Assembly: GCF_037095755.1 (NCBI RefSeq)
Contig: NZ_JBAWKJ010000001.1
Span: 1,367,001-1,431,000, forward strand
Direction: 5' to 3'
DNA from: Sphingopyxis sp. CCNWLW2
GTDB lineage: Bacteria > Pseudomonadota > Alphaproteobacteria > Sphingomonadales > Sphingomonadaceae
DNA length: 64,000 nucleotides
Positions 1-64,000 of this stretch are shown piece after piece. The number at the start of each line of letters is the position of its first letter. Position 1 is the first letter of the stretch. The notes beneath the pieces are model-generated. The model saw only the letters and a program-made list of their open reading frames with translations. It had not been told where the DNA came from and searched no databases. Both the position numbers and the translations under genes were made by a program.

Positions 1-774
1 GATCGCTACCTGATCCAGAACCTGTTTCGTGACGGCGAGTGCGTCCTCAACTACACCCACGCCGACCGCTTCGTGATCGGCGGCGTCGCGGTCGGTAGCG
101 CCCCGGTCAAGCTGCCGGCGCAGAGCGAGCCGCCGTCGGCCGCAGGGCACCCGTTCCTTGAGCGCCGCGAGCTTGCGATCGTCAACGTGTCGTCGGTGGA
201 AGGCACCGTCACCGTCGACGGCGAGAGCTTCACGCTCGGCAACAAGGATTGCCTCTATGTGACGATGGGCGCGAAGGACGTCGAATTCGCAGGATCGGGC
301 GCGCGTTACTATCTGGCGTCGTGCCCGGCGCACAAGGCGTTCACGACGCGCAAGCTCGGCATCGCCGACGCCAATGCGCTCGATCGCGGTAGCCTCGCCG
401 AATCGAACGAACGCACGATCTTCCAGCTCGTCATCCCGGGCGTGTGCGACAGCGCGCAGCTCGTCATGGGTCTGACCGTGCTCAAGGAAGGCAGCGTCTG
501 GAACACCATGCCCCCGCACATCCACGAGCGCCGCAGCGAGATCTATTTCTATTTCGAACTCGACAATTTGGGCAGCGACCGCGTGATGCACTTCATGGGT
601 GAGGGTGAGGCGACGCGCCACATCGTCATGCAGAATGAGGAAGCGGTGATCTCGCCGCCCTGGTCGATCCACATGGGCGCGGGCACCAAATCCTATGCGT
701 TCATCTGGGCGATGGCGGGCGAGAATCAGGACTATACCGACATGAACGTCCTCGACATCTGTCAGCTATCGTAA
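1..774 (+). CDS. kduI: 5-dehydro-4-deoxy-D-glucuronate isomerase, 5' end missing
   Basis: The frame is open from the first base, so the N-terminus lies outside the window; 257 codons are visible. KduI converts 5-keto-4-deoxyuronate, released from unsaturated oligogalacturonides, into 2,5-diketo-3-deoxygluconate in the cytoplasm. The visible start (DRYLIQNLF, then [12 protein letters not shown]) matches the conserved N-terminal cupin half. The metal-site segment [17 protein letters not shown] follows in the second half, and the end ([12 protein letters not shown]) is the usual C-terminus. kduD follows after one intergenic repeat and then kdgK, the expected order for this pathway. The only oddity is the truncation by the window edge. 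Confidence 0.95.
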
Positions 775-784
775 TCCATTCATC

Positions 785-858
785 GTCACCCCGGACTTGG
801 TCCGGGGTCCAGACAACGCCGCCGGAATGGATGCCGGATCAAGTCCGGCATGACGAAG
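785..858. repeat. Intergenic inverted repeat (sphingomonad REP-like), copy 1
   Basis: Two nested inverted arms: GGACTTGGTCCGGGGTCC forms one hairpin, and GCCGGATCAAGTCCGGC a second. Almost the same 74-base element recurs at 42660-42734. The element ends in an ATG in frame with kduD, which is why the longest reading frame of kduD begins inside it. Confidence 0.8.
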
Positions 859-867
859 GGTAAGAGG

Positions 868-1620
868 ATGCAAATGTTCGACCTCACGGGAAAAGTCGCG
901 CTCGTCACCGGCGCCAACACGGGCATCGGGCAGGGGATCGCGCTCGCGCTCGCTGAAGCGGGCGCCGACATCGCCGCCGCGGGGCGCTCGCCCGCCGACG
1001 AGACCGTTGGCAAGGTGCGCGGGCTCGGCCGCCGCGGCGAGAATTTTGCCGCCGACCTGTCGAGCGTCGGCGCGGTGCAGCCGCTGGTCGACGCGGTGCT
1101 CGCCGAGTTCGGGCGGATCGACATCCTCGTCAACAATGCCGGCATCATCCGCCGCGCCGATGCGGTCGACTTCACCGAGGCCGACTGGGACGCGGTGATG
1201 GACACCAATTTGAAGACGCTCTTCTTCCTCTGCCAGAGCGTCGGCCGCCATATGATTGCGCGCGGGTCGGGCAAGATCATCAACATCGCCTCGATGCTGA
1301 CCTTTCAGGGCGGCATTCGCGTGCCGAGCTATACCGCGTCGAAATCGGGGGTCGGCGGGCTCACCAAGCTGCTCGCGAACGAATGGGCGGCAAAGGGCGT
1401 GCAGGTTAACGCGATCGCCCCCGGCTATATCGCGACGAACAACACCGCGGCGCTGCAGGGCGACGAGACGCGCAACCGCCAGATCATGGAGCGCATCCCC
1501 GCGGGGCGCTGGGGCGATCCGAGCGACATCGGCGGCGCCGCGGTCTTCCTCGCGTCATCGGCGTCGGACTATGTGCAGGGCCATATCCTCGCCGTCGACG
1601 GCGGCTGGCTCGCAAGATAA
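868..1620 (+). CDS. kduD: 2-dehydro-3-deoxy-D-gluconate 5-dehydrogenase
   Basis: This 250-residue classical short-chain dehydrogenase reduces 2,5-diketo-3-deoxygluconate to 2-keto-3-deoxygluconate with NAD(P)H. The Rossmann motif GANTGIGQG lies near residue 15, NNAG follows near 87, and the catalytic YTASKSG lies near 154, followed by the usual IAPGYIATNNT loop and a C-terminal VDGGWLAR. The start at 868 is preferred because AAGGG lies 7 bases upstream. An upstream in-frame ATG at 850 is inside a repeat element and is unlikely to be used, while 874 is also possible. It sits between kduI and kdgK, which fixes the substrate assignment that SDR motifs alone would not. Confidence 0.92.
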   Translation: MQMFDLTGKVALVTGANTGIGQGIALALAEAGADIAAAGRSPADETVGKVRGLGRRGENFAADLSSVGAVQPLVDAVLAEFGRIDILVNNAGIIRRADAVDFTEADWDAVMDTNLKTLFFLCQSVGRHMIARGSGKIINIASMLTFQGGIRVPSYTASKSGVGGLTKLLANEWAAKGVQVNAIAPGYIATNNTAALQGDETRNRQIMERIPAGRWGDPSDIGGAAVFLASSASDYVQGHILAVDGGWLAR

Positions 1621-1667
1621 CAGGAACGGATCGCCCTCCACGACGGAGGGGGCGAACGGGGAGTGAG

Positions 1668-2681
1668 ATGACCGACGGCCGCCTTGTCTTTTTCGGCGAA
1701 CTGCTGATCCGCCTGACCGCGCCGGGCAACGAGCTGCTGATGCAGTCCCCGTCGCTTGCGCTCCACGTCGGCGGAGCCGAGGCCAATGTCGCGATCGGCC
1801 TCGCGCATCTTGGCCACGACTGCGCGATGGTTAGCTGGGTCCCTGCGAATGCGCTGGGCCACGGAGCCGTTTCGGCGGTGCGCGGTGCGGGCGTCGATTG
1901 TGCCGCCGTCGCCAGCGGTGCGGGGCGCATGGGGCTCTATTTCCTCAGCGTCGGCGCGGGGCTGCGCGCGTCGGAGATCGTCTACGACCGTGCGGGATCG
2001 AGCTTCGCGGCGACGGGTCCCGAGGATTATGATTTCGACCATTTGCTGGCGGACGCGGGCCTGCTCCACCTCTCCGGCATCACCCCTGCGCTCGGACCCC
2101 GCTCGGCCGAAGCCGCGCTCGCGGCTGCACGCGCGGCAAAACGGCTAGGCGTGCCCGTCAGCTTCGATGGCAATTACCGCGCGATGCTGTGGAAGGCATG
2201 GGACAGCGATCCGCGCACGATCCTCTCCGAACTGATCGGCACCGCCGACATATTGTTCGGCAATCACCGCGATCTCTCGCTCGTGCTCGGCAAGCAATTC
2301 AGCGGCGAGGGCGAGGACCGGCGGCGCGAAGCGGCCGAAGCGGGTTTCGCGGCGTTCCCGAGTCTCAAGCTGATCGCCTCGACCGCGCGTCATACGGCCA
2401 CCGCCGATCATCACCGCATCGCCGCGCGCGTCGATCTGCGCGAGAGCGGCTACCAGACCCCCGAGATCGACGTCACCGGTATCGTCGACCGCATCGGCGC
2501 GGGCGATGCCTTTGCCGCGGGCGTGCTCCATGCGCATCTGTCGGGCAGCGATGCGCGTGCAATGGCTGAAAGCGGCCTCGCGCTGACCTGTCTCAAACAT
2601 TCGCTACCGGGCGACGCGAGCCGCTTTGGCCAGGCCGATATCGACGCCTTCCATGGCGGCGGGCTCGATGTCCGGCGCTGA
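1668..2681 (+). CDS. kdgK: 2-keto-3-deoxygluconate kinase (PfkB family)
   Basis: A 337-residue ribokinase-fold sugar kinase that phosphorylates 2-keto-3-deoxygluconate to KDPG, the convergence point of both uronate branches of this locus. The N-terminal substrate signature GGAEANVAIGLAHLG lies near residue 32. The C-terminal ATP/anion-hole motif is RIGAGDAFAAG, near residue 281, with the catalytic Asp in GAGD. It starts 47 bases after kduD, and its 3' end overlaps the next gene by 14 bases, so it is probably co-transcribed with both. The KDPG aldolase that would finish the route is not in this window. Confidence 0.92.
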   Translation: MTDGRLVFFGELLIRLTAPGNELLMQSPSLALHVGGAEANVAIGLAHLGHDCAMVSWVPANALGHGAVSAVRGAGVDCAAVASGAGRMGLYFLSVGAGLRASEIVYDRAGSSFAATGPEDYDFDHLLADAGLLHLSGITPALGPRSAEAALAAARAAKRLGVPVSFDGNYRAMLWKAWDSDPRTILSELIGTADILFGNHRDLSLVLGKQFSGEGEDRRREAAEAGFAAFPSLKLIASTARHTATADHHRIAARVDLRESGYQTPEIDVTGIVDRIGAGDAFAAGVLHAHLSGSDARAMAESGLALTCLKHSLPGDASRFGQADIDAFHGGGLDVRR

Positions 2682-4221
2682 ACAGGTCAGCCGCCGTACG
2701 TTGATTGGCGGCGGCCTTGCCTTGGGCGTCGCGACTGCCTTTCCGGCGAAGGCCCGCCACGATCAGGTTTCGATGCTCGAAGCACCCGATGGGCTTTATG
2801 CAAACGTCAATGGTGGTGGCGGGCTTCCCTATCGTTTCGCCGGCATCCGCTATGCGCGTGCTGCACGCTTCGCGGCGCCGGTCGCCGTGGTCAAGGCCGA
2901 GCAATTCGGTCCGGATCCGCAGACCCCGTTGCGGCCTGACGGGCGGAAGGATCGGGGCATGGTCTTCGGCCCCGCGTGCCCGCAGCAGGGCGACCGCTAT
3001 CATCCGCAATCCGAAGACTGCCTTTTTCTCAACGTCTGGACGCCATCGCTAGAGGGCAAGGCGCGTCGCCCGGTCATGGTCTATTTCCACGGCGGTGCTT
3101 ATTCGACCGGCAGCGTTACCGACCCGGTCAACGACGGCGCAAACCTCGCGGCGCGCGGCGATGTCGTCGTCGTCACCGTGAACCACCGCCTCAACGCGCT
3201 CGGCTATCTATATCTCGCCGGGCTCGATTCGCGTTTCCCCGATAGCGGCAATGCCGGGCAGCTCGACCTGATCGTCGCGCTCAAATGGGTCCAGCGCAAT
3301 ATCGCGGCGTTCGGCGGCGATCCGGGCAATGTCACCGTTTTCGGCCAGTCGGGCGGCGGTGCGAAGATCGCGACCTTGATGGCAATGCCCGAAGCGAAGG
3401 GCCTGTTCCACAAGGCGATCACGATGAGCGGGCAGCAGGTCACCGCCTCGGGCCCGCTCAATGCGACAAAGCGCGCGCAAGGGTTTCTGAGCGAGCTGGG
3501 GCAGGGCATCGATCCCGTGACCGCGCCAGTCGAGCAGCTCGTCGCCGCGCTGTCGGCGACCGATCCAATCCTCGGCGGCGGCGTCTATATGGGCCCAGTG
3601 CTCGATATGAAGCATCTGGTGCGCCACCCCTTCTGGCCCGACGCCGCGCCGCAGTCGCTCGATATTCCGATGATGCTCGGCAATACGGTGATGGAGACGC
3701 GCGCCTTCTATGCGCCCGATGGCAAGCAACTCACCGGGCTGGGTTTCGACAATCTCGCCGCGCGCATCGCGCCCGAGATGCGGATCGATATCGAGCCGTC
3801 GTGGGTGGTCGGCCAGTTCCGCGCCCGCTATCCAAAGGCCGCGCCGCTCGAGCTGTTCCACCGCATCGTCACCGCCGCGCGCAGTTGGCGCGGGCAGGTC
3901 GAGGAGGCCGAGGCGCGCGCTCGCGCCGGGGCGCCCGCCTTCGTCTACCAGCTCGATTTCGGGGATGCGAAACATGCCGACGATATTGCGCTCGGCTTCG
4001 GCACGACCCCCGATCCCACCCCCGCGCAGCAGGCGATGAGCGACCGCGTGATGGACGCCTTCGTCCGTTTCGCGCGTACAGGCGATCCGGGCTGGGCGCC
4101 CTATACGATGGCCAAGCGGCAGACGATGATCTTCGATACGGTCAGCCGCGTCGAAAATGATCCGCGCAAGTGGGAGCGCGAGCTGTTCGCGCGGGTGCCG
4201 TACATCCAGCCGGGCAGCTAA
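2668..4221 (+). CDS. Type-B carboxylesterase, Tat-exported
   Basis: A 517-residue carboxylesterase of the cholinesterase-like alpha/beta-hydrolase family. The N-terminus SRRTLIGGG plus a hydrophobic stretch looks like a twin-arginine signal, so the enzyme is probably periplasmic. The nucleophile elbow FGQSGGG is present, preceded by the NVW and oxyanion-type YFHGGAYSTG segments usual for the family. The start at 2668 overlaps the kdgK stop, suggesting translational coupling; a longer frame from 2626 would lie mostly inside kdgK and displace the signal. Its place in the pectin operon suggests removal of acyl or ferulate-type esters from pectic material, but the substrate is inferred. Confidence 0.85.
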   Translation: MSGAEQVSRRTLIGGGLALGVATAFPAKARHDQVSMLEAPDGLYANVNGGGGLPYRFAGIRYARAARFAAPVAVVKAEQFGPDPQTPLRPDGRKDRGMVFGPACPQQGDRYHPQSEDCLFLNVWTPSLEGKARRPVMVYFHGGAYSTGSVTDPVNDGANLAARGDVVVVTVNHRLNALGYLYLAGLDSRFPDSGNAGQLDLIVALKWVQRNIAAFGGDPGNVTVFGQSGGGAKIATLMAMPEAKGLFHKAITMSGQQVTASGPLNATKRAQGFLSELGQGIDPVTAPVEQLVAALSATDPILGGGVYMGPVLDMKHLVRHPFWPDAAPQSLDIPMMLGNTVMETRAFYAPDGKQLTGLGFDNLAARIAPEMRIDIEPSWVVGQFRARYPKAAPLELFHRIVTAARSWRGQVEEAEARARAGAPAFVYQLDFGDAKHADDIALGFGTTPDPTPAQQAMSDRVMDAFVRFARTGDPGWAPYTMAKRQTMIFDTVSRVENDPRKWERELFARVPYIQPGS

Positions 4222-4275
4222 GCCGCGACCATATTGAGCGCCCTGCTCCCGCGAAGGCGGGAGGGATGCACGGAT

Positions 4276-5247
4276 TTAAACGATTCTGTGCGAGACGAGC
4301 CAGCTCCACAGCAGCTCGGGCCAGATCGCGATGGGCAGTCCTGCCGCCTTCATCAGCCCGACGCCATGCTCGCCGCGCTCGAAGAAATGCGCTTCGCACC
4401 GCGCGCCGATACCGCGCGTGGCTTCACGCAGCCGGACGCTATTCTCGATCTTCACCACGCTATCGTCCTCGGCGTGGAGCAACCACAGCGGCGGTTGGTC
4501 GGCGCGGACATTGCGCTCGGGCGAATAGAGTTTCTCGCGTGCCGTATCGGGGTTCGCTCCGATTAATCTCTCGCGGCTCACCGCATGCGCGATCGCCGGG
4601 TCCATCGAGACGACAGGATAAATGGCCGCGAGCGCATCGGGCCGCGCCGATAGGGTGTCGGAGGCATCGACCGGCGCATACACCTTGGCATCGAAGCGCG
4701 TGAGCAGGCTTGTCGCAACCTGACCGCCCGCCGAAAAGCCGCCGAAGGCGACGCGCGCGGGATCGATCCGGTCGACCTTCGCCCGGCTGCGCACCAGCCG
4801 CACCGCGCGCTGTGCATCGGCGAGCGGCACATCGGCGCCGTTCGTCCAGCCGTCCCCCGGCAGGCGGTAGAAGAGAACATAGACGGTAACGCCGCGCTCC
4901 CTTAGCCAGCGTGCGAGCTCATAGCCCTCCTTGTCGACCACGACGTAACGATAGCCGCCGCCGGGCGCGAGGATTACCGCCGCGCCATTGGGCTTCGCCG
5001 GGCGGAAGATGTCGAGCCGCGGGCGCGTGATTCCCTGCAGCATCCGGTCGCTCGCGTTCGGATCGTCGCTGCGCTGGACGACCGCTTCGACGAGCCCCGC
5101 GGGCGGCCGGATATGACCTTCGGGCCAGAGCGCGATGCTCGCGTCGGGGGCCAAGCCAGCCGGCCGTGTCCACGCCGCCTGCGCCGCCACGCTCGCGAAG
5201 GGCAGCGCGAGGCTGGCAGTCAGCAAGGCGCGTCGGTCGAAGGTCAT
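4276..5247 (-). CDS. Secreted alpha/beta-hydrolase, acetylesterase-like
   Basis: A 323-residue protein with signal peptide MTFDRRALLTASLALPFAS...AQA. The alpha/beta-hydrolase core shows the HGGG-like oxyanion segment LAPGGGYRYV, the nucleophile motif GGFSAGGQVA, and a late Asp/His pair (HAEDDSVV; FERGEHGVG). It resembles the BD-FAE/acetyl-xylan or pectin acetylesterase group. The start at 5247 overlaps the stop of the upstream cupin gene by 4 bases (ATGA), and the pectate lyase precedes that, so the three form one operon. Pectin deacetylation is the likely job, inferred from context. The 354-residue frame extends upstream but runs through the cupin gene. Confidence 0.85.
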   Translation of the reverse strand: MTFDRRALLTASLALPFASVAAQAAWTRPAGLAPDASIALWPEGHIRPPAGLVEAVVQRSDDPNASDRMLQGITRPRLDIFRPAKPNGAAVILAPGGGYRYVVVDKEGYELARWLRERGVTVYVLFYRLPGDGWTNGADVPLADAQRAVRLVRSRAKVDRIDPARVAFGGFSAGGQVATSLLTRFDAKVYAPVDASDTLSARPDALAAIYPVVSMDPAIAHAVSRERLIGANPDTAREKLYSPERNVRADQPPLWLLHAEDDSVVKIENSVRLREATRGIGARCEAHFFERGEHGVGLMKAAGLPIAIWPELLWSWLVSHRIV

Positions 5248-5645
5248 TGGCTTGCTGCCTTGTTCGGATAGGCGATGATTAGCACCAGCGGCTCGCTTCC
5301 CGTCTGGTGAATGCCGACCTTTGCGCCCTTGTAGAGCCACGCCGCGGTTCCGGCCTTGAGTTCCTTTTCCTCGCCGTCCGAATGAACGATGCCGGTGCCC
5401 GAGAGGACATAATAAATCTCGTCATGGTCGATCGGATGTACGCCGATAGCCGCGCCGACGTGCAGCGCGCGCTTGCGGAATTCGAAGCTGCGCGGCGCGG
5501 GGACTGCGTCGCTGATCCGGTATGCGGTCGACAGGCCGATCGCGCCGTGCGGCGGCGCTTCTTCGCGGATCGTAGTCGCTTCGTCGATCACAACCATTGC
5601 GGGGGCGGCGGCGCCCGCGAGCAGGAGGGCGAGGAGCGCGCTCAT
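5244..5645 (-). CDS. Small secreted cupin-domain protein
   Basis: A 133-residue single-domain cupin with a short hydrophobic signal (MSALLALLLAGAAAPA). The metal-binding cupin motif 1 is GVHPIDHDEIYYVLSG, near residue 68. Motif 2 appears as LYKGAKVGIHQTG. It lies 2 bases after the pectate lyase stop and overlaps the acetylesterase start, so it is part of a three-gene pectin operon. Its function is not known from the sequence. Small cupins in such loci may bind or isomerise uronates, but this is a guess. The start at 5645 gives a clean signal; the longer frame from 5759 is inside the lyase gene. Confidence 0.8.
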   Translation of the reverse strand: MSALLALLLAGAAAPAMVVIDEATTIREEAPPHGAIGLSTAYRISDAVPAPRSFEFRKRALHVGAAIGVHPIDHDEIYYVLSGTGIVHSDGEEKELKAGTAAWLYKGAKVGIHQTGSEPLVLIIAYPNKAASQ

Positions 5646-5647
5646 CG

Positions 5648-7021
5648 TCAGTTCGCCGTCCGCGACGCGCTGTCGCGCGCCGACAGATTTTCTTGCGGCA
5701 ACGGCGCGGTCTGGCCCGGATAGCGGCCCGACTTCGGTTCCATCGTCGTAAGATCCCATTCGGCCGCGACAAAGGGTGCGCGCACCTCCTTGACCTTGGG
5801 GTAACCGCTCACTTCCTTCTCGTCGTCGATCACATCGCCGCGCCCCTCGGCGACGAAGAAGAGCACGCGGATCTCCTCGGCATCGCGCGCCCAGGGCCGC
5901 GCCCCGGCGGTCGCGAGTACCGAGGTTTCGACATCGCGCACCGGCAGGATATTGTAGCCGCCGACCGGCGCGAGCGGCGCCTTCGCCTGGATCAGCTTGG
6001 CCTGCGTCTCGCCATAGCGGCCGAACTCGGGAAGCGGCTGGCCGTGGCGATCGACCGCCAGATTGTCCTTGCCATAATATTCGAGGTCGCCGTCGCCGCC
6101 GAGCATCAGAAAGGGCAGGCCCGCGTCGGTGTCGTTGCCGCCGCGCATGATATTGCCCACCGCGGTGATCTGCCCCGTCACATACTCATGCCCGACCCAT
6201 TCGAGGTTCATCAGATTATAATGCACCGCGCGGTGCTGCGGATTATAGATGAGGTTGTTGATCATCAGCGCCTGCGCGCCGCCCTTGATCAGCGGGTTGC
6301 GCTCGACATTATGCGCCCAGACGTTGCGGTAAAAGACGATCCCCGTCGCATTGTCGTGGATCAGCGATCCCTTGCTATGCTCGCCCTTCGGATGGCTCGC
6401 ATCGGCCAGCCCCTCGGCGGCGAGATTGTTCGAGAAGGTGATATTGTGGCTGGTGCCTTTCCGCCACTCGTCGACGCTCTTGCCGGTGAAGCGCGGCCCC
6501 GACGCCGACATATTCTCGTCGATCCCCCACATCAGCGTGCAATGGTCGACGATGACATTATGCGCGGCAACGGTCGAGAAAGTGTCGGCCTCCCACCCGC
6601 TGCGTTTCGGCTGGCCGTCGACGCCGGTATAGACACGCAAGTGGCGCATCACGACGTCGTGCGTCTTCACATCGATCCCGGTGCGGATGAGCGTGATCCC
6701 GGGTCCGGGCGCGGTCTGGCCGGCGATCGTCAGGAACGGATGTTTGATCTCGATCGTGCTGCGGCCCATGTCGATCACGCCGCCGACCTCGAACACGATG
6801 ATGCGCGGCCCCGGCGTCTCGATCGCCGCCTTCAGCGACCCCGGACCGTCGGGCGCGAGCGTGGTCACGCGCAATATCTGCCCGCCGCGTCCGCCCGGGG
6901 TCTCTGCCGCCGGCCCGACCGCGCCGGGGAAGGCGAGCGGCGCCGCACCGGCCGCCATCGCCGAACCCGATGACAGGCTAAGAGCCAGAAAAAGCGCAGT
7001 TATCCAGGGCTTTTTGGGCAT
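5648..7021 (-). CDS. Pectate lyase, secreted
   Basis: A 457-residue right-handed beta-helix polysaccharide lyase of the PL1-like group. It cleaves polygalacturonate by beta-elimination to unsaturated oligogalacturonides, the feedstock for KduI/KduD. The signal peptide is MPKKPWITALFLALSLSSGSAMA. Typical segments are GGRGG near the mature N-terminus, IEIKHPFLTIAGQTAPG in the early coils, and VDHCTLMWGIDEN in the conserved DHC-x-W-x-DE catalytic region. The start at 7021 has GGAGAGA just upstream; the in-frame ATG pair at 7036-7039 lacks this. It is transcribed divergently from the TonB-dependent receptor, with paired operator-like sites between. Confidence 0.9.
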   Translation of the reverse strand: MPKKPWITALFLALSLSSGSAMAAGAAPLAFPGAVGPAAETPGGRGGQILRVTTLAPDGPGSLKAAIETPGPRIIVFEVGGVIDMGRSTIEIKHPFLTIAGQTAPGPGITLIRTGIDVKTHDVVMRHLRVYTGVDGQPKRSGWEADTFSTVAAHNVIVDHCTLMWGIDENMSASGPRFTGKSVDEWRKGTSHNITFSNNLAAEGLADASHPKGEHSKGSLIHDNATGIVFYRNVWAHNVERNPLIKGGAQALMINNLIYNPQHRAVHYNLMNLEWVGHEYVTGQITAVGNIMRGGNDTDAGLPFLMLGGDGDLEYYGKDNLAVDRHGQPLPEFGRYGETQAKLIQAKAPLAPVGGYNILPVRDVETSVLATAGARPWARDAEEIRVLFFVAEGRGDVIDDEKEVSGYPKVKEVRAPFVAAEWDLTTMEPKSGRYPGQTAPLPQENLSARDSASRTAN

Positions 7022-7077
7022 CCCGTCTCTCCTCATCATTGGGGTATTGACATGTTCGTCGCAATCCGCAATCTTTC

Positions 7078-7090
7078 TGACACCGGTTAC
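7078..7090. promoter_or_regulatory. Operator-like half of a divergent promoter (TGACACCGGTTAC)
   Basis: TGACACCGGTTAC, centred on ACCGGT, is the exact reverse complement of the site at 7223-7235. It closely resembles the perfect palindrome at 13326-13337. The size and central CG are typical of LacI-family operators. It sits just upstream of the pectate lyase operon. The cognate regulator is not in the window. Confidence 0.6.
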
Positions 7091-7222
7091 CCCAATCGGT
7101 CAACGAGAAAATATTTCCAAGGGAGAGGGTCTGATCCGGTTCGCCGCATAGGACGGCGGCCGCCATCAACCTCTGAAAAATCGACGGATGAAGCGGTTTG
7201 CCAAATCGCTTTGTCCAGTAAA

Positions 7223-7235
7223 GTAACCGGTGTCA
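7223..7235. promoter_or_regulatory. Operator-like site upstream of the TonB receptor (GTAACCGGTGTCA)
   Basis: GTAACCGGTGTCA is an inverted exact copy of the 7078-7090 site, placed 45 bases before the receptor start. The two sites flank the divergent promoter region, an arrangement expected for coordinated or looped repression. Confidence 0.6.
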
Positions 7236-7280
7236 TTCCTTGCGCAAGCGGGGGCAACGGGGCGATAAGGGAGGATGATA

Positions 7281-10085
7281 ATGGCAATTCATGCAATGCG
7301 GAGCATTCGCACTTTGACCCGGCTGGCGTGCGGTGCGTCGCTTGCCGTTCTGGCGGCGACGCCGGCCTGGGCGCAGGACGCTGCTGCGGCCGCCGACGAA
7401 ACCGTCGCAAGCGGGGACGAGATCGTCGTCACCGGCTTCCGCGCCTCGCTCGACAAGGCGCTCGGCCAGAAGCGCGATTCGATCGCCGCGGTCGATGTGA
7501 TCGTCGCCGAGGATATCGCAAAATTCCCCGACCAGAACCTCGCCGAATCGCTGCAGCGCATTCCCGGCATCTCGATCCAGCGCGACGCGGGCGAAGGCCG
7601 CGCGATCACCGTCCGCGGACTTGGGGCGCAATTCACGCGCGTTCGCCTCAACGGCATGGAAACGATCGCGACCTCGACCGACGGGGCGGCGGCGAACCGC
7701 GATCGCGCGTTCGACTTCAATGTTTTCGCTTCGGAGCTTTTCACCTCGCTCGTCGTCCACAAAACGGCGTCGGCATCGCTCGACGAAGGCTCGCTCGGCG
7801 GGGTCGTCGACCTCAACACCGGTAACCCGCTCGGCGGCAAGGAGGGGCTGACCCTCGTCGCCTCGGCGCAGGCGCGTTACAATGACCTGACCAAGGACAC
7901 GAGCCCCCGCCTCGCCGGGTTGATCGCCTGGACCAATGCCGACCGCACGTTCGGCGTTTCGGCGTCGGTCGCCTGGTCCGACTATAAGACGCACGAACTT
8001 GGCAACAACAGCGTGCGCTGGGCGCAGGCTCCGTTCCGCCGCGTCAACGGCGTGACCTGCCTGGCCGGATCGAACTTCGTCGCGAATCCGTCGGCCGCCT
8101 GCGTCGAGGTGGCGGAAGCCTTTCACCCGCGCATCCCGCGCTACGGCCTCGTCAGTCACGATCGCTCGCGCCTCGGCGCGACGGCGTCGATCCAGTTCGA
8201 ACCGAGCGAAAATACCAGCATTTCGATCGATGGACTCTATTCGAAGTTCAAGGAGGTGCGCGACGAATATTGGGGCGAGGTGTTGCTGCGCAGCGAAGAG
8301 CGCGGAATCGACGTGTCGAATTACACGATCGATGCGAACAACAATCTGATCGCGGCCGATCTCAACAATGTCTATATCCGCACCGAGCGCTATTCGCGGC
8401 AGAGCGCAACCGAATTCTACCAGCTGTCGGGTCGGCTCGAACAGCGGCTTGGCGACAGTTTCAAGGTCAATTTGCTCGGCGGCTTTTCCAAGTCCCAAGC
8501 CGATATTCCGGTCGAAACGACGCTGGCGTTCGACGACCGAGACGGCACCGGATATCGGTATGATTACACCGACTCAAAGTTTCCGATGCTCAGCTTTGGA
8601 CCCGGAATCGAAAATCCGTCGTCGTTCGTGCTCGCCGAATTCCGCGATCGTCCGTCGTTCCTGACCAACAAATTCAAGACCGTGGCGCTCGATTTCGAAT
8701 GGGAGCTTGCCGACCGCTTCAAGCTGCTCGGCGGCAGTTTCTATCGCCAGTTCGACTTCGATACCGTCGGCTATCGCCGCGATAGCACCTATTGCGCCGC
8801 GTTTACCTGCGCGCCCGGGACGACAGGGCTTCCCGTCAGCGCGGATATCGCGGAATTGTTCAAGCTCGGAAAGGCGGGGCAGCCTTCGGGCAATAGCAAC
8901 GCGTGGATCGTTCCCGATCTCGACGCGGGGACGGCGCTGATCGATCTCTACAACCGCCCCGCGGTGCTGCAGCAGGGCGAGCAGCGTGCGGTCACCGAAA
9001 AAACCTATGGCGGCTGGTTCATGGCCGAGTTCGAAACCGACGTGCTCGGCATGCGGATGACGGGCAATGCCGGCGTGCGCTACGTCAAGACCGACCAGTC
9101 GTCGTCGGGCTTCACCAACGGGTCTTTCGTCACGGTTGACCGGACCTATGACGACTGGCTGCCGTCATTCAACCTGAACCTGCACCCGACCGAGACCATC
9201 ATCCTGCGCGGTGCGATCGCCAAGGTCATCACCCGCCCGACGCTGGGCAGCCTCAGCCCCGGCGGCGCGGTCGATCAGTTCAATTTCCGCATCACCTCGG
9301 GCAACCCCTTCCTCGATCCCTATCGCGCAACGACCTTCGACCTCGCCGCCGAATGGTATTTCGCGCCGGGCGCCATCGCGTCGGTCGCGCTGTTCGCAAA
9401 GGATATCGAAAGCTTCCCGATCTCGACGTCGTTGCAGGGCACCTATGCGTCGAGCGGCCTTCCGCTTTCGCTGCTCACGCCGGGGACCCCGGCGCATGCC
9501 GCGGTCGTCGGCGGCGCCGATCCGGGCCGGCAGTTCGAATTCCGGACCACCGGCAACGGTCCCGGGGCGAATCTGAAGGGCGTCGAATTGTCGCTGCAGC
9601 TTCCCTTCTCGGCCTTCTCCGATGCGCTGCGCCACTTTGGCGTGCTCGGCAACGCAACCTTCGTGAAGAGCGATGTCGACTACAGCATCTCGGGGCCGCT
9701 CGCCTATGACCCGGTCGATAACCGGCTGGAGGCGCAGCCGAACGGCACCTACACCCAGCCGCTGCTCGGCCTGTCGAAGCGGGCGTGGAACGCCACCCTC
9801 TATTATGACGACGGGAAATTTTCGGTCCGCACCTCGGCCGCGTGGCGCAGCGGTTACAATGACAGCACCAGCGGCAACAACAATATCTTCGAAGGCTATG
9901 GCAGCTCGTTCAACGTCGATGCGTCGATCCGCTACCAGTTGACCGAACAGGTCGAACTTTCGATCGAAGGCACCAATTTGACCGACGATTACCGGTATCG
10001 TTTCAACGACATATTTGCCGAGCGCAATTACGAGAATAACCACTTCGGCCGTACCTTCCTGTTCGGCGCGCGCGTCAAGATCTGA
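7281..10085 (+). CDS. TonB-dependent outer-membrane receptor for pectic oligosaccharides
   Basis: A 934-residue TonB-dependent receptor. A signal peptide ending AWA-QD is followed by a TonB-box-like DEIVVTG and a plug domain (DVIVAEDIAKFPDQNLAESLQRIPGIS is split across residues near 75-100; VRGLGAQFTRVRLNG follows). The beta-barrel ends in NHFGRTFLFGARVKI. Receptors of this length in sphingomonads import plant oligosaccharides. The position between pectate lyase and GH43/uronate genes points to oligogalacturonides or arabinan-bearing fragments as substrate; this is inferred. An ATG at 7275 abuts the GGGAGG sequence, so the one at 7281 with normal spacing is chosen. Confidence 0.92.
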   Translation: MAIHAMRSIRTLTRLACGASLAVLAATPAWAQDAAAAADETVASGDEIVVTGFRASLDKALGQKRDSIAAVDVIVAEDIAKFPDQNLAESLQRIPGISIQRDAGEGRAITVRGLGAQFTRVRLNGMETIATSTDGAAANRDRAFDFNVFASELFTSLVVHKTASASLDEGSLGGVVDLNTGNPLGGKEGLTLVASAQARYNDLTKDTSPRLAGLIAWTNADRTFGVSASVAWSDYKTHELGNNSVRWAQAPFRRVNGVTCLAGSNFVANPSAACVEVAEAFHPRIPRYGLVSHDRSRLGATASIQFEPSENTSISIDGLYSKFKEVRDEYWGEVLLRSEERGIDVSNYTIDANNNLIAADLNNVYIRTERYSRQSATEFYQLSGRLEQRLGDSFKVNLLGGFSKSQADIPVETTLAFDDRDGTGYRYDYTDSKFPMLSFGPGIENPSSFVLAEFRDRPSFLTNKFKTVALDFEWELADRFKLLGGSFYRQFDFDTVGYRRDSTYCAAFTCAPGTTGLPVSADIAELFKLGKAGQPSGNSNAWIVPDLDAGTALIDLYNRPAVLQQGEQRAVTEKTYGGWFMAEFETDVLGMRMTGNAGVRYVKTDQSSSGFTNGSFVTVDRTYDDWLPSFNLNLHPTETIILRGAIAKVITRPTLGSLSPGGAVDQFNFRITSGNPFLDPYRATTFDLAAEWYFAPGAIASVALFAKDIESFPISTSLQGTYASSGLPLSLLTPGTPAHAAVVGGADPGRQFEFRTTGNGPGANLKGVELSLQLPFSAFSDALRHFGVLGNATFVKSDVDYSISGPLAYDPVDNRLEAQPNGTYTQPLLGLSKRAWNATLYYDDGKFSVRTSAAWRSGYNDSTSGNNNIFEGYGSSFNVDASIRYQLTEQVELSIEGTNLTDDYRYRFNDIFAERNYENNHFGRTFLFGARVKI

Positions 10086-10101
10086 CGGGTTCGTCCCGGT
10101 G

Positions 10102-10141
10102 AGGCCCGGTTTCCATTTTCGGGGGACCGGGCCTTTCTTTT
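10102..10141 (+). terminator. Rho-independent terminator after the TonB receptor
   Basis: Stem AGGCCCGGT / ACCGGGCCT (10102-10110 with 10126-10134), followed by TTCTTTT. It separates the receptor from the GH43 gene, which starts a few bases later. Confidence 0.8.
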
Positions 10142-10154
10142 CGAGGAGAGACGC

Positions 10155-11768
10155 GTGACCGATCGCCGCGACATGCTCAAACTCGCCGGGGGCGGCCTGC
10201 TCGCGACCGGCCTGTCGGGCCTCGGCGCGCCCGCCGCGTGGGCGGCGGCGGCGCCCATGTCTTCGGATCCCACTCCTGCCTGGGCCAAGGGCTTCGACGG
10301 CCAGCGCAAGGCCGATCTCGGCGACGGGCGCTTTCTCAATCCGATCATGGCCGGCGACCATCCCGATCCGTCGATCCTGAAGGACGGCGCCGATTATTAT
10401 ATGACCTTCTCGACCTTCGATAGCTATCCGGGGCTGGTCATCTGGCATTCGCGCGACCTCGTGAACTGGCGCCCGATCGGCCCCGCGCTGACGAAGAATA
10501 TCGGATCGGTCTGGGCGCCCGAACTGTGCAAGCACAAGGGGCGCTATTATCTCTACATCCCCACGAAAGGCCCGAATACCAGCTGGGTGATCTGGGCCGA
10601 CCGGATCGAGGGACCGTGGAGCGCGCCGGTCGATCTGAACCTGCCGAACCATATCGACCCCGGCCATGCGGTCGGCGAGGATGGGTCGCGCTGGCTGTTC
10701 CTGTCGGGCGGCGACCGCGTCCGCCTGTCTGACGATGGCCTGTCGCGCATCGGCGAGCCCGAGCATGTCTATGACCCGTGGCGCTATCCCGCCGACTGGG
10801 TCGTCGAAGGCTTCGCGCCCGAGGGGCCGAAGATCGCGCGGCGCGGCGATTATTATTACATGATCACCGCGGTCGGCGGCACCGCGGGGCCGCCGACCGG
10901 CCATATGGTGATCGCGGCGCGCTCGAAATCGATCCACGGGCCGTGGGAGAACTGCCCCGCGAACCCGCTCGTCCGCACGACGTCGGCGGCCGAAAAATGG
11001 TGGTCGCGCGGCCATGCGACGCTCGTCGAGGGACCCGCGGGCGACTGGTGGAGTGTCTATCACGGCTTCGAAAATGGCTATTGGACATTGGGGCGGCAGG
11101 CTTTGCTCGATCCGATCGAATGGACCGACGACGGCTGGTTCCGCATGAAGGGCGGCGACCTGTCGCGGCCGATCGCAAAGCCCAGGGGCGGCACGATCGC
11201 GGGCCCGCACGGCATGGCGCTCTCCGACGATTTCGCCGCGCTCGCGCTCGGCGCGAAATGGAATTTCTTCAAGCCCGCCGCCGACGAGCGCAGCCGCGCA
11301 CGTGTCGAAAATGGCGCGCTGGTGCTCGCGGCACGCGGCAAGGCGCCCGTAGACTCTTCACCGCTGCTGCTGATTGCGGGCGATCAGGCGTACCGTTTCG
11401 AATGCGATATCGAGATCGCGCCCGGCGGCACCGCGGGGCTGATCCTCTTCTACGATGAGAAACTCTATTGCGGGCTCGGCTTCGACGGCGAACGCTTCGT
11501 CACCCACCAATATGGCATCGAACGCGCGCGCCCCGCCAATCCGCACGGCCGGGCGATGCGCATGCGCGTCACCAACAACCGCCACATCGTCACCTATGAC
11601 ACCAGCGGCGACGGCGGAAAGACGTGGGTCCGGTTCGACCGCGGCATGGAGGTCTCGGGCTATCACCACAATGTGCGCGGCGGCTTCCTGATGCTGCGTC
11701 CTGGCCTCTACTCGGCGGGGCAGGGCGAAGCGCGTTTCCGCAACTTCACTTTCCGCGCACTCGACTAA
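10155..11768 (+). CDS. Glycoside hydrolase family 43 with C-terminal beta-sandwich
   Basis: A 537-residue secreted enzyme. The N-terminus TDRRDMLKLAGGG followed by a hydrophobic run resembles a Tat signal. The five-bladed propeller catalytic domain shows the GH43 start NPIMAGDHPDPSIL (catalytic base Asp), WAPELCKHKGRYYLY, and the acid region EGFAPEGPKI. Residues from about 355 onward (LSDDFAALALGAKWNFF) form the concanavalin-like module common at the C-terminus of beta-xylosidase/arabinofuranosidase members. It probably removes arabinose or xylose side chains from pectin. The stop overlaps the convergent uxaA stop by 4 bases. Confidence 0.88.
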   Translation: MTDRRDMLKLAGGGLLATGLSGLGAPAAWAAAAPMSSDPTPAWAKGFDGQRKADLGDGRFLNPIMAGDHPDPSILKDGADYYMTFSTFDSYPGLVIWHSRDLVNWRPIGPALTKNIGSVWAPELCKHKGRYYLYIPTKGPNTSWVIWADRIEGPWSAPVDLNLPNHIDPGHAVGEDGSRWLFLSGGDRVRLSDDGLSRIGEPEHVYDPWRYPADWVVEGFAPEGPKIARRGDYYYMITAVGGTAGPPTGHMVIAARSKSIHGPWENCPANPLVRTTSAAEKWWSRGHATLVEGPAGDWWSVYHGFENGYWTLGRQALLDPIEWTDDGWFRMKGGDLSRPIAKPRGGTIAGPHGMALSDDFAALALGAKWNFFKPAADERSRARVENGALVLAARGKAPVDSSPLLLIAGDQAYRFECDIEIAPGGTAGLILFYDEKLYCGLGFDGERFVTHQYGIERARPANPHGRAMRMRVTNNRHIVTYDTSGDGGKTWVRFDRGMEVSGYHHNVRGGFLMLRPGLYSAGQGEARFRNFTFRALD

Positions 11769-13261
11769 AGCGTCACGCCCGACTTCCAGATCGCGATATC
11801 GCGTTCCTCATTGGCTTCGGCCCTGGTCGGCGCGCCCGATGCGGTGGTTGCGATCAGGTCGAGCAGCGCGTCCGCCGCGCTGTCGAAGCCCGCATCGAGC
11901 ACCGTCCCCGCATCGAAGTCGATCCAGCCCGCCTTGCGCTGCGCCAGCGCGCTGTTCGACGCGATCTTCAGCGTCGGCGCCGGAAAGCCGAGCGGGGTGC
12001 CGCGGCCGGTGGTGAACAGGATGATCGTCGCGCCCGCCGCGGTCAGCGCGGTCGACGACACCGCGTCATTGCCCGGCGCCTCGAGCAAGGTCAGCCCGGG
12101 CAGCGTGGCTTCGCCGCCGTAGCGCCGGACGTCGACCACCGGCACCTTGCCGCCCTTCTGCACCGCGCCGAGCGACTTTTCCTCGAGCGTGGTGATCCCG
12201 CCCGCGATATTGCCGGGCGACGGATTCTCGCTCACCGGCTCGCCGTTGCGAATGAAATAATCCTTGAAATCCCGCACCAGCCGGGCGGTGTCGTCGAACA
12301 CCTCGCGCGATATCGCACGGTCCATCAGCAGCTGTTCGGCGCCGAAAATCTCGGGGATTTCGGTCAGCACGACCTTGCCGCCGGCCGCCGCGACGGCATC
12401 CGCCATGCGCCCGACGAGCGGGTTGGCGGTCAGCCCCGACAGCCCGTCGGAGCCGCCGCACTTCACCCCCAGCACCAGCTGCGACAGCGGCACCTCGTGG
12501 CGCGGTGTATCGGCGCAGCCCGCTACCAGCTCGTCAACCAGCGTCAGACACGCCGCCTCGTCATCCTCGACCGCCTGCGCCGACAGCGTGCGGATATGCG
12601 CGCGTCGCTCGGCCGGGATCCGGTCGACCAGCGCGCCGAGCTGGTTGCTCTCGCACCCCAGCCCGACGATCAGCACCCCGCCGGCATTGGGATGCTGCGC
12701 GAGCGCCGCGAGCAAGGCGCGCGTATGTCCCAGATCGTCGCCAAGCTGCGAACAGCCAAACGGATGCTTGAACGCATGAACCCCGTCGACGGCCCTTGCA
12801 TGGCGCGCGCCCGCGATCCGCGCGACACGCGCGGCCAGATTGCCGACGCAGCCGACGGTCGGCAGGATCCAGATTTCGTTGCGCGTGCCGACGCGGCCGT
12901 CGGGGCGGACGTAGCCTCCGAAGGTCGGCGCCGGCTTGGCATCTGGTGTCGCTTCGCGCGCGTCCGGCGCATAATGATAATCGCCATCGCTGCGCAGCGC
13001 GGTCGTCAGATTATGGCTGTGGACATGGTCGCCCGGCGCGATGTCGGCGGTCGCGATTCCGATCGGGAAGCCATATTTGATCACCGCTTCGCCGTGCGCG
13101 ATCGGCGCGAGAGCGATCTTGTGCCCGCGCCCCACGGCAACCGATGCGCGAAGATCACTGTCCGCGAACAGGGGGGCGCCTGCCGCGATATCGGCAATCA
13201 CCGTCGCGACATTATCCACGCCATGGACGCGGATCGCATGGATTCGGCTGCTGCCGGTCAT
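11765..13261 (-). CDS. uxaA: Altronate dehydratase
   Basis: A 498-residue UxaA-family lyase that dehydrates D-altronate to 2-keto-3-deoxygluconate. The N-terminal SAF domain contains GHKIALAPIAHGEAVIKYG (near residues 45-65). The large C-terminal domain starts at FGGYVRPDGRVGTRNEIW and includes the Cys/His-containing segments TVGCVGN and FKHPFGCSQ, and GVKCGGSDG. It is one fused chain, the normal UxaA form. An in-frame GTG at 13267 is an alternative start. It is transcribed divergently from the hydratase-exuT-uxaC operon across a palindromic operator. D-mannonate dehydratase (uxuA) is not seen, so altronate is the more likely substrate in this locus. Confidence 0.9.
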   Translation of the reverse strand: MTGSSRIHAIRVHGVDNVATVIADIAAGAPLFADSDLRASVAVGRGHKIALAPIAHGEAVIKYGFPIGIATADIAPGDHVHSHNLTTALRSDGDYHYAPDAREATPDAKPAPTFGGYVRPDGRVGTRNEIWILPTVGCVGNLAARVARIAGARHARAVDGVHAFKHPFGCSQLGDDLGHTRALLAALAQHPNAGGVLIVGLGCESNQLGALVDRIPAERRAHIRTLSAQAVEDDEAACLTLVDELVAGCADTPRHEVPLSQLVLGVKCGGSDGLSGLTANPLVGRMADAVAAAGGKVVLTEIPEIFGAEQLLMDRAISREVFDDTARLVRDFKDYFIRNGEPVSENPSPGNIAGGITTLEEKSLGAVQKGGKVPVVDVRRYGGEATLPGLTLLEAPGNDAVSSTALTAAGATIILFTTGRGTPLGFPAPTLKIASNSALAQRKAGWIDFDAGTVLDAGFDSAADALLDLIATTASGAPTRAEANEERDIAIWKSGVTL

Positions 13262-13324
13262 CGCCACTCAGCGGCACCCGGCATGGCGGAGGAATTTGTC
13301 ATACATCTGATATTCGCTTGCCTT

Positions 13325-13337
13325 TGACACCGGTGTC
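13325..13337. promoter_or_regulatory. Palindromic operator GACACCGGTGTC between uxaA and the hexuronate operon
   Basis: GACACCGGTGTC (13326-13337) is a perfect 12-base palindrome in the divergent uxaA/hydratase promoter. The same core with one variant arm occurs twice at the receptor/pectate lyase promoter. This suggests one regulator, probably of the LacI type, controls uptake, depolymerisation and uronate catabolism. Confidence 0.65.
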
Positions 13338-13364
13338 TCTTACACCGCTTCGCGGAAGAGGGAA

Positions 13365-14156
13365 ATGAGAAAGATGCTGGCGACAAGCGATCAACAGAAT
13401 GTGGCGCGTGCACTAATCGACGCACGCGCGGGAAAGACACCGCTTACCGTCTATCCCGGCGCGATGCCGCAGACGATGGCTGAGGCCTATGCAATCCAGG
13501 ACAGCGCGATCGCGCTCGACGGCCGGCGCATCGGCGGATGGAAGGTCGGGCGAATCGCCGCCGAGCTCGTCGATCGCTATGGCCGTAACCGCCTGACCGG
13601 CCCGATCTTCGCGGACGAAATCTTCGATGGCGCCGCCGATCCGGTGATGCCGGTTTATGCTGACGGCTTCGCTGCGGCCGAGGCTGAGGTTCTGCTCTGC
13701 TTCGGCGACCTCGGCACGCGCGATTATGACATCGACAGCGTGCGCGAGTGCATCGCCGACGTCCGCACAGGCATTGAGATCGCAAGCTCGCCTTTTCCCG
13801 AAATCAACCGCCACGGCCCCGCGGTCACCGCGTCGGACTATGGCAACAACAAGGGGCTGGTCATCGGCCCGTCGATCGCCGATTGGCAGGGTGCCGACCT
13901 GATCCGCATGCCGGTCGAAATGGCGATCGACGGCGAAACGGTCGGCGCGGCGACGATGGAGGCGATGCTCGATGGCCCGTTCGGATCGGCGCTCTTCCTG
14001 ATCGACATATTGCGCGCGCGCGGCATAGCTATTCCACCCGGGACCTGGGTGTCGGCGGGGGCGATCACCGGTATCCATGAAATCAGGCCCGGCCAGCGCG
14101 CCGAAGCGCTGTTCGACGGAAAAATCCGCGTCGGCTGCTCGATCAAAAGCTACTAA
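13365..14156 (+). CDS. 2-oxopent-4-enoate hydratase-like protein (MhpD/FAH superfamily)
   Basis: A 263-residue member of the 2-keto-4-pentenoate hydratase/decarboxylase family. The metal-binding acidic residues of that family appear intact: E106 and E108 in AAEAEVLLCFG and E138 in GIEIASSPF. The C-terminal lid-like segment is GTWVSAGAITGIHEIRPG. The family normally acts on vinylpyruvates in aromatic meta-cleavage, but no aromatic pathway genes are nearby. It is the first gene of the hexuronate operon (21 bases before the transporter) behind the shared operator. A role with a 2-keto-3-deoxy sugar acid or unsaturated uronate is therefore plausible but unproven. The start could also be ATG 13374. 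Confidence 0.8.
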   Translation: MRKMLATSDQQNVARALIDARAGKTPLTVYPGAMPQTMAEAYAIQDSAIALDGRRIGGWKVGRIAAELVDRYGRNRLTGPIFADEIFDGAADPVMPVYADGFAAAEAEVLLCFGDLGTRDYDIDSVRECIADVRTGIEIASSPFPEINRHGPAVTASDYGNNKGLVIGPSIADWQGADLIRMPVEMAIDGETVGAATMEAMLDGPFGSALFLIDILRARGIAIPPGTWVSAGAITGIHEIRPGQRAEALFDGKIRVGCSIKSY

Positions 14157-14177
14157 AGCAACAGAACGGAGAGGTTT

Positions 14178-15485
14178 ATGGCACAGGCATTCGCGGACGG
14201 AGGTACGGCGGCGCCGGTGCCAAGGTCCGGCCGCTACCGCTGGCTGATCGTCGCGCTACTGTTCGCCGCGACCACGGTCAATTATATCGACCGCACCATG
14301 CTCGGCCTGCTCGCGCCGACGCTCGGCACCGAGCTTAAGTGGAGCGAGAATGACTATGGCAACATCGTCACCGCCTTCCAGGCCGCTTATGCGCTGGGTT
14401 TCTTGGTTATGGGCTGGCTGATCGACCGCTTCGGTCCCAAGATCGGATACAGCATCGCCATTTCGATCTGGACGATCGGCCATATCGCGCATGGTTTCGC
14501 GGGGTCGATCGCCTCCTTCATGGCCGCGCGCGTCATCCTCGGGGTCGGCGAGGCGGGGCATTTCCCCGCGGTCGTTCGCGCGTCGAGCGAATGGTTCCCG
14601 CAAAAGGAGCGTTCCTACGCGATCGGCTGGGTCAACAGCGCGACGACGATCGGCGTGATCCTGACCGCGCCGACGGTTGCGCTGTTCATGCGCGTGCTCG
14701 GCTTCGACTGGCGCGAAACCTTCATCTACACCGGCGCTTTCGGCGTCCTTCTCCTGATCCTCTGGCTGTGGCTCTACAGCAATCCGCGCGAAAGCGGGAA
14801 GGTGAGCGATGCCGAGCTCGCGTGGATCGAACATGATCCACCCGAACAGGTCGAACGCATCGGCTGGGGCCGGATCGTCACCAAGCGCGAGGCGTGGGCG
14901 TTCGCGGTCGCCAAATTCCTCATCGATCCCGTCTGGTTCCTGATGCTCTTCTGGCTGCCCAAATATTTCAGCTCGACCTATGACGTTGATCTCAAGGTCG
15001 TGCTGCTGCCGATGATCATCATGTATCTGCTGTCCGATGTCGGCAGCATCTTTGGCGGCTGGACCTCGTCGAAACTGATCCAGCAGGGCCACAGCGTCAA
15101 TTTTGCACGCAAGGTGACGATGGCGATCGCCGGTTGTTTCGTCCTGCCGTTGCTGTTCGTCACCGGGCTCGACAATATGTGGCTGGCCATCGTCCTGATC
15201 GGTCTCGCGCTCGCCGGGCATCAGGCGTTTTCGTCGACATTGCTGTCGATCCCGCCCGACATGTTCCCCAAACGCGCGGTCGGATCGGTGATCGGACTTG
15301 GCGGCTTTATGGGCGGCGTTGGCGGCATGATCATGGCGAAGTCGACCGGGCTCGTGCTCGACGCAACGGGGGGCAATTACACCTTCATTTTCGCCGCGTG
15401 CACGACGGTCTATTTCCTCGCCGTGCTGGCGATCCACCTCCTCAGCCCGCGCCTCGCGCCGGTTACCGTGGAAAGCAAAGCCTGA
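14178..15485 (+). CDS. exuT: Hexuronate transporter, MFS ACS/ExuT type
   Basis: A 435-residue major facilitator of the anion:cation symporter family. It starts with a short cytoplasmic tail, then RYRWLIVALLFAATTVNYIDR, the hallmark first helix of ExuT-like carriers. The loop 2-3 motif GWLIDRFGPKIG follows, and about twelve hydrophobic helices can be traced. It likely imports galacturonate/glucuronate or unsaturated uronates across the inner membrane. GGAGAGG precedes the start. The downstream uxaC begins 4 bases after the stop, so the two are tightly coupled. The exact substrate is inferred from the neighbours. Confidence 0.88.
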   Translation: MAQAFADGGTAAPVPRSGRYRWLIVALLFAATTVNYIDRTMLGLLAPTLGTELKWSENDYGNIVTAFQAAYALGFLVMGWLIDRFGPKIGYSIAISIWTIGHIAHGFAGSIASFMAARVILGVGEAGHFPAVVRASSEWFPQKERSYAIGWVNSATTIGVILTAPTVALFMRVLGFDWRETFIYTGAFGVLLLILWLWLYSNPRESGKVSDAELAWIEHDPPEQVERIGWGRIVTKREAWAFAVAKFLIDPVWFLMLFWLPKYFSSTYDVDLKVVLLPMIIMYLLSDVGSIFGGWTSSKLIQQGHSVNFARKVTMAIAGCFVLPLLFVTGLDNMWLAIVLIGLALAGHQAFSSTLLSIPPDMFPKRAVGSVIGLGGFMGGVGGMIMAKSTGLVLDATGGNYTFIFAACTTVYFLAVLAIHLLSPRLAPVTVESKA

Positions 15486-15489
15486 TCCG

Positions 15490-16902
15490 ATGCCGCGTCC
15501 GCTGGCCCTCTCCCCCGACCGCCTGTTTCCGTCGGACCCGGCGCAGCGCGATATCGCGCGCCGGCTCTACAGGCAAGTGGCGGGCCTGCCGATCATCAGC
15601 CCGCACGGGCATACCGATCCGGCGTGGTTCGCGGGCAACGCATCGTTCGGCAATGCCGCCGAGTTCCTGCTGCATCCCGACCATTATGCGTTCCGGATGC
15701 TCTATTCGCAGGGCATTTCGCTCGATGCGCTGGGGGTCCGTAACAAGGGCGCCGACCCGCGCGAAAGCTGGCGGATCTTCGCCCAAAACTACCATCTCTT
15801 CCGCGGCACGCCGACGCGGATGTGGATGGACTGGGTGTTCGCCGAGGCTTTCGGGTTCGACGTACAGTTCTCGGGCGAGACGTCGGACCTCTATTACGAC
15901 CGCATCACCGAAGCGCTTGCGACTGACGCATTCCGCCCGCGCGCGCTGTACGATCGGTACGGCATCGAGGTGATCGCAACGACCGAAAGCCCGCTCGACA
16001 CGCTTGAGCATCACGCCGTGGTCCGCGCCGCGAACGCCAGCGGCGAATGGGGTGGGCGCGTGATCACCGCCTATCGCCCCGACCCGGTGGTCGATCCCGA
16101 GTTCGAGGGCTTTCGCGACAATCTGGCGCGCTTCTCCGAGCTGAGCGGCGAGGACGCCTATAGCTACGCTGGCTATCTCGCTGCGCACCGCAATCGCCGC
16201 GCCTTTTTCGCAGAGATGGGCGCGACCTCGACCGACCACGGCCATCCGACCGCGGCGACCGCCGACCTGTCGGGGGCCGAGGCCGAAGCCCTCTTCGCGC
16301 GCGTCACCGGGGGCAGCGTCAGTGCCGCCGATGCCGAACTGTTCCGCGCGCATATGCTGACCGTGATGGCGGGGATGAGCCTCGACGACGGGCTCGTGAT
16401 GCAGATCCATCCCGGCAGTTTCCGCAATCACAACCCGTGGCTGTTTGACCATTATGGCCGCGACAAGGGCGCCGATATCCCGACCGCGACCGACTATGTT
16501 CACGCGCTGCGCCCATTGCTTGGGCGTTATGGCAATGAGGCCGCGCTGACGATCATCCTCTTCACGCTCGATGAGACAAGCTATGCGCGCGAGCTCGCGC
16601 CGCTCGCGGGCCATTATCCGGCGCTCAAGCTTGGCCCCGCCTGGTGGTTCCACGACAGCCCGGAAGGCATGCGGCGCTTCCGTAGCCAGACGACCGAGAC
16701 CGCAGGCTTCTACAACACGGTCGGCTTCAACGACGACACGCGCGCCTTCCTGTCGATCCCCGCGCGCCACGACGTCGCGCGGCGCATCGACTGTGGCTTC
16801 CTCGCGCAGCTCGTCGCCGAGCATCGCATGGAGGAATGGGAAGCGGCCGAGCTTGCCACCGACCTCAGCTACAATCTTGCCAAGGCGGCGTATAAGCTGT
16901 GA
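15490..16902 (+). CDS. uxaC: Uronate (glucuronate/galacturonate) isomerase
   Basis: A 470-residue UxaC of the amidohydrolase superfamily that interconverts galacturonate with tagaturonate and glucuronate with fructuronate. The metal-binding H-x-H is in IISPHGHTDP (H39, H41). Other family landmarks are RMLYSQGISLDALG, TTESPLDTLEHH, and the C-terminal TDLSYNLAKAAY. The length is typical. It ends in an overlap with the next gene (GTGA), consistent with coupling of isomerase and reductase. Confidence 0.95.
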   Translation: MPRPLALSPDRLFPSDPAQRDIARRLYRQVAGLPIISPHGHTDPAWFAGNASFGNAAEFLLHPDHYAFRMLYSQGISLDALGVRNKGADPRESWRIFAQNYHLFRGTPTRMWMDWVFAEAFGFDVQFSGETSDLYYDRITEALATDAFRPRALYDRYGIEVIATTESPLDTLEHHAVVRAANASGEWGGRVITAYRPDPVVDPEFEGFRDNLARFSELSGEDAYSYAGYLAAHRNRRAFFAEMGATSTDHGHPTAATADLSGAEAEALFARVTGGSVSAADAELFRAHMLTVMAGMSLDDGLVMQIHPGSFRNHNPWLFDHYGRDKGADIPTATDYVHALRPLLGRYGNEAALTIILFTLDETSYARELAPLAGHYPALKLGPAWWFHDSPEGMRRFRSQTTETAGFYNTVGFNDDTRAFLSIPARHDVARRIDCGFLAQLVAEHRMEEWEAAELATDLSYNLAKAAYKL

Positions 16903-18218
16903 GACTGTCGCCCGAGACCTTACTGCCGGCGTCGGTCGGGTGCCCGGCCTATGACCGCGCCGCGCGGGCCGCGGGGATCGTCCATATCGGAATCGGCGCG
17001 TTCCACCGCGCGCATCAGGCGGTGTACACCGACGATGCAATGAATGCGGGGGACTGCGACTGGGGCATCATCGGCGTGTCGCTGCGTTCGGGAGACGTCG
17101 CGGCGCAGCTCAATCCGCAGGACGGGCTCTACACCGTCAGCACGCGCCGCGCCGCCGGAAGCGAAACGCGATTGATCGGCGCGGTGCAGAAAGTGCTCGT
17201 TGCGGCCGACGATCCGCAGGCGGTGATCGACGCCATCGCCGCGCCGACGACGCATATCGTCAGCTTCACCGTCACCGAAAAGGGCTATCTGCGGCGTCCC
17301 GACGGATCGCTGGACCTCCCCGAAGCGGCGGGCAGTTCCAGCCTCTATCGCTTCGTCGCCGCAGGGCTCGCGGCGCGCAAGACCGCAGGTTTGCCCGGAC
17401 TGACGCTGCTCAGCTGCGACAATCTGGCGGGCAATGGCGCGGTGCTGCGCGGCTTGATGCGCGAATATCTCGCCGCTTATCATCCCGACCTTTCGGCGTG
17501 GTTCGACGGCGAATGCACGTGCCCCGCAACGATGATCGACCGCATCGTCCCCGCGACCACCGAATCCGACCGCGCCGAGGTCGAAGCCACCCTCGGCGCG
17601 CGTGACGAGGGCGCGGTCGTCACCGAAGGATTCAGCCAATGGGTGATCGAGGATGATTTCGCCGGTCCGCGTCCGCGCTGGGAGGCGGTCGGTGCCGAGC
17701 TCGTCGCCGACGTCGCGCCCTACGAGACCGCCAAGCTGCGCATGCTCAATGGCGCGCATTCGGCGCTCGCCTATATCGGGCTCGGGAAAGGCCACGATTT
17801 TGTGCATCAGGCGATTGCCGATCCGGAAATCCGGCCGGTCATCGATCGATTGATGCGCGAGGAAGCCGCGCCAACGATCGACGCCGCGCCGGGGCAGGAC
17901 CTCGCCGCCTACGCCGATGCCCTGCTCGACCGTTTCGCCAACCCCGCGCTGAACCACCGGCTGATCCAGATCGCGATGGATGGCAGCCAGAAGATCCCCC
18001 AGCGCTGGCTCGAAACGCTCGCGTGGCATCAAGCGCGGGGTGCCGGCTGTCCGTCGCTCGAAGCCGCAATTGCCGCATGGATCGCCTTCCTGCGCAGCGA
18101 TCATCCCATCGACGACCCGCTTGCGGACAAATTGCGCGAAGCGGCGGCCGGTCCGGATGCCATGGAACGCCTGTTCGGCGACGGCGGCCTGATCGCCCCT
18201 GGCTGGCGTCCGGCTTAG
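16899..18218 (+). CDS. uxuB: Fructuronate/tagaturonate reductase (mannitol dehydrogenase family)
   Basis: A 439-residue long-chain polyol dehydrogenase that reduces fructuronate or tagaturonate with NADH. The Rossmann entry is VHIGIGAFHRAHQAVY and the family catalytic signature is AKLRMLNGAHSALAY (Lys, Asn, His). It starts with GTG at 16899 overlapping the uxaC stop. Because UxaA is present and no UxuA is seen, the physiological reaction may be tagaturonate to altronate, a role usually called UxaB. The sequence resembles the UxuB/mannitol dehydrogenase type, so the symbol marks family rather than substrate. It is the last gene of the hexuronate operon and converges on the LysR gene. Confidence 0.85.
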   Translation: MRLSPETLLPASVGCPAYDRAARAAGIVHIGIGAFHRAHQAVYTDDAMNAGDCDWGIIGVSLRSGDVAAQLNPQDGLYTVSTRRAAGSETRLIGAVQKVLVAADDPQAVIDAIAAPTTHIVSFTVTEKGYLRRPDGSLDLPEAAGSSSLYRFVAAGLAARKTAGLPGLTLLSCDNLAGNGAVLRGLMREYLAAYHPDLSAWFDGECTCPATMIDRIVPATTESDRAEVEATLGARDEGAVVTEGFSQWVIEDDFAGPRPRWEAVGAELVADVAPYETAKLRMLNGAHSALAYIGLGKGHDFVHQAIADPEIRPVIDRLMREEAAPTIDAAPGQDLAAYADALLDRFANPALNHRLIQIAMDGSQKIPQRWLETLAWHQARGAGCPSLEAAIAAWIAFLRSDHPIDDPLADKLREAAAGPDAMERLFGDGGLIAPGWRPA

Positions 18219-19102
18219 GCCGGAACCAGCAACCCCCGGCTCTCGCGGACCTCGGCATCGAGCCAGTCGATGAACGCCCGGATCCGCGGCTGCGGCGCGA
18301 CATCGCGGTGGAGCGCGAGCCAGAAGGCGCGCGCGACCGTCTGTCCGGGCCGCACGCGCACCAGCCCCGGATCGCCCGCCGCAAGAAAGCAGGGCAGCAC
18401 GCCGATCCCCGCGCCGCCCGCGATCATCCGTCGCTGCGCGAGGATCGAGGATGAGCGCACCGTCGCGCGCAGCCCCGGCTCGATCTCGCCCAGATAGTCG
18501 AGTTCGGGGGCATAGAGGATGTCGGGCATATAACCGATCACCGGGATGCCCGTGCGCGACAACGGCGCGGCGGCAACAGCATCCTGCCAGTCGGGCCGAT
18601 CAGCGGGCGCATAAATGCCGAGGCTGTAATCGGACAGTTTGCGCGTGATCAGCGGGCCCTTGCGCGGCCGCGCGAGCAGCACCGCCATATCGGCCTCGCG
18701 CCGCGACGGGTTCAAAAACCCGGATGAGGCGACAAGGTCGATCTCAAGCTCGGGATGTGCCGCGACAAAGCTCGCGAGGCGCGGCGCGATGAAGCTGTTG
18801 CCGAACCCTTCTGACACACTCACCCTTAGTTGCCCGGATAGCGCTGACGCATCCTCGCGTGCCGAATGGATGCGCGCCGCCGCCGCCGCCATCGCTTCGG
18901 CGTGCGGAACGAGCGCCCGGCCCGCCGCGGTCAGAACGAAACCCGACGGCGCGCGTTCGAACAAAGTCTGGCCGAGCGCGGCTTCGAGTGCGCTCACCCG
19001 CCGGCTTACCGTCGTCGCATCGACGTGCAGCGCCGCGCTGGCGCGCGCGAGCGTGCCGTGGCGCGCGACGAACAGGAAATATTGCAGCCTATCCCAATCC
19101 AT
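18215..19102 (-). CDS. LysR-family transcriptional regulator
   Basis: A 295-residue LysR-type regulator. The N-terminal winged HTH reads MDWDRLQYFLFVARHGTLA, followed by ALHVDATTVSRRVSALE (residues ~25-45). A periplasmic-binding-like effector domain begins at LRVSVSEGFGNSF. The start at 19102 gives the canonical HTH beginning; a longer frame upstream only adds an Arg-rich non-conserved stretch. It faces mmsA across 98 bases containing TGCAA-type half sites, so it probably regulates the valine/methylmalonate-semialdehyde operon and itself. The effector is unknown. Its stop overlaps the uxuB stop by 4 bases. Confidence 0.9.
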   Translation of the reverse strand: MDWDRLQYFLFVARHGTLARASAALHVDATTVSRRVSALEAALGQTLFERAPSGFVLTAAGRALVPHAEAMAAAAARIHSAREDASALSGQLRVSVSEGFGNSFIAPRLASFVAAHPELEIDLVASSGFLNPSRREADMAVLLARPRKGPLITRKLSDYSLGIYAPADRPDWQDAVAAAPLSRTGIPVIGYMPDILYAPELDYLGEIEPGLRATVRSSSILAQRRMIAGGAGIGVLPCFLAAGDPGLVRVRPGQTVARAFWLALHRDVAPQPRIRAFIDWLDAEVRESRGLLVPA

Positions 19103-19105
19103 GAC

Positions 19106-19119
19106 CTGCAAATATGCAG
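19106..19119. promoter_or_regulatory. Candidate LysR binding site CTGCAAATATGCAG
   Basis: Near-perfect inverted repeat CTGCA-N4-TGCAG in the 98-base gap between the divergent LysR gene and mmsA. Two further TGCAA half sites follow at about 19128 and 19143. The spacing suits recognition plus activation sites for a LysR regulator. Confidence 0.5.
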
Positions 19120-19200
19120 TATCGTCCTGCAAGTCTATCCCTTGCAAATGGGGCGTACATGGTCTGTGGCAGCGGCAAGATTTTACGGGAGACTCGGGAT

Positions 19201-20694
19201 ATGCGACAGATCGACCATCACATCGTCGGCGGCGCCGGCGGCAGCGCCCGCCAGGGCGACGTCTTCGACCCCAACAGCGGCGGCGTACAGGCGCAGGTCG
19301 CGCTTGGCGACGCGGCTTTGCTCGACCGCGCGGTCGCCGCGGCGAAGCAGGCGCAGCCCGCATGGGCCGCGACCAATCCGCAGCGCCGCGCGCGCGTGAT
19401 GTTCGAATTCAAGCGCCTCGTCGAAGCGAATATGGATGCGCTCGCGCACATGCTGTCGAGCGAGCATGGCAAGGTGATCGCCGATTCGAAGGGCGATATC
19501 CAGCGCGGGCTCGAAGTCATCGAATTCTGCTGCGGCATCCCGCATGTGCTGAAGGGCGAATATACGCAGGGCGCCGGTCCGGGCATCGACGTCTATTCGA
19601 TGCGCCAGCCGATCGGCATCGGCGCCGGCATCACCCCGTTCAACTTCCCCGCGATGATCCCGCTGTGGATGTCGGGCGTCGCGATCGCCACCGGCAACGC
19701 CTTCATCGTCAAGCCCAGCGAGCGCGACCCGTCGGTTCCCGTGCGCCTCGCCGAGCTCTTCCTCGAAGCCGGGCTTCCCGAGGGCATCTGTCAGGTCGTC
19801 CACGGCGACAAGGAAATGGTCGACGCGATCCTTGACCATCCCGATATCGGCGCGGTCAGCTTCGTCGGCTCGTCGGACATCGCGCATTATGTCTATAACC
19901 GCGGCGTCGCGAACGGAAAGCGCGTGCAGGCGATGGGCGGCGCGAAGAACCATGGCATCGTCATGCCCGACGCCGATCTCGACCAGGTCGTCAATGATTT
20001 GACCGGCGCGGCCTTCGGCTCGGCAGGCGAACGCTGCATGGCGCTCCCGGTCGTCGTCCCCGTCGGCGAGGAGACCGCCAATCGCCTCCGAGAAAAGCTG
20101 ATCCCCGCGATCGCGGCGCTGCGCGTCGGCGTGTCGACGGATGCCGAGGCGCATTACGGCCCGGTGGTGACGCAGGCGCACAAGGAAAAGGTCGAAGGCT
20201 GGATCCAGAAATGCGCCGACGAAGGCGCCGAGCTGGTCGTCGACGGCCGCGGCTTCTCGCTGCAGGGGCATGAAAAGGGCTTCTTCATCGGCCCGACGCT
20301 GTTCGACCATGTCACCACCGACATGGAAAGCTACAAAGAAGAAATCTTCGGCCCGGTGCTCCAGATCGTGCGCGCGCCCGATTTCGAAACCGCGCTCGAG
20401 CTTCCCAGCAAGCACCAGTACGGCAACGGCGTCGCGATCTTCACGCGCAACGGCCACGCCGCCCGCGAATTCGCCGCGCGCGTCAATGTCGGCATGGTCG
20501 GCATCAACGTCCCGATCCCGGTGCCCGTCGCCTATCACAGCTTCGGCGGCTGGAAGCGTTCGGCGTTCGGCGACACCAACCAGCACGGCATGGAAGGCGT
20601 GAAATTCTGGACCAAGGTTAAGACGATCACCCAGCGCTGGCCGGACGGCTCTCCCGACGGCGGCAACGCGTTCGTCATCCCCACGATGGGCTGA
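19201..20694 (+). CDS. mmsA: Methylmalonate-semialdehyde dehydrogenase (CoA-acylating)
   Basis: A 497-residue aldehyde dehydrogenase that converts (S)-methylmalonate semialdehyde to propionyl-CoA and CO2, the last step of valine degradation. Family features are the N-terminal IDHHIVGG, PFNFPAMIPLWM, the NAD-site segment VSFVGSSDIAHYVY, and the catalytic Cys in SAGERCMALPV. KRSAFGDTNQHG lies near the C-terminus. Start 19201 is chosen over the upstream 19114 because it gives the family N-terminus and leaves the LysR-mmsA promoter free. The other valine genes follow downstream on the same strand. Confidence 0.95.
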   Translation: MRQIDHHIVGGAGGSARQGDVFDPNSGGVQAQVALGDAALLDRAVAAAKQAQPAWAATNPQRRARVMFEFKRLVEANMDALAHMLSSEHGKVIADSKGDIQRGLEVIEFCCGIPHVLKGEYTQGAGPGIDVYSMRQPIGIGAGITPFNFPAMIPLWMSGVAIATGNAFIVKPSERDPSVPVRLAELFLEAGLPEGICQVVHGDKEMVDAILDHPDIGAVSFVGSSDIAHYVYNRGVANGKRVQAMGGAKNHGIVMPDADLDQVVNDLTGAAFGSAGERCMALPVVVPVGEETANRLREKLIPAIAALRVGVSTDAEAHYGPVVTQAHKEKVEGWIQKCADEGAELVVDGRGFSLQGHEKGFFIGPTLFDHVTTDMESYKEEIFGPVLQIVRAPDFETALELPSKHQYGNGVAIFTRNGHAAREFAARVNVGMVGINVPIPVPVAYHSFGGWKRSAFGDTNQHGMEGVKFWTKVKTITQRWPDGSPDGGNAFVIPTMG

Positions 20695-20701
20695 CGCCGC
20701 C

Positions 20702-21628
20702 TTGCTTCGGCGGCTGCTCCTGCCCCTGATGCTCCTGTTGCTGCTGCCGGTTCCGGCGGCAGCGCAGAAGATGATCGCGCTGTCGTTCGACGATGCACCG
20801 CGCGGGCGCGGCGCCTTCTTCACGCCCGACGAGCGCACGCAGCGCATCATCGCCGAGCTGAAAAAGGCGAAGGCACCGCAGACGGTCTTCTTCGTTAACC
20901 CCGGTGCGATCGGGCAAGGCGATGGTGTCGGTGGCGAGCGGCGCATCGCCGCCTATGTCGCCGCGGGCCATGTGATCGCGAACCATAGCAACCGCCACAA
21001 GCGGCTGAGCGCCACCGACACCGCGGCCTATCTCGCCGACCTCGACGCCGCCGAGGTCTGGCTCAAGGACCGCCCGGGCTACCGCCCTTGGTTCCGCTTC
21101 CCGTTCCTCGACGAGGGAGGGAAGGACAAGGCGAAGCGCGACGCGCTGCGACAAGGGCTTGCCGAACGCGGCCTCCGCAACGGCTATGTCACCGCCGAAA
21201 GCTCCGACTGGCACCTTGAGACGCTGACGCGCGACACCGTACTGGCGGGCAAGAAAATCGACCGCAAGGCGCTCGGCGAGCTCTATGTCACCTGGCATGT
21301 CGAGGCGGCCGATTTCGCCGATGCGATGCTGCGGCGCGTCACCGGCCGTCAGCCGGTGCAGGTGATCCTGCTCCACGAAACCGACCTCGCGGCGCTCCAT
21401 ATCGGCGACCTTGTCCGCGCTCTCCGCAAGGCCGGCTGGACCGTCGTCAGCGCCGACACCGCCTATGCCGATCCGCTCGGCAAGGAAATGCCCGACACAC
21501 CGGCGGCGAACGGCACGCTGACCGAGGCGCTGGCCTGGGCTGCGGGCGTCCCCGCGCCGCGCTGGTATCGCTATAACCAGACCGACCTCGCGACCGCGAT
21601 GTTCCGTGAAAAGGTGCTCGGCGAATGA
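20702..21628 (+). CDS. Secreted polysaccharide deacetylase (NodB-homology)
   Basis: A 308-residue carbohydrate esterase family 4-like protein. It begins with TTG at 20702, 7 bases after the mmsA stop, giving a clear signal peptide MLRRLLLPLMLLLLLPVPAAAQ. The catalytic landmarks are SFDDAPRG (metal Asp), NHSNRHKRL (metal histidines), RFPFLDEG and a late LLHETDLAAL. It should act in the periplasm on an N-acetylated glycan such as peptidoglycan or chitooligosaccharide; the substrate is unknown. Its place right behind mmsA is unusual and may reflect simple co-transcription. Confidence 0.85.
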   Translation: MLRRLLLPLMLLLLLPVPAAAQKMIALSFDDAPRGRGAFFTPDERTQRIIAELKKAKAPQTVFFVNPGAIGQGDGVGGERRIAAYVAAGHVIANHSNRHKRLSATDTAAYLADLDAAEVWLKDRPGYRPWFRFPFLDEGGKDKAKRDALRQGLAERGLRNGYVTAESSDWHLETLTRDTVLAGKKIDRKALGELYVTWHVEAADFADAMLRRVTGRQPVQVILLHETDLAALHIGDLVRALRKAGWTVVSADTAYADPLGKEMPDTPAANGTLTEALAWAAGVPAPRWYRYNQTDLATAMFREKVLGE

Positions 21629-21687
21629 TACGCGGCGATGAAACCCGCACGCCGCGCCGGGCATTCTCCTGTCGAAGGAGATTGCCG

Positions 21688-22224
21688 ATGACCCGCCTGA
21701 TGCTTCCCGCCGCTTTGCTGCTGCTCGCCGCGTGCAGTGGCGGCGAGGACAAGTCCCAGCCCGAAGACAGCGCGGCGATCTCGCCGCTGCAAAAGGCCGA
21801 GCGCCCGGCGCCCGCCGAACCGGCAGAGCCGGCGGTCGATGCGGACCTGCCCGAAGCGGCCGACGAAACGCCCGCAAAGCCCGAACCCAAAACCGCTGGC
21901 GACGGCAAGACGATCCCGCCCACCATCCGCGGCCGCTGGGCGCTCAAGGTCGCCGATTGCAAGGCGAAGAAGGGCACCGACCTCACCGCGCTGACGATCG
22001 ATGCGACGAACCTGCGTTTCTACGAATCGCATGGCGAACTGTCGCGTGTTCGTGAGAGTGACGCGAACCGCATCGTCGCCGACTATAAATTCAGCGGCGA
22101 GGGCGTCGAGTGGGATCGCCGGATGCAACTCGACCTCGCCGATGGCGGCAAGACGCTCGTCCGCCGCGACTCCGGCGAGGGTGCCGCTGCGGGCGCGATG
22201 CGCTATACGCGCTGCGCCGAATGA
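21688..22224 (+). CDS. Hypothetical lipoprotein
   Basis: A 178-residue protein with a lipobox (LLLLAACSGG) after a short signal, so it is lipid-anchored. An acidic, Pro/Glu/Ala-rich linker (residues ~22-75) leads to a small C-terminal domain starting near IPPTIRGRWALKVADCKA. The two cysteines (KVADCKAKKG and YTRCAE) could form a disulfide. AAGGAG lies at normal distance from ATG 21688; the longer frame from 21625 has no signal. No family was recognised. Confidence 0.75.
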   Translation: MTRLMLPAALLLLAACSGGEDKSQPEDSAAISPLQKAERPAPAEPAEPAVDADLPEAADETPAKPEPKTAGDGKTIPPTIRGRWALKVADCKAKKGTDLTALTIDATNLRFYESHGELSRVRESDANRIVADYKFSGEGVEWDRRMQLDLADGGKTLVRRDSGEGAAAGAMRYTRCAE

Positions 22225-22246
22225 AGATTTTTTGAAAGGGAGATAC

Positions 22247-22555
22247 ATGATGGACATTCGCATGCTCGCAATTGCCGCCATTCTGCCGCTCGCCGCCTGC
22301 TCGAGCAGCGAGACGCCTGTCGAATCGACCCCGACCCCGCCGTCCGCCGAGGCGACGTGCAAGGCCGAGGCGGTGCAGTCCTATATCGGCCAGACCGCGA
22401 CCCCCGACCTTGGCGGCGCGATCCTCAAGGCATCGGGCGCGCGCACGCTGCGCTGGGGGCCGCCGCGCTCGGCGATGACGATGGATTACCGCCAGGACCG
22501 GGTGAACGTGATGTACGACGATGCGTACAAGATCACGCAGGTCACCTGTGGCTGA
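22247..22555 (+). CDS. Peptidase inhibitor I78-family lipoprotein
   Basis: A 102-residue lipoprotein with lipobox LPLAACSS. The mature part carries the I78 (potato inhibitor I-like) pattern: a first Cys in ATCKAEAVQSYIGQ, then LKASGARTLRWGPP, DYRQDRVNVMYDD, and a final ITQVTCG with the partner Cys. Members are thought to inhibit serine proteases in the periplasm or outside. AAGGGAG precedes the start. The 3' end overlaps the next gene by 8 bases. Which protease is targeted cannot be read from the sequence. Confidence 0.8.
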   Translation: MMDIRMLAIAAILPLAACSSSETPVESTPTPPSAEATCKAEAVQSYIGQTATPDLGGAILKASGARTLRWGPPRSAMTMDYRQDRVNVMYDDAYKITQVTCG

Positions 22556-22958
22556 CACGCCATCGAAGACCGGGGGGCGCCGTAACCACAGCTCGGCGTC
22601 CCCGTTCGAACCCGTCTACGGCTATAGCCGGGCGGTTCGGGTGGGCGACCGGATCAGCGTCGGCGGCACTGCGCCGATCGAGCCCGACGGGTCGTCGACC
22701 GTCGGCGATGCCGGGGTACAGGCGACGCGCTGCCTGACGATCATCGGCGAAGCGCTCGCTGCGCTCGGCGGCAGCATGGCCGACGTCGTGCGCACGCGCA
22801 TGTTCATCACCGACGCCGCCGACGCCGACCTCGTTGGTCGCGCGCACGGATCGGCATTCAAAAACATCCAACCGGCATCGACAATGGTCGTTGTCTCCGC
22901 GCTGATCCGCCCCGAGTGGAAAGTCGAAATCGAAGCCGAAGCCATTATCGAGAAATGA
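22548..22958 (+). CDS. RidA/YjgF-family protein
   Basis: A 136-residue RidA-superfamily protein. The fold landmarks are YSRAVRVGDRISVGGTAPI, GDAGVQATRCLTIIGEALAALG, VVRTRMFITD and a C-terminal SALIRPEWKVEIEAEAI. The Arg in VVRTRMF corresponds to the substrate-carboxylate Arg of active enamine/imine deaminases. It starts with GTG at 22548 inside the previous gene and its stop overlaps the acyl-CoA dehydrogenase start. In a branched-chain amino-acid operon it may clear reactive imine intermediates. This subgroup is divergent from canonical RidA, so the activity is uncertain. Confidence 0.85.
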   Translation: MADTPSKTGGRRNHSSASPFEPVYGYSRAVRVGDRISVGGTAPIEPDGSSTVGDAGVQATRCLTIIGEALAALGGSMADVVRTRMFITDAADADLVGRAHGSAFKNIQPASTMVVVSALIRPEWKVEIEAEAIIEK

Positions 22959-24106
22959 CCATGACCGACCAGTTCCAGCTTACCGACGACCAGCTCGCCA
23001 TCCAGGACATGGCGCGCAAATTCACCGCCGATCGCATCACGCCCTTCGCGGCCGAATGGGACGAAAAACATCATTATCCCGTCGACGTGTGGAAGGCGGC
23101 GGGTGAGCTGGGCTTCGGCGCCATTTACGTCGCGGAGGAATCGGGCGGCATCGGGCTCGGCCGGCTGGAAGCGGCGCTGATCATGGAGGCGATGGCTTAT
23201 GGCTGCCCGGCGACCAGCGCCTATGTCTCGATCCACAATATGGCGACCTGGATGATCGACCGTTTCGGCGGCGCGGAGGTCAAGGCGCGCTTCCTGCCCG
23301 ACCTCGTCAGCATGGAGAAGATTGCGAGCTATTGCCTGACCGAGCCGGGTTCGGGCTCGGACGCCGCGGCGCTCAAGGCGACGGCAAAACGCGACGGCGA
23401 CCATTATGTGCTGAACGGCACCAAACAGTTCATCTCGGGCGCGGGCTATAACGACATCTATGTCTGCATGGTGCGCACCGGCGACGAGAAGTCGAAGGGG
23501 ATCAGCTGTCTCGTCGTCGAAAAGGACACGCCGGGGCTCAGCTTCGGCGCGCCCGAGAAAAAGCTCGGCTGGAATGCCTCGCCGACCGCGCAGGTGATCT
23601 TCGAGGATTGCCGCGTGCCGGTCGAAAATCTGGTCGGCGCCGAGGGCGACGGCTTCCGTTTCGCGATGGCCGGGCTCGACGGCGGGCGCCTCAATATCGG
23701 GGCCTGTTCCTTGGGCGGCGCGCAGCGCTGTCTCGACGAGGCGATCGCCTACACCAAGGATCGCCAGCAGTTCGGGCAGCCGATCGCCGATTTCCAGAAC
23801 ACGCAATTCATGCTCGCCGACATGGCGACCGACCTCGAAGCCGCGCGCGCTTTGCTCTATATGGCGGCGGCAAAGGTCACCGCGAACGCCCCCGACAAGT
23901 CGCGCTTCTCGGCGATGGCGAAGCGGCTTGCGACCGACAATGGCAGCAAGATCGTCAACGACGCGCTCCAGCTGTTCGGCGGCTATGGTTATTTACGCGA
24001 CTATCCGATCGAGCGTTTCTGGCGTGACCTCCGCGTCCATTCGATCCTCGAGGGTACCAATCAGGTGATGCGGATGATCGTCGGAAGGGACCTGCTGCGC
24101 CAATGA
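22955..24106 (+). CDS. Acyl-CoA dehydrogenase, probably isobutyryl-CoA dehydrogenase
   Basis: A 383-residue flavin acyl-CoA dehydrogenase. Landmarks are YCLTEPGSGSDA (FAD/substrate loop), KQFISGAGYNDIYV, DRQQFGQPIADFQ, QLFGGYGYLRDYPIE and the catalytic Glu in ILEGTNQVMR. The neighbours mmsA, 3-hydroxyisobutyryl-CoA hydrolase, enoyl-CoA hydratase and mmsB make isobutyryl-CoA (valine branch) the most likely substrate. ATG 22955 overlaps the RidA stop. Other short branched or straight acyl-CoAs remain possible. Confidence 0.9.
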   Translation: MTMTDQFQLTDDQLAIQDMARKFTADRITPFAAEWDEKHHYPVDVWKAAGELGFGAIYVAEESGGIGLGRLEAALIMEAMAYGCPATSAYVSIHNMATWMIDRFGGAEVKARFLPDLVSMEKIASYCLTEPGSGSDAAALKATAKRDGDHYVLNGTKQFISGAGYNDIYVCMVRTGDEKSKGISCLVVEKDTPGLSFGAPEKKLGWNASPTAQVIFEDCRVPVENLVGAEGDGFRFAMAGLDGGRLNIGACSLGGAQRCLDEAIAYTKDRQQFGQPIADFQNTQFMLADMATDLEAARALLYMAAAKVTANAPDKSRFSAMAKRLATDNGSKIVNDALQLFGGYGYLRDYPIERFWRDLRVHSILEGTNQVMRMIVGRDLLRQ

Positions 24107-25146
24107 CCGACGATGTCCTGATCTCGACTGACGTCCGCGTCGGCCGCATTTCGCTCAATCGCCCGAAGGCGATCCACGCGCTCAACTTCGCCATGTGCGA
24201 AGCGATGATCGCCGCGCTCGTCAAATGGCGCGATGATGATGCGGTCGAGGCGGTGATCATCGATCATAGCGAAGGCCGCGGCTTCTGCGCCGGCGGCGAC
24301 ATCCGCATGCTCGCGGAAAGCGGCGCGAAGGACGGCACCGAAGCGCGCCAATTCTTCCACACCGAATATCGCCTCAACCATCTGCTCTTCACCTATCCCA
24401 AGCCCGTCGTCGCCTTCATGGACGGCATCACGATGGGCGGCGGGGTCGGCATTTCGCAGCCGGCGAAATATCGCGTCGCGACCGAGCACACGCGCTTTGC
24501 GATGCCCGAAACGGGGATCGGCCTGTTCCCCGACGTCGGCGGCGGCTGGTATCTGCCGCGCCTCGAAGGCCGCGTCGGCGCCTATCTCGCGCTCACCGGA
24601 GCACGGCTCGACGGCGCGGAGTGTTTGGCGCTCGGCCTCGCGACGCATTATCTGCCGTCCGAAAAGCTCGCCGAGGCCAAGGCGCGCATCGCGGTCGATC
24701 CCGACCGGATCGGCGGCATATTGGGCGAGCTGTCGGTCACCGCGCCGCCCGCCGGCATCACCCAGCATCTCGAACGGATCAACCGCCTGTTCGCGAGCGA
24801 TACCTATGAGGATATCCTTGCCGCGCTCGAAGCCGATGGCGGCGAATGGGCGACCAAAGAACTGGCGACGCTCCACGGCAAATCGCCCCAGACGTGCAAG
24901 GTCGCGCTCCGCCAGCTCAAGGAAGGCGGCGAGATGCACGACTTCGCTGCGCAGATGACACAGGAATATGCGATAGGCAGCCGCGTCGTTCAGATGCACG
25001 ATTTCATCGAAGGCGTCCGCGCGCTGATCGTCGACAAGGACAATAGCCCGAAATGGGATCCGCCGACCGCCGAAGCCGTCACCGACGACTGGATCGAAGC
25101 GATTTTCGCGCCGCTGCCCGAGAATGAGAAATGGACGCCGCTGTGA
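24103..25146 (+). CDS. 3-hydroxyisobutyryl-CoA hydrolase
   Basis: A 347-residue crotonase-superfamily thioesterase that frees 3-hydroxyisobutyrate in valine degradation. The distinguishing HIBCH segments are MDGITMGGGVGIS, FAMPETGIGLFPDVGG (the catalytic Glu and Asp) and WYLPRLEG. It is longer than a plain enoyl-CoA hydratase, with the typical extra C-terminal domain ending near NEKWTPL. The start overlaps the acyl-CoA dehydrogenase stop by 4 bases (ATGA), and the 3' end overlaps the next small gene. Confidence 0.92.
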   Translation: MTDDVLISTDVRVGRISLNRPKAIHALNFAMCEAMIAALVKWRDDDAVEAVIIDHSEGRGFCAGGDIRMLAESGAKDGTEARQFFHTEYRLNHLLFTYPKPVVAFMDGITMGGGVGISQPAKYRVATEHTRFAMPETGIGLFPDVGGGWYLPRLEGRVGAYLALTGARLDGAECLALGLATHYLPSEKLAEAKARIAVDPDRIGGILGELSVTAPPAGITQHLERINRLFASDTYEDILAALEADGGEWATKELATLHGKSPQTCKVALRQLKEGGEMHDFAAQMTQEYAIGSRVVQMHDFIEGVRALIVDKDNSPKWDPPTAEAVTDDWIEAIFAPLPENEKWTPL

Positions 25147-25487
25147 GCTTTTCTGATCCGATCGCCCTTTATCATGCGGTGAAGCGGAGTTGGTCGGCCG
25201 AGACGATTCCGGATCCGTTCGACCCCGCGAACCCCTGCCTCAACCAGTGCGCGGTCACCGCACTCGCCGTCCATCATCATTTCGGCGGCGATATCGTGAA
25301 GACCGCGACCAAGGGCGGCACGCATTTCTACAACCGAATCGACGGGCGCTATTGGGATCTCGCGACCGACCAGTTCGACGAACCGATTCCCTACGACAAC
25401 CAGCCGACCTCGACCGACGAGGCGCATGACCATGCCACCCCGGCGCAGCTGGACGTGCTGCTGCGCAATATCGACGCCAATCGCTGA
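25143..25487 (+). CDS. Small conserved protein, YunG-like
   Basis: A 114-residue protein probably starting with GTG at 25143 overlapping the hydrolase stop (GTGA); ATG 25131 is an alternative. It contains [22 protein letters not shown], then [19 protein letters not shown], and HDHATPAQL. The Cys-x3-Cys/Ala and His/Asp pattern recalls the papain-like YunG family, in which the conserved Cys, His and Asp would form an active site. No activity is established for that family as far as I know. It sits inside the valine operon with no extra spacing, so it is co-expressed. Confidence 0.7.
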
Positions 25488-25501
25488 TACAGGACAAGAC
25501 C

Positions 25502-26284
25502 ATGAGCTATGAAACCCTCCTCGTCGAAACGCGCGGGGCCGTCACGCTGGTGACGCTCAACCGCCCGCAGGCGCTCAACGCGCTCAACTCGGGCGTGCTC
25601 GACGACCTGATCGCAGCCTTCGCGGCGTTCGAAGCCGATCCCGGCCAGCGCTGCGCCGTCCTCACCGGCTCAGGCGACAAGGCTTTCGCCGCGGGCGCCG
25701 ACATCAAGGAAATGGCGGACAAGCCGGCGTCCGATTTCTACCTCGAAGATTTCTTCTCGAAATGGACGAGCGACTTTGTGAAGAAGGTCCGCAAACCCTG
25801 GATCGCCGCGGTGAACGGCTTCGCGCTTGGCGGCGGCTGCGAGCTTGCGATGATGGCCGATTTCATCATCGCCAGCGACAAGGCAAAGTTCGGCCAGCCC
25901 GAAATCAAGCTCGGCGTCGCGCCGGGCATGGGCGGGTCGCAGAGGCTGACGCGCGCGATCGGCAAGGCGAAGGCGATGGAAATGTGCCTCACCGGCCGGA
26001 TGATGGACGCCGCCGAAGCCGAACGCTCGGGCCTCGTCGCGCGTGTCGTCGAACATGCGACCCTCGTCGACGAAGCGGTGAAGACCGCGACGACGATCGC
26101 CAGCATGCCGCCGATGGCCGCGATGGTGAACAAGGACATGGTCAACGCCGCGTATGAGACGACGCTCGACCAGGGGCTGATCTACGAACGCCGCCTGTTC
26201 CAGATCCTCGCCGCGACCGAGGACAAGGCCGAAGGCATGGCCGCCTTTATCGAGAAACGCGAAGGCGTGTGGAAGGGGCGCTAA
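25502..26284 (+). CDS. Enoyl-CoA hydratase
   Basis: A 260-residue crotonase. The oxyanion-hole segment [13 protein letters not shown] lies near residue 62 and the catalytic block [14 protein letters not shown] plus [16 protein letters not shown] holds both catalytic Glu residues of typical hydratases. In this operon it would hydrate methacrylyl-CoA to 3-hydroxyisobutyryl-CoA. It starts 15 bases after the YunG-like gene and its stop codon shares a base with the next start (TAATG). Confidence 0.92.
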
Positions 26285-27096
26285 TGGCGAACCCGCATTT
26301 CGACCTGATGCTCGCTTATCCCCAGTGGCAGGGATCGGGGCGGCACCAGAATCTGCCGCGCGGCGCGGCAGCGACGGCCGCGGTATGCGCGCGTTTCGCG
26401 CCGCGGGTGGATGTTCCGCTGAGCGATGCGGTAGGTGACGATCACGGGATTGTCCGCTGGAACGCGCTGTTCGAACAATTTACTGCGGCGCAGGCCTTGC
26501 TCGCTCGCCACGCGCCCGATCGGATTCTGACCGCGGGCGGCGACTGTGCAGCGGACATTGCGGTGATCGACTATCTCGCCGCCCGGTATCCGGAACTGCA
26601 TGTCGTCTGGATCGACGCGCATTATGACGCGAACACCCCGGCCACATCGCCCAGCGGCAATCTGCACGGCATGCCGGTGAGCGCGATCATGGGGCATGCG
26701 GCGGAACCGATGCGTCACCTGCTTCGCGCGCCTGTCTCCCCGGATCGGTTCTTCTATTCCTATGTGCGCGTCGGGGATCAAGGCGATCTGGATTTCGGCC
26801 GGCAACAGGGGCTGGCTGTGCTGGACGAAGCTGCTCTTGCGGGGCGACGGGTGCATATTCATTTCGACCTCGACGCACTCGATCCTGTCGAATTCCCGCA
26901 CCTTGCCTATTGCGAAGCCGGCGGCCCGTCGATTGCGGAAGCCGTAGGCTTGGTACGCCGCATCGCGGCAGCGAACGACGTTGTTGGGCTTTCGATCACC
27001 GAATTTGCGCCCGCGAACGATGCGGACGCGGACGCGGGCAGCGAGGTGATCGCGCGGATTTGTAGAGCGGCACTTCAATTGGAAGAGAGAATATGA
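26284..27096 (+). CDS. Arginase/agmatinase-fold protein with altered metal site
   Basis: A 270-residue ureohydrolase-superfamily protein. Motifs are TAGGDCAAD (residues 84-91), WIDAHYDANTP (D111, H113, D115), SGNLHGMP, HFDLDALDP (D195, D197, D200) and SITEFAP (E240). In arginases the first motif is GGDH, whose His binds one Mn; here it is Cys88. The other ligands are kept, so it could still bind one or two metals with changed chemistry. The substrate is unknown. It is locked in the valine operon between enoyl-CoA hydratase (shared TAATG) and mmsB (4-base overlap). Nothing in valine breakdown needs a ureohydrolase, so a guanidino or amide substrate is only a guess. Confidence 0.8.
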   Translation: MANPHFDLMLAYPQWQGSGRHQNLPRGAAATAAVCARFAPRVDVPLSDAVGDDHGIVRWNALFEQFTAAQALLARHAPDRILTAGGDCAADIAVIDYLAARYPELHVVWIDAHYDANTPATSPSGNLHGMPVSAIMGHAAEPMRHLLRAPVSPDRFFYSYVRVGDQGDLDFGRQQGLAVLDEAALAGRRVHIHFDLDALDPVEFPHLAYCEAGGPSIAEAVGLVRRIAAANDVVGLSITEFAPANDADADAGSEVIARICRAALQLEERI

Positions 27097-27968
27097 AAAT
27101 CGCATTTATCGGGCTCGGCAATATGGGCGGCGGCATGGCCGCGAATCTGGCGAAGGCAGGGCACGACGTCCGCGCTTTCGACCTCAGCGAAGAGGCGCTC
27201 GCACGCGCAGTCGAGGCGGGATGCACCCGCGCCGCATCGGCAGCCGAAGCCGTCACCGGCGCCGAGGCGGTGGTCACGATGCTCCCTGCGGGCAAGCATG
27301 TCGCGTCGGTCTACGAAGCCGACGTCTTTCCGAACGCCGCGCCGGGCACCTTGCTCCTCGATTGCTCGACGATCGACGTCGCGACCGCGCGGAGCAACAT
27401 CGAAGCCGCGACCGCCAAGGGGCTCGTCGCGGTCGACGCCCCTGTCTCAGGCGGCATCGCCGCCGCCAACGCGGGCACGCTGACCTTCATGGTCGGCGGC
27501 ACCGATGAAGGCTTCGCGCGCGCCGAACCGATCCTTGCCAAGATGGGCAAAGCGGTGATCCACGCGGGCGACGCGGGCGCGGGGCAGGCGGCGAAGATTT
27601 GCAACAATATGTTGCTCGGCGCCTCTATGGTCGCGACGTGCGAGACGCTCGCGCTCGCGCAGAAATTGGGGCTCGATCCGCAGAAATTCTTCGACATCGC
27701 GAGCGTGTCGTCGGGTCAATGCTGGTCACTGACCAGCTACGCGCCGCTGCCCGGCGTCGGGCCGGCGACGCCTGCCGACAATGATTACAAGGGCGGGTTC
27801 GCGGCAGCGCTGATGCTCAAGGACCTCCGCCTCGCGATGGAGGCCGCGGCGAGCGTCGATGCCGACGTCCCGATGGGGTCGAAGGCGCGCGAGCTGTATG
27901 AAGCCTTCGTCGAAGCCGACAAGGACGGCCGCGACTTTTCGGCGATCATCAAGACGTTGCAAGGTTAA
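27093..27968 (+). CDS. mmsB: 3-hydroxyisobutyrate dehydrogenase
   Basis: A 291-residue beta-hydroxyacid dehydrogenase that oxidises 3-hydroxyisobutyrate to methylmalonate semialdehyde with NAD, feeding MmsA. The nucleotide site is IGLGNMGGGMAANL, the substrate loop VDAPVSGGIAAANAGTL, and the catalytic Lys lies in GAGQAAKICNNMLLG. Length and motifs are typical. It is the last gene of the operon; a hairpin-forming repeat follows. Confidence 0.95.
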   Translation: MKIAFIGLGNMGGGMAANLAKAGHDVRAFDLSEEALARAVEAGCTRAASAAEAVTGAEAVVTMLPAGKHVASVYEADVFPNAAPGTLLLDCSTIDVATARSNIEAATAKGLVAVDAPVSGGIAAANAGTLTFMVGGTDEGFARAEPILAKMGKAVIHAGDAGAGQAAKICNNMLLGASMVATCETLALAQKLGLDPQKFFDIASVSSGQCWSLTSYAPLPGVGPATPADNDYKGGFAAALMLKDLRLAMEAAASVDADVPMGSKARELYEAFVEADKDGRDFSAIIKTLQG

Positions 27969-27982
27969 CGTCCCCTCCAATT

Positions 27983-28065
27983 CCGTTCGTGTCGAGCGAA
28001 GTCGAGACATCCATCGAGATAGCGCCATACCGAGGGGTATCTCGACTTCGCTCGATGCGAACGGG
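27983..28065. repeat. Inverted repeat with TCGAGCGAAGTCGAGA arms
   Basis: Two 27-base arms (27983-28009 and 28039-28065) are reverse complements with about four mismatches and can form a long hairpin. It lies between the convergent mmsB and a small minus-strand gene, so it may also stop transcription. The arm sequence is a common sphingomonad intergenic repeat type (from memory). Confidence 0.7.
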
Positions 28066-28073
28066 GATCGGGG

Positions 28074-28310
28074 TCAGTAAAAGTCCGCGGTCTCGCCGCC
28101 GTCGCGGCGTTCGGTGCGGTGTACCTGCGTCGGTGCCTTGCGCTCGCCGGTCCTGACCTCGATCCGCCCGTCGACCCGCCGCACCTCGGCGGGCGCCAAT
28201 ATTCGCGCGCGCGCCACGCCGACCGCGCTAACCTGCGGCGCCGTCACAGGAGCGGCCACCGGCACGCTGCCGGTCAGCAGGAGGACGGCGAGGGCGGACA
28301 TGGCGTTCAT
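28074..28310 (-). CDS. Small hypothetical secreted protein
   Basis: A 78-residue protein whose N-terminus MNAMSALAVLLLTGSVPVAA looks like a signal peptide. The remainder is short, charged and Arg-rich (VRTGERKAPTQVHRTERRD) and ends in ADFY. The start at 28310 is chosen for the signal; the longer frame to 28373 adds a basic stretch. No family was recognised. It stands alone between the valine operon and the fatty-acid operon. Confidence 0.5.
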   Translation of the reverse strand: MNAMSALAVLLLTGSVPVAAPVTAPQVSAVGVARARILAPAEVRRVDGRIEVRTGERKAPTQVHRTERRDGGETADFY

Positions 28311-28390
28311 GCTCTGCCGTAACGGCAGGCCTTGCCAGCGCTTTAACCCTGAATCGCAAGTTTCCGGTCGCACCTGCGACGGCGCGAAGG

Positions 28391-28431
28391 CAAAAGAAAG
28401 GCCGCCTGCCCCGCGTTGGGACAGACGGCCT
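28391..28431 (-). terminator. Terminator downstream of the FadB/J-like gene
   Basis: Stem 28399-28408 with 28422-28431 (one mismatch). Read on the minus strand, the stem is followed by CTTTCTTTTGCC. It would end the long minus-strand catabolic operon. Confidence 0.7.
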
Positions 28432-28454
28432 GATCTTCGTAAGCGGAGAAGGGC

Positions 28455-30488
<2,034 letters not shown>

Positions 30489-30511
30489 GGGAGACTCCTT
30501 CAATCTGGAAC

Positions 30512-30532
30512 CCGTTCGCGCGCGGCGAACGG
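30512..30532. repeat. Hairpin CCGTTCGC / GCGAACGG between two minus-strand genes
   Basis: Perfect 8-base arms around a 5-base loop in the 61-base gap between the esterase gene and the FadB/J-like gene. It may attenuate or process the shared transcript; there is no U-tract, so it is not called a terminator. Confidence 0.5.
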
Positions 30533-30549
30533 AAAGGGGTGTTGCATCT

Positions 30550-31752
30550 TCAATCGTCGATCGCGGCGTGGACAAAGGTCTTGACCTCGCGCCGTACGGG
30601 ATAGGTGGAGGAGGGCATGAGCTGGGTCATAAAGACCATGCAAATCTCTTCGACCGGATCGACGAAGAAGCCGGTCGAGAACATGCCGCCCCAGTAAAAA
30701 TCGCCGACCGAGCCGGGAATGCCCGCGCGCGCGGGGGCGAGCGTGACCGCGAAGCCGAGGCCGAAGCCGATCCCGGCATTCTCGTCCTCGGAAAAGATGC
30801 CGACGCTGTGCTGCGTCAGGTCGCCGCCGCCGGGCAGATGGTTCGACGTCATCAGCGCCAATGTCTTGCGGCTGATGATCCGCGTGTCGCCGAGCTTGCC
30901 GCCACCGAGCAGCATCAGGCAGAAACGGTGATAATCGTGCAGCGTCGAGGCGAGCCCGCCGCCACCCGAATGAAAGCTGCGGTCCTTCGCCCAGCGGCTG
31001 CGCGCGCCGCTGTCGAAATCCTGCTTCTTGTCCTTGGGATGGAAGGCATAGGCGTCGGCCAGCCGGTGCTGCTGGTCGGCGGGCACCTTGAAGCCGGTAT
31101 CGACCATGCCGAGCGGGCCAAAGATGCGTTCCTGCAAGACCTGCGCGAACGGCTTGCCCTCGATGCGCTCGATCACCGCGCCGAGCACGTCGGTCGCCAT
31201 CGAATAATTCCAGTGCGCCCCGGGGTCGAACTGCAGCGGGATTTTCGCGAGGTCGGCGATGAAGCTGTCCATCGTATAATCGGCGTCGAAATCGTCGATC
31301 TTTGCCTTGCGGTACGCACCGTCGACGGGCGTGCGCTCCTGAAAGCCATAGGTCAGCCCCGCGGTGTGGCGCAGCAGGTCGACCATGCGGATCGGCGACG
31401 CGGGCGGCCGCGTCAGGAAGGGGACGTTGCCCCCGCCCGCGACAAACACGCCGGTGTCCTTGAACTCGGGGCAGAACTTCACCAGCGGGTCCGACAGCGC
31501 GACCTTGCCCTCCTCGAGCAGCATCATAAAGGCGATGCTGGTGATCGGCTTGGTCATGCTGGCGATGCGGAAGATCGCATCCTCCTTCAGCGCTTCGCCG
31601 GGCCGTGCCTCGCCGATGCACGACAGATGCGCGATCTCGCCGCGCCGCGACACAAGTGTCGCCGCGTGCGGCAGCCGGCCGGTGTCGACATATTTGGCGG
31701 CGAGGAAGGCGGGAATGCGGTCCAGCCGCGCGGTGTCGAATCCATGTGTCAT
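30550..31752 (-). CDS. Serine hydrolase, beta-lactamase (class C/EstB) family
   Basis: A 400-residue penicillin-binding-like serine hydrolase. The nucleophile motif is SMTK (S65, K68) within [11 protein letters not shown], and the second-site Tyr is in [21 protein letters not shown] lies near residue 268 and the C-terminal strand motif region is [11 protein letters not shown]. There is no clear signal peptide, so it is probably cytoplasmic. Within an acyl-CoA operon it is more likely an esterase or lactonase than a drug-resistance enzyme. It lies 13 bases after the SDR gene upstream. Confidence 0.88.
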
Positions 31753-31765
31753 GTTGATCGGTCTA

Positions 31766-32569
31766 TCAGTGCGAGGTCTGGCCGAGCAACTGGCGCGTCA
31801 CTGGATGCGAACTGGTCAGCCCGCCGTCGACCGCGATCGCCTGTCCGTTGACATAGCTTGCCTGATCGCTCGCGAGGAACAGCGCGACATTCGCGAGTTC
31901 CTCGGGCTGCGCGGCGCGGCGCAGCGGGTTGAGCTGGCCGAGCTTGTGCGTGACTTCCTTCGCCTTGGCATAATCGAAGGTCGGCTTGGTCATCCCGGTT
32001 TCGGTCAGGCCAGGGCACACCGCATTGACGCGCACGCCGCTCGTCGACAGCTGCTGTGCCGCGACCTTGGCGAGGTTGATCACCCCCGCCTTCGACGCGG
32101 AGTAAGCGCCCGGGCCCGCGCCCGAATTCAAACCCGCGACGCTCGCGGTGAGCACGATCGCGCCGCCGCGGCCTTGATCGACCATCGCCTTGCCGGCGTG
32201 CTTCACCATCAGCGCGGGGCCGATCAAATTAACGCGCAAAGTCTCGGCCCAGGCATCGGGGTCAAAATCGAAAATGCCGCCCATGTCGCCGATGATCCCC
32301 GCGTTCGCGAAGGCGACGTCGAGCGCGCCATAAGTGTCCTTGGCGGTCGCAACGAGCGAGGCGACATCTGCCTCGATACCCGCATCGATTTCGAGCGCGA
32401 CGACTGCGCCGCCGGCATCCTTCACCAGCTGTGCGGTCTCGTGCACCGCTGCCGTCTTGTCCCCGATGACGAGCTTCGCGCCCTCGGCGGCGAAGCGCAG
32501 CGCGCTCGCGCGGCCGATGCCGCTGCCCGCGCCCGTGATGATCGCAACCTTGCCGTCCAATGCGCCCAT
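31766..32569 (-). CDS. Short-chain dehydrogenase
   Basis: A 267-residue classical SDR. The cofactor motif is [13 protein letters not shown], then FANAGIIGD and the catalytic [11 protein letters not shown] near residue 160, with VDGGLTSSH near the C-terminus. The ATGATG start overlaps the stop of the upstream SDR gene and is preceded by GGAGG. The substrate is unknown; the operon suggests a hydroxy- or keto-acyl-CoA or alcohol. It is a paralogue-like companion of the next SDR rather than a duplicate. Confidence 0.9.
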
Positions 32570-33345
32570 CATGCGCCTCCCGAAATCGTGGCTCCGCCAT
32601 CGCACACGATGGTCTGGCCGGTGGTGAAAGCCCCCGCCTTGCTGGCGAGGAAGACCGCGGCGCCCGCGATCTCGTGCGGTTCGCCGATGCGCTTCAAGGT
32701 CGAGGCGGCGGTCGATCGTTTGAGATTTTCTTCATTTTCCCAGAGCGCGCGCGCCATATCGGTGCGCACCAGCCCCGGCGCGATGCAGTTGACGCGCACC
32801 CCGCGCGGCCCGAACTCGACCGCGAAATTGCGCGCGACCTGCATGTCGGCGGCTTTCGAAATGCCGTAAGCGCCGATGATCGGCGATCCCTTGAGTCCGC
32901 CGATCGAGCTGATGATCGTGATCGACCCTTCGCCGCGTTCGAGCATCTCGGGTGCGACCATCGAAATCAGCCAGTGGTTGGACAGGATGTTATTGTCCAT
33001 GATCTTGCGGAACTGGTCGTCGCTGATCCCGAGCCCGGGGCCATAATAGGGGTTCGACGCGGCGTTGCAGACGAGCGTCGTGATCTTGCCAAAGGCGCGG
33101 CGCGTCTCGGCGACCAATATCTCCAGCTCTTCCTTCGAAGAGATGTTCGCGCGCACGGGAAGCGCGGTGCCCTCGCCGAAGCGCGCGTTGATCGCGGCCG
33201 CGGTTTCCTCGCACGCGTCCGCCTTGCGGCTCGAAATCACGACCTTCGCGCCCTGCTCGGCCATCGCCTCGGCCGTCGCCTTGCCGATGCCGCGCGACGA
33301 TCCGGTGATCAGCGCCACCTGCCCGGTCATGTCGAACAGGCTCAT
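32569..33345 (-). CDS. Short-chain dehydrogenase
   Basis: A 258-residue SDR with [31 protein letters not shown] and [20 protein letters not shown]. It ends in [13 protein letters not shown]. It resembles the peroxisomal DHRS4/PECR-like subgroup, so carbonyl or enoyl substrates are possible. The start overlaps the kinase stop by 4 bases (ATGA). It is tightly coupled to the kinase, and so a candidate for the reductase that makes 4-hydroxyacyl-CoA (the LvaD role). That assignment is inference. Confidence 0.88.
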
Positions 33346-34409
33346 GCGCCGGCTTTCTTGGCAAAGTCCCACGCCTTTTCGGCGAGCGGACGGACGCGTT
33401 CGGACATGTCCTTGGCATGCTGCGACGAGGCGGTGCCCTCGATCACGCGCTTCTTGATGCCCTGGATGATCCCGGCGAGGCGGAAGAAATTATAGGCGAA
33501 ATACCAGTTCATGTCGGGCACGCCGTCGCGGCCGGTGGCGGCGCAATAGCGTTCGACCATCTCGTCGAGTTCGGGGATGCCGAGCGCCGCGCGGTCGAGG
33601 TCCATCACCCCCGAACGGCCGCCATTTTCGGTAACCCACGCCATCGCGACATAGGTGAAATCGGCGAGCGGGTCGCCCAATGTCGACAGCTCCCAGTCGA
33701 GCACCGCGAGAACCTCGGGCCGGTCCTTGGCATAGATCATATTGTCGATGCGATAGTCGCCATGGACGACGCTGGTGCGCGTCTGTTCGGGCAGGGTCGC
33801 GGGCAACCACGCGATCAGCTGCTCCATCTCGTCCATCGTCTCGGTTTCGGCGAGGCGGTACTGCTTGGTCCAGCGGTCGACCTGGCGCCCGAAATAATTG
33901 CCCGGCTTGCCGAAGTCGGACAGGCCCGCGGCCTCGACATCGACCTTGTGCAGCGCGGCGAGCGTGTCGATCATCGCTTCATAGGTCGCACGGCGATTTG
34001 CGGGGGTCGACCCCGGCATCGCGCCGTCCCAGATCGTGTGGCCGTCGACCATCCCCATCACATAGAACCAGCTGCCGACGACATCGTCGTCGGTACAGAG
34101 GCCATATTGGCGGGCCACCGGGAAGCCCATCTTATGCAGCCCCGCCTGCACCTTATACTCGCGGTCGACCGCATGCGCCGACGGCAGCAGCGGGCCGAAG
34201 GGTTTGCGCCGGAGCACATAATTGCCCGACGGCGCTGAAATCTTGTACGTCGGGTTCGACTGGCCGCCGGCGAATTTATGCTGGGTCAGCGGGCCTTCGA
34301 AGCCCTCGACATTCGCCTCCATCCACGCCGTCAGCTTCGCCTCGTCGAGCACATCGGCGCCCTCGGGCGCGACGGTGCCGCTGAACGCTTTTTGCGCGTC
34401 GAGCGTCAT
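33342..34409 (-). CDS. APH-fold kinase resembling the ACAD10/11 N-terminal domain (LvaA-like)
   Basis: A 355-residue aminoglycoside-phosphotransferase-fold protein. It shows FAGGQSNPTYKI, LRRKPFGPLLPSAHAVDREY, the catalytic loop HGDYRIDN and LAVLDWELSTLGDPLADF. These are the same signatures as the kinase domain of animal ACAD10/ACAD11 and bacterial LvaA, which phosphorylate the 4-hydroxyl of 4-hydroxyacyl-CoAs. The gene overlaps both neighbours by 4 bases, the alcohol dehydrogenase upstream and the SDR downstream. The matching dehydrogenase half is encoded at 35520-36809. No LvaB-sized partner gene is visible in the cluster. Confidence 0.88.
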   Translation of the reverse strand: MTLDAQKAFSGTVAPEGADVLDEAKLTAWMEANVEGFEGPLTQHKFAGGQSNPTYKISAPSGNYVLRRKPFGPLLPSAHAVDREYKVQAGLHKMGFPVARQYGLCTDDDVVGSWFYVMGMVDGHTIWDGAMPGSTPANRRATYEAMIDTLAALHKVDVEAAGLSDFGKPGNYFGRQVDRWTKQYRLAETETMDEMEQLIAWLPATLPEQTRTSVVHGDYRIDNMIYAKDRPEVLAVLDWELSTLGDPLADFTYVAMAWVTENGGRSGVMDLDRAALGIPELDEMVERYCAATGRDGVPDMNWYFAYNFFRLAGIIQGIKKRVIEGTASSQHAKDMSERVRPLAEKAWDFAKKAGA

Positions 34410-35497
34410 TGGTCGAATACGATCACCGACCGTGCGGCGTCGCCCTTCTTCATCTTGTCGAAGCCTTCGTTGATCCGCTCGAGCGGGATCGTCTCGGCGA
34501 CGATGCTGTCGAGGTCGAGCAGCCCGCGGAGATAAAAATCGACGAGGCGCGGGATATCGACGGGGAAGCGGTTGCCGCCCATTATCGCGCCCTGCAATTT
34601 CTTGCCCGACAGCAGGTCCATCGCGCTCAATCCGACCTTTTCGGCGAGTGGCATCATGCCAAGGATCGTCGCGGTGCCGCCGCGACGCAGCGACGCGACC
34701 GCGAGGCTCGCCGAGGCCGGACGGCCCACGGCCTCGATCGCATGGTCGACGCCGCCCTTCGAGATTTCGACAATCTGCTTCGCGGCATCATCGGCGAGCG
34801 CATCGACGACGTCGGTCGCGCCGAGCTTCACCGCCAGCGCGCGTTTCTCGGGAACCGGGTCGGCGGCGATGATGCGCCCCGCGCCCGCGATCTTCGCGGC
34901 GTTGATCGTCGCGAGCCCGACGCCGCCGCAACCGACGACCGCGACGGTCTCGCCCGGGGTCACCTTGCACGCGTTGAAGATCGTTCCCGCGCCCGTCGTC
35001 ACCGCGCAGCCGATGACGGCGGCGCGGTCGAGCGGCATGTCGGGGTCGATCGCGACGCACGCATGTTCGTGGACGAGCATCGTTTCGGCAAAGGCGCTGA
35101 GGTTGAGCATCTGGTTGACGATGCTGCCGTCGGGGCGCGTGATGCGCGGCGGCTGTCCGGGCGCGCGGCGCGTGTCGCCGCCCATGCACAGCGACATACG
35201 GCCCGATACGCAGAATTCGCAATGGCCGCAAAAGGCGCTGAGGCAGGTGACGACCGCGTCGCCGACCTTCACCGTGCGCACTTCGCTGCCGACCGCCTCG
35301 ACGATGCCCGCGGCTTCGTGGCCGGGGATCGCGGGCAGCGGATGCGGATAGGCGCCGTCGATGAAATGCAGGTCCGAATGGCAGAGCCCGCACGCGGCGG
35401 TGCGGATGCGCACCTCGTGCGGGCCGCAGTCGGCAATCTGCACTGTCTCGATCGACAGCGGCTTGCCCGGTTCGATCAGAATCGCGGCTTTGGTCAC
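34406..35497 (-). CDS. Zinc-dependent alcohol dehydrogenase (class III-like MDR)
   Basis: A 363-residue medium-chain dehydrogenase. Catalytic zinc ligands lie in AACGLCHSDLHF and PGHEAAGIVEAVG. The structural zinc lobe is CGHCEFCVSGRMSLC, and the NAD motif is AVVGCGGVGLATINAA. It starts with GTG at 35497, with GGAGAGA just upstream; the longer frame is antisense-like sequence. It separates the ACAD-like gene from the kinase in the operon. A hydroxyacyl or alcohol substrate feeding the kinase is plausible; glutathione-adduct oxidation is less likely. Confidence 0.9.
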   Translation of the reverse strand: MTKAAILIEPGKPLSIETVQIADCGPHEVRIRTAACGLCHSDLHFIDGAYPHPLPAIPGHEAAGIVEAVGSEVRTVKVGDAVVTCLSAFCGHCEFCVSGRMSLCMGGDTRRAPGQPPRITRPDGSIVNQMLNLSAFAETMLVHEHACVAIDPDMPLDRAAVIGCAVTTGAGTIFNACKVTPGETVAVVGCGGVGLATINAAKIAGAGRIIAADPVPEKRALAVKLGATDVVDALADDAAKQIVEISKGGVDHAIEAVGRPASASLAVASLRRGGTATILGMMPLAEKVGLSAMDLLSGKKLQGAIMGGNRFPVDIPRLVDFYLRGLLDLDSIVAETIPLERINEGFDKMKKGDAARSVIVFDQ

Positions 35498-35519
35498 AAT
35501 TTCTCTCCGACTGCTGGAT

Positions 35520-36809
35520 TTAACGCGAAACGCCGATGTCGCCCGACGAAAAGCCCGGCTCGCTCGCTTCGCTGTGCTTGGCGAACTCGATGCGCGCGAT
35601 CGCGCGTTCGTGGACTTCGTCGGGCCCGTCGGCGAGGCGCAGCGTGCGCTGATGCGCATAGGCTTTGGCCAGCCCGAAATCCTCCGACACGCCGCCGCCG
35701 CCATGCGCCTGGATCGCATCGTCGATGATCTTCAGCGCCATGTTCGGCGCCTGCACCTTGATCATCGCGATCTCGGCCGCGGCCGACTTGTTGCCGACCT
35801 TGTCCATCATGTCGGCGGCCTTGAGGCACAGCAGGCGCGTCATCTCGATGTCGATGCGCGCGCGGGCAAGGCGATGTTCCCAGATGCTATATTCGGCGAC
35901 CTTCTTGCCGAACGCGACGCGCGACTGCAGCCGCTTCGCCATCTTCGCGATCGCTTCTTCCGCCACACCAATGGTGCGCATGCAGTGATGGATGCGTCCC
36001 GGCCCGAGGCGCCCCTGTGCGATCTCGAACCCACGCCCTTCGCCGAGCAGCATCGCTTCCTCGGCCTTGACGCGGACGTCCTTCAGCTCGATTTCCATAT
36101 GGCCGTGCGGCGCGTCGTCATAACCGAAGACGGGCAGGTGGCGGAGGATATTCACCCCCGGCGCGTTCAGCGGCATCAGCACCATCGACTGCTGCGCGTG
36201 GCGCTTCGCGCCGAAGTCGGTCTTGCCCATCACGATCGCGACCTCGCAGCGCGGATCGCCCGCGCCCGACGACCACCATTTGGTGCCGTTGATCACATAA
36301 TCGTCGCCGTCGCGTTCGATCCGCGTCTCGATGTTGGTCGCGTCGGACGAGGCGACGCGCGGCTCGGTCATCAGGAAGGCCGAACGGATCTGGCCGTTCA
36401 TCAGCCGGCCGAGATATTTTTCCTTCTGCGCGCGCGTCCCGTAGCGGTGGAACACTTCCATATTGCCGGTGTCGGGCGCCGAGCAGTTGAACACCTCGCT
36501 CGCAAAGCCGACGCGCCCCATTTCCTCGGCGCACAGCGCATATTCGAGGTTGGAGAGGCCGGGTCCTTCGAATTCGAACGTCTCGTCGACATGGTGGTGC
36601 GCGGCGGACTTGGGCGGCATGAAGAGGTTCCAGATGCCGGCTTCTTTCGCTTCGGCCTTCAGATCCTCGACGATCTGGATGACTTTCCAGCGGTCGCCCG
36701 CCTTGTCCTGTTCGTTATAGGTCGGGACCGCGGGGCGAACCTTGCGTTCGATGAAATCGCGTACCCGGTCGCGCCAATAGACCTGCCGGTCGGTGAGATC
36801 GAAGTCCAT
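35520..36809 (-). CDS. Acyl-CoA dehydrogenase of the ACAD10/11 (LvaC-like) type
   Basis: A 429-residue acyl-CoA-dehydrogenase-fold protein. The segments [42 protein letters not shown] and [12 protein letters not shown] match the dehydrogenase half of ACAD10/11 as I recall it. At the usual catalytic Glu position it has [13 protein letters not shown], an Asp-containing variant typical of that subfamily. In such systems this half eliminates phosphate from 4-phosphoacyl-CoA instead of performing plain oxidation. The start at 36809 follows AAAGGA; an in-frame GTG at 36836 falls inside the palindrome at 36826-36841 and is unlikely. Confidence 0.9.
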
Positions 36810-36825
36810 CTGCGCGTCCTTTCCC

Positions 36826-36841
36826 TTTACGTTCACGTAAA
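36826..36841. promoter_or_regulatory. Palindromic operator TTTACGTTCACGTAAA
   Basis: Perfect 7-base arms TTTACGT/ACGTAAA around TC, ending 17 bases before the start of the ACAD10/11-like gene. The pattern resembles operators recalled for MerR-family LiuR-type regulators of branched-chain and fatty acid catabolism. A degenerate copy lies at 39343-39358. No regulator gene is in the cluster. Confidence 0.6.
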
Positions 36842-36919
36842 CCTTTGGACCGATTCGTCGGCCTTGCCAAGTCCCGCGGCCCTAAAATTACATCATTCCG
36901 CCGCTTGGCGACATGATCG

Positions 36920-38377
36920 TTACGGATGCGCCCCCGTGGCATCGGGTTCGCCGCGTGCGACGTCGCCCAGCAGCGCCAGCCGCGCTTCGTGATCGGCGCG
37001 CGAGATCGGGAATTTGCGCATCACGATCAGCCCCAGCGTGCCGATGACCAGCACCGCGAGCGCATAGCCGAGCGCGAGATTGCCGAGCACGTCGCTCCCG
37101 ACTTCGCCCGGCTTGGCATTCGCCGGAAAGGCCGCGAACGACAGGATCAGCCCCGCAGCGAAGATGCCGATGCCCGTCGCGCATTTCTGCATGAAGAAAT
37201 AGCCCGCGAAGAACAGCCCCTCCGACCGCCGCCCGGTCTCGCTCTGCGACGCCTCGACGACATCGGCCATCATCGACGACGACAGGATCATCAGGATGAT
37301 CGAGAAGCTGTTGGAGACGAACACGAGCGCGAACATCGCTGCGACGCTCGGCTTGCCCGGCAGGCCGGGAAAAAACCCCTGGATCCACGCGAAATAGATG
37401 CCGCTGTTGACGAGCAAAGAGATCGCGCCCGCGAAAATCGCGCCGTCGCGCTTGCCGAGCCGCGCCGACACGGGGGCGACGAGCACGAAAGCTGCGATCA
37501 TCGAGGCGAACAGCAGAAAGACATAGGCGACCATCTCGCCCTGCGTGAACTGCCAGAAGAAACCGAGCAGGTAATTGTTCATCGAAAAGGTGATGCCCTG
37601 ATTCACGAAGCCGAACAGCGCGGCGAATATCAGCCACAGGAAGGCGCGGTTCGACAGCGTGTCGCGCATCTCGCCGAGGACCTGGCGCAGCGTCATTACC
37701 GGTTTCGTATCGGCGATGTTCGACACCGCGATGCGGCTGTGCTGCCCCGCGGCCGAGGTCAGGACCGCGCCCGCCATCAGCAGCGCGCCGGTCAGCGCAT
37801 AGGGGAAATAGCCGTCGGGATCGACGAGCCCCTTCGCGCCGCCGAAGAACACGCCATAGGCGAGCAGCAGGATCAGCAGCCCGCCGCCCCAGCCGAAGAG
37901 GAAGCGATAGCGCATGACGACGGTGCGCTCGTCATAATCGCCCGTCAGCTCGGGCACGATCGCGACCGACGGCACTTCGCACATCGAGACGAGCGAGCGA
38001 ACGATGATCGCAAAGCCGATCAGCCAGGCGACGGTCATCGCATTGCTCATTTCGGGCGGATGCCACAGCAGCATCCACATGATCGCGAGCGGAATCGGCG
38101 CGCCATAAAGCCAGGGGAGGCGGCGCCCCCAGCGGCTGCGCGTGCGGTCGGTGAGTTCGCCGATGATCGGATCGACAAAGGCGTCGGCGATCAGCGCGAC
38201 CATGATCGCGGCGCCGACGACGCCGGGATCGAGCCCGATCACCTGATTGTAGAACAGCAGCAGAAAGGTCGAAAAGCCGTTGTCCTTGACGCCATAGGCG
38301 ATGCTGCCCAGCCCGTGCACGACCTTCAGCCGGACCGGCAGGCGCGTGGCTTTCGGCGCGGCAATTGCCGCGTTCAC
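36920..38377 (-). CDS. GPH-family symporter (MelB-like major facilitator)
   Basis: A 485-residue transporter with about twelve membrane helices. The glycoside-pentoside-hexuronide family signature appears in GLGSIAYGVKDNGFSTFLL (first helix) and DAFVDPIIGELTDRTRSRWGRRLPW (split: DAFVDPIIG near residue 66, RSRWGRR near 80). GPH carriers import sugars and glycosides with Na+ or H+, but sphingomonad members also occur next to acyl-CoA degradation genes. The start overlaps the upstream SDR stop (ATGA). The substrate is unknown; a hydroxylated acid or glycoside is possible. Confidence 0.88.
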   Translation of the reverse strand: MNAAIAAPKATRLPVRLKVVHGLGSIAYGVKDNGFSTFLLLFYNQVIGLDPGVVGAAIMVALIADAFVDPIIGELTDRTRSRWGRRLPWLYGAPIPLAIMWMLLWHPPEMSNAMTVAWLIGFAIIVRSLVSMCEVPSVAIVPELTGDYDERTVVMRYRFLFGWGGGLLILLLAYGVFFGGAKGLVDPDGYFPYALTGALLMAGAVLTSAAGQHSRIAVSNIADTKPVMTLRQVLGEMRDTLSNRAFLWLIFAALFGFVNQGITFSMNNYLLGFFWQFTQGEMVAYVFLLFASMIAAFVLVAPVSARLGKRDGAIFAGAISLLVNSGIYFAWIQGFFPGLPGKPSVAAMFALVFVSNSFSIILMILSSSMMADVVEASQSETGRRSEGLFFAGYFFMQKCATGIGIFAAGLILSFAAFPANAKPGEVGSDVLGNLALGYALAVLVIGTLGLIVMRKFPISRADHEARLALLGDVARGEPDATGAHP

Positions 38378-39231
38378 GCCGGCGCCCCGGCCTTTGCCGC
38401 TTCCTCCATTGCGACGAGCGCATCGAATAGTCCGGGGGCTTCGGGGTCCCAGGCATGGCGCTGGCCGATCGTCAGCCCGCCGTCGACCAGCATATGCGTG
38501 CCGGTCATAAAGCTCGACTCCTCGCTCGCGAGATAGGCGACGGCGTTGGCGATATCCTCGGGCTGGCCGCCGCGCGCGACGGGCTGCGCGGCCTCGCTCA
38601 TCCCCGCGATGATCGCCTTTGCCTGATCCTTATGTTCGTCGGGCACGTCGAGCGACGAGGTGAAGATATTGGTGTTGATGAAGCCGGGGCAGATCGCGTT
38701 GACGCGAATGCCGTAACGCGCGAGGTCGGTTGCCGCGATTTTGCTGAGGTGGAGCACGCCCGCCTTGGCGACGGCATAGGCGATCGGCGAATAGCCGGCG
38801 CCGAGTGCCGCGACGCTTGCGGTGTTGACGATGCTGGCACCCTTGCGGCCCTTCATATGCGGCGCGGCGTAGCGGATGCCCATCGCAACCGATTTCAGCA
38901 CGAGGTCCATCGTCAGGTCCCAGCCCTCGGGGCTGATCTCGTCGATCGGGGCGCGGTCGCCCGCGGCGGCGGCGTTGTTGAACACGATATCGATGCCCCC
39001 GGCTTTCGCCGCGGCTTTATTCATCAACGCCTCGATGTCGGATGGCTTGGTGACGTCGCAGCGGACGAAGTCGATCTTGCCGTTCGACTGCTCGGCGAGC
39101 GCGCGCCCGCCCGCCTCGTCGATGTCGGCGGCAAAGACATGCGCGCCCTCGCTCGCGAGTTTCAAAACCGCTGCCTTGCCGATGCCCGACGCCGCTCCGG
39201 TGACGACGGCTATCTTGCCTGCGAATCGCAT
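38374..39231 (-). CDS. Short-chain dehydrogenase
   Basis: A 285-residue SDR with VVTGAASGIGKAAVLKLA, VFNNAAAAGDRAPI, and YAVAKAGVLHLSK as the catalytic block. A C-terminal extension (LTIGQRHAWDPEAPGLFDAL) goes beyond the usual VDGG end. The start at 39231 gives the proper N-terminus; the longer frame enters the divergent promoter. It is the first gene of the GPH transporter unit and divergent from the acyl-CoA dehydrogenase pair. The substrate is unknown. Confidence 0.88.
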   Translation of the reverse strand: MRFAGKIAVVTGAASGIGKAAVLKLASEGAHVFAADIDEAGGRALAEQSNGKIDFVRCDVTKPSDIEALMNKAAAKAGGIDIVFNNAAAAGDRAPIDEISPEGWDLTMDLVLKSVAMGIRYAAPHMKGRKGASIVNTASVAALGAGYSPIAYAVAKAGVLHLSKIAATDLARYGIRVNAICPGFINTNIFTSSLDVPDEHKDQAKAIIAGMSEAAQPVARGGQPEDIANAVAYLASEESSFMTGTHMLVDGGLTIGQRHAWDPEAPGLFDALVAMEEAAKAGAPA

Positions 39232-39279
39232 TGACCCATTCTCCCGTTTTCTTTTGCCACTTAGCTTAGGGGCCAAAGG

Positions 39280-39358
39280 TGACGCGTCAACGGCGGTCAA
39301 ACCGACGCTACGGCGCCGTAACGGCAGGCGCGTCGATCCAAGTTGACGCTTGCGTAAA
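39280..39358. promoter_or_regulatory. Divergent promoter region with three palindromes
   Basis: Between the SDR and the acyl-CoA dehydrogenase gene lie TGACGCGTCA (39280-39289), TACGGCGCCGTA (39309-39320), and TTGACGCTTGCGTAAA (39343-39358). The last is a weaker version of the 36826-36841 palindrome. They are probable regulator sites for both directions. Confidence 0.45.
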
Positions 39359-39404
39359 GCAGCGAAGCGGACGTAGATTTGGCCGCAGAAGAGGAGCCAA
39401 AAGG

Positions 39405-40586
39405 ATGAGCGAACTGGACGCTTTTCGCGCCGAGGTGCGGGACTGGCTGGAGGCCAACTGCCCCGCCGAAATGCGCGAGCCCGTGCGGGACGAAGGCGAC
39501 GTCTGCTGGGGCGGGCGCAACTGGGTGTTCAAGAACGACGCGCAGAAGGCGTGGCTCGAAGCGTGCGTCGCGAAGGGCTACACCGTCCCCGACTGGCCGA
39601 AGCCCTATGGTGGCGCCGGGCTCACCCCCGAGCAGACCAAGGTCCTCAAACAGGAAATGAAGCGCATCCATGCGCGCTCGCCGCTCGACAGCTTCGGCAT
39701 CTGGATGCTCGGCCCCGCGCTGCTGCAATTCGGCACCGAGGAGCAGAAGGTCGAATATCTGAACCCGATCGCGCGCGGCGAAATCCGCTGGTGCCAGGGC
39801 TATTCGGAACCCGGCTCGGGCAGCGACCTCGTCAGTCTGCAGACCTTCGGCGAGGACAAGGGCGATCATTGGGTCGTCAACGGGTCGAAGATCTGGACGA
39901 GCTATGCCGACAAGGCCGACTGGATCTTCTGCCTCGTCCGCACCGACAAGGCGAACAAATATCAGGGCATCACCTTCATGCTCTTCGACATGGCGAGCAA
40001 GGGCGTCACGACCAAGCCGATCCTGCTGATCAGCGGAAATTCGCCCTTCTGCGAGACCTTCTTCGACGATGTCGAGGTGCCGAAGACGCAGTTCATCGGC
40101 GAGATCAACCGCGGCTGGGACGTCGCCAAATATCTGCTCGGCCACGAACGCGAGATGATCTCGGGCGGCGGTGCGGGCGGCGACATGGTCAGCATCGGCG
40201 GCGCCTTTGCCAAGGCGTTCGGCAAGAACGCCGCGGGCGAGCTCGACGATCCGATCCTGCGCGCCGAAATGGCGGCGTTCGACGTCGACGTCTTCGCCTA
40301 CCGCGCGATGGGCGAGCGTTTCATGGACATGTGGAAGACCGGCCGCGCGCACCCCGCGTCGTCGAACATGATGAAATATGTCGGCACCGAACTCAACAAG
40401 CGCCGCCACGAACTCGTCATGTCGGGCGGCGGCAGCGAAGCGCTCGAATGGGACAGCGAAGAGACCAAGGGCGGCGCAAGGGCGCGCGGCTGGCTGCGTA
40501 CCAAGGCCAATTCGATCGAAGGCGGGACGAGCGAAGTCATGCTCAATGTCATCGCCAAGCGTATCCTCGACCTGCCCGGAGCCTGA
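39405..40586 (+). CDS. Acyl-CoA dehydrogenase, FadE type (subunit with Glu)
   Basis: A 393-residue acyl-CoA dehydrogenase. Landmarks are CQGYSEPGSGSDLVSL, KIWTSYADKADWIF, FFDDVEVPKTQFIGEINRGW and C-terminal NSIEGGTSEVMLNVIAKRIL, with Glu372 at the place of the usual catalytic residue. GAGGAG and AAAGG precede ATG 39405; the earlier in-frame GTG at 39279 is in the promoter. The next gene, another acyl-CoA dehydrogenase, begins 3 bases after the stop. Such adjacent pairs form alpha2beta2 enzymes in sterol side-chain degradation; the substrate here is unknown. Confidence 0.9.
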   Translation: MSELDAFRAEVRDWLEANCPAEMREPVRDEGDVCWGGRNWVFKNDAQKAWLEACVAKGYTVPDWPKPYGGAGLTPEQTKVLKQEMKRIHARSPLDSFGIWMLGPALLQFGTEEQKVEYLNPIARGEIRWCQGYSEPGSGSDLVSLQTFGEDKGDHWVVNGSKIWTSYADKADWIFCLVRTDKANKYQGITFMLFDMASKGVTTKPILLISGNSPFCETFFDDVEVPKTQFIGEINRGWDVAKYLLGHEREMISGGGAGGDMVSIGGAFAKAFGKNAAGELDDPILRAEMAAFDVDVFAYRAMGERFMDMWKTGRAHPASSNMMKYVGTELNKRRHELVMSGGGSEALEWDSEETKGGARARGWLRTKANSIEGGTSEVMLNVIAKRILDLPGA

Positions 40587-40589
40587 CCC

Positions 40590-41708
40590 ATGCCTTTGTA
40601 TCACAATGACGACCAGGCGATGCTCAAGGACAGCGTCGCCCCCTTCGTGGCCGAACAGGCGCCGGTGTCGCACCTGCGCAAATTGCGCGACAGCGCCGAC
40701 GCGACCGGCTTCTCGCGCGACCTCTGGGCGCAGTTCACCGAAATGGGCCTGCCCGGCATGCTCGTTCCCGAAGCGCACGGCGGGCTCGGCATGGGGCATA
40801 TGGAAGCGGGCATCGTGCTCGAGGAAATCGGACGCAATCTGACCCCGTCGCCTTTCCTCTCGACCAGCGTCGGCGCGGTCGCCGCGCTCGCGAAGGCGGG
40901 CGGCACACAGGCGGGCCGCTGGCTCCCCGCGATCGCATCGGGCGAGGCGATTATCGCGCTCGCGATCGACGAGGGCGCCAAGCACCGCCCCGACCGCATC
41001 GCGACGACCGCGACGCGCGCCGGCAACGGCTTCCGTCTCGACGGCAAGAAAAGCTTCGTGCTCCACGGCCATGTCGCCGACATGAGCATCGTCGCGGCAA
41101 AGACCGACGGCGGGATCACGCTGTTCGCGGTGCCGAAGGATGCGAAAGGCGCCACCGCCGATCCGCGCCGCCTCGTCGACTCGAGCCTTGCGAGCCACGT
41201 CACGCTCGACGGCGTCGAGGTCGATGCCGACGCGGTGATCGGTGAGGTCGATGCGGGCGAGGATGTGCTGAACGCGCTGCTCGCCGCGACCCGCACCGGC
41301 GCCGCCGCCGAAATGGTCGGCGTCGGGCAGGGCGCGATGGACATGACGGTCAATTACCTCAAGGAACGCAAGCAGTTCGGCAAGCTGATCGGCGAGTTCC
41401 AGGGCCTCCAGCACCGCGCCGCGCATCTCTATGGCGAGATGGAAGTCGCGCGCGCCACCGTGATGAAGGCGCAGCAACTGCTCGACGAGGGCAGCGAAGG
41501 CGCGAAGCTGATGGTCTCGGTCGCCAAGGCGAAGGCCGGCCGCGCCGCCAACCTCGCGGTGCGCGAAGGCGTCCAGATGCACGGCGGCATCGGCATGACC
41601 GACGAATATGACATCGGCCTCTACATGAAACGCGACCGCGCGCTCGCCGAATATATGGGCGATGTGCATTACCACATCGACCAGGTCGCGCGGATGAATG
41701 GTTACTAA
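40590..41708 (+). CDS. Acyl-CoA dehydrogenase, probable non-catalytic partner subunit
   Basis: A 372-residue acyl-CoA dehydrogenase with a weaker family pattern. ERKQFGKLIGEFQGLQ (FAD/dimer loop) and QMHGGIGMTDEYDIGLYMKR are normal. The last helix reads ALAEYMGDVHYHID where catalytic members have YEGT, so the Glu is replaced by Met356. Together with direct adjacency (3 bases) to the Glu-containing acyl-CoA dehydrogenase, this suggests the beta subunit of a heteromeric enzyme. The start ATG 40590 has a weak upstream ribosome site, in keeping with coupling. Confidence 0.88.
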   Translation: MPLYHNDDQAMLKDSVAPFVAEQAPVSHLRKLRDSADATGFSRDLWAQFTEMGLPGMLVPEAHGGLGMGHMEAGIVLEEIGRNLTPSPFLSTSVGAVAALAKAGGTQAGRWLPAIASGEAIIALAIDEGAKHRPDRIATTATRAGNGFRLDGKKSFVLHGHVADMSIVAAKTDGGITLFAVPKDAKGATADPRRLVDSSLASHVTLDGVEVDADAVIGEVDAGEDVLNALLAATRTGAAAEMVGVGQGAMDMTVNYLKERKQFGKLIGEFQGLQHRAAHLYGEMEVARATVMKAQQLLDEGSEGAKLMVSVAKAKAGRAANLAVREGVQMHGGIGMTDEYDIGLYMKRDRALAEYMGDVHYHIDQVARMNGY

Positions 41709-41714
41709 ACTTCA

Positions 41715-41826
41715 CCCCTCCCGCTTGCGGGAGGGGCAGCGAGACTTGCCGGCTTGCCGGCTAGTCGCAGCGGGGAGGGCGGATCGCCCGACATGCCCCA
41801 CCCCAACCCTCCCCTGAAGGGGAGGG
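41715..41826. repeat. Pair of GC-rich intergenic hairpins
   Basis: CCCCTCCCGC-TT-GCGGGAGGGG (41715-41736) and CCCTCCCC-TGAA-GGGGAGGG (41807-41826) flank a GC-rich spacer that also contains a doubled GCCGGCTTGCCGGC. They resemble sphingomonad intergenic repeats and sit just before the SDR ribosome site. Confidence 0.75.
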
Positions 41827-41843
41827 AGAAAAAGGATTGCACT

Positions 41844-42647
41844 ATGAACCTTCAGGACATGTTCGGCCTCGACGGCCGCATCGCACTCGTCACCGGCGGC
41901 TCGCGCGGCATCGGCAAGATGATCGTCGAGGGCTATCTCGCCGCGGGCGCGGCGCGCGTCTATATCTCGGCGCGCAAGAGCGCGCAGATCGAGGAAGCCG
42001 TCGCCGATTTCGAAACGCGCTATCCGGGCAAGGTCATCGGCCTGCCGGTCGACCTGTCGACCGTCGAAGGGTGCCGCGCGCTCGCGTCGGAGCTCGAAGC
42101 GCGCGAAGAGCGCCTCGACATCCTCGTCAACAACGCCGGCGCGGCGTGGGGCGAACCGTTCGAGGGCTTCCCCGAGGCGGGCTGGGACAAGGTGATGGAC
42201 ATCAACGTCAAATCGCCCTTCTTCCTGACGCAGGCGCTCCACGGGCTGCTCAAGGGCGGCGGCACCGCCGACCGTCCGGCGAAGGTGATCAACATCGGCT
42301 CGATCGACGGCCAGCGTTTGAACCCCTGGGAAACCTACAGCTATCACGCGTCGAAGGCCGCGATCCTCTACCTCACCAAGCGGCTCGCGGCGCGGCTGGT
42401 GCAGGATCATATCCTCGTCACCGCGATCGCGCCGGGCGCCTTCCAGTCGGACATGAACAAGGCGGCGCGCGACCATGGCGACGCGGTGGCGCAAAGCATC
42501 CCGGTCAAGCGCATCGGCGTCCCCGAGGATATGGCCGGCGCCGCGATCTTCCTCGCGTCGAAGGCGGGCGACTATGTCGTCGGCGACACGATCACCGTCG
42601 ACGGCGGGCTCGTCCACGGCGACGTCCGGACGAGCATCGACGCGTAA
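41844..42647 (+). CDS. Short-chain dehydrogenase (RhlG/FabG-like)
   Basis: A 267-residue SDR. VTGGSRGIGKMIVEGYL is the cofactor motif, followed by ILVNNAGAAWGEPF and YSYHASKAAILYLTKRL; it ends in ITVDGGLVHGD. The long N-terminal MNLQDMFGLDGR and the ARVYISARK segment recall RhlG-like 3-oxoacyl reductases. AAAGG lies before ATG 41844. It lies downstream of the acyl-CoA dehydrogenase pair, separated by repeats, and may belong to the same catabolic unit. Confidence 0.88.
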   Translation: MNLQDMFGLDGRIALVTGGSRGIGKMIVEGYLAAGAARVYISARKSAQIEEAVADFETRYPGKVIGLPVDLSTVEGCRALASELEAREERLDILVNNAGAAWGEPFEGFPEAGWDKVMDINVKSPFFLTQALHGLLKGGGTADRPAKVINIGSIDGQRLNPWETYSYHASKAAILYLTKRLAARLVQDHILVTAIAPGAFQSDMNKAARDHGDAVAQSIPVKRIGVPEDMAGAAIFLASKAGDYVVGDTITVDGGLVHGDVRTSIDA

Positions 42648-42659
42648 TTCCATTCCTTC

Positions 42660-42734
42660 GTCACCCCGGACTTGATCCGGGGTCCACGACAGCGCCCTCG
42701 GAATGGATGCCGGATCAAGTCCAGCATGACGAAA
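42660..42734. repeat. Intergenic inverted repeat (sphingomonad REP-like), copy 2
   Basis: Nearly identical to 785-858, with the same two hairpin arms (GGACTTGATCCGGGGTCC and GCCGGATCAAGTCC) and the same spacer GGAATGGAT. It follows the SDR gene. Confidence 0.8.
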
Positions 42735-42797
42735 GAGCAGTTTGACTCACCCATCTCCAAGGTGTATTATGTAACTAATGCACCAAGGAGATTGGCC

Positions 42798-43316
42798 ATG
42801 CGTCTCGCGTTCCTCATTCCCCCGATGATGCTCCTCGCCGCCTGCGGGTCGGAGGAGAAGAAGACCGGGGAGGGCACCGAAGTCTCGATCAACGCCGGCG
42901 ACGAGCATGGCGGGGTCCAGATCAAGACCGGCAAGGACGGCGGCAATATCAAGATCGGCGGTGACGGTGCCGCGATCGACATCGACATCCCCGATTTCGT
43001 CGATCTCGACCTCGAAGACGATTTCGATATCGACGGGGTGAAGCTCTATCCGGGCAGCAAGGTCACCAAGGTCGACGTCGATGCGAACGACAAGAGCGGC
43101 GCCGACAAGGCGACGGTCAAACTCGGCTTCACTTCGCCCGCCGCGCCGACGAAGGCGGCCGACTGGATGGCGGGCGAATTCGCCAGGAAGGGCGTCAAGG
43201 TCACGCGCAGCGGCGACACGCTCGCGGGCAAGGACAAGGACGGCGCCGATTTCCGCATCAACTTCGCCCCCGACGGCGCGAACGCCAGGGGCGAGGTGGT
43301 GATCGTCAAGAGCTGA
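42798..43316 (+). CDS. Hypothetical lipoprotein with acidic repeat-like segment
   Basis: A 172-residue lipoprotein; the lipobox is MMLLAACGSEE. The N-terminal half is acidic and Gly/Ile-rich (VQIKTGKDGGNIKIGGDG, then IDIDIPDFVDLDLEDDFDID), which could bind divalent cations. The C-terminal half (SKVTKVDVDANDKSG onward) looks like a small alpha/beta domain. AAGGAG precedes ATG 42798; the longer frame begins in the repeat. No family was recognised. Single gene, converging on ppc through a hairpin. Confidence 0.75.
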   Translation: MRLAFLIPPMMLLAACGSEEKKTGEGTEVSINAGDEHGGVQIKTGKDGGNIKIGGDGAAIDIDIPDFVDLDLEDDFDIDGVKLYPGSKVTKVDVDANDKSGADKATVKLGFTSPAAPTKAADWMAGEFARKGVKVTRSGDTLAGKDKDGADFRINFAPDGANARGEVVIVKS

Positions 43317-43335
43317 CCTTGCACCGTCGCCCAGT

Positions 43336-43386
43336 GAAAGCCGGGGCCGCTGACGATTGGAAGTGACGAAAGCGGTCCCGGCTTTC
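43336..43386. terminator. Bidirectional hairpin between the lipoprotein gene and ppc
   Basis: Arms GAAAGCCGGGGCCGCT (43336-43351) and AGCGGTCCCGGCTTTC (43371-43386) pair with one mismatch. The hairpin lies between convergent genes. T-runs are weak, so factor-dependent termination is also possible. Confidence 0.55.
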
Positions 43387-43399
43387 GCCGGGACGACGA

Positions 43400-46078
<2,679 letters not shown>

Positions 46079-46121
46079 GAACCCAGCTTGCTGCACCTGC
46101 GAAGGCGCAGGGTCAAGCCGA

Positions 46122-46155
46122 CGCGCGGGCGCGCATAGCTATGCGCGCCCGCGCG
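46122..46155. repeat. Perfect 34-base GC-rich palindrome
   Basis: The sequence from CGCGCGGGC to GCCCGCGCG, centred on AGCT at 46137-46140, is identical to its own reverse complement over 34 bases. It lies between the 5' end of ppc and the 3' end of the YbaY-like gene. It could be a terminator for the latter or a protein-binding or cruciform site. Confidence 0.8.
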
Positions 46156-46164
46156 AGCGCTTCG

Positions 46165-46590
46165 TCAGCGGGTCCGGACCATGACCAACGTGCCCATATC
46201 GACCCGCGGGCGGCCATCGAAGGTCACGCCATTATGCGTGTCGGTGATGAACATCAGCTTTCCCGACGCGTCGGTGATGCGCGCCGAAACCGAATAGCGG
46301 CCGCGCGGGTCGATTTTGCGCTCGTCGACGGTCAGCGAAAAGGCGAAGGGCACCTGCCGGCCGTCGGCGGTGAACGACTGCTGCGCGATCGTCTTCGACG
46401 GCGCGTCCATCAGGCTGACATCGGCGAGCTGGATTTCGACCTGCGCCGTCGGCGGCAGCGCCATGCGCTCGCGATAGGTGATGCTGCCGGTGACCGACAC
46501 GGGTTGTTCCGAAGGCGCGATCGTTGCGCAGGCAGCGAGCAGCGGCGCGGCAACCATGCCGACGGCGAGCATACGAGTGATGCGAACCAT
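46165..46590 (-). CDS. YbaY-family lipoprotein
   Basis: A 141-residue lipoprotein, lipobox APLLAACATI. The mature domain starts VSVTGSITYRERMALPPTAQVEIQL (a YscW/YbaY-type beta-sandwich) and contains FAFSLTVDERKIDPRGRYSVSARI and VTFDGRPRVDMG. These proteins are periplasmic, and their function is poorly known. Start 46590 gives the signal; the longer frame runs into the HNH gene region. GGAGAAAT precedes it. Confidence 0.82.
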   Translation of the reverse strand: MVRITRMLAVGMVAAPLLAACATIAPSEQPVSVTGSITYRERMALPPTAQVEIQLADVSLMDAPSKTIAQQSFTADGRQVPFAFSLTVDERKIDPRGRYSVSARITDASGKLMFITDTHNGVTFDGRPRVDMGTLVMVRTR

Positions 46591-46672
46591 GATATTTCTC
46601 CTTTTTTCGATGGTTGGCGGCCGCCTAGTCCCATCGAGGTGAACCCATGCTGTCGCGCTCGTTGTGCCCCTG

Positions 46673-47239
46673 TCAGCCTTCCAGTTCAACATCCCAATAG
46701 AGCCAGTCGATCCAGCTTGTGTGCAGATAGTTGGGCGGGAATGCCCGCCCATTGTCCTGCAGCTGCCAGCTCGTCGGGCGCCAGGGTTGGCGATAGATCG
46801 GCATATGCGCCTGTTGCGGGGTGCGGCCACCTTTTTTCAGGTTGCACGGCGCGCAGGCGGTCGCGACATTTTCCCACGTCGTCCGCCCGCCGAGCCGGCG
46901 CGGCACGACATGATCGAAGGTCAGATCCTTGCCCGATCCGCAATATTGGCACGAAAACCGGTCGCGCAGGAACAGGTTGAAGCGCGTGAACGCCGGGTGC
47001 TGCGACGGCTTCACATATTGGCGGAGCGCGATGACGCTGGGGATCGGCATCGTCTTCGTCGGCGAATGAATCTCGCGTTCGTAATTTTCGACGATGGTGA
47101 CGCGGTCGAGGAAAACCGCCTTGACCGCGGTCTGCCAGGGCCACAGGCTCAAGGGGTAATAGCTGAGCGGCGTATAGTCTGCATTGAGAACAAGGGCCGG
47201 ACAGGAATCGGGATGCCGGGCGAGATCGGGATGAAACAT
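46673..47239 (-). CDS. HNH endonuclease-domain protein
   Basis: A 188-residue protein. An N-terminal region (ALVLNADYTPLSYYPLSLWPW) precedes an HNH/treble-clef domain: CQYCGSGKDLTFDHVVPRR, then NVATACAPCNLKKGG. The two CxxC pairs would bind zinc, and DHVVP plus the later Asn/His form the HNH site. It is a conserved chromosomal HNH protein in alphaproteobacteria and not evidently mobile. Start 47239 is picked over 47284 because the family begins with MFHPD-like sequence. Function uncertain; DNA processing is assumed. Confidence 0.85.
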   Translation of the reverse strand: MFHPDLARHPDSCPALVLNADYTPLSYYPLSLWPWQTAVKAVFLDRVTIVENYEREIHSPTKTMPIPSVIALRQYVKPSQHPAFTRFNLFLRDRFSCQYCGSGKDLTFDHVVPRRLGGRTTWENVATACAPCNLKKGGRTPQQAHMPIYRQPWRPTSWQLQDNGRAFPPNYLHTSWIDWLYWDVELEG

Positions 47240-47409
47240 GGCTTCGCTACGCTGCCCCCTATACTGCGCGGGATGGCGCGCCACTGCCAGTCCCGGGTGA
47301 CAGCATCATTACATCACGCATATGATTCGCACGTCAAGAGGCGATGTGCCGCAAGATATGGAATGTCGGGCGGGGCAGAGGCACAGTATCTAGACCCGGA
47401 CGGCGCCGC

Positions 47410-48261
47410 ATGCTGACCCGTTTCGCGCCCAGCCCGACCGGCGAGCTCCACCTCGGCCACGCCTATAGCGCGGTGCTCGCGCATGACGCGGCGCGCGGCG
47501 CGGGCGGGAAGTTCCTGATCCGTATCGACGATATCGACGGCAGCCGCTCGCGCGAGTCATTTGTCGGCGCCTCGCTCGCCGACCTCGCCTGGCTCGGGAT
47601 CGAGTGGGACGGCGATCCGGTGCGCCAGTCGGCGCGGCTCGGCGACTATGCCGCCTCGCTCGACAAATTGCGCGCGCGGGGCCTCGTCTATCCCTGTTTT
47701 TGCACCCGCGCCGATATCGCCGCCAGCCTGTCGGCGCCGCATGGGCCATCCGGCGCGATCTACCCCGGCACCTGCCGCGGCTTGTCTGAAACCGAGCGGA
47801 CACGCCGCCTCGCGGATGAGCCGCATTGCTGGCGCCTCGACACCGTGCGTGCGCTTGCCGAAAGTGGCGATCTGCAATGGGAAGAGGCGGGGCAGGGGCT
47901 TCGGTCCGCCGATCCGGCGGCGCACGGCGATATCGTCCTCGCGCGCAAGGATGCCCCTGCGAGCTATCATCTCGCGAGCACGCTCGACGACGCCGATATG
48001 GGGGTGACGCACGTCATTCGCGGCGCCGACCTCATCGCCTCGACCGACGTCCACCGGTTGCTCCAGGCGCTGCTCGATCTGCCGACCCCGCTTTATCGGC
48101 ACCACGCGCTCGTTTGTGGTGCAGACGGCAAAAGGCTCGCGAAACGCGACGCCGCGGCGTCGCTCGCGTCGCTCCGCGCGGCTTGGATCGACGGGCGCGC
48201 GCTCGCCGCCGATTTGGTCGCGGGGCGGCTTCCCGCTGGCTATTCGCTGCAAAATCCCTAG
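47410..48261 (+). CDS. gluQ: Glutamyl-Q tRNA(Asp) synthetase
   Basis: A 283-residue class I synthetase-like enzyme without anticodon-binding domain. It attaches glutamate to queuosine at position 34 of tRNA(Asp). The HIGH-like motif is FAPSPTGELHLGHAYS and the KMSKS-like motif KRLAKRD; CFCTRADI marks the zinc region. The length excludes full GltX. The queuosine precursor transporter candidate at 56237 fits the same modification. The start at 47410 matches the family N-terminus. Confidence 0.92.
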   Translation: MLTRFAPSPTGELHLGHAYSAVLAHDAARGAGGKFLIRIDDIDGSRSRESFVGASLADLAWLGIEWDGDPVRQSARLGDYAASLDKLRARGLVYPCFCTRADIAASLSAPHGPSGAIYPGTCRGLSETERTRRLADEPHCWRLDTVRALAESGDLQWEEAGQGLRSADPAAHGDIVLARKDAPASYHLASTLDDADMGVTHVIRGADLIASTDVHRLLQALLDLPTPLYRHHALVCGADGKRLAKRDAAASLASLRAAWIDGRALAADLVAGRLPAGYSLQNP

Positions 48262-48270
48262 ATAGGTTTC

Positions 48271-48495
48271 ATGGAAATCCTGCTCATCCTTGGCGTCGTG
48301 ATCGCCGCCGGCTTCGTCCTCTTCTCGCTCGCGCGGGGGCTCTTCTATTTCTCGCAAGGGCACAAGGCCCAGATGGACGGCACCGTCCACGAGAATCAGG
48401 TGATGCAGAACCGGATGATGATGGCGCGCGTGAAGTGGCAGGCGATCACGATCATCCTGCTCGTGCTGATCGGCCTCTTCGCCGCGGGCAAATAG
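48271..48495 (+). CDS. Twin-transmembrane HIG1-domain protein
   Basis: A 74-residue protein with two membrane helices: LILGVVIAAGFVLFSLARGLF and ITIILLVLIGLFAAG. The middle segment HENQVMQNRMMMARVKWQA is the HIG1 (hypoxia-induced) pattern. Such proteins associate with respiratory complexes in mitochondria and alphaproteobacteria. It sits 9 bases after gluQ and 10 before the adenosyltransferase, so the three are co-transcribed. Confidence 0.85.
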   Translation: MEILLILGVVIAAGFVLFSLARGLFYFSQGHKAQMDGTVHENQVMQNRMMMARVKWQAITIILLVLIGLFAAGK

Positions 48496-48505
48496 GCCGG
48501 CGCGC

Positions 48506-49087
48506 ATGGTCAAGCTCAACAAGATCTACACGCGCACCGGCGACGACGGCACCACGGGGCTCGTCGACGGATCGCGCATCGCCAAATCGGACGCGCTGAT
48601 GGCGGCGATCGGCGACGTCGACGAAGCGAACAGCGCGATCGGGATCGCTGCTGCGGTGTTGGCGCCCGATAGCGACGAAGCCGCGATGCTCGCGCGAATC
48701 CAGAACGAGATGTTCGACCTCGGCGCCGATCTGGCGACCCCGCCCGACATCCAGTTCGGTTTCGGTCCGCACGAAATGGCGCTGCGCATCGTGCCGAGCC
48801 AGATCGCGCGGCTCGAGGACGAGATCGACGGCATGAACGACGCGCTCGATGCGCTCAAAAGCTTCATCCTGCCCGGCGGCACCGAAGCCGCGGCGCGGCT
48901 CCACCTCGCGCGCGCGGTGACGCGGCGCGCCGAACGCGCCGCCGTCGCGGCGGGGGCGACGCGTGACCTCAATCCGATCGCGCTCAATTATCTCAACCGC
49001 CTGTCGGACCATCTGTTCGTGCTCACGCGGCACGTCAACGCCGCCGCGGGCGGCGATATCCTCTGGAAGCCCGGCGCGACGCGCTGA
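48506..49087 (+). CDS. Cob(I)alamin adenosyltransferase, PduO type
   Basis: A 193-residue ATP:cob(I)alamin adenosyltransferase. Landmarks are KIYTRTGDDGTTGLVDG at the N-terminus (ATP site), DELNS-like DVDEANSAIGI, FILPGGTEAAARLHLARAVTRRAER, and YLNRLSDHLFVLTR. It makes adenosylcobalamin for enzymes such as methylmalonyl-CoA mutase, consistent with the propionyl-CoA formed by mmsA earlier in the window. It follows the HIG1 gene closely. Confidence 0.92.
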   Translation: MVKLNKIYTRTGDDGTTGLVDGSRIAKSDALMAAIGDVDEANSAIGIAAAVLAPDSDEAAMLARIQNEMFDLGADLATPPDIQFGFGPHEMALRIVPSQIARLEDEIDGMNDALDALKSFILPGGTEAAARLHLARAVTRRAERAAVAAGATRDLNPIALNYLNRLSDHLFVLTRHVNAAAGGDILWKPGATR

Positions 49088-49106
49088 CCCCTGCGCTTTC
49101 CCAACT

Positions 49107-49187
49107 CGTCATCCCGGCGAAGGCCGGGATCTCAACCTCCCGTTCTTTGGCACCGTCGAGATTCCGGCCTTTGCCGGAATAACGAAC
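49107..49187. repeat. Intergenic inverted repeat, GGCGAAGGCCGGGAT type
   Basis: GTCATCCCGGCGAAGGCCGGGATCTC is followed by an inverted, degenerate version GAGATTCCGGCCTTTGCCGGAATAACG. It lies between the adenosyltransferase and egtB, within a gap of about 200 bases that shows no other feature. Confidence 0.75.
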
Positions 49188-49294
49188 AAAGGGGAGTGCA
49201 GATGTTCCCTAAATGTTCCTAGACATTCCATCGCGCCGTAACCATAATCCGGTGAACAGCGAAACCGAATCGCACCCCGGGGGATTGTCTCACC

Positions 49295-50566
49295 ATGGCC
49301 AGCCGCACCGACGCCCAAAATCGTACCGATCCGCTGGAAGAGCTGACGCGGCGCTTCGTCGCGACACGGCGGCTGTCGCTCGATCTGGTGGCGACGCTCT
49401 CCGATGCCGATGCGAGCGCACAGTCGATGCCCGACGCCTCGCCCGCCAAATGGCACCTCGCGCACACGAGCTGGTTCTTCGAAACCTTCATTCTGCGCGA
49501 TCATGTTCCGGGTTATACGCTCTTCGACGAGCGCTATCCCTTTCTGTTCAATAGCTATTATGAAGCCGAAGGGCCGCGTCACGCGCGCCCGCATCGCGGC
49601 CTACTGACGCGCCCGTCGCTCGATGAGGTCTGCATCTGGCGCGCGCACGTCGATGCCGCGGTCCAGACCGCGCTGCCCGATCTCCCGGCGAGTGCGCTGA
49701 CGCTTGTCGACCTCGGCATTCATCACGAGCAACAGCATCAGGAATTGCTGCTCACCGACCTCAAACATCTCTTCGCACAAAATCCGCTCGGCCCGGCGGT
49801 CTGGAACCGCGAAACGCGAATCGCGAGTGAAGTTACGCAGTTTTCCGCGATGAAATGGATCAAGGGTGCGGACGGCGTGGCGAAGGTCGGGCATGACGGC
49901 CCCGGCTTCGCCTTCGACTGCGAAGGCCCGCGCCACGATGCGCTGCTGACCCCACACGCGCTCGCCAGCCGCCCGGTGAGCAATGGCGAATGGCAGGAAT
50001 TTATCGCCGACGGCGGCTATCACACCCCCTCGCTCTGGCTCAGCGACGGCTGGGCATGGGTGCGCGCCGAGGATATCGAGGCGCCGGCCTATTGGGACGG
50101 TGACCGCCAGTTCACGCTTTCGGGCTGGCAGGATATCGACCCGGCCGCGCCGGTGACGCATATCAGCTTTTTCGAGGCCGACGCCTTCGCAAGCTGGGCC
50201 GGCGCGCGCCTCCCGACCGAACAGGAATGGGAAGCCGCGGCGTCGTCGTTCGATCCGTACGGCGGCCAGCAGCTCGATACCGCCGGACCGGTGCAGCCCG
50301 GCCCCGCCGACGATGACACCGGCTTGCAACAGATGTTCGGCAGCGTGTGGGAATGGACCGGCAGCGCCTATCGCCCCTATCCCGGCTTCCGCGCTGCGCC
50401 CGGCGCGGTCGGCGAATATAATGGCAAGTTTATGAGCGGCCAGTTCGTCCTGCGCGGCGGCAGCTGTGCGACCCCGCGCGGCCATCTCCGCGCCTCCTAC
50501 CGCAATTTCTTCTATCCCCACCAGCGCTGGCAATTCACCGGCGTGCGGCTAGCCAAGGATCTTTGA
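49295..50566 (+). CDS. egtB: Ergothioneine sulfoxide synthase EgtB
   Basis: A 423-residue non-haem iron enzyme that couples trimethylhistidine with a thiol (cysteine or gamma-glutamylcysteine). The N-terminal DinB-like domain holds the His ligands (KWHLAHTSWFFE; IHHEQQHQELLLTDL). The C-terminal FGE-sulfatase domain starts near NGEWQEFIADGGY and contains LPTEQEWEAA, GSVWEWTGSAY and RGGSCATPRGHLR. It is followed one base later by egtD. Other egt genes (A, C, E) are absent here, as is common outside actinobacteria. Confidence 0.93.
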   Translation: MASRTDAQNRTDPLEELTRRFVATRRLSLDLVATLSDADASAQSMPDASPAKWHLAHTSWFFETFILRDHVPGYTLFDERYPFLFNSYYEAEGPRHARPHRGLLTRPSLDEVCIWRAHVDAAVQTALPDLPASALTLVDLGIHHEQQHQELLLTDLKHLFAQNPLGPAVWNRETRIASEVTQFSAMKWIKGADGVAKVGHDGPGFAFDCEGPRHDALLTPHALASRPVSNGEWQEFIADGGYHTPSLWLSDGWAWVRAEDIEAPAYWDGDRQFTLSGWQDIDPAAPVTHISFFEADAFASWAGARLPTEQEWEAAASSFDPYGGQQLDTAGPVQPGPADDDTGLQQMFGSVWEWTGSAYRPYPGFRAAPGAVGEYNGKFMSGQFVLRGGSCATPRGHLRASYRNFFYPHQRWQFTGVRLAKDL

Positions 50567-50567
50567 T

Positions 50568-51554
50568 ATGGGCGTTGTCCGCCATCTCCGTCAGGTCGAT
50601 GCCGATGCCGCCGGCGTCGATATCGCCTTTCGCGCCGACGTCCACGCCGGCCTCAGCCAGCAGCCAAAGGCGATACCCGCACGCTGGTTCTACGACGCGA
50701 CCGGCTCGGCGCTGTTCGAGGATATCACGGCGCTCCCCGAATATTATCCGACGCGCAGCGAAACCGACATGCTCGTTCGCCACGCCGCCGACTTCGCGGC
50801 CGCGATCGGCCCGGGCCGCGCGGTCGTCGAACTCGGTTCGGGCAGCTCGACGAAGACGCCGCTGCTGCTCGATGCGATCGCGCCCGCCGCCTATGTTCCC
50901 GTCGACATCTCGGGCGACTTCCTGCGCGACAGCGCGCTGGCGCTCGCGGCGCGCTTTCCGAGGCTTCCCATCTATCCGGTCGAGGCCGATTTCACCCAGC
51001 GCGTCACGCTCCCCGACGAAATCGCCGACCTGCCCAAGCTCGGCTTTTTTCCAGGCAGCACGATCGGCAACATGGTCGCACGCACCGCGATCGACCTGTT
51101 GCGCAACTGGCGCTGCGCGCTCGGCGAAGGATCGCTCCTCCTCATCGGTATCGACCGGATCAAGGATGTCGCGACGCTTGAGCTGGCCTATGACGATCCG
51201 GCGGGGGTGACCGCGGCGTTCAACCTCAACCTGCTCGAACGGATCAACCGCGAGCTTGGCGGCGACATTCCGGTCGAGAATTTCGCCCATCGCGCGGTGT
51301 GGGACGACGTCCACGCACGCATCGAAATGCACCTCGTCGCGGCGTGCGACATCGAGTTCACCGTCGACGGGCGCGGCTATGCGATGGCGAAGGGCGAAAC
51401 GATTCACAGCGAGAACAGCCATAAATACGGCGCGCGCGACGCCAACCTGCTGTTGCGCGCGAGCGGCTGGACGCCGATCACGACGTGGGACGACGCCGAT
51501 CCGGCCTTTGCCCTGATCCTTGCCGAGGCGACCGCTTTCCGCTCCGCCCCTTGA
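50568..51554 (+). CDS. egtD: L-histidine N-alpha-methyltransferase EgtD
   Basis: A 328-residue SAM-dependent methyltransferase that makes hercynine (trimethylhistidine). Family landmarks are PARWFYDATGSALFEDIT, ELGSGSSTKTPLLLDA (SAM site), FFPGSTIGNM, and HSENSHKYGARD near the C-terminus. The pair with EgtB gives a complete two-gene ergothioneine core. Confidence 0.93.
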   Translation: MGVVRHLRQVDADAAGVDIAFRADVHAGLSQQPKAIPARWFYDATGSALFEDITALPEYYPTRSETDMLVRHAADFAAAIGPGRAVVELGSGSSTKTPLLLDAIAPAAYVPVDISGDFLRDSALALAARFPRLPIYPVEADFTQRVTLPDEIADLPKLGFFPGSTIGNMVARTAIDLLRNWRCALGEGSLLLIGIDRIKDVATLELAYDDPAGVTAAFNLNLLERINRELGGDIPVENFAHRAVWDDVHARIEMHLVAACDIEFTVDGRGYAMAKGETIHSENSHKYGARDANLLLRASGWTPITTWDDADPAFALILAEATAFRSAP

Positions 51555-51611
51555 CGCGCGAAACCGAGGCCGTAGGGGCACAGGCACGGTTTTCAGCGAA
51601 AAGGGCAGCAT

Positions 51612-52478
51612 ATGATCGTCGGCGTTATCGGTGCGGGACAAATGGGTGCGGGCATTGCGCAGGTGTCGGCGGGTGCCGGGCATGATGTGCTGCTCTCCGA
51701 CATCGACCTGGCGCGCGCCGAAGCGGGCAAGGCCGGTATCGCCAAGGCGCTCGGCCGCCTCGTCGCCAAGGAAAAGATGACGCAGGCGGACGCCGACGCG
51801 CTGCTCGGCCGCATCACTGCCGTCGCCGATCACGGCGCCTTCGCGCCCGCCGACCTCGTCATCGAGGCGGCGACCGAGCGCGAGGAGATCAAGCGCGCGA
51901 TCTTCGCCAGCGTCGGCCAGCATCTGTCGGCGACTGCGATCCTCGCCAGCAACACCAGCTCGATCCCGATCACGCGGCTGGCGCAGGCCGCGCCCGACCC
52001 GGCGCGCTTCATCGGCGTTCATTTCTTCAATCCGGTCCCGGTAATGGGCCTGATCGAACTGATCCGCGGCCTCGCCACCAGCGACGACACGCTCGCAAAG
52101 GTTGAAGCCTTTGGCCGCGGTCTCGGTAAGGAAATCGTCCATGCAAATGACGCGCCGGGCTTCATCGTCAACCGCGTGCTGATGCCGATGATCAACGAAG
52201 CGGTTTTCGCGCTCGGTGAGGGCGTCGCGACGATGCAGGATATCGACGCCGGCTGTCGTTTGGGCCTCAACCATCCGATGGGCCCGATCACGCTCGCCGA
52301 TTTCATCGGGCTCGACACCTGCCTCGAAATCATTCGTGTGCTCTACAGCGGCACCGGCGATCCCAAATTCCGCCCGGCGCCCCTGCTCGTCCAATATGTC
52401 GACGCGGGCTGGGTCGGGAAAAAGGCCGGGCGCGGCTTTTACGACTGGACGGGACCGGAGCCCGTTCCGACGCGGTGA
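51612..52478 (+). CDS. 3-hydroxybutyryl-CoA dehydrogenase
   Basis: A 288-residue single-domain 3-hydroxyacyl-CoA dehydrogenase. The NAD motif is GVIGAGQMGAGIAQV, the catalytic His lies in FIGVHFFNPVPVMGLIE, with SSIPITRLA and NDAPGFIVNRVLMPMINEA. Size and motifs match Hbd/PaaH enzymes for acetoacetyl-CoA or short hydroxyacyl-CoAs. The start follows an AAAGGG-type site. Its 3' end overlaps the methyltransferase gene by 4 bases. Confidence 0.92.
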   Translation: MIVGVIGAGQMGAGIAQVSAGAGHDVLLSDIDLARAEAGKAGIAKALGRLVAKEKMTQADADALLGRITAVADHGAFAPADLVIEAATEREEIKRAIFASVGQHLSATAILASNTSSIPITRLAQAAPDPARFIGVHFFNPVPVMGLIELIRGLATSDDTLAKVEAFGRGLGKEIVHANDAPGFIVNRVLMPMINEAVFALGEGVATMQDIDAGCRLGLNHPMGPITLADFIGLDTCLEIIRVLYSGTGDPKFRPAPLLVQYVDAGWVGKKAGRGFYDWTGPEPVPTR

Positions 52479-53077
52479 GCGGATACGACGCCCGCACCCT
52501 CGCATTCTACGCGGCGGAAGCGCCGGTCTATGCGGCGTCGGGCAAGCTGGGCGTGTCGCGTCACCTCGATCGCTTCCTCGACCGGCTGCCGGCCGGAGCC
52601 GACATACTCGAACTGGGATGCGGCGGCGGGCGCGACGCCGCGCACATGATGGCGCGGGGCTTTGCGGTCGACCCGACCGACGGCGTCGCTGAGATAGCTG
52701 CGAAAGCGGAAGCGCAGCTGGGCCGACCGGTCCGCGTGATGCGCTTCGGCGAACTCGATGCCGCCGCGCGCTATGATGCCATATGGGCGTCGGCCAGCTT
52801 GCTCCACGTGCCGCGCCGCGATCTTCCGGGCGTGATTGCGCGTATCCATCGCGCACTCAAGCCCGGCGGGTTGCATTTCGCCAGTTACAAGGGAGGCGCG
52901 GCCGAAGGACGCGACCGCTTCGGGCGCTATTTCAACTATCTTGCGTGCGCAGAACTCGAATCCATCTATCGCGAAGCCGCTGTCTGGGATTTACTCGATA
53001 TCTCCGAAGGTGTCGGCGGCGGCTATGACGGTGCGCAGGGGCCGTGGGTTCAAATCACCTTGCGTCGTCCGCGATAA
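52475..53077 (+). CDS. Class I SAM-dependent methyltransferase
   Basis: A 200-residue methyltransferase. Motif I is ILELGCGGGRDAAHM, the acidic post-I region is VDPTDGV, and SLLHVPRRDL and ALKPGGLHFASYKGG are the post-II blocks. It begins with GTG at 52475 overlapping the previous stop. The substrate is unknown. The similar small family members act on sugars, quinones or tellurite/thiols; I cannot choose. Confidence 0.85.
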   Translation: MSGYDARTLAFYAAEAPVYAASGKLGVSRHLDRFLDRLPAGADILELGCGGGRDAAHMMARGFAVDPTDGVAEIAAKAEAQLGRPVRVMRFGELDAAARYDAIWASASLLHVPRRDLPGVIARIHRALKPGGLHFASYKGGAAEGRDRFGRYFNYLACAELESIYREAAVWDLLDISEGVGGGYDGAQGPWVQITLRRPR

Positions 53078-53144
53078 GGGCCGGCCGATGGAGCCGGAAG
53101 GCGTCCGGTGCGTTGGGTATTATGGATGCAGGGGATATATGATC

Positions 53145-53633
53145 ATGCGTAACAAGACCTTATTCGCTCTGGCCACCGCTCTTCTTGCCGGAGCCATGCC
53201 CGTTCAGGCGCAACAGGGAGCGCCCGAGGAATCAACCATAAAGGATACCGCCAATTCGGTGACCGAACCGTTCGATGGCAAGGAAGCGCCCGCCAAGCTT
53301 TTGGCTATTCAGGGCAATCCCTATTCACTGGCGGGCCTCGGAAAGTGCGCCGCCATCGTCAAGGAAGTGGGCGAGCTCAACGAGGTTCTGGGTCCCGACG
53401 TCAACGAGCAGGTCGACAAGGACCGCGCCAAGAAGCGCGAGGAAACCGCCGGCCGCGTCGCCGGTACGGTGGCGGGCGGGATTATTCCCTTTCGCGGGTT
53501 GATCGCGGAGGTCACCGGGGCCAACGCCGAACGGCGGCGCTACGCGCTCGCGGTCTATGCCGGAACGGTGCGCCGCGGTTTCCTGAAAGGTGTCGGGCTT
53601 GAGCGCGGTTGCAAGGCGCCCGCCCGGCCGTGA
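53145..53633 (+). CDS. Hypothetical secreted protein
   Basis: A 162-residue protein with signal peptide MRNKTLFALATALLAGAMPVQAQ. The mature part contains GKCAAIVKEVGELNEVLGPDVN, a charged helix (VDKDRAKKREETAGRVAG), and a Gly-rich TVAGGIIPFRGLIAEVTGAN that resembles glycine-zipper segments. Two Cys residues (GKCAAI, ERGCKA) may pair. The start 53145 has AGGGGA at the best spacing; 53139 is an alternative. No family was recognised. Confidence 0.7.
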   Translation: MRNKTLFALATALLAGAMPVQAQQGAPEESTIKDTANSVTEPFDGKEAPAKLLAIQGNPYSLAGLGKCAAIVKEVGELNEVLGPDVNEQVDKDRAKKREETAGRVAGTVAGGIIPFRGLIAEVTGANAERRRYALAVYAGTVRRGFLKGVGLERGCKAPARP

Positions 53634-53639
53634 TGGCGG

Positions 53640-53670
53640 AAAAGCGGCCCGCCACAGGCGAACCGCTTTT
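53640..53670. terminator. Bidirectional terminator AAAAGCGG / CCGCTTTT
   Basis: Perfect 8-base stem (53640-53647 with 53663-53670) with A/T ends, between convergent genes. It can serve both strands. Confidence 0.75.
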
Positions 53671-53676
53671 CGAGCT

Positions 53677-53994
53677 TTACAGCGGCGTCGCGATCGCGCG
53701 GCAGCTTTCGGGCGCCGAACGCAGCGCGGTGTTCCACATCACGCCATTGCCCTGCCGGTGCAGGCGTGCGCCGCTCTTGTTCTCGTAAATCTGGCCGCTG
53801 TTCGCGGGGGTCGATTTGAGCACCATCGTCCGGCCGCCATTGACGCGGACGATCGCGCCGTCACCGACATAGTTGACGTTCAGCCGAGTGCCGCGGTCGC
53901 ATTCATATGCGGTTCCGGTTTGGCGGGGCACCGACGAACAGGCCGCAAGCGCGAGGATCGCGGCGCCCGCCGCGACAAGAGTTGCCGTCTTCAT
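53677..53994 (-). CDS. MliC-domain lipoprotein (lysozyme inhibitor-like)
   Basis: A 105-residue lipoprotein, lipobox ILALAACSS. The mature domain TAYECDRGTRLNVNYVGDG ... IYENKSGARLHRQGNGVMWN ... ESCRA matches the MliC/PliC fold with its paired cysteines. MliC proteins protect peptidoglycan against C-type lysozyme. The gene overlaps no neighbour and lies just downstream of the beta/gamma-crystallin-like protein. Start 53994 gives the signal. Confidence 0.8.
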   Translation of the reverse strand: MKTATLVAAGAAILALAACSSVPRQTGTAYECDRGTRLNVNYVGDGAIVRVNGGRTMVLKSTPANSGQIYENKSGARLHRQGNGVMWNTALRSAPESCRAIATPL

Positions 53995-54007
53995 ATATGC
54001 CTTCCCC

Positions 54008-54637
54008 TCAGTAGCCCGACCGCACGCACAGCACGTCGGCGAGGTAGACCCGCCCGCTGACCGTTTCCATATGCTCGCGCGCCGACCCGTTCCAGCCGAT
54101 CGAGCGGCACCAGGTGTCGGCGGTCTGCGAAGCGCAATTGGCGGTCGCCGACCCGCGCGCGCAGGCGAGCACGCGATAGTTGCGCTCTGCGGGCTGGGTG
54201 TGGAATTCAGCAAAATTTCCGCGCGCGACCTGGTCGTTGGCGGGCGGGTTCGGGTTCCAGCCGCCGCCCCCGCCACCGCCGCCAACCGGGCGGATCGACT
54301 GGATGGTGAGGCCGCGCAGCACGTTGTTCAGCATCGGCGTGTCGCGATCGACGGTGCGGCAATTGCCGCGGTAGCGCGTCCTTTCGCACAATTCCCAGCG
54401 TCCGTTCGGGACGCGGATCGAATTGACCGGCCAGGCGAGGCCAAGGTTGGGCTTTTCCTCGCCGATGAACACCGCGGGACCGCGATAGCCGGCGTCGCGA
54501 TAGATCGTCGCTTCGGGCGGGCGATCGGGGCGGTAGCGTTCGGTCTCGGCCGTCTGGGCATAGGAGGTGGCGAGGAAGCCCGCCCCTATCGACGCCGCGG
54601 CCGCGGCAAGGATCGACAAACGATAAGCGGTTTTCAT
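54008..54637 (-). CDS. Secreted beta/gamma-crystallin-like protein
   Basis: A 209-residue protein with a signal ending TSYAQ. Residues ~45-115 form two crystallin-like Greek-key segments (ATIYRDAGYRGPAVFIGEE; WELCERTRYRGNCRTVDRD, LRGLTIQSIRP). A Gly-rich linker (GGGGGGGG) leads to a C-terminal Cys-rich part (ACARGSATANCASQ, DTWCRSIGW, YLADVLCVRSGY). The crystallin fold is also used by I36-type protease inhibitors. The function is unknown. Confidence 0.75.
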   Translation of the reverse strand: MKTAYRLSILAAAAASIGAGFLATSYAQTAETERYRPDRPPEATIYRDAGYRGPAVFIGEEKPNLGLAWPVNSIRVPNGRWELCERTRYRGNCRTVDRDTPMLNNVLRGLTIQSIRPVGGGGGGGGWNPNPPANDQVARGNFAEFHTQPAERNYRVLACARGSATANCASQTADTWCRSIGWNGSAREHMETVSGRVYLADVLCVRSGY

Positions 54638-54756
54638 GGCAGCCTCCCATTTTGCGAACGCGACCCGGGATTTGTTATTTATCCAAGTTTACGCCATTCG
54701 CAGGCGGCTTGCAAATTCTCCCAATCGCCCGGGCCGGTTACGCTACGGCACACAGA

Positions 54757-56109
54757 TCAGGGTTCCTCGGCGGGTTCGGTCGCCGGGGTGCTTTTCGGCG
54801 TGGTGGTCGGCGTGGCCTCGGTGGGCGCCGCAGTCACGGGCGCGACCGGCGGAGGTTCGGCGAGGGGCGGTGCGACGCCCAGCATCAGTCCCGCGAGCGC
54901 CGCCGACATCAGGTTCGACAGGCTGCCCGCGAGCAGCGCCTTCAGCCCCAGCTTGGCGATCATCGGGCGCTGGTTCGGGGCGAGGCCGCCGGTCACCGCC
55001 ATCTGGATCGCGATCGAGCTGAAATTGGCGAAACCGCAGAGCGCAAAGGTCGCAATCGCGACCGCCACCATCGACATGTCGCCCTGCGCTTTGCCGAGGT
55101 CGATGAACGCGACAAATTCGTTGAGCACGATCTTGCTGCCGAACAGGCCGCCGACCGCCGCGCTTTCGTCCCATGGCACGCCCATCAGCCACATGACGGG
55201 GCGAAAGATCGCGCCGATCACCGCCTGGAACGACAGGTCGGGATAGCCGAACCAGCCACCGATCCCGGCGAGAAGGCCGTTGGCGAGCGCGACGAGCGCG
55301 ACGAAAGCGAGCACCATCGCGCCGACCGCGACGGCGAGCTTGACGCCGGTCTGCGCACCCTGCGCCGCCGCCATGATGATGTTCGCGGGCTTTTCCTCGT
55401 CATGGCTGGCCTCGGGCATGATGACGGGCTCGATGCCGAGATCCTTGGGATCGTCGGGCATCATGATCTTGGCCATCAATATGCCGCCGGGGGCCGACAT
55501 AAAGCTCGCGGCGAGAAGGTAAGGGAGCAATTGCTCCCCGATCATGCTCGCATAGGCGCCGAGGATCGTGCCCGCGACGCCCGCCATGCCGACGGTCATC
55601 ACGGTGAACAGCTGCGAGGGGCTAAGGCCGGCGAGATAGGGCCGGATCACGAGCGGGCTTTCGCTTTGCCCGACAAAGATGTTCGCCGCGGCGCCGAGGC
55701 TTTCGACCTTGGTGATACCCGTGATCTTCTGGATCGCCCCGCCGACCCATTTGATCACCAACTGCATGATGCCGAGATAATAGAGGATCGAGATGAGCGA
55801 GGCGAAGAAGATGATGACGGGCAGCGCGGCGATCGCGAAGCTGTTCGCGCCCATTTCGGGCGAGGCGAGCGGGCCGAAGATGAAGTCGGTTCCGGCCTTG
55901 GCATAGCCGAGGAGGTTCGAGACGGCGTTCGACATCGCCTGGATCACCGCGCGGCCCCACGGGGTGCCGATGACGAGCACGGCGAAGCCGGCCTGGAGCA
56001 GGAAGGCGGGGACGACGACGCGAAGTCGAATCCAGCGACGGTTCGACGAAAAAAGCACGGCAATCGCAAGCAATGCGACGATGCCGAGCAGACCGATCAG
56101 GCGTTCCAT
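54757..56109 (-). CDS. Concentrative nucleoside transporter (NupC/CNT family)
   Basis: A 450-residue inner-membrane nucleoside symporter. Family landmarks are FGPLASPEMG, KVESLGAAANIFVGQSESPL (the nucleoside-site GQSESP), and GGILMAKIMMPD. Later comes LNEFVAFIDLG with the Asn-Glu-Phe pair. Multiple hydrophobic helices fit CNTs. The C-terminus has an unusual Pro/Ala/Thr tail (PPVAPVTAAPTEATP). Substrate range cannot be read. Confidence 0.92.
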   Translation of the reverse strand: MERLIGLLGIVALLAIAVLFSSNRRWIRLRVVVPAFLLQAGFAVLVIGTPWGRAVIQAMSNAVSNLLGYAKAGTDFIFGPLASPEMGANSFAIAALPVIIFFASLISILYYLGIMQLVIKWVGGAIQKITGITKVESLGAAANIFVGQSESPLVIRPYLAGLSPSQLFTVMTVGMAGVAGTILGAYASMIGEQLLPYLLAASFMSAPGGILMAKIMMPDDPKDLGIEPVIMPEASHDEEKPANIIMAAAQGAQTGVKLAVAVGAMVLAFVALVALANGLLAGIGGWFGYPDLSFQAVIGAIFRPVMWLMGVPWDESAAVGGLFGSKIVLNEFVAFIDLGKAQGDMSMVAVAIATFALCGFANFSSIAIQMAVTGGLAPNQRPMIAKLGLKALLAGSLSNLMSAALAGLMLGVAPPLAEPPPVAPVTAAPTEATPTTTPKSTPATEPAEEP

Positions 56110-56236
56110 AATGTAAGTGCGTCCCCCGCAAATTTAATGGGCCTGTCTAACGGGCTTTGGCGCCGGGGCAAGAGCCGCGCGCCGAGCCGTGTTTCTCGGA
56201 CTTTCCAGCACCCGCAAAAGCGATTAAGCGGCCTCG

Positions 56237-56884
56237 ATGGAAAATAGCTCTTCGCGCGTGATCGCGCCTTCGTTGCTGCTGTTCGCGATCCTCTACGGCG
56301 GCATGGTTCCGCTCGGCGGTTTCCTGGGGGCAAAGCAGGTCGCGCTGGGCCCGCTGGCGGTCGAGGCCGGGATTTTCCCCTTTTTGACGCTGATCGCGAT
56401 TTCGAGCGGGATCGCCGAACTGCACGGGCGTGTCGTGGCCGACAGGCTGGTGCGGCTGGGCTTCATTCCGCTGATCCTCGCGATCGTCCTGACGGTGTTC
56501 GTGCTGCAATTGCCGACCGACGAGGGCATGTACGAGCCCGCGAAGGAGGCTTTCCCGATCATCGTCGGACAGGGCTGGCGCATGATGGCGGCGGGAATCC
56601 TCGCTTATGGCGTGTCGGTCAGCCTCAACGTCTGGCTCTTTTCGCGGATGACCGCGAACAACGGCCGGCTGCTGCCGCTGCGCGGTTTTGTCGCCGCGGC
56701 GCTCAGCCAGATCATCGATACGTTGATCTTCATCACCGTCAGCTTCTATGGGGTCCGCCCGATCGGCGACCTGATGCTCGGCCAGATGATCGCCAAGATC
56801 GTGTTGTCGGCGGTGATGGTGCCGTTGCTGGTGATGGCGGTGGTGGCGCTCGGCCGCTACCTCGATGCAAAGAACGCCGGATGA
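56237..56884 (+). CDS. yhhQ: Queuosine precursor transporter (YhhQ/VUT family)
   Basis: A 215-residue membrane protein of the vitamin/precursor uptake family. Conserved parts include [19 protein letters not shown], the acidic [10 protein letters not shown] in place of the usual DxxxE..G segment, [18 protein letters not shown] and [15 protein letters not shown]. It probably imports queuine/preQ bases, which agrees with gluQ in the window. The stop overlaps the argB start (ATGATG). Precise ligand not shown. Confidence 0.85.
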
Positions 56885-57789
56885 TGTCGATGACCGATCC
56901 CTCGAAAATGCCCGACCTGCTTGCCAAGGCCGAAACGCTCGTCGAGGCGCTGCCCTATCTGCAGCGCTATGCGGGCGAAACTTTCGTGATCAAATATGGC
57001 GGCCATGCGATGGGCGACCCCGAGGCGCAGCGCGACTTCGCCGAGGATGTCGTGCTGTTGAAAGCGGTCGGGATCAACCCCGTCGTCGTCCATGGCGGCG
57101 GGCCGCAGATCGGCGCGATGCTGAAACAGCTCGGGATCGAATCGACCTTCGTCGGCGGGCTTCGCGTCACCGACGCTGCGACCGCCGAGGTCGCGGAGAT
57201 GGTGCTGGCGGGCAAGATCAACAAGGAAATCGTCAGCTGGATCGCGGCACTCGGCGGCCGTGCGGTCGGGATTTCGGGCAAGGATGCGAACCTCGTGCTC
57301 GCCGAAAAGGTCACCCGGACCGAGCCCGACCCCAATTCGGGGATCGAGCGCCATGTCGACCTGGGTTTCGTCGGCGAGCCGGTGGCGGTCGACCCGACGA
57401 TCCTCGTCAATCTGACCAAGGATAATTTCATCCCGATCGTCGCGCCGGTGGCGCTCGGCGCCGACGGCGCGACCTATAATATCAACGCCGACACGATGGC
57501 GGGCGCGATCGCGGGTGCGCTCGGCGCGAAACGCTTCTTCCTGCTTACCGACGTCGCCGGGGTGCTCGACAAGTCGGGGGCGCTGCTCACCGACCTCGAC
57601 CGCCCGGCGATCGACGAACTGAAGCAGGACGGGACGATCACCGGCGGCATGATCCCGAAGGTTGAGACGTGCGTCGCCGCGGTCGATGCCGGGGTCGAGG
57701 CGGCGGTCATCCTCGACGGGCGCATCCCGCACGCGATGCTGCTCGAAATTTTCACCGCGAGGGGTGCAGGCACGCTCATTCACCGCTAA
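56881..57789 (+). CDS. argB: Acetylglutamate kinase
   Basis: A 302-residue amino-acid kinase that phosphorylates N-acetylglutamate in arginine biosynthesis. [41 protein letters not shown] and [15 protein letters not shown] are the standard motifs. The longer N-terminal helix ([23 protein letters not shown]) is typical of the arginine-inhibited hexameric form. It overlaps yhhQ by 4 bases. Confidence 0.95.
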
Positions 57790-57824
57790 GAGACGCGGCA
57801 AGACCCTTTTTCGGAGAAATCGCC

Positions 57825-58133
57825 TTGCTTCTCATGCTCCTCCAGATCGTCCACATCATCCTGACGGTCCTGTGGTGGTTCATCATCGCGCAGGCGGTGA
57901 TGTCGTGGCTGATCGCGTTCAACGTCATCAACACGCACAACCAGTTCGTCGGTCAGCTGTGGACCGTGCTCGACCGGATCACCGAGCCGCTCTATCGTCC
58001 GTTCCGCCGCATCATGCCCGATTTCGGCGGGCTCGACCTGACCCCGATGCTGGTGCTGATCCTGATCATCATCCTCGACGGGCCGGTGCTGAACTATCTC
58101 GCGAGCCTCGCCTACGCCAACGGAATGGCGTGA
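57825..58133 (+). CDS. yggT: YggT-family membrane protein
   Basis: A 102-residue protein with two helical membrane segments ([27 protein letters not shown] and [19 protein letters not shown], each split in the text here). The conserved link [23 protein letters not shown] is the YggT signature. It starts with TTG at 57825 after GGAGA; ATG 57834 is the alternative. Members may act in osmotic or division-related membrane tasks. The stop shares bases with the folD start. Confidence 0.88.
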
Positions 58134-59029
58134 TGACCGCTGCGCAGGTGATCGACGGCAAGGCTTTCGCCGCCGGCCTGCGGGCGCGGATTGCCGATGC
58201 AGTGCCGGCGTTCAAGGCCGCGACGGGCCGCGCGCCCGGCCTTGCGGTCGTGCTCGTCGGCGACGATCCGGCGAGCGCGGTCTATGTCGGGTCGAAAGGC
58301 AAGGCGACGGTCGCCGCCGGCATGGAAAGCTTCGAGCATCGCCTGCCCGCGACCGCGACGCAGGACGAGGTCGAGGCGCTGCTGCGAGAGCTGAATGCCG
58401 ACGCGGCGGTCGACGGCATCCTCCTCCAATTGCCGCTGCCCGGCCATCTCGACGAACAGGCGGCGGTCGCGACGATCGATCCCGACAAGGATGTCGACGG
58501 GCTGACCCCGGTCAGCGCCGGGCGCCTCGCGCTCGGCATCCCCGGCATGGTGCCGTGCACCCCCTATGGCTGCCTGTTGTTGCTGCAGGACCGGCTTGGC
58601 GATCTGTCGGGCAAGGATGCGATCGTCGTCGGGCGCTCGATCCTCGTCGGTAAGCCGATGGGGCAGTTGCTGCTCGGCGCGAACTGCACCGTGACCATGG
58701 CGCACAGCCGGACGAAGGATCTGCCCGCGCTCGTCCGCCGCGCCGATATCGTCGTCGCCGCGGTCGGCCGCGCCGAAATGGTCAAGGGCGACTGGGTCAA
58801 GCCCGGCGCGATCGTGATCGATGTCGGCATCAATCGCCTGCCGCCCGCTGAAGGCGCCGCGAAAGGCCGGCTCGTAGGCGACGTCGATTATGACAGCGTC
58901 GCCGCGGTCGCCGATGCGATCACGCCGGTTCCCGGCGGCGTCGGCCCGATGACGATCGCGTGCCTGCTGCGCAACACGCTCGTCGCCGCGCACCGTCGTG
59001 CCGGGCTTGCCGATCCGGAGGGTTTTTGA
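58133..59029 (+). CDS. folD: Methylenetetrahydrofolate dehydrogenase/cyclohydrolase
   Basis: A 298-residue bifunctional enzyme interconverting methylene-, methenyl- and formyl-tetrahydrofolate with NADP. The catalytic Lys is in YVGSKGKAT, then [41 protein letters not shown] and [13 protein letters not shown]. Length typical. Start overlaps the yggT stop by 1 base (TGATG). Confidence 0.95.
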
Positions 59030-59697
59030 TGCGCCGTCTGGCTGTCGCGGTCCTTTCGCTTTCGGTGATTGCGGGCGGTGCCGCGGCGGCACGCGAACGC
59101 GACCCGCTCGCAGCGAACCCCAGCGCATTTATCGCCGCCGAGATCGGTTTTTCGCGGCTGGCGCAGGAAAAAGGCCAGTGGACGGCGTTTCGCGAGACCG
59201 CGGCGCCCGAGGCCGTGATGTTCGTGCCGCAGCGCGTCAAGGCACGCGACTGGCTCAAGTCGCAGAAGGACCCCGCCGAGGCGGTGAAGTGGCAGCCGCA
59301 TGCGGTCTATACCAGCTGCGACGGCAATGTCGGCGTCACCACGGGCGCGTGGCAGAAGGGGCCAGCGAACGGCTATTTCACGACGGTCTGGCTGCGCGAT
59401 CCCAGGAAGGGCAAGCTCACCTGGACCCTCGACCATGGCGATGCGCTCGCGACCCCGCGCGAAGCCCCCGATTTCATCGCGTCGAAGCAGGCGGTTTGCG
59501 GTTCGCGTCCCTCGGTGCCGATCGCGGCGGGCGGCGAGGGTGAAGATATGGCGGTTGGCCTGTCGCCCGACCAGACGTTGAGCTGGACGTCGACCGTACG
59601 CGCCGACAAATCGCGCCGCGTCACGATCCGCCTGTGGGACGGCAAGGAGATGGCAACCGTCATCGACGACCAGGTCGCGGCGCCGAAACAGCCATGA
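59029..59697 (+). CDS. Secreted SnoaL/NTF2-like hypothetical protein
   Basis: A 222-residue protein with signal [21 protein letters not shown]. The first half resembles a DUF4440/SnoaL-type fold (FIAAEIGFSRLAQEKGQW; AVMFVPQRVKARDWL; VYTSCDGNVGVTTGAW; LTWTLDHGD). The second half is a small beta-rich tail (LSWTSTVRADKSRRVTIRLWDG). No active site is recognisable. It overlaps folD by 1 base and marC by 4, inside the housekeeping operon. Confidence 0.75.
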   Translation: MRRLAVAVLSLSVIAGGAAAARERDPLAANPSAFIAAEIGFSRLAQEKGQWTAFRETAAPEAVMFVPQRVKARDWLKSQKDPAEAVKWQPHAVYTSCDGNVGVTTGAWQKGPANGYFTTVWLRDPRKGKLTWTLDHGDALATPREAPDFIASKQAVCGSRPSVPIAAGGEGEDMAVGLSPDQTLSWTSTVRADKSRRVTIRLWDGKEMATVIDDQVAAPKQP

Positions 59698-60323
59698 TCG
59701 ATCTTTTCATCTCGGCGTTCGTGACGCTGTTCGTTGTCATCGACCCGCCGGGCTGTGCGCCGATCTATGCCAGCCTGACGACGGGCGCGAGCGCGGCGCA
59801 GCGCCGGTCGATGGCGATCCGCGCGACGGTGATCGCGGGGCTGATCCTCGTCTTCTTCGCGATGTTCGGCGAAGCTTTGCTGAGCTTCCTCCACATCGAC
59901 CTCGACAGTTTCCGCATCGCGGGCGGGATTATGCTGTTCATCATCGCGATCGACATGGTGTTCGAAAAGCGCACCGAGCGGCGCGAACAGCGCGCCGAGA
60001 AGGTGATGGCGACCCCCGAGATCGAGGATGTTTCGGTGTTTCCGATGGCGATGCCGATGCTCGCCGGGCCGGGGTCGATCGCGTCGGTGATGCTGCTCGT
60101 GTCGCAGAACAGCGGGCTCGACCGCGCTTTCGTGATCTTTGGCGCGCTGCTGCTCGTGCTGCTGCTGACGCTGGCGGCGCTGCTGTCGGCGGGGCCGTTG
60201 ATGCGGCTGATCGGCAACAAGGGCGAGGCGGTGATCACGCGGCTGCTCGGCGTGCTGCTCGCGGCGCTCGCGGCGCAGTTCGTGATCGACGGGCTGAAGG
60301 CGAGCTTCCCGAGCCTCGGATAA
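59694..60323 (+). CDS. MarC-family integral membrane protein
   Basis: A 209-residue MarC (UPF0056) membrane protein. Conserved parts are FVTLFVVIDPPGCAPIYASL, FRIAGGIMLFIIAIDMVF and VFPMAMPMLAGPGSIASVMLL. About six helices are visible. Despite the name, a link to multiple antibiotic resistance is not established for the family. The start overlaps the previous stop (ATGA), and a terminator follows. Confidence 0.9.
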   Translation: MIDLFISAFVTLFVVIDPPGCAPIYASLTTGASAAQRRSMAIRATVIAGLILVFFAMFGEALLSFLHIDLDSFRIAGGIMLFIIAIDMVFEKRTERREQRAEKVMATPEIEDVSVFPMAMPMLAGPGSIASVMLLVSQNSGLDRAFVIFGALLLVLLLTLAALLSAGPLMRLIGNKGEAVITRLLGVLLAALAAQFVIDGLKASFPSLG

Positions 60324-60324
60324 A

Positions 60325-60359
60325 AAGGGGCGCCGCCTTGCGGCGACGCCCTTTCTTTT
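60325..60359. terminator. Bidirectional terminator between marC and the OmpA-like gene
   Basis: Ten-base stem GGGCGCCGCC / GGCGACGCCC with one mismatch, loop TTGC, and flanking A- and T-rich ends (AAAAAG ... CTTTCTTTT). It lies between convergent genes. Confidence 0.85.
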
Positions 60360-60377
60360 CCACGGGAATGGAAATTC

Positions 60378-61067
60378 TTACTGCGCCGCGTTGACGTCGT
60401 TCTGGGTGACCGGCGCGATGCGGATTTCGACGCGGCGGTTGCACTGATAATCGGTCTCGCTGCGTTCGGGCGAGCATTTGAGCTGCGATTCGCCGTAGCC
60501 GAGCGTCGCCATGCGCGCGCGCTGGATGCCGCGGCCGCCGAGATAGTCGGCGACCGACGCCGCGCGGCGTTCGGACAGCCCCTGATTATAGGTGTCGCTG
60601 CCCGTCGAATCGGTGTGGCCATAGACGTCGATATAGGTGCTCGGATATTCGGCGAGCGTCGATGCGACGCTATCGAGCGCGCTGCGGAACTGCGATTTCA
60701 CCATCGCGCTGTTGAGGTCGAAGGTCACGTCGCCGGGCATGTTGAGTACGAGCTGGTCGCCCTGGCGTTCGACGTCGATGCCGGTGCCCGCGGTGCGTTC
60801 GCGCAGCTTCTTTTCCTGCTGGTCCATATAATAGCCGACACCCGCGCCGGCGACCGCGCCGATGCCCGCGCCGACGATTTCCTCGGTGCGGCTGTTGCGC
60901 CCGCCGATCAGGTCGCCGAGCAGATAACCGCCGAGCGCGCCGCCGACGCCGCCGATCGCGGCCTTCGATATCTTGCGCTCGCCCGTCACCGGATCGGTGA
61001 CGCAGCCGGTCAGCGCGATCGCGCCGATGCTGGTCAAAATGGTGAGCTTGATCGTCTTGCTGTTCAT
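60378..61067 (-). CDS. OmpA-family lipoprotein with glycine-zipper domain
   Basis: A 229-residue outer-membrane lipoprotein: lipobox IGAIALTGCVTD, a glycine-zipper stretch (GGVGGALGGYLLGDLIGG; VGAGIGAVAGAGVGYYMD) and a C-terminal OmpA-like domain. The domain shows VTFDLNSAMVKSQF, IDVYGHTDSTGSDTYNQGLS, RRAASVADYLGGRGI and CNRRVEIRIAP. It should bind peptidoglycan and help anchor the envelope. GGGAGCG precedes the ATG at 61067; the longer frame lacks a signal at its start. Confidence 0.9.
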   Translation of the reverse strand: MNSKTIKLTILTSIGAIALTGCVTDPVTGERKISKAAIGGVGGALGGYLLGDLIGGRNSRTEEIVGAGIGAVAGAGVGYYMDQQEKKLRERTAGTGIDVERQGDQLVLNMPGDVTFDLNSAMVKSQFRSALDSVASTLAEYPSTYIDVYGHTDSTGSDTYNQGLSERRAASVADYLGGRGIQRARMATLGYGESQLKCSPERSETDYQCNRRVEIRIAPVTQNDVNAAQ

Positions 61068-61289
61068 CTTTTTCGCTCCCTTTATCCGGCGGATGCCTCG
61101 CGTCCCTGGCATGCCGCCCTTCCTTGCCGATAACATATGGCTGGCGATCTGGTTCCAAAATTCGCCTGAACGCCGACTGAGCAGGGCATTCAGGCGTGCG
61201 CCATTGTGCAATGCGCCGCCTTTCGCTTATAGGGTGGGCATGACCGACACTGACAGGGGCCGGGCGCCGATGCGCCGTACGACCGCCCA

Positions 61290-62612
61290 ATGACCCCTTT
61301 TCCCTGGTCGGATGTTGTGATCATCCTGGTCCTCATCCTGCTCAATGGCGTTTTCGCCATGTCCGAACTCGCCATCGTTTCCTCGCGCGACCCGCGGCTG
61401 CAGGCGGCCGAGAAGCGCGGCAGCCGCGGCGCGAAGATCGCACGCCAGCTTGCGTCGGACCCCGGCCGCTTTCTGTCGACGGTGCAGGTCGGCATCACGC
61501 TGATCGGCGTGCTGACCGGCGCCTACTCGGGCGCCAGCCTTGGGCAACCCGTCGCCGACCGGCTTTCGGCCTGGCTGGGGCTCGATGCCGAGAATGCGGA
61601 GGCGGCGGGCTTTGCCGCGGTCATCGCGCTCACCACCTATTTCTCGTTGATCGCGGGCGAGCTGGTGCCCAAGCAGTTCGCGCTGCGCGCACCCGAACGG
61701 ATCGCGATCGCGGTGGCGGTGCCGATGTACTGGCTGTCGAAAATCGGCGCGCCGCTCGTCTGGTTGCTCGACGCGAGCTCCGCGCTCGTCTTTCGCCTGC
61801 TCGGGCTGAAACGCGAATCGGAAGATCGCGTGACCGCCGAGGAATTGCATTTGATCGTCGCCGAGGCGTCGAAATCGGGGGTGATCGAGGAAAGCGAACG
61901 CGCGATCATCTCGGGCGTCGTGCGTCTTGCCGACCGGCCGGTGCGCGAGGTGATGACGCCGCGCAAGGATGTCGACTGGGTCGATATCTCGCTCGATGCG
62001 CGCGGCGTGCGCGACAAATTGCTCGAAACCCCGCACAGCCGCCTGCCGGTCGCGCGCGGGTCGGCCGACGATATCGTCGGTGTCGTGCAGGCGCGCGACA
62101 TCGCTTCGGCGCTGTTCCGCGGCGACGTGCTCGACCTCGAGCAATTGATGCGGCCGGCCAAGGTGATCCACGACCAGATCGACGCGATGGACGCGCTCGA
62201 GGCGCTGCGCGCCGCCGATGTGCCGATGCTGTTCGTCCACGACGAATATGGCCATTTCGAAGGGCTGGTGACCCCCGCCGACCTGCTCGCCGCGATCGCC
62301 GGCGAATTCGCGTCGGATCAGGATATCGGCAGCGAACCCTTCGTCGTCGAACGCGACGACGGCAGCCTGCTGATCGCTGGATCGATGCCCGCCGACCAGA
62401 TGGCCGAACGGCTGGGGATCGAACTCGGCGACGACCGCGATTACGCGACCGCCGCGGGCCACGCGCTCGCGATCCTCAAGCATCTGCCGAAGGAAGGCGA
62501 GCGCTTCACCGACAAGGGCTGGCGCTTCGAAATCGTCGATATGGACGGGCGCAAGATCGACAAGCTGCTGGTCACCGAGGTGCGCAAGCCGAAGGACGAC
62601 GAAGCGGAATAG
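61290..62612 (+). CDS. HlyC/CorC-family (CNNM) transporter
   Basis: A 440-residue protein. The DUF21 (CNNM) membrane domain covers residues ~1-190 (VIILVLILLNGVFAMSELAIV; LGQPVADRLSAWLGL). Two CBS domains follow (VREVMTPRKDVDWVDI; RPAKVIHDQIDAMDALEAL), then a C-terminal CorC_HlyC domain ending KPKDDEAE. These proteins are linked to Mg2+/Co2+ efflux. An 18-codon reading frame (61240-61293) overlaps the start and may couple translation. Confidence 0.92.
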   Translation: MTPFPWSDVVIILVLILLNGVFAMSELAIVSSRDPRLQAAEKRGSRGAKIARQLASDPGRFLSTVQVGITLIGVLTGAYSGASLGQPVADRLSAWLGLDAENAEAAGFAAVIALTTYFSLIAGELVPKQFALRAPERIAIAVAVPMYWLSKIGAPLVWLLDASSALVFRLLGLKRESEDRVTAEELHLIVAEASKSGVIEESERAIISGVVRLADRPVREVMTPRKDVDWVDISLDARGVRDKLLETPHSRLPVARGSADDIVGVVQARDIASALFRGDVLDLEQLMRPAKVIHDQIDAMDALEALRAADVPMLFVHDEYGHFEGLVTPADLLAAIAGEFASDQDIGSEPFVVERDDGSLLIAGSMPADQMAERLGIELGDDRDYATAAGHALAILKHLPKEGERFTDKGWRFEIVDMDGRKIDKLLVTEVRKPKDDEAE

Positions 62613-62650
62613 GCATGGCTTAAGGCCACAAAAGCCCCGCATGAACGCCT

Positions 62651-63079
62651 TCAAAATGAGCCCTTTGTGGCTTTAAGCGGCGCCGCATCCTCGCGCAGCG
62701 CCGAATGGACGATGTCCATATCCGGGCCGCCGGTGACGTCGATCGCACCGCCGCGCAGCACCCGGACGGTGGTGATGCCGTTGAGCGCGCGATCCATCGC
62801 ATAGTCGAACTGCCGCATCCGGCCCATTGCGATCGCCCGATCCCATGCCTGCGCAAAGCTCTCCGCACCAGGGCGGTCGCGCAGCCGATAGGCGGAGCGG
62901 CGACCCATGCCGACGGCGCGCGCCGCTTGCCCGACCGAGCCCATCGCTTCGAGCGCGCGGATGAAGCATTGCTGCGTTGTCGGTGTCCAGCCGTCGGCGC
63001 GGCGGCGTTGCTGCGGCACGGGATGGAAGGCGAGGCAGGTGCCGGCGAGTAGCGGCGCGGGCGGGTGCGTAGGTTCCAT
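62651..63079 (-). CDS. Helix-turn-helix protein of unknown function
   Basis: A 142-residue protein. The centre (ALEAMGSVGQAARAVGMGRRSAYRLRDRPG) is a clear HTH, followed by AESFAQAWDRAIAMGRMRQFDYAMDRAL. It resembles small HTH proteins scattered in alphaproteobacteria and loosely the DNA-binding part of phage terminase small subunits. The first 25 residues are Pro-rich. The start could be 63079 or further upstream (63223). No neighbour suggests a role. Confidence 0.65.
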   Translation of the reverse strand: MEPTHPPAPLLAGTCLAFHPVPQQRRRADGWTPTTQQCFIRALEAMGSVGQAARAVGMGRRSAYRLRDRPGAESFAQAWDRAIAMGRMRQFDYAMDRALNGITTVRVLRGGAIDVTGGPDMDIVHSALREDAAPLKATKGSF

Positions 63080-63200
63080 CGGCCAGTTTGGAGCATGGCG
63101 TAGGAATGTAGGAAAGCGAAATTTGCGGGTCTGCTTCCGCTTCGGGGTGGGGAGCGGACCGGCAATTTTAAGTGGCGGCGACGAGTATACAACGACGAAA

Positions 63201-63578
63201 CTAAGGGCTCGTGATGACCACAAAAATCCGGCGGGGTTCTTCCACTTGCGCTAGAAACAGCGGGCCTTTGGCGAGTACGCCTTGCATTCTATTCTGGTCG
63301 CCAAAGGGATGCTCCCAACTTTGGGCAGCGCGCTCAAGGCTCTTGAAAAAACTTACCTTACATTCGGCGCTCGGCACCTCAAAATAAGCAATGTGAGCGT
63401 CCATCATCTGCTTATCCCAAGGAAGAGCGCTCGACCCGGCGCAAATATCCAATCCATAGTTCGAGCTCAATTCGTTGATCGTTAGCTGCCGCGTTTCAGT
63501 GCGAGAGCACGCGCTAAGCAGCAGTGATGCCGAAACGCCGCACAGGACGAATAGATATTTCGAAAAGCCCGCGCGCAT
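63201..63578 (-). CDS. Hypothetical lipoprotein, atypical composition
   Basis: A 125-residue lipoprotein with lipobox LLLSACSR after a hydrophobic signal. The mature part (ELSSNYGLDICAGSSALPWDKQ, YFEVPSAECKVSFFKS, GVLAKGPLFLAQVEEPRRIF) has two further Cys residues. The gene and its flanks (about 63080-63630) are visibly richer in A/T than the rest of the window, hinting at recent acquisition. No family recognised. Confidence 0.65.
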   Translation of the reverse strand: MRAGFSKYLFVLCGVSASLLLSACSRTETRQLTINELSSNYGLDICAGSSALPWDKQMMDAHIAYFEVPSAECKVSFFKSLERAAQSWEHPFGDQNRMQGVLAKGPLFLAQVEEPRRIFVVITSP

Positions 63579-63630
63579 ACATCATCGATAGCGACCGTGG
63601 TGAATGTCTGCAATCGGTCGTTAGCCGCCC

Positions 63631-64000
63631 TTATAGCTCCCCGCCCAGCGCACCATATTTCGCCTCGAACCCGGCTTTGTCGCCGCGCGCGAGAAAACCC
63701 GCCTGGTCGACGATATTGTCGCGTGCGATGCGGCCCTGGAAGGCGCCGAGCTGCGGGTCGATCCGCGCGATGTCGGCGTCGGTCCAGTCGGCGATCTGCT
63801 GGAAGCTGCTGACGCCAAGGCCGTTCAACAGCACGACGAGCTTAGGGCCGACGCCTTTCAGCAGTTGCAGATTGTCGGGGCCGGTTTTGGGCGCCGCCGG
63901 GGCGGGCTTCGCGGCGGGTGGCGGCGGAACGGTCGGTTCTTCGGGAATGGTCGCCGTTTCAGCCGGCGCCGGCTTGGCGGTCGCCTTCTTCGTCGCGGGT
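63631..64000 (-). CDS. Helix-hairpin-helix protein, N-terminus outside window
   Basis: The frame is open to the window edge; 122 codons are visible. A Lys/Ala/Pro-rich linker (TKKATAKPAPAE, VPPPPAAKPAPAAPK) leads to a helix-hairpin-helix domain (DNLQLLKGVGPKLVVLLNGLG, split across residues), then SSFQQIADWTDADIARIDPQLGAF. HhH tails like this are fused to several housekeeping proteins in this order, so the identity of the missing N-terminal part is open. Confidence 0.75.
   Translation of the reverse strand, partial: PATKKATAKPAPAETATIPEEPTVPPPPAAKPAPAAPKTGPDNLQLLKGVGPKLVVLLNGLGVSSFQQIADWTDADIARIDPQLGAFQGRIARDNIVDQAGFLARGDKAGFEAKYGALGGEL

Follow-up and report, generated by a model that had tools for sequence, protein, structure and literature searches.

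The stretch of Sphingopyxis sp. CCNWLW2 DNA analyzed here (the window, 64,000 nucleotides in full) contains two divergent operons with the following genes and features.

28399..28431, minus strand: terminator-like hairpin of 14 pairs, past the last gene
28455..30488, minus strand: FadB/FadJ-like enoyl-CoA hydratase / 3-hydroxyacyl-CoA dehydrogenase (Pfam ECH_1, 3HCDH_N, 3HCDH)
30550..31752, minus strand: serine beta-lactamase-fold esterase (Pfam PF00144; PDB 7pp3, E 1.2e-107; 4ivi, E 8.7e-75)
31766..32569, minus strand: SDR3 (Pfam adh_short_C2)
32569..33348, minus strand: SDR2 (Pfam adh_short_C2)
33342..34409, minus strand: LvaA/ACAD11-type APH-fold kinase, 355 aa (Pfam APH, PDB matches to 3dxp and ACAD11, residues)
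34406..35497, minus strand: zinc alcohol dehydrogenase (Zn-ADH), class I/III-like MDR (Pfam; alcohol dehydrogenases in the PDB, E ~1e-75)
35520..36809, minus strand: LvaC/ACAD11-type flavin dehydrogenase ACADc, 429 aa (top matches 2wbi and 8v3u, residues)
36920..38377, minus strand: GPH-type MFS transporter (Pfam MFS_2, E 9e-108)
38374..39231, minus strand: SDR1, first operon gene (NCBIfam SDR models; in 50/63 loci)
39309..39320, no strand: perfect palindrome TACGGCGCCGTA between the divergent operons, operator candidate
39405..40586, plus strand: ACADx, large-subunit-like acyl-CoA dehydrogenase (NCBIfam, PDB; 63/63 loci)
40590..41708, plus strand: ACADy, small-subunit-like acyl-CoA dehydrogenase (NCBIfam, PDB; 63/63 loci)
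41841..42647, plus strand: SDR4, divergent operon (NCBIfam SDR models; 63/63 loci)

The minus-strand operon runs in the order SDR1, transporter, ACADc, Zn-ADH, kinase, SDR2, SDR3, esterase, FadB-like enzyme and terminator-like hairpin, its adjacent genes either overlapping by 1-7 bp or being separated by 13-110 bp; the Zn-ADH gene sits between those of ACADc and the kinase and overlaps the latter by 4 bp. The gaps are narrow and therefore leave no space for an LvaB-sized gene, as a preliminary description of this DNA had maintained. The kinase and dehydrogenase reading frames of that description lie on the minus strand exactly where it placed them, and the other genes it named are present, but the operon is larger than it indicated: it holds a transporter and, in all, three SDRs, and lies opposite ACADx/ACADy and SDR4. 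Thirteen terminator-like sites were found in the scanned stretch vs 9.9 expected from shuffles, the one at 28399-28431 having the longest stem listed, and an Rfam scan of 25-43 kb yielded no match. The Zn-ADH scored under every NCBIfam cut-off shown, and the FadB-like enzyme reached 463 bits with the NCBIfam FadB model, under its 870-bit cut-off. The esterase presumably belongs to family VIII.

The kinase matches the Pfam family APH (E 4.5e-50), and its PDB sequence search returned six distinct sequences at E <= 1e-3, with 3dxp at the top (E 6.6e-116) and mouse ACAD11 matched at E 6.7e-70 (8v3v) and 8.7e-69 (8v3u). Identity to the kinase half of mouse ACAD11 is 40% over nearly the whole length, and R83, R175, D218 and N223 correspond to mouse R84, R176, D220 and N225; by this equivalence, D218 is the catalytic Asp, N223 the helper Asn and R175 the CoA-contact Arg. 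With the numbering that works for every other residue, the published R86 does not coincide with an Arg, and R84 was used for the comparison. The tested residues are identical in all 80 kinase orthologues (80/80). At least 8000 proteins were retrieved with the kinase at E <= 1e-30, and the 120 among the matches listed are all close relatives. In the kinase tree, which has a single long outgroup branch and so gives no ranking among APH families, ACAD11 is found among bacterial kinases, in the same part as the kinase of the window (support 0.925, then 0.821).

The APH fold and weak matches to the APH(3') and thiamine kinase models could suggest an antibiotic or small-molecule phosphotransferase next to an ordinary FadE-type dehydrogenase, the two being neighbors without joint function. 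This is very improbable, given that the NCBIfam model of aminoglycoside APH(3') gives 32.5 bits against a 205-bit cut-off, compared with the ACAD11 kinase match at E 7e-70; on these scores, an antibiotic-kinase identity was rejected. Homology links the protein to the kinase domain of ACAD11 and not to unrelated APHs, as initially proposed, and it is a predicted 4-hydroxyacyl-CoA kinase.

All three acyl-CoA dehydrogenase domains of Pfam are matched by ACADc, and its top PDB matches are ACAD11 2wbi (426 bits), 8v3u, 8v3v and 4hr3 (401 bits), with the score dropping to 133 bits for 4iv6 (FadE3) after these four. Along with the tree support of 1.0 for the clade, this places ACADc closer to ACAD11 than to other acyl-CoA dehydrogenases. 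It is 56% identical to the dehydrogenase half of mouse ACAD11 over nearly the whole length, and its H237, R267, R272, H275, R278 and D394 correspond to mouse H597, R626, R631, H634, R637 and D753. These include the catalytic Asp (D394) and the phosphate-binding R267, H275 and R278, which ordinary acyl-CoA dehydrogenases lack, and the tested residues are identical in 70/70 dehydrogenase orthologues. An ordinary FadE identity was rejected on these residues. The PDB searches and the residue-level phosphate-elimination signature thus bear out the original assignment of the two proteins as counterparts of the ACAD11 halves; the sequence comparison covered ACAD11, and likeness to LvaA/LvaC was judged by it together with published descriptions. 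Solved homologous structures cover both the kinase and ACADc.

Among 40 other kinase loci of Pseudomonadota, the five-residue signature occurs in 21 of the 22 dehydrogenase ORFs near the kinase, vs 1/22 for other dehydrogenases of the window's own genome in the same comparison. In that genome as a whole, three of 31 dehydrogenase matches carry it; the remaining 28 lack the signature that ACADc has, which argues against the reading of the pair as functionally unconnected neighbors. ACADx, ACADy and the dehydrogenase of another locus of the genome (L003) lack the equivalents of R626, H634, R637 and D753. In seven plasmid records, the signature is present in 7/7 of the dehydrogenases closest to the kinase, four of them being only 33-37% identical to ACAD11. 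A tree of 49 dehydrogenases unites the signature carriers in a single clade (support 1.0) that includes mouse ACAD11, whose placement within the clade has a support of 0.082; the divergent signature dehydrogenases are poorly supported as a single group (0.621), and the signature letters of distant dehydrogenases hinge on pairwise alignments in which identity is 20-31%. The own genome encodes three signature dehydrogenases vs one close kinase, two of the three having no adjacent kinase.

The kinase and dehydrogenase genes lie <=6 kb apart in 91 of 126 family genomes among the matches listed, which again argues against unrelated neighbors; among these linked pairs, 89 of 91 are on the same strand and 83 have an ADH-sized gap. 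Split kinase/dehydrogenase pairs are common in the bacterial family of the host. In the other 35 of the 126 genomes among the matches listed, the kinase and dehydrogenase genes are widely separated or sit on separate contigs, at 19/40 Pseudomonadota kinase loci a dehydrogenase ORF is not in reach, and in a Sulfitobacter stretch the kinase has no dehydrogenases near it other than relatives of ACADx/ACADy without the signature. One sphingomonad locus has the cluster without ACADc. Coupling of the kinase to this dehydrogenase at the same locus is therefore not universal.

The wider cluster recurs in sphingomonads, with ACADx, ACADy and SDR4 in 63/63 loci and SDR1 in 50/63, so that the idea of a sphingomonad module is sustained across loci. 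What is added here is a conserved sphingomonad cluster in which an SDR and ACADx/ACADy face the transporter, LvaC-type dehydrogenase, Zn-ADH and LvaA-type kinase; no published report of it was found by title or abstract in the open-access literature. ACADx reaches 277 bits with a pimC-like model (cut-off 624), lacks the phosphate signature and has as top PDB matches 6wy9, 6wy8 and 4x28, which we take to be steroid side-chain enzymes. ACADy, with 222 bits against a pimD-like model (cut-off 653), is likely the partner of ACADx in a heteromer-type pair, judging by these similarities. The palindrome TACGGCGCCGTA has a single occurrence, both in the window and genome-wide, and is found exactly in 36 of 58 intergenic regions, the window's included.

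An LvaB-sized gene was also sought at the 40 loci (75-160 aa, <=150 bp from the kinase, codon-bias filter), with three ORFs found that by eye resemble MaoC, Ada-type and thioesterase proteins; the filter may hide others. DUF6285 may correspond to LvaB; in the own genome it is found solely as a fusion to two other kinases. At loci L002 and L003 of this genome, an APH-DUF6285 fusion kinase adjoins an acyl-CoA dehydrogenase in a layout similar to that of the window pair; the L003 kinase is 24% identical to the ACAD11 kinase, and neither dehydrogenase has the phosphate signature, both having a Glu aligned with the Asp of ACAD11.

Animals carry the kinase and the flavin enzyme as one fused protein, through which 4-hydroxy fatty acids become degradable. 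Both halves of mouse ACAD11 are homologous to the window pair, with the same tested catalytic, phosphate- and CoA-binding residues; unlike ACAD11 and ACAD10, the pair consists of two separate proteins, with the Zn-ADH gene between theirs, in a bacterial operon, and lacks the HAD domain of ACAD10. The residues compared here were tested experimentally in mouse ACAD11 (PMC12440821). The preliminary description was right that the pair is split and LvaB-less, but this arrangement is not unusual. Separate Burkholderia pseudomallei orthologues of LvaA and LvaC (UniProt Q63VL0, Q63VL1), a kinase and a dehydrogenase that resemble the window pair by description, are reported to replace the ACAD10 halves in vitro, and LvaB is absent from the main text of that report (PMC11342911). 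For the lva-type cluster of Pseudomonas citronellolis LA18T, the analyzed region is described as lacking lvaB and as including a gene for a histidine phosphatase (PMC6692424). With a split bacterial pair reported as active and an LvaB-less lva-type cluster on record, chemistry of this kind is already known.

Going by the same source, the P. putida lva operon and the LA18T cluster share with the cluster described here an LvaA-type kinase, an LvaC-type dehydrogenase and an SDR, whereas the latter has neither space for lvaB nor a ligase and adds the transporter, Zn-ADH, esterase, FadB-like enzyme and divergent dehydrogenase pair. A levulinate pathway, in which an SDR would reduce levulinyl-CoA to 4-hydroxyvaleryl-CoA for the kinase/dehydrogenase pair, would fit an LvaA/LvaC-type pair accompanied by SDRs (four in the cluster, three in the operon and one divergent) and the lvaABCD homologues reported from Alpha-, Beta- and Gammaproteobacteria (PMC6692424, citing Rand 2017). 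We consider it unlikely. Two defining features of the lva operon are missing, an lvaB-sized gene by the kinase and the CoA ligase lvaE, with no AMP-binding match in the twelve cluster genes (Pfam for ten, NCBIfam for SDR1 and SDR4), and membership in this type was rejected; levulinate, therefore, need not be the substrate. Inspection of the ORF starts by eye revealed no sigma54 regulator, no gene specific to levulinate was identified, and the conserved partners (transporter, Zn-ADH and heteromer-type dehydrogenase pair) hint at larger or branched acyl chains.

For the kinase and ACADc, we favor phosphorylation of a 4-hydroxyacyl-CoA followed by phosphate elimination to an enoyl-CoA, reactions that we infer from enzymes tested elsewhere. 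This reading is very likely (probability of about 0.85) because of the homology to ACAD11, the conserved catalytic and phosphate residues and the linkage of the signature to kinase loci. The kinase would phosphorylate the 4-hydroxyl with ATP; ACADc would then eliminate the phosphate, held by R267, H275 and R278, through D394 and a redox-active FAD, producing a 2-enoyl-CoA without net oxidation, which the FadB-like enzyme would hydrate and oxidize as in ordinary beta-oxidation. More speculatively, the Zn-ADH and SDRs may turn 4-hydroxy forms into 4-oxo forms and back, also for the enantiomer less well taken by the kinase; the esterase may hydrolyze lactones or esters; import of the acid may fall to the transporter; and ACADx/ACADy may oxidize a bulkier acyl-CoA before or after the phosphorylation/elimination step. 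The gamma-lactone substrates envisaged at the outset are likewise speculative.

The same two reactions might act on another hydroxylated acyl-CoA, for example, one whose hydroxyl, gamma to the thioester, sits on a ring or a branch, from terpenoid, steroid or oxylipin breakdown. We regard this as quite possible, if somewhat short of even odds: ACADx/ACADy have pimeloyl-CoA models and heteromeric dehydrogenase structures as their closest matches, and related kinases or signature dehydrogenases accompany pairs of this kind in Sulfitobacter, Novosphingobium and at another locus of the own genome (L187), but all the ACADx/ACADy models are far under their cut-offs, no characterized member resembles them closely enough to identify a substrate, and ACADx and ACADy were not seen nearby at five of 20 linked loci that are more distant. 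A full sphingomonad pathway, tentative and rather doubtful as a whole, would combine phosphorylation/elimination by the kinase and ACADc with a heteromeric steroid/pimeloyl-type acyl-CoA dehydrogenase, ADH/SDR correction of the 4-hydroxyl configuration and a transporter, for the degradation of bulky lactone-forming compounds, with one kinase in this genome serving three signature dehydrogenases.

If this is true, the two signature dehydrogenases encoded elsewhere would make the phospho-intermediate a branch point rather than a private intermediate. The rule R-R-H-R plus Asp separates phosphate-eliminating enzymes from ordinary acyl-CoA dehydrogenases of the same name and flags enzymes of this type without an adjacent kinase, which makes the shared-kinase question directly testable. 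The chemistry of animal ACAD10/11, which was solved only recently, would be placed in a bacterial family in which the halves are separate and easily assayed, and the conserved neighbor genes offer a lead to bacterial substrates of this chemistry other than levulinate.

The two-gene observation in the window is confirmed: a kinase and an acyl-CoA dehydrogenase of a system already known in kind, ACAD10/11, are encoded separately on the minus strand within a run of nine tightly spaced genes. The partners listed in the preliminary description (a zinc alcohol dehydrogenase, SDRs, an esterase and a FadB/J-like enzyme) are all present in this run, and a divergent set includes large- and small-subunit-like acyl-CoA dehydrogenases (ACADx and ACADy).

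39231-38374, minus strand, short-chain dehydrogenase SDR1
38377-36920, minus strand, GPH-type transporter
36809-35520, minus strand, acyl-CoA dehydrogenase ACADc
35497-34406, minus strand, zinc alcohol dehydrogenase (ADH)
34409-33342, minus strand, APH-fold kinase
3' of the kinase, in that order, minus strand, SDR2, SDR3 and serine beta-lactamase-fold esterase
End at 28455, minus strand, FadB/FadJ-like enzyme, last of the nine
28431-28399, 3' of the FadB/FadJ-like gene, terminator-like hairpin of 14 pairs
39405-40586, plus strand, divergent, ACADx
40590-41708, plus strand, divergent, ACADy
41841-42647, plus strand, divergent, SDR4

Among named genomes, the top kinase matches are from Sphingopyxis (99% in Sphingopyxis sp. 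LC81). Inspection of the cluster by eye revealed no regulator gene. The divergent promoter contains the palindrome TACGGCGCCGTA (window 39309-39320), which occurs at this one place only in the whole 4.6-Mb genome; of 58 related intergenic regions, 36 hold an exact copy. Plus-strand genes at window 22916-27968 resemble, by eye, those of valine catabolism: an acyl-CoA dehydrogenase gene, hydrolase/hydratase genes and one like mmsB. Most Sphingopyxis loci keep the enoyl-CoA hydratase gene and the mmsB-like gene next to the operon.

The claim that the two proteins correspond to the halves of ACAD10/11 was borne out by a sequence search of the PDB, with ACAD11 among the top matches for both. The kinase matched 3dxp (E 6.6e-116) and then mouse ACAD11 (E 6.7e-70), with six distinct sequences in total at E <= 1e-3. 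For ACADc, the top matches were human and mouse ACAD11 together with 4hr3, which scored 401-426 bits against 133 for the following dehydrogenase. Identity to mouse ACAD11 is 40% for the kinase (130/327 aligned residues) and 56% for ACADc (212/381). The available text of PMC12440821 names D220, N225 and R176 for the ACAD11 kinase and R626, R631, H634, R637 and D753 for its dehydrogenase, and by residue alignment the window pair carries every one of these. R86 is also named there for the kinase; in the numbering that fits all other residues, the conserved Glu is flanked by R84, which was the Arg compared in its place and corresponds to R83 of the window kinase. According to the same text, D753 is the catalytic base, and the second step is hit hardest by non-conservative changes of R626, H634 or R637, the effect of R637K being only partial. 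Among orthologues from 80 loci, the tested residues were all kept in 80/80 kinases and 70/70 dehydrogenases, the other ten loci having no full-length ACADc (mostly short or cut, with a partial match in L100 and none in L110). ACADx, ACADy and a further dehydrogenase of the same genome (in stretch L003) are without R626, H634, R637 and D753.

Judging from homology and these residues, the window pair very likely performs the kinase and phosphate-elimination reactions, both of which are described, in the available texts, for ACAD10/11 (PMC12440821; PMC11342911) and for the separately encoded orthologues of B. pseudomallei (PMC11342911). The kinase would phosphorylate a 4-hydroxyacyl-CoA at its 4-hydroxyl, and ACADc would eliminate the phosphate, with FAD transiently redox-active, to yield a 2-enoyl-CoA that the FadB-like enzyme would take further. 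ACAD10 is described as favouring the R form of its substrate about fourfold (PMC11342911, available text), so a 4-hydroxy/4-oxo dehydrogenase pair of opposite preference would be useful. The ADH and SDRs may be such dehydrogenases. ACADx and ACADy most resemble the models for pimeloyl-CoA dehydrogenase and, among structures, heteromeric dehydrogenases with a steroid role; because all models fall far below their cut-offs, the two can do no more than hint at bulky or branched acyl chains.

Judged on the parts that define one, the cluster is not an lva operon, because its twelve genes include no CoA ligase and leave no space for lvaB, in agreement with the LvaB-sized subunit having been described as absent. 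Lack of LvaB alone is not strange, since the P. citronellolis cluster is likewise without lvaB within the region analysed (PMC6692424, available text). Aminoglycoside kinase identity was also rejected (32.5 bits versus a 205-bit cut-off).

The dehydrogenase residues were then treated as a signature (R-R-H-R plus Asp). A survey of 200 Pseudomonadota genomes placed the kinase in 51 at E <= 1e-35, and 40 of its 64 kinase places were examined, two stretches ending at contig ends. These 40 loci contained 22 dehydrogenase ORFs, 21 with the full signature (one per locus) and one, ACADx-like, without; no dehydrogenase ORF lay in reach of the kinase in 19/40. As a control, the signature occurred in 1/22 other dehydrogenase ORFs of the Sphingopyxis genome (17 stretches), and in 3/31 when all its dehydrogenase matches, including those of the window, L001-L003 and L187, were checked. 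Seven annotated plasmid records (Novosphingobium, Paraburkholderia, Rhodococcus, Sphingobium, Chelatococcus, Deinococcus and the archaeon Haladaptatus) have it on the dehydrogenase closest to the kinase in 7/7 cases, four of these enzymes being only 33-37% identical to ACAD11. The other plasmid dehydrogenases were without it: two Novosphingobium enzymes, one from Haladaptatus, and the ACADx/ACADy types of Croceicoccus and Sulfitobacter. The Sulfitobacter stretch had no signature dehydrogenase whatsoever. These counts are descriptive, because related sequences are not independent. The signature dehydrogenases form a single clade (support 1.0) in a tree of 49 sequences. As divergent members also carry the signature, descent of one operon is unlikely to explain the pattern by itself. 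Kinase-linked dehydrogenases of L122, L125, L126 and L127, the archaeon included, are divergent (33-37% to ACAD11) with a motif like S/GPARLxHCMR; their grouping as one was not well supported. In 15/40 loci the kinase has a histidine phosphatase-like gene in its vicinity, with or without a signature dehydrogenase (L147-L149, L151-L155, L157, L158, L170, L171, L176-L178).

The three signature dehydrogenases of the Sphingopyxis genome are ACADc, C1 (L001:8850-10094, minus strand; 50% to mouse ACAD11) and the divergent C2 (L187:9406-10587, plus strand; 34% to ACAD11). C1 adjoins, by eye, a LysR-like regulator, and its 19.5 kb stretch has no kinase match; C2 is followed by genes named by eye as an ACADy-/ACADx-like pair, an SDR, a thiolase-like and a CoA-transferase-like (CaiB-like) gene, with no kinase recognised nearby. 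The genome has one close kinase, the next matches being at E 2e-8 or weaker. Two of these weaker matches are APH kinase-DUF6285 fusions (L002:9671-11278, minus strand; L003:8546-9889, plus strand) that share 428/447 residues (96%); the dehydrogenases beside them share 417/427 (98%), have Glu as the base and lack the phosphate signature. Together they form a putative parallel kinase-dehydrogenase system.

Within the family, 159/199 genomes have the kinase (E <= 1e-40), and 148/199 have ACADc or a closely related paralogue (E <= 1e-80). Among the matches listed (best 150 of each), both occur in 126 genomes, less than 6 kb apart in 91 and on the same strand in 89; a gap of 0.8-1.6 kb, room for the alcohol dehydrogenase, separates them in 83, and they lie apart in 35. 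SDR4, ACADy, ACADx, ACADc and ADH accompany the kinase in 63/63 named loci with 10 kb upstream present, picked by close kinase likeness (79-99%), as do the transporter in 61 and SDR1 in 50. These counts support a conserved sphingomonad module. SDR2, SDR3, esterase and FadB all lie downstream in 41/63 loci with 6.5 kb downstream present, and in none of eight Novosphingobium and four Tsuneonella loci. In 20 further loci (kinases 59-77% identical), chosen from genomes already showing kinase-ACADc linkage, ACADx is found with ACADy nearby in 15, among the matches listed. Novosphingobium capsulatum has the order ACADc, kinase, SDR2, SDR3, FadB, CoA ligase and then a further dehydrogenase pair of heteromer type, and outside the order, Sulfitobacter has the kinase with ACADx (62%) and ACADy (50%) relatives, two SDRs, a thiolase and a histidine phosphatase. 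The metagenome-assembled sphingomonad locus L110 retains ACADx, SDR1, transporter, ADH, kinase, SDR2, SDR3, esterase and FadB, but the space separating transporter and ADH gave no match to ACADc. On plasmid pISP1 of Sphingomonas sp. MM-1, an ACADc relative (71%; L117:9001-10239, plus strand) lies between linX/linA and gorA, with IS6100 copies nearby and an annotated phosphotransferase family protein gene about 9 kb off. Worth following are the conserved sphingomonad cluster and those signature dehydrogenases that have no kinase next to them.
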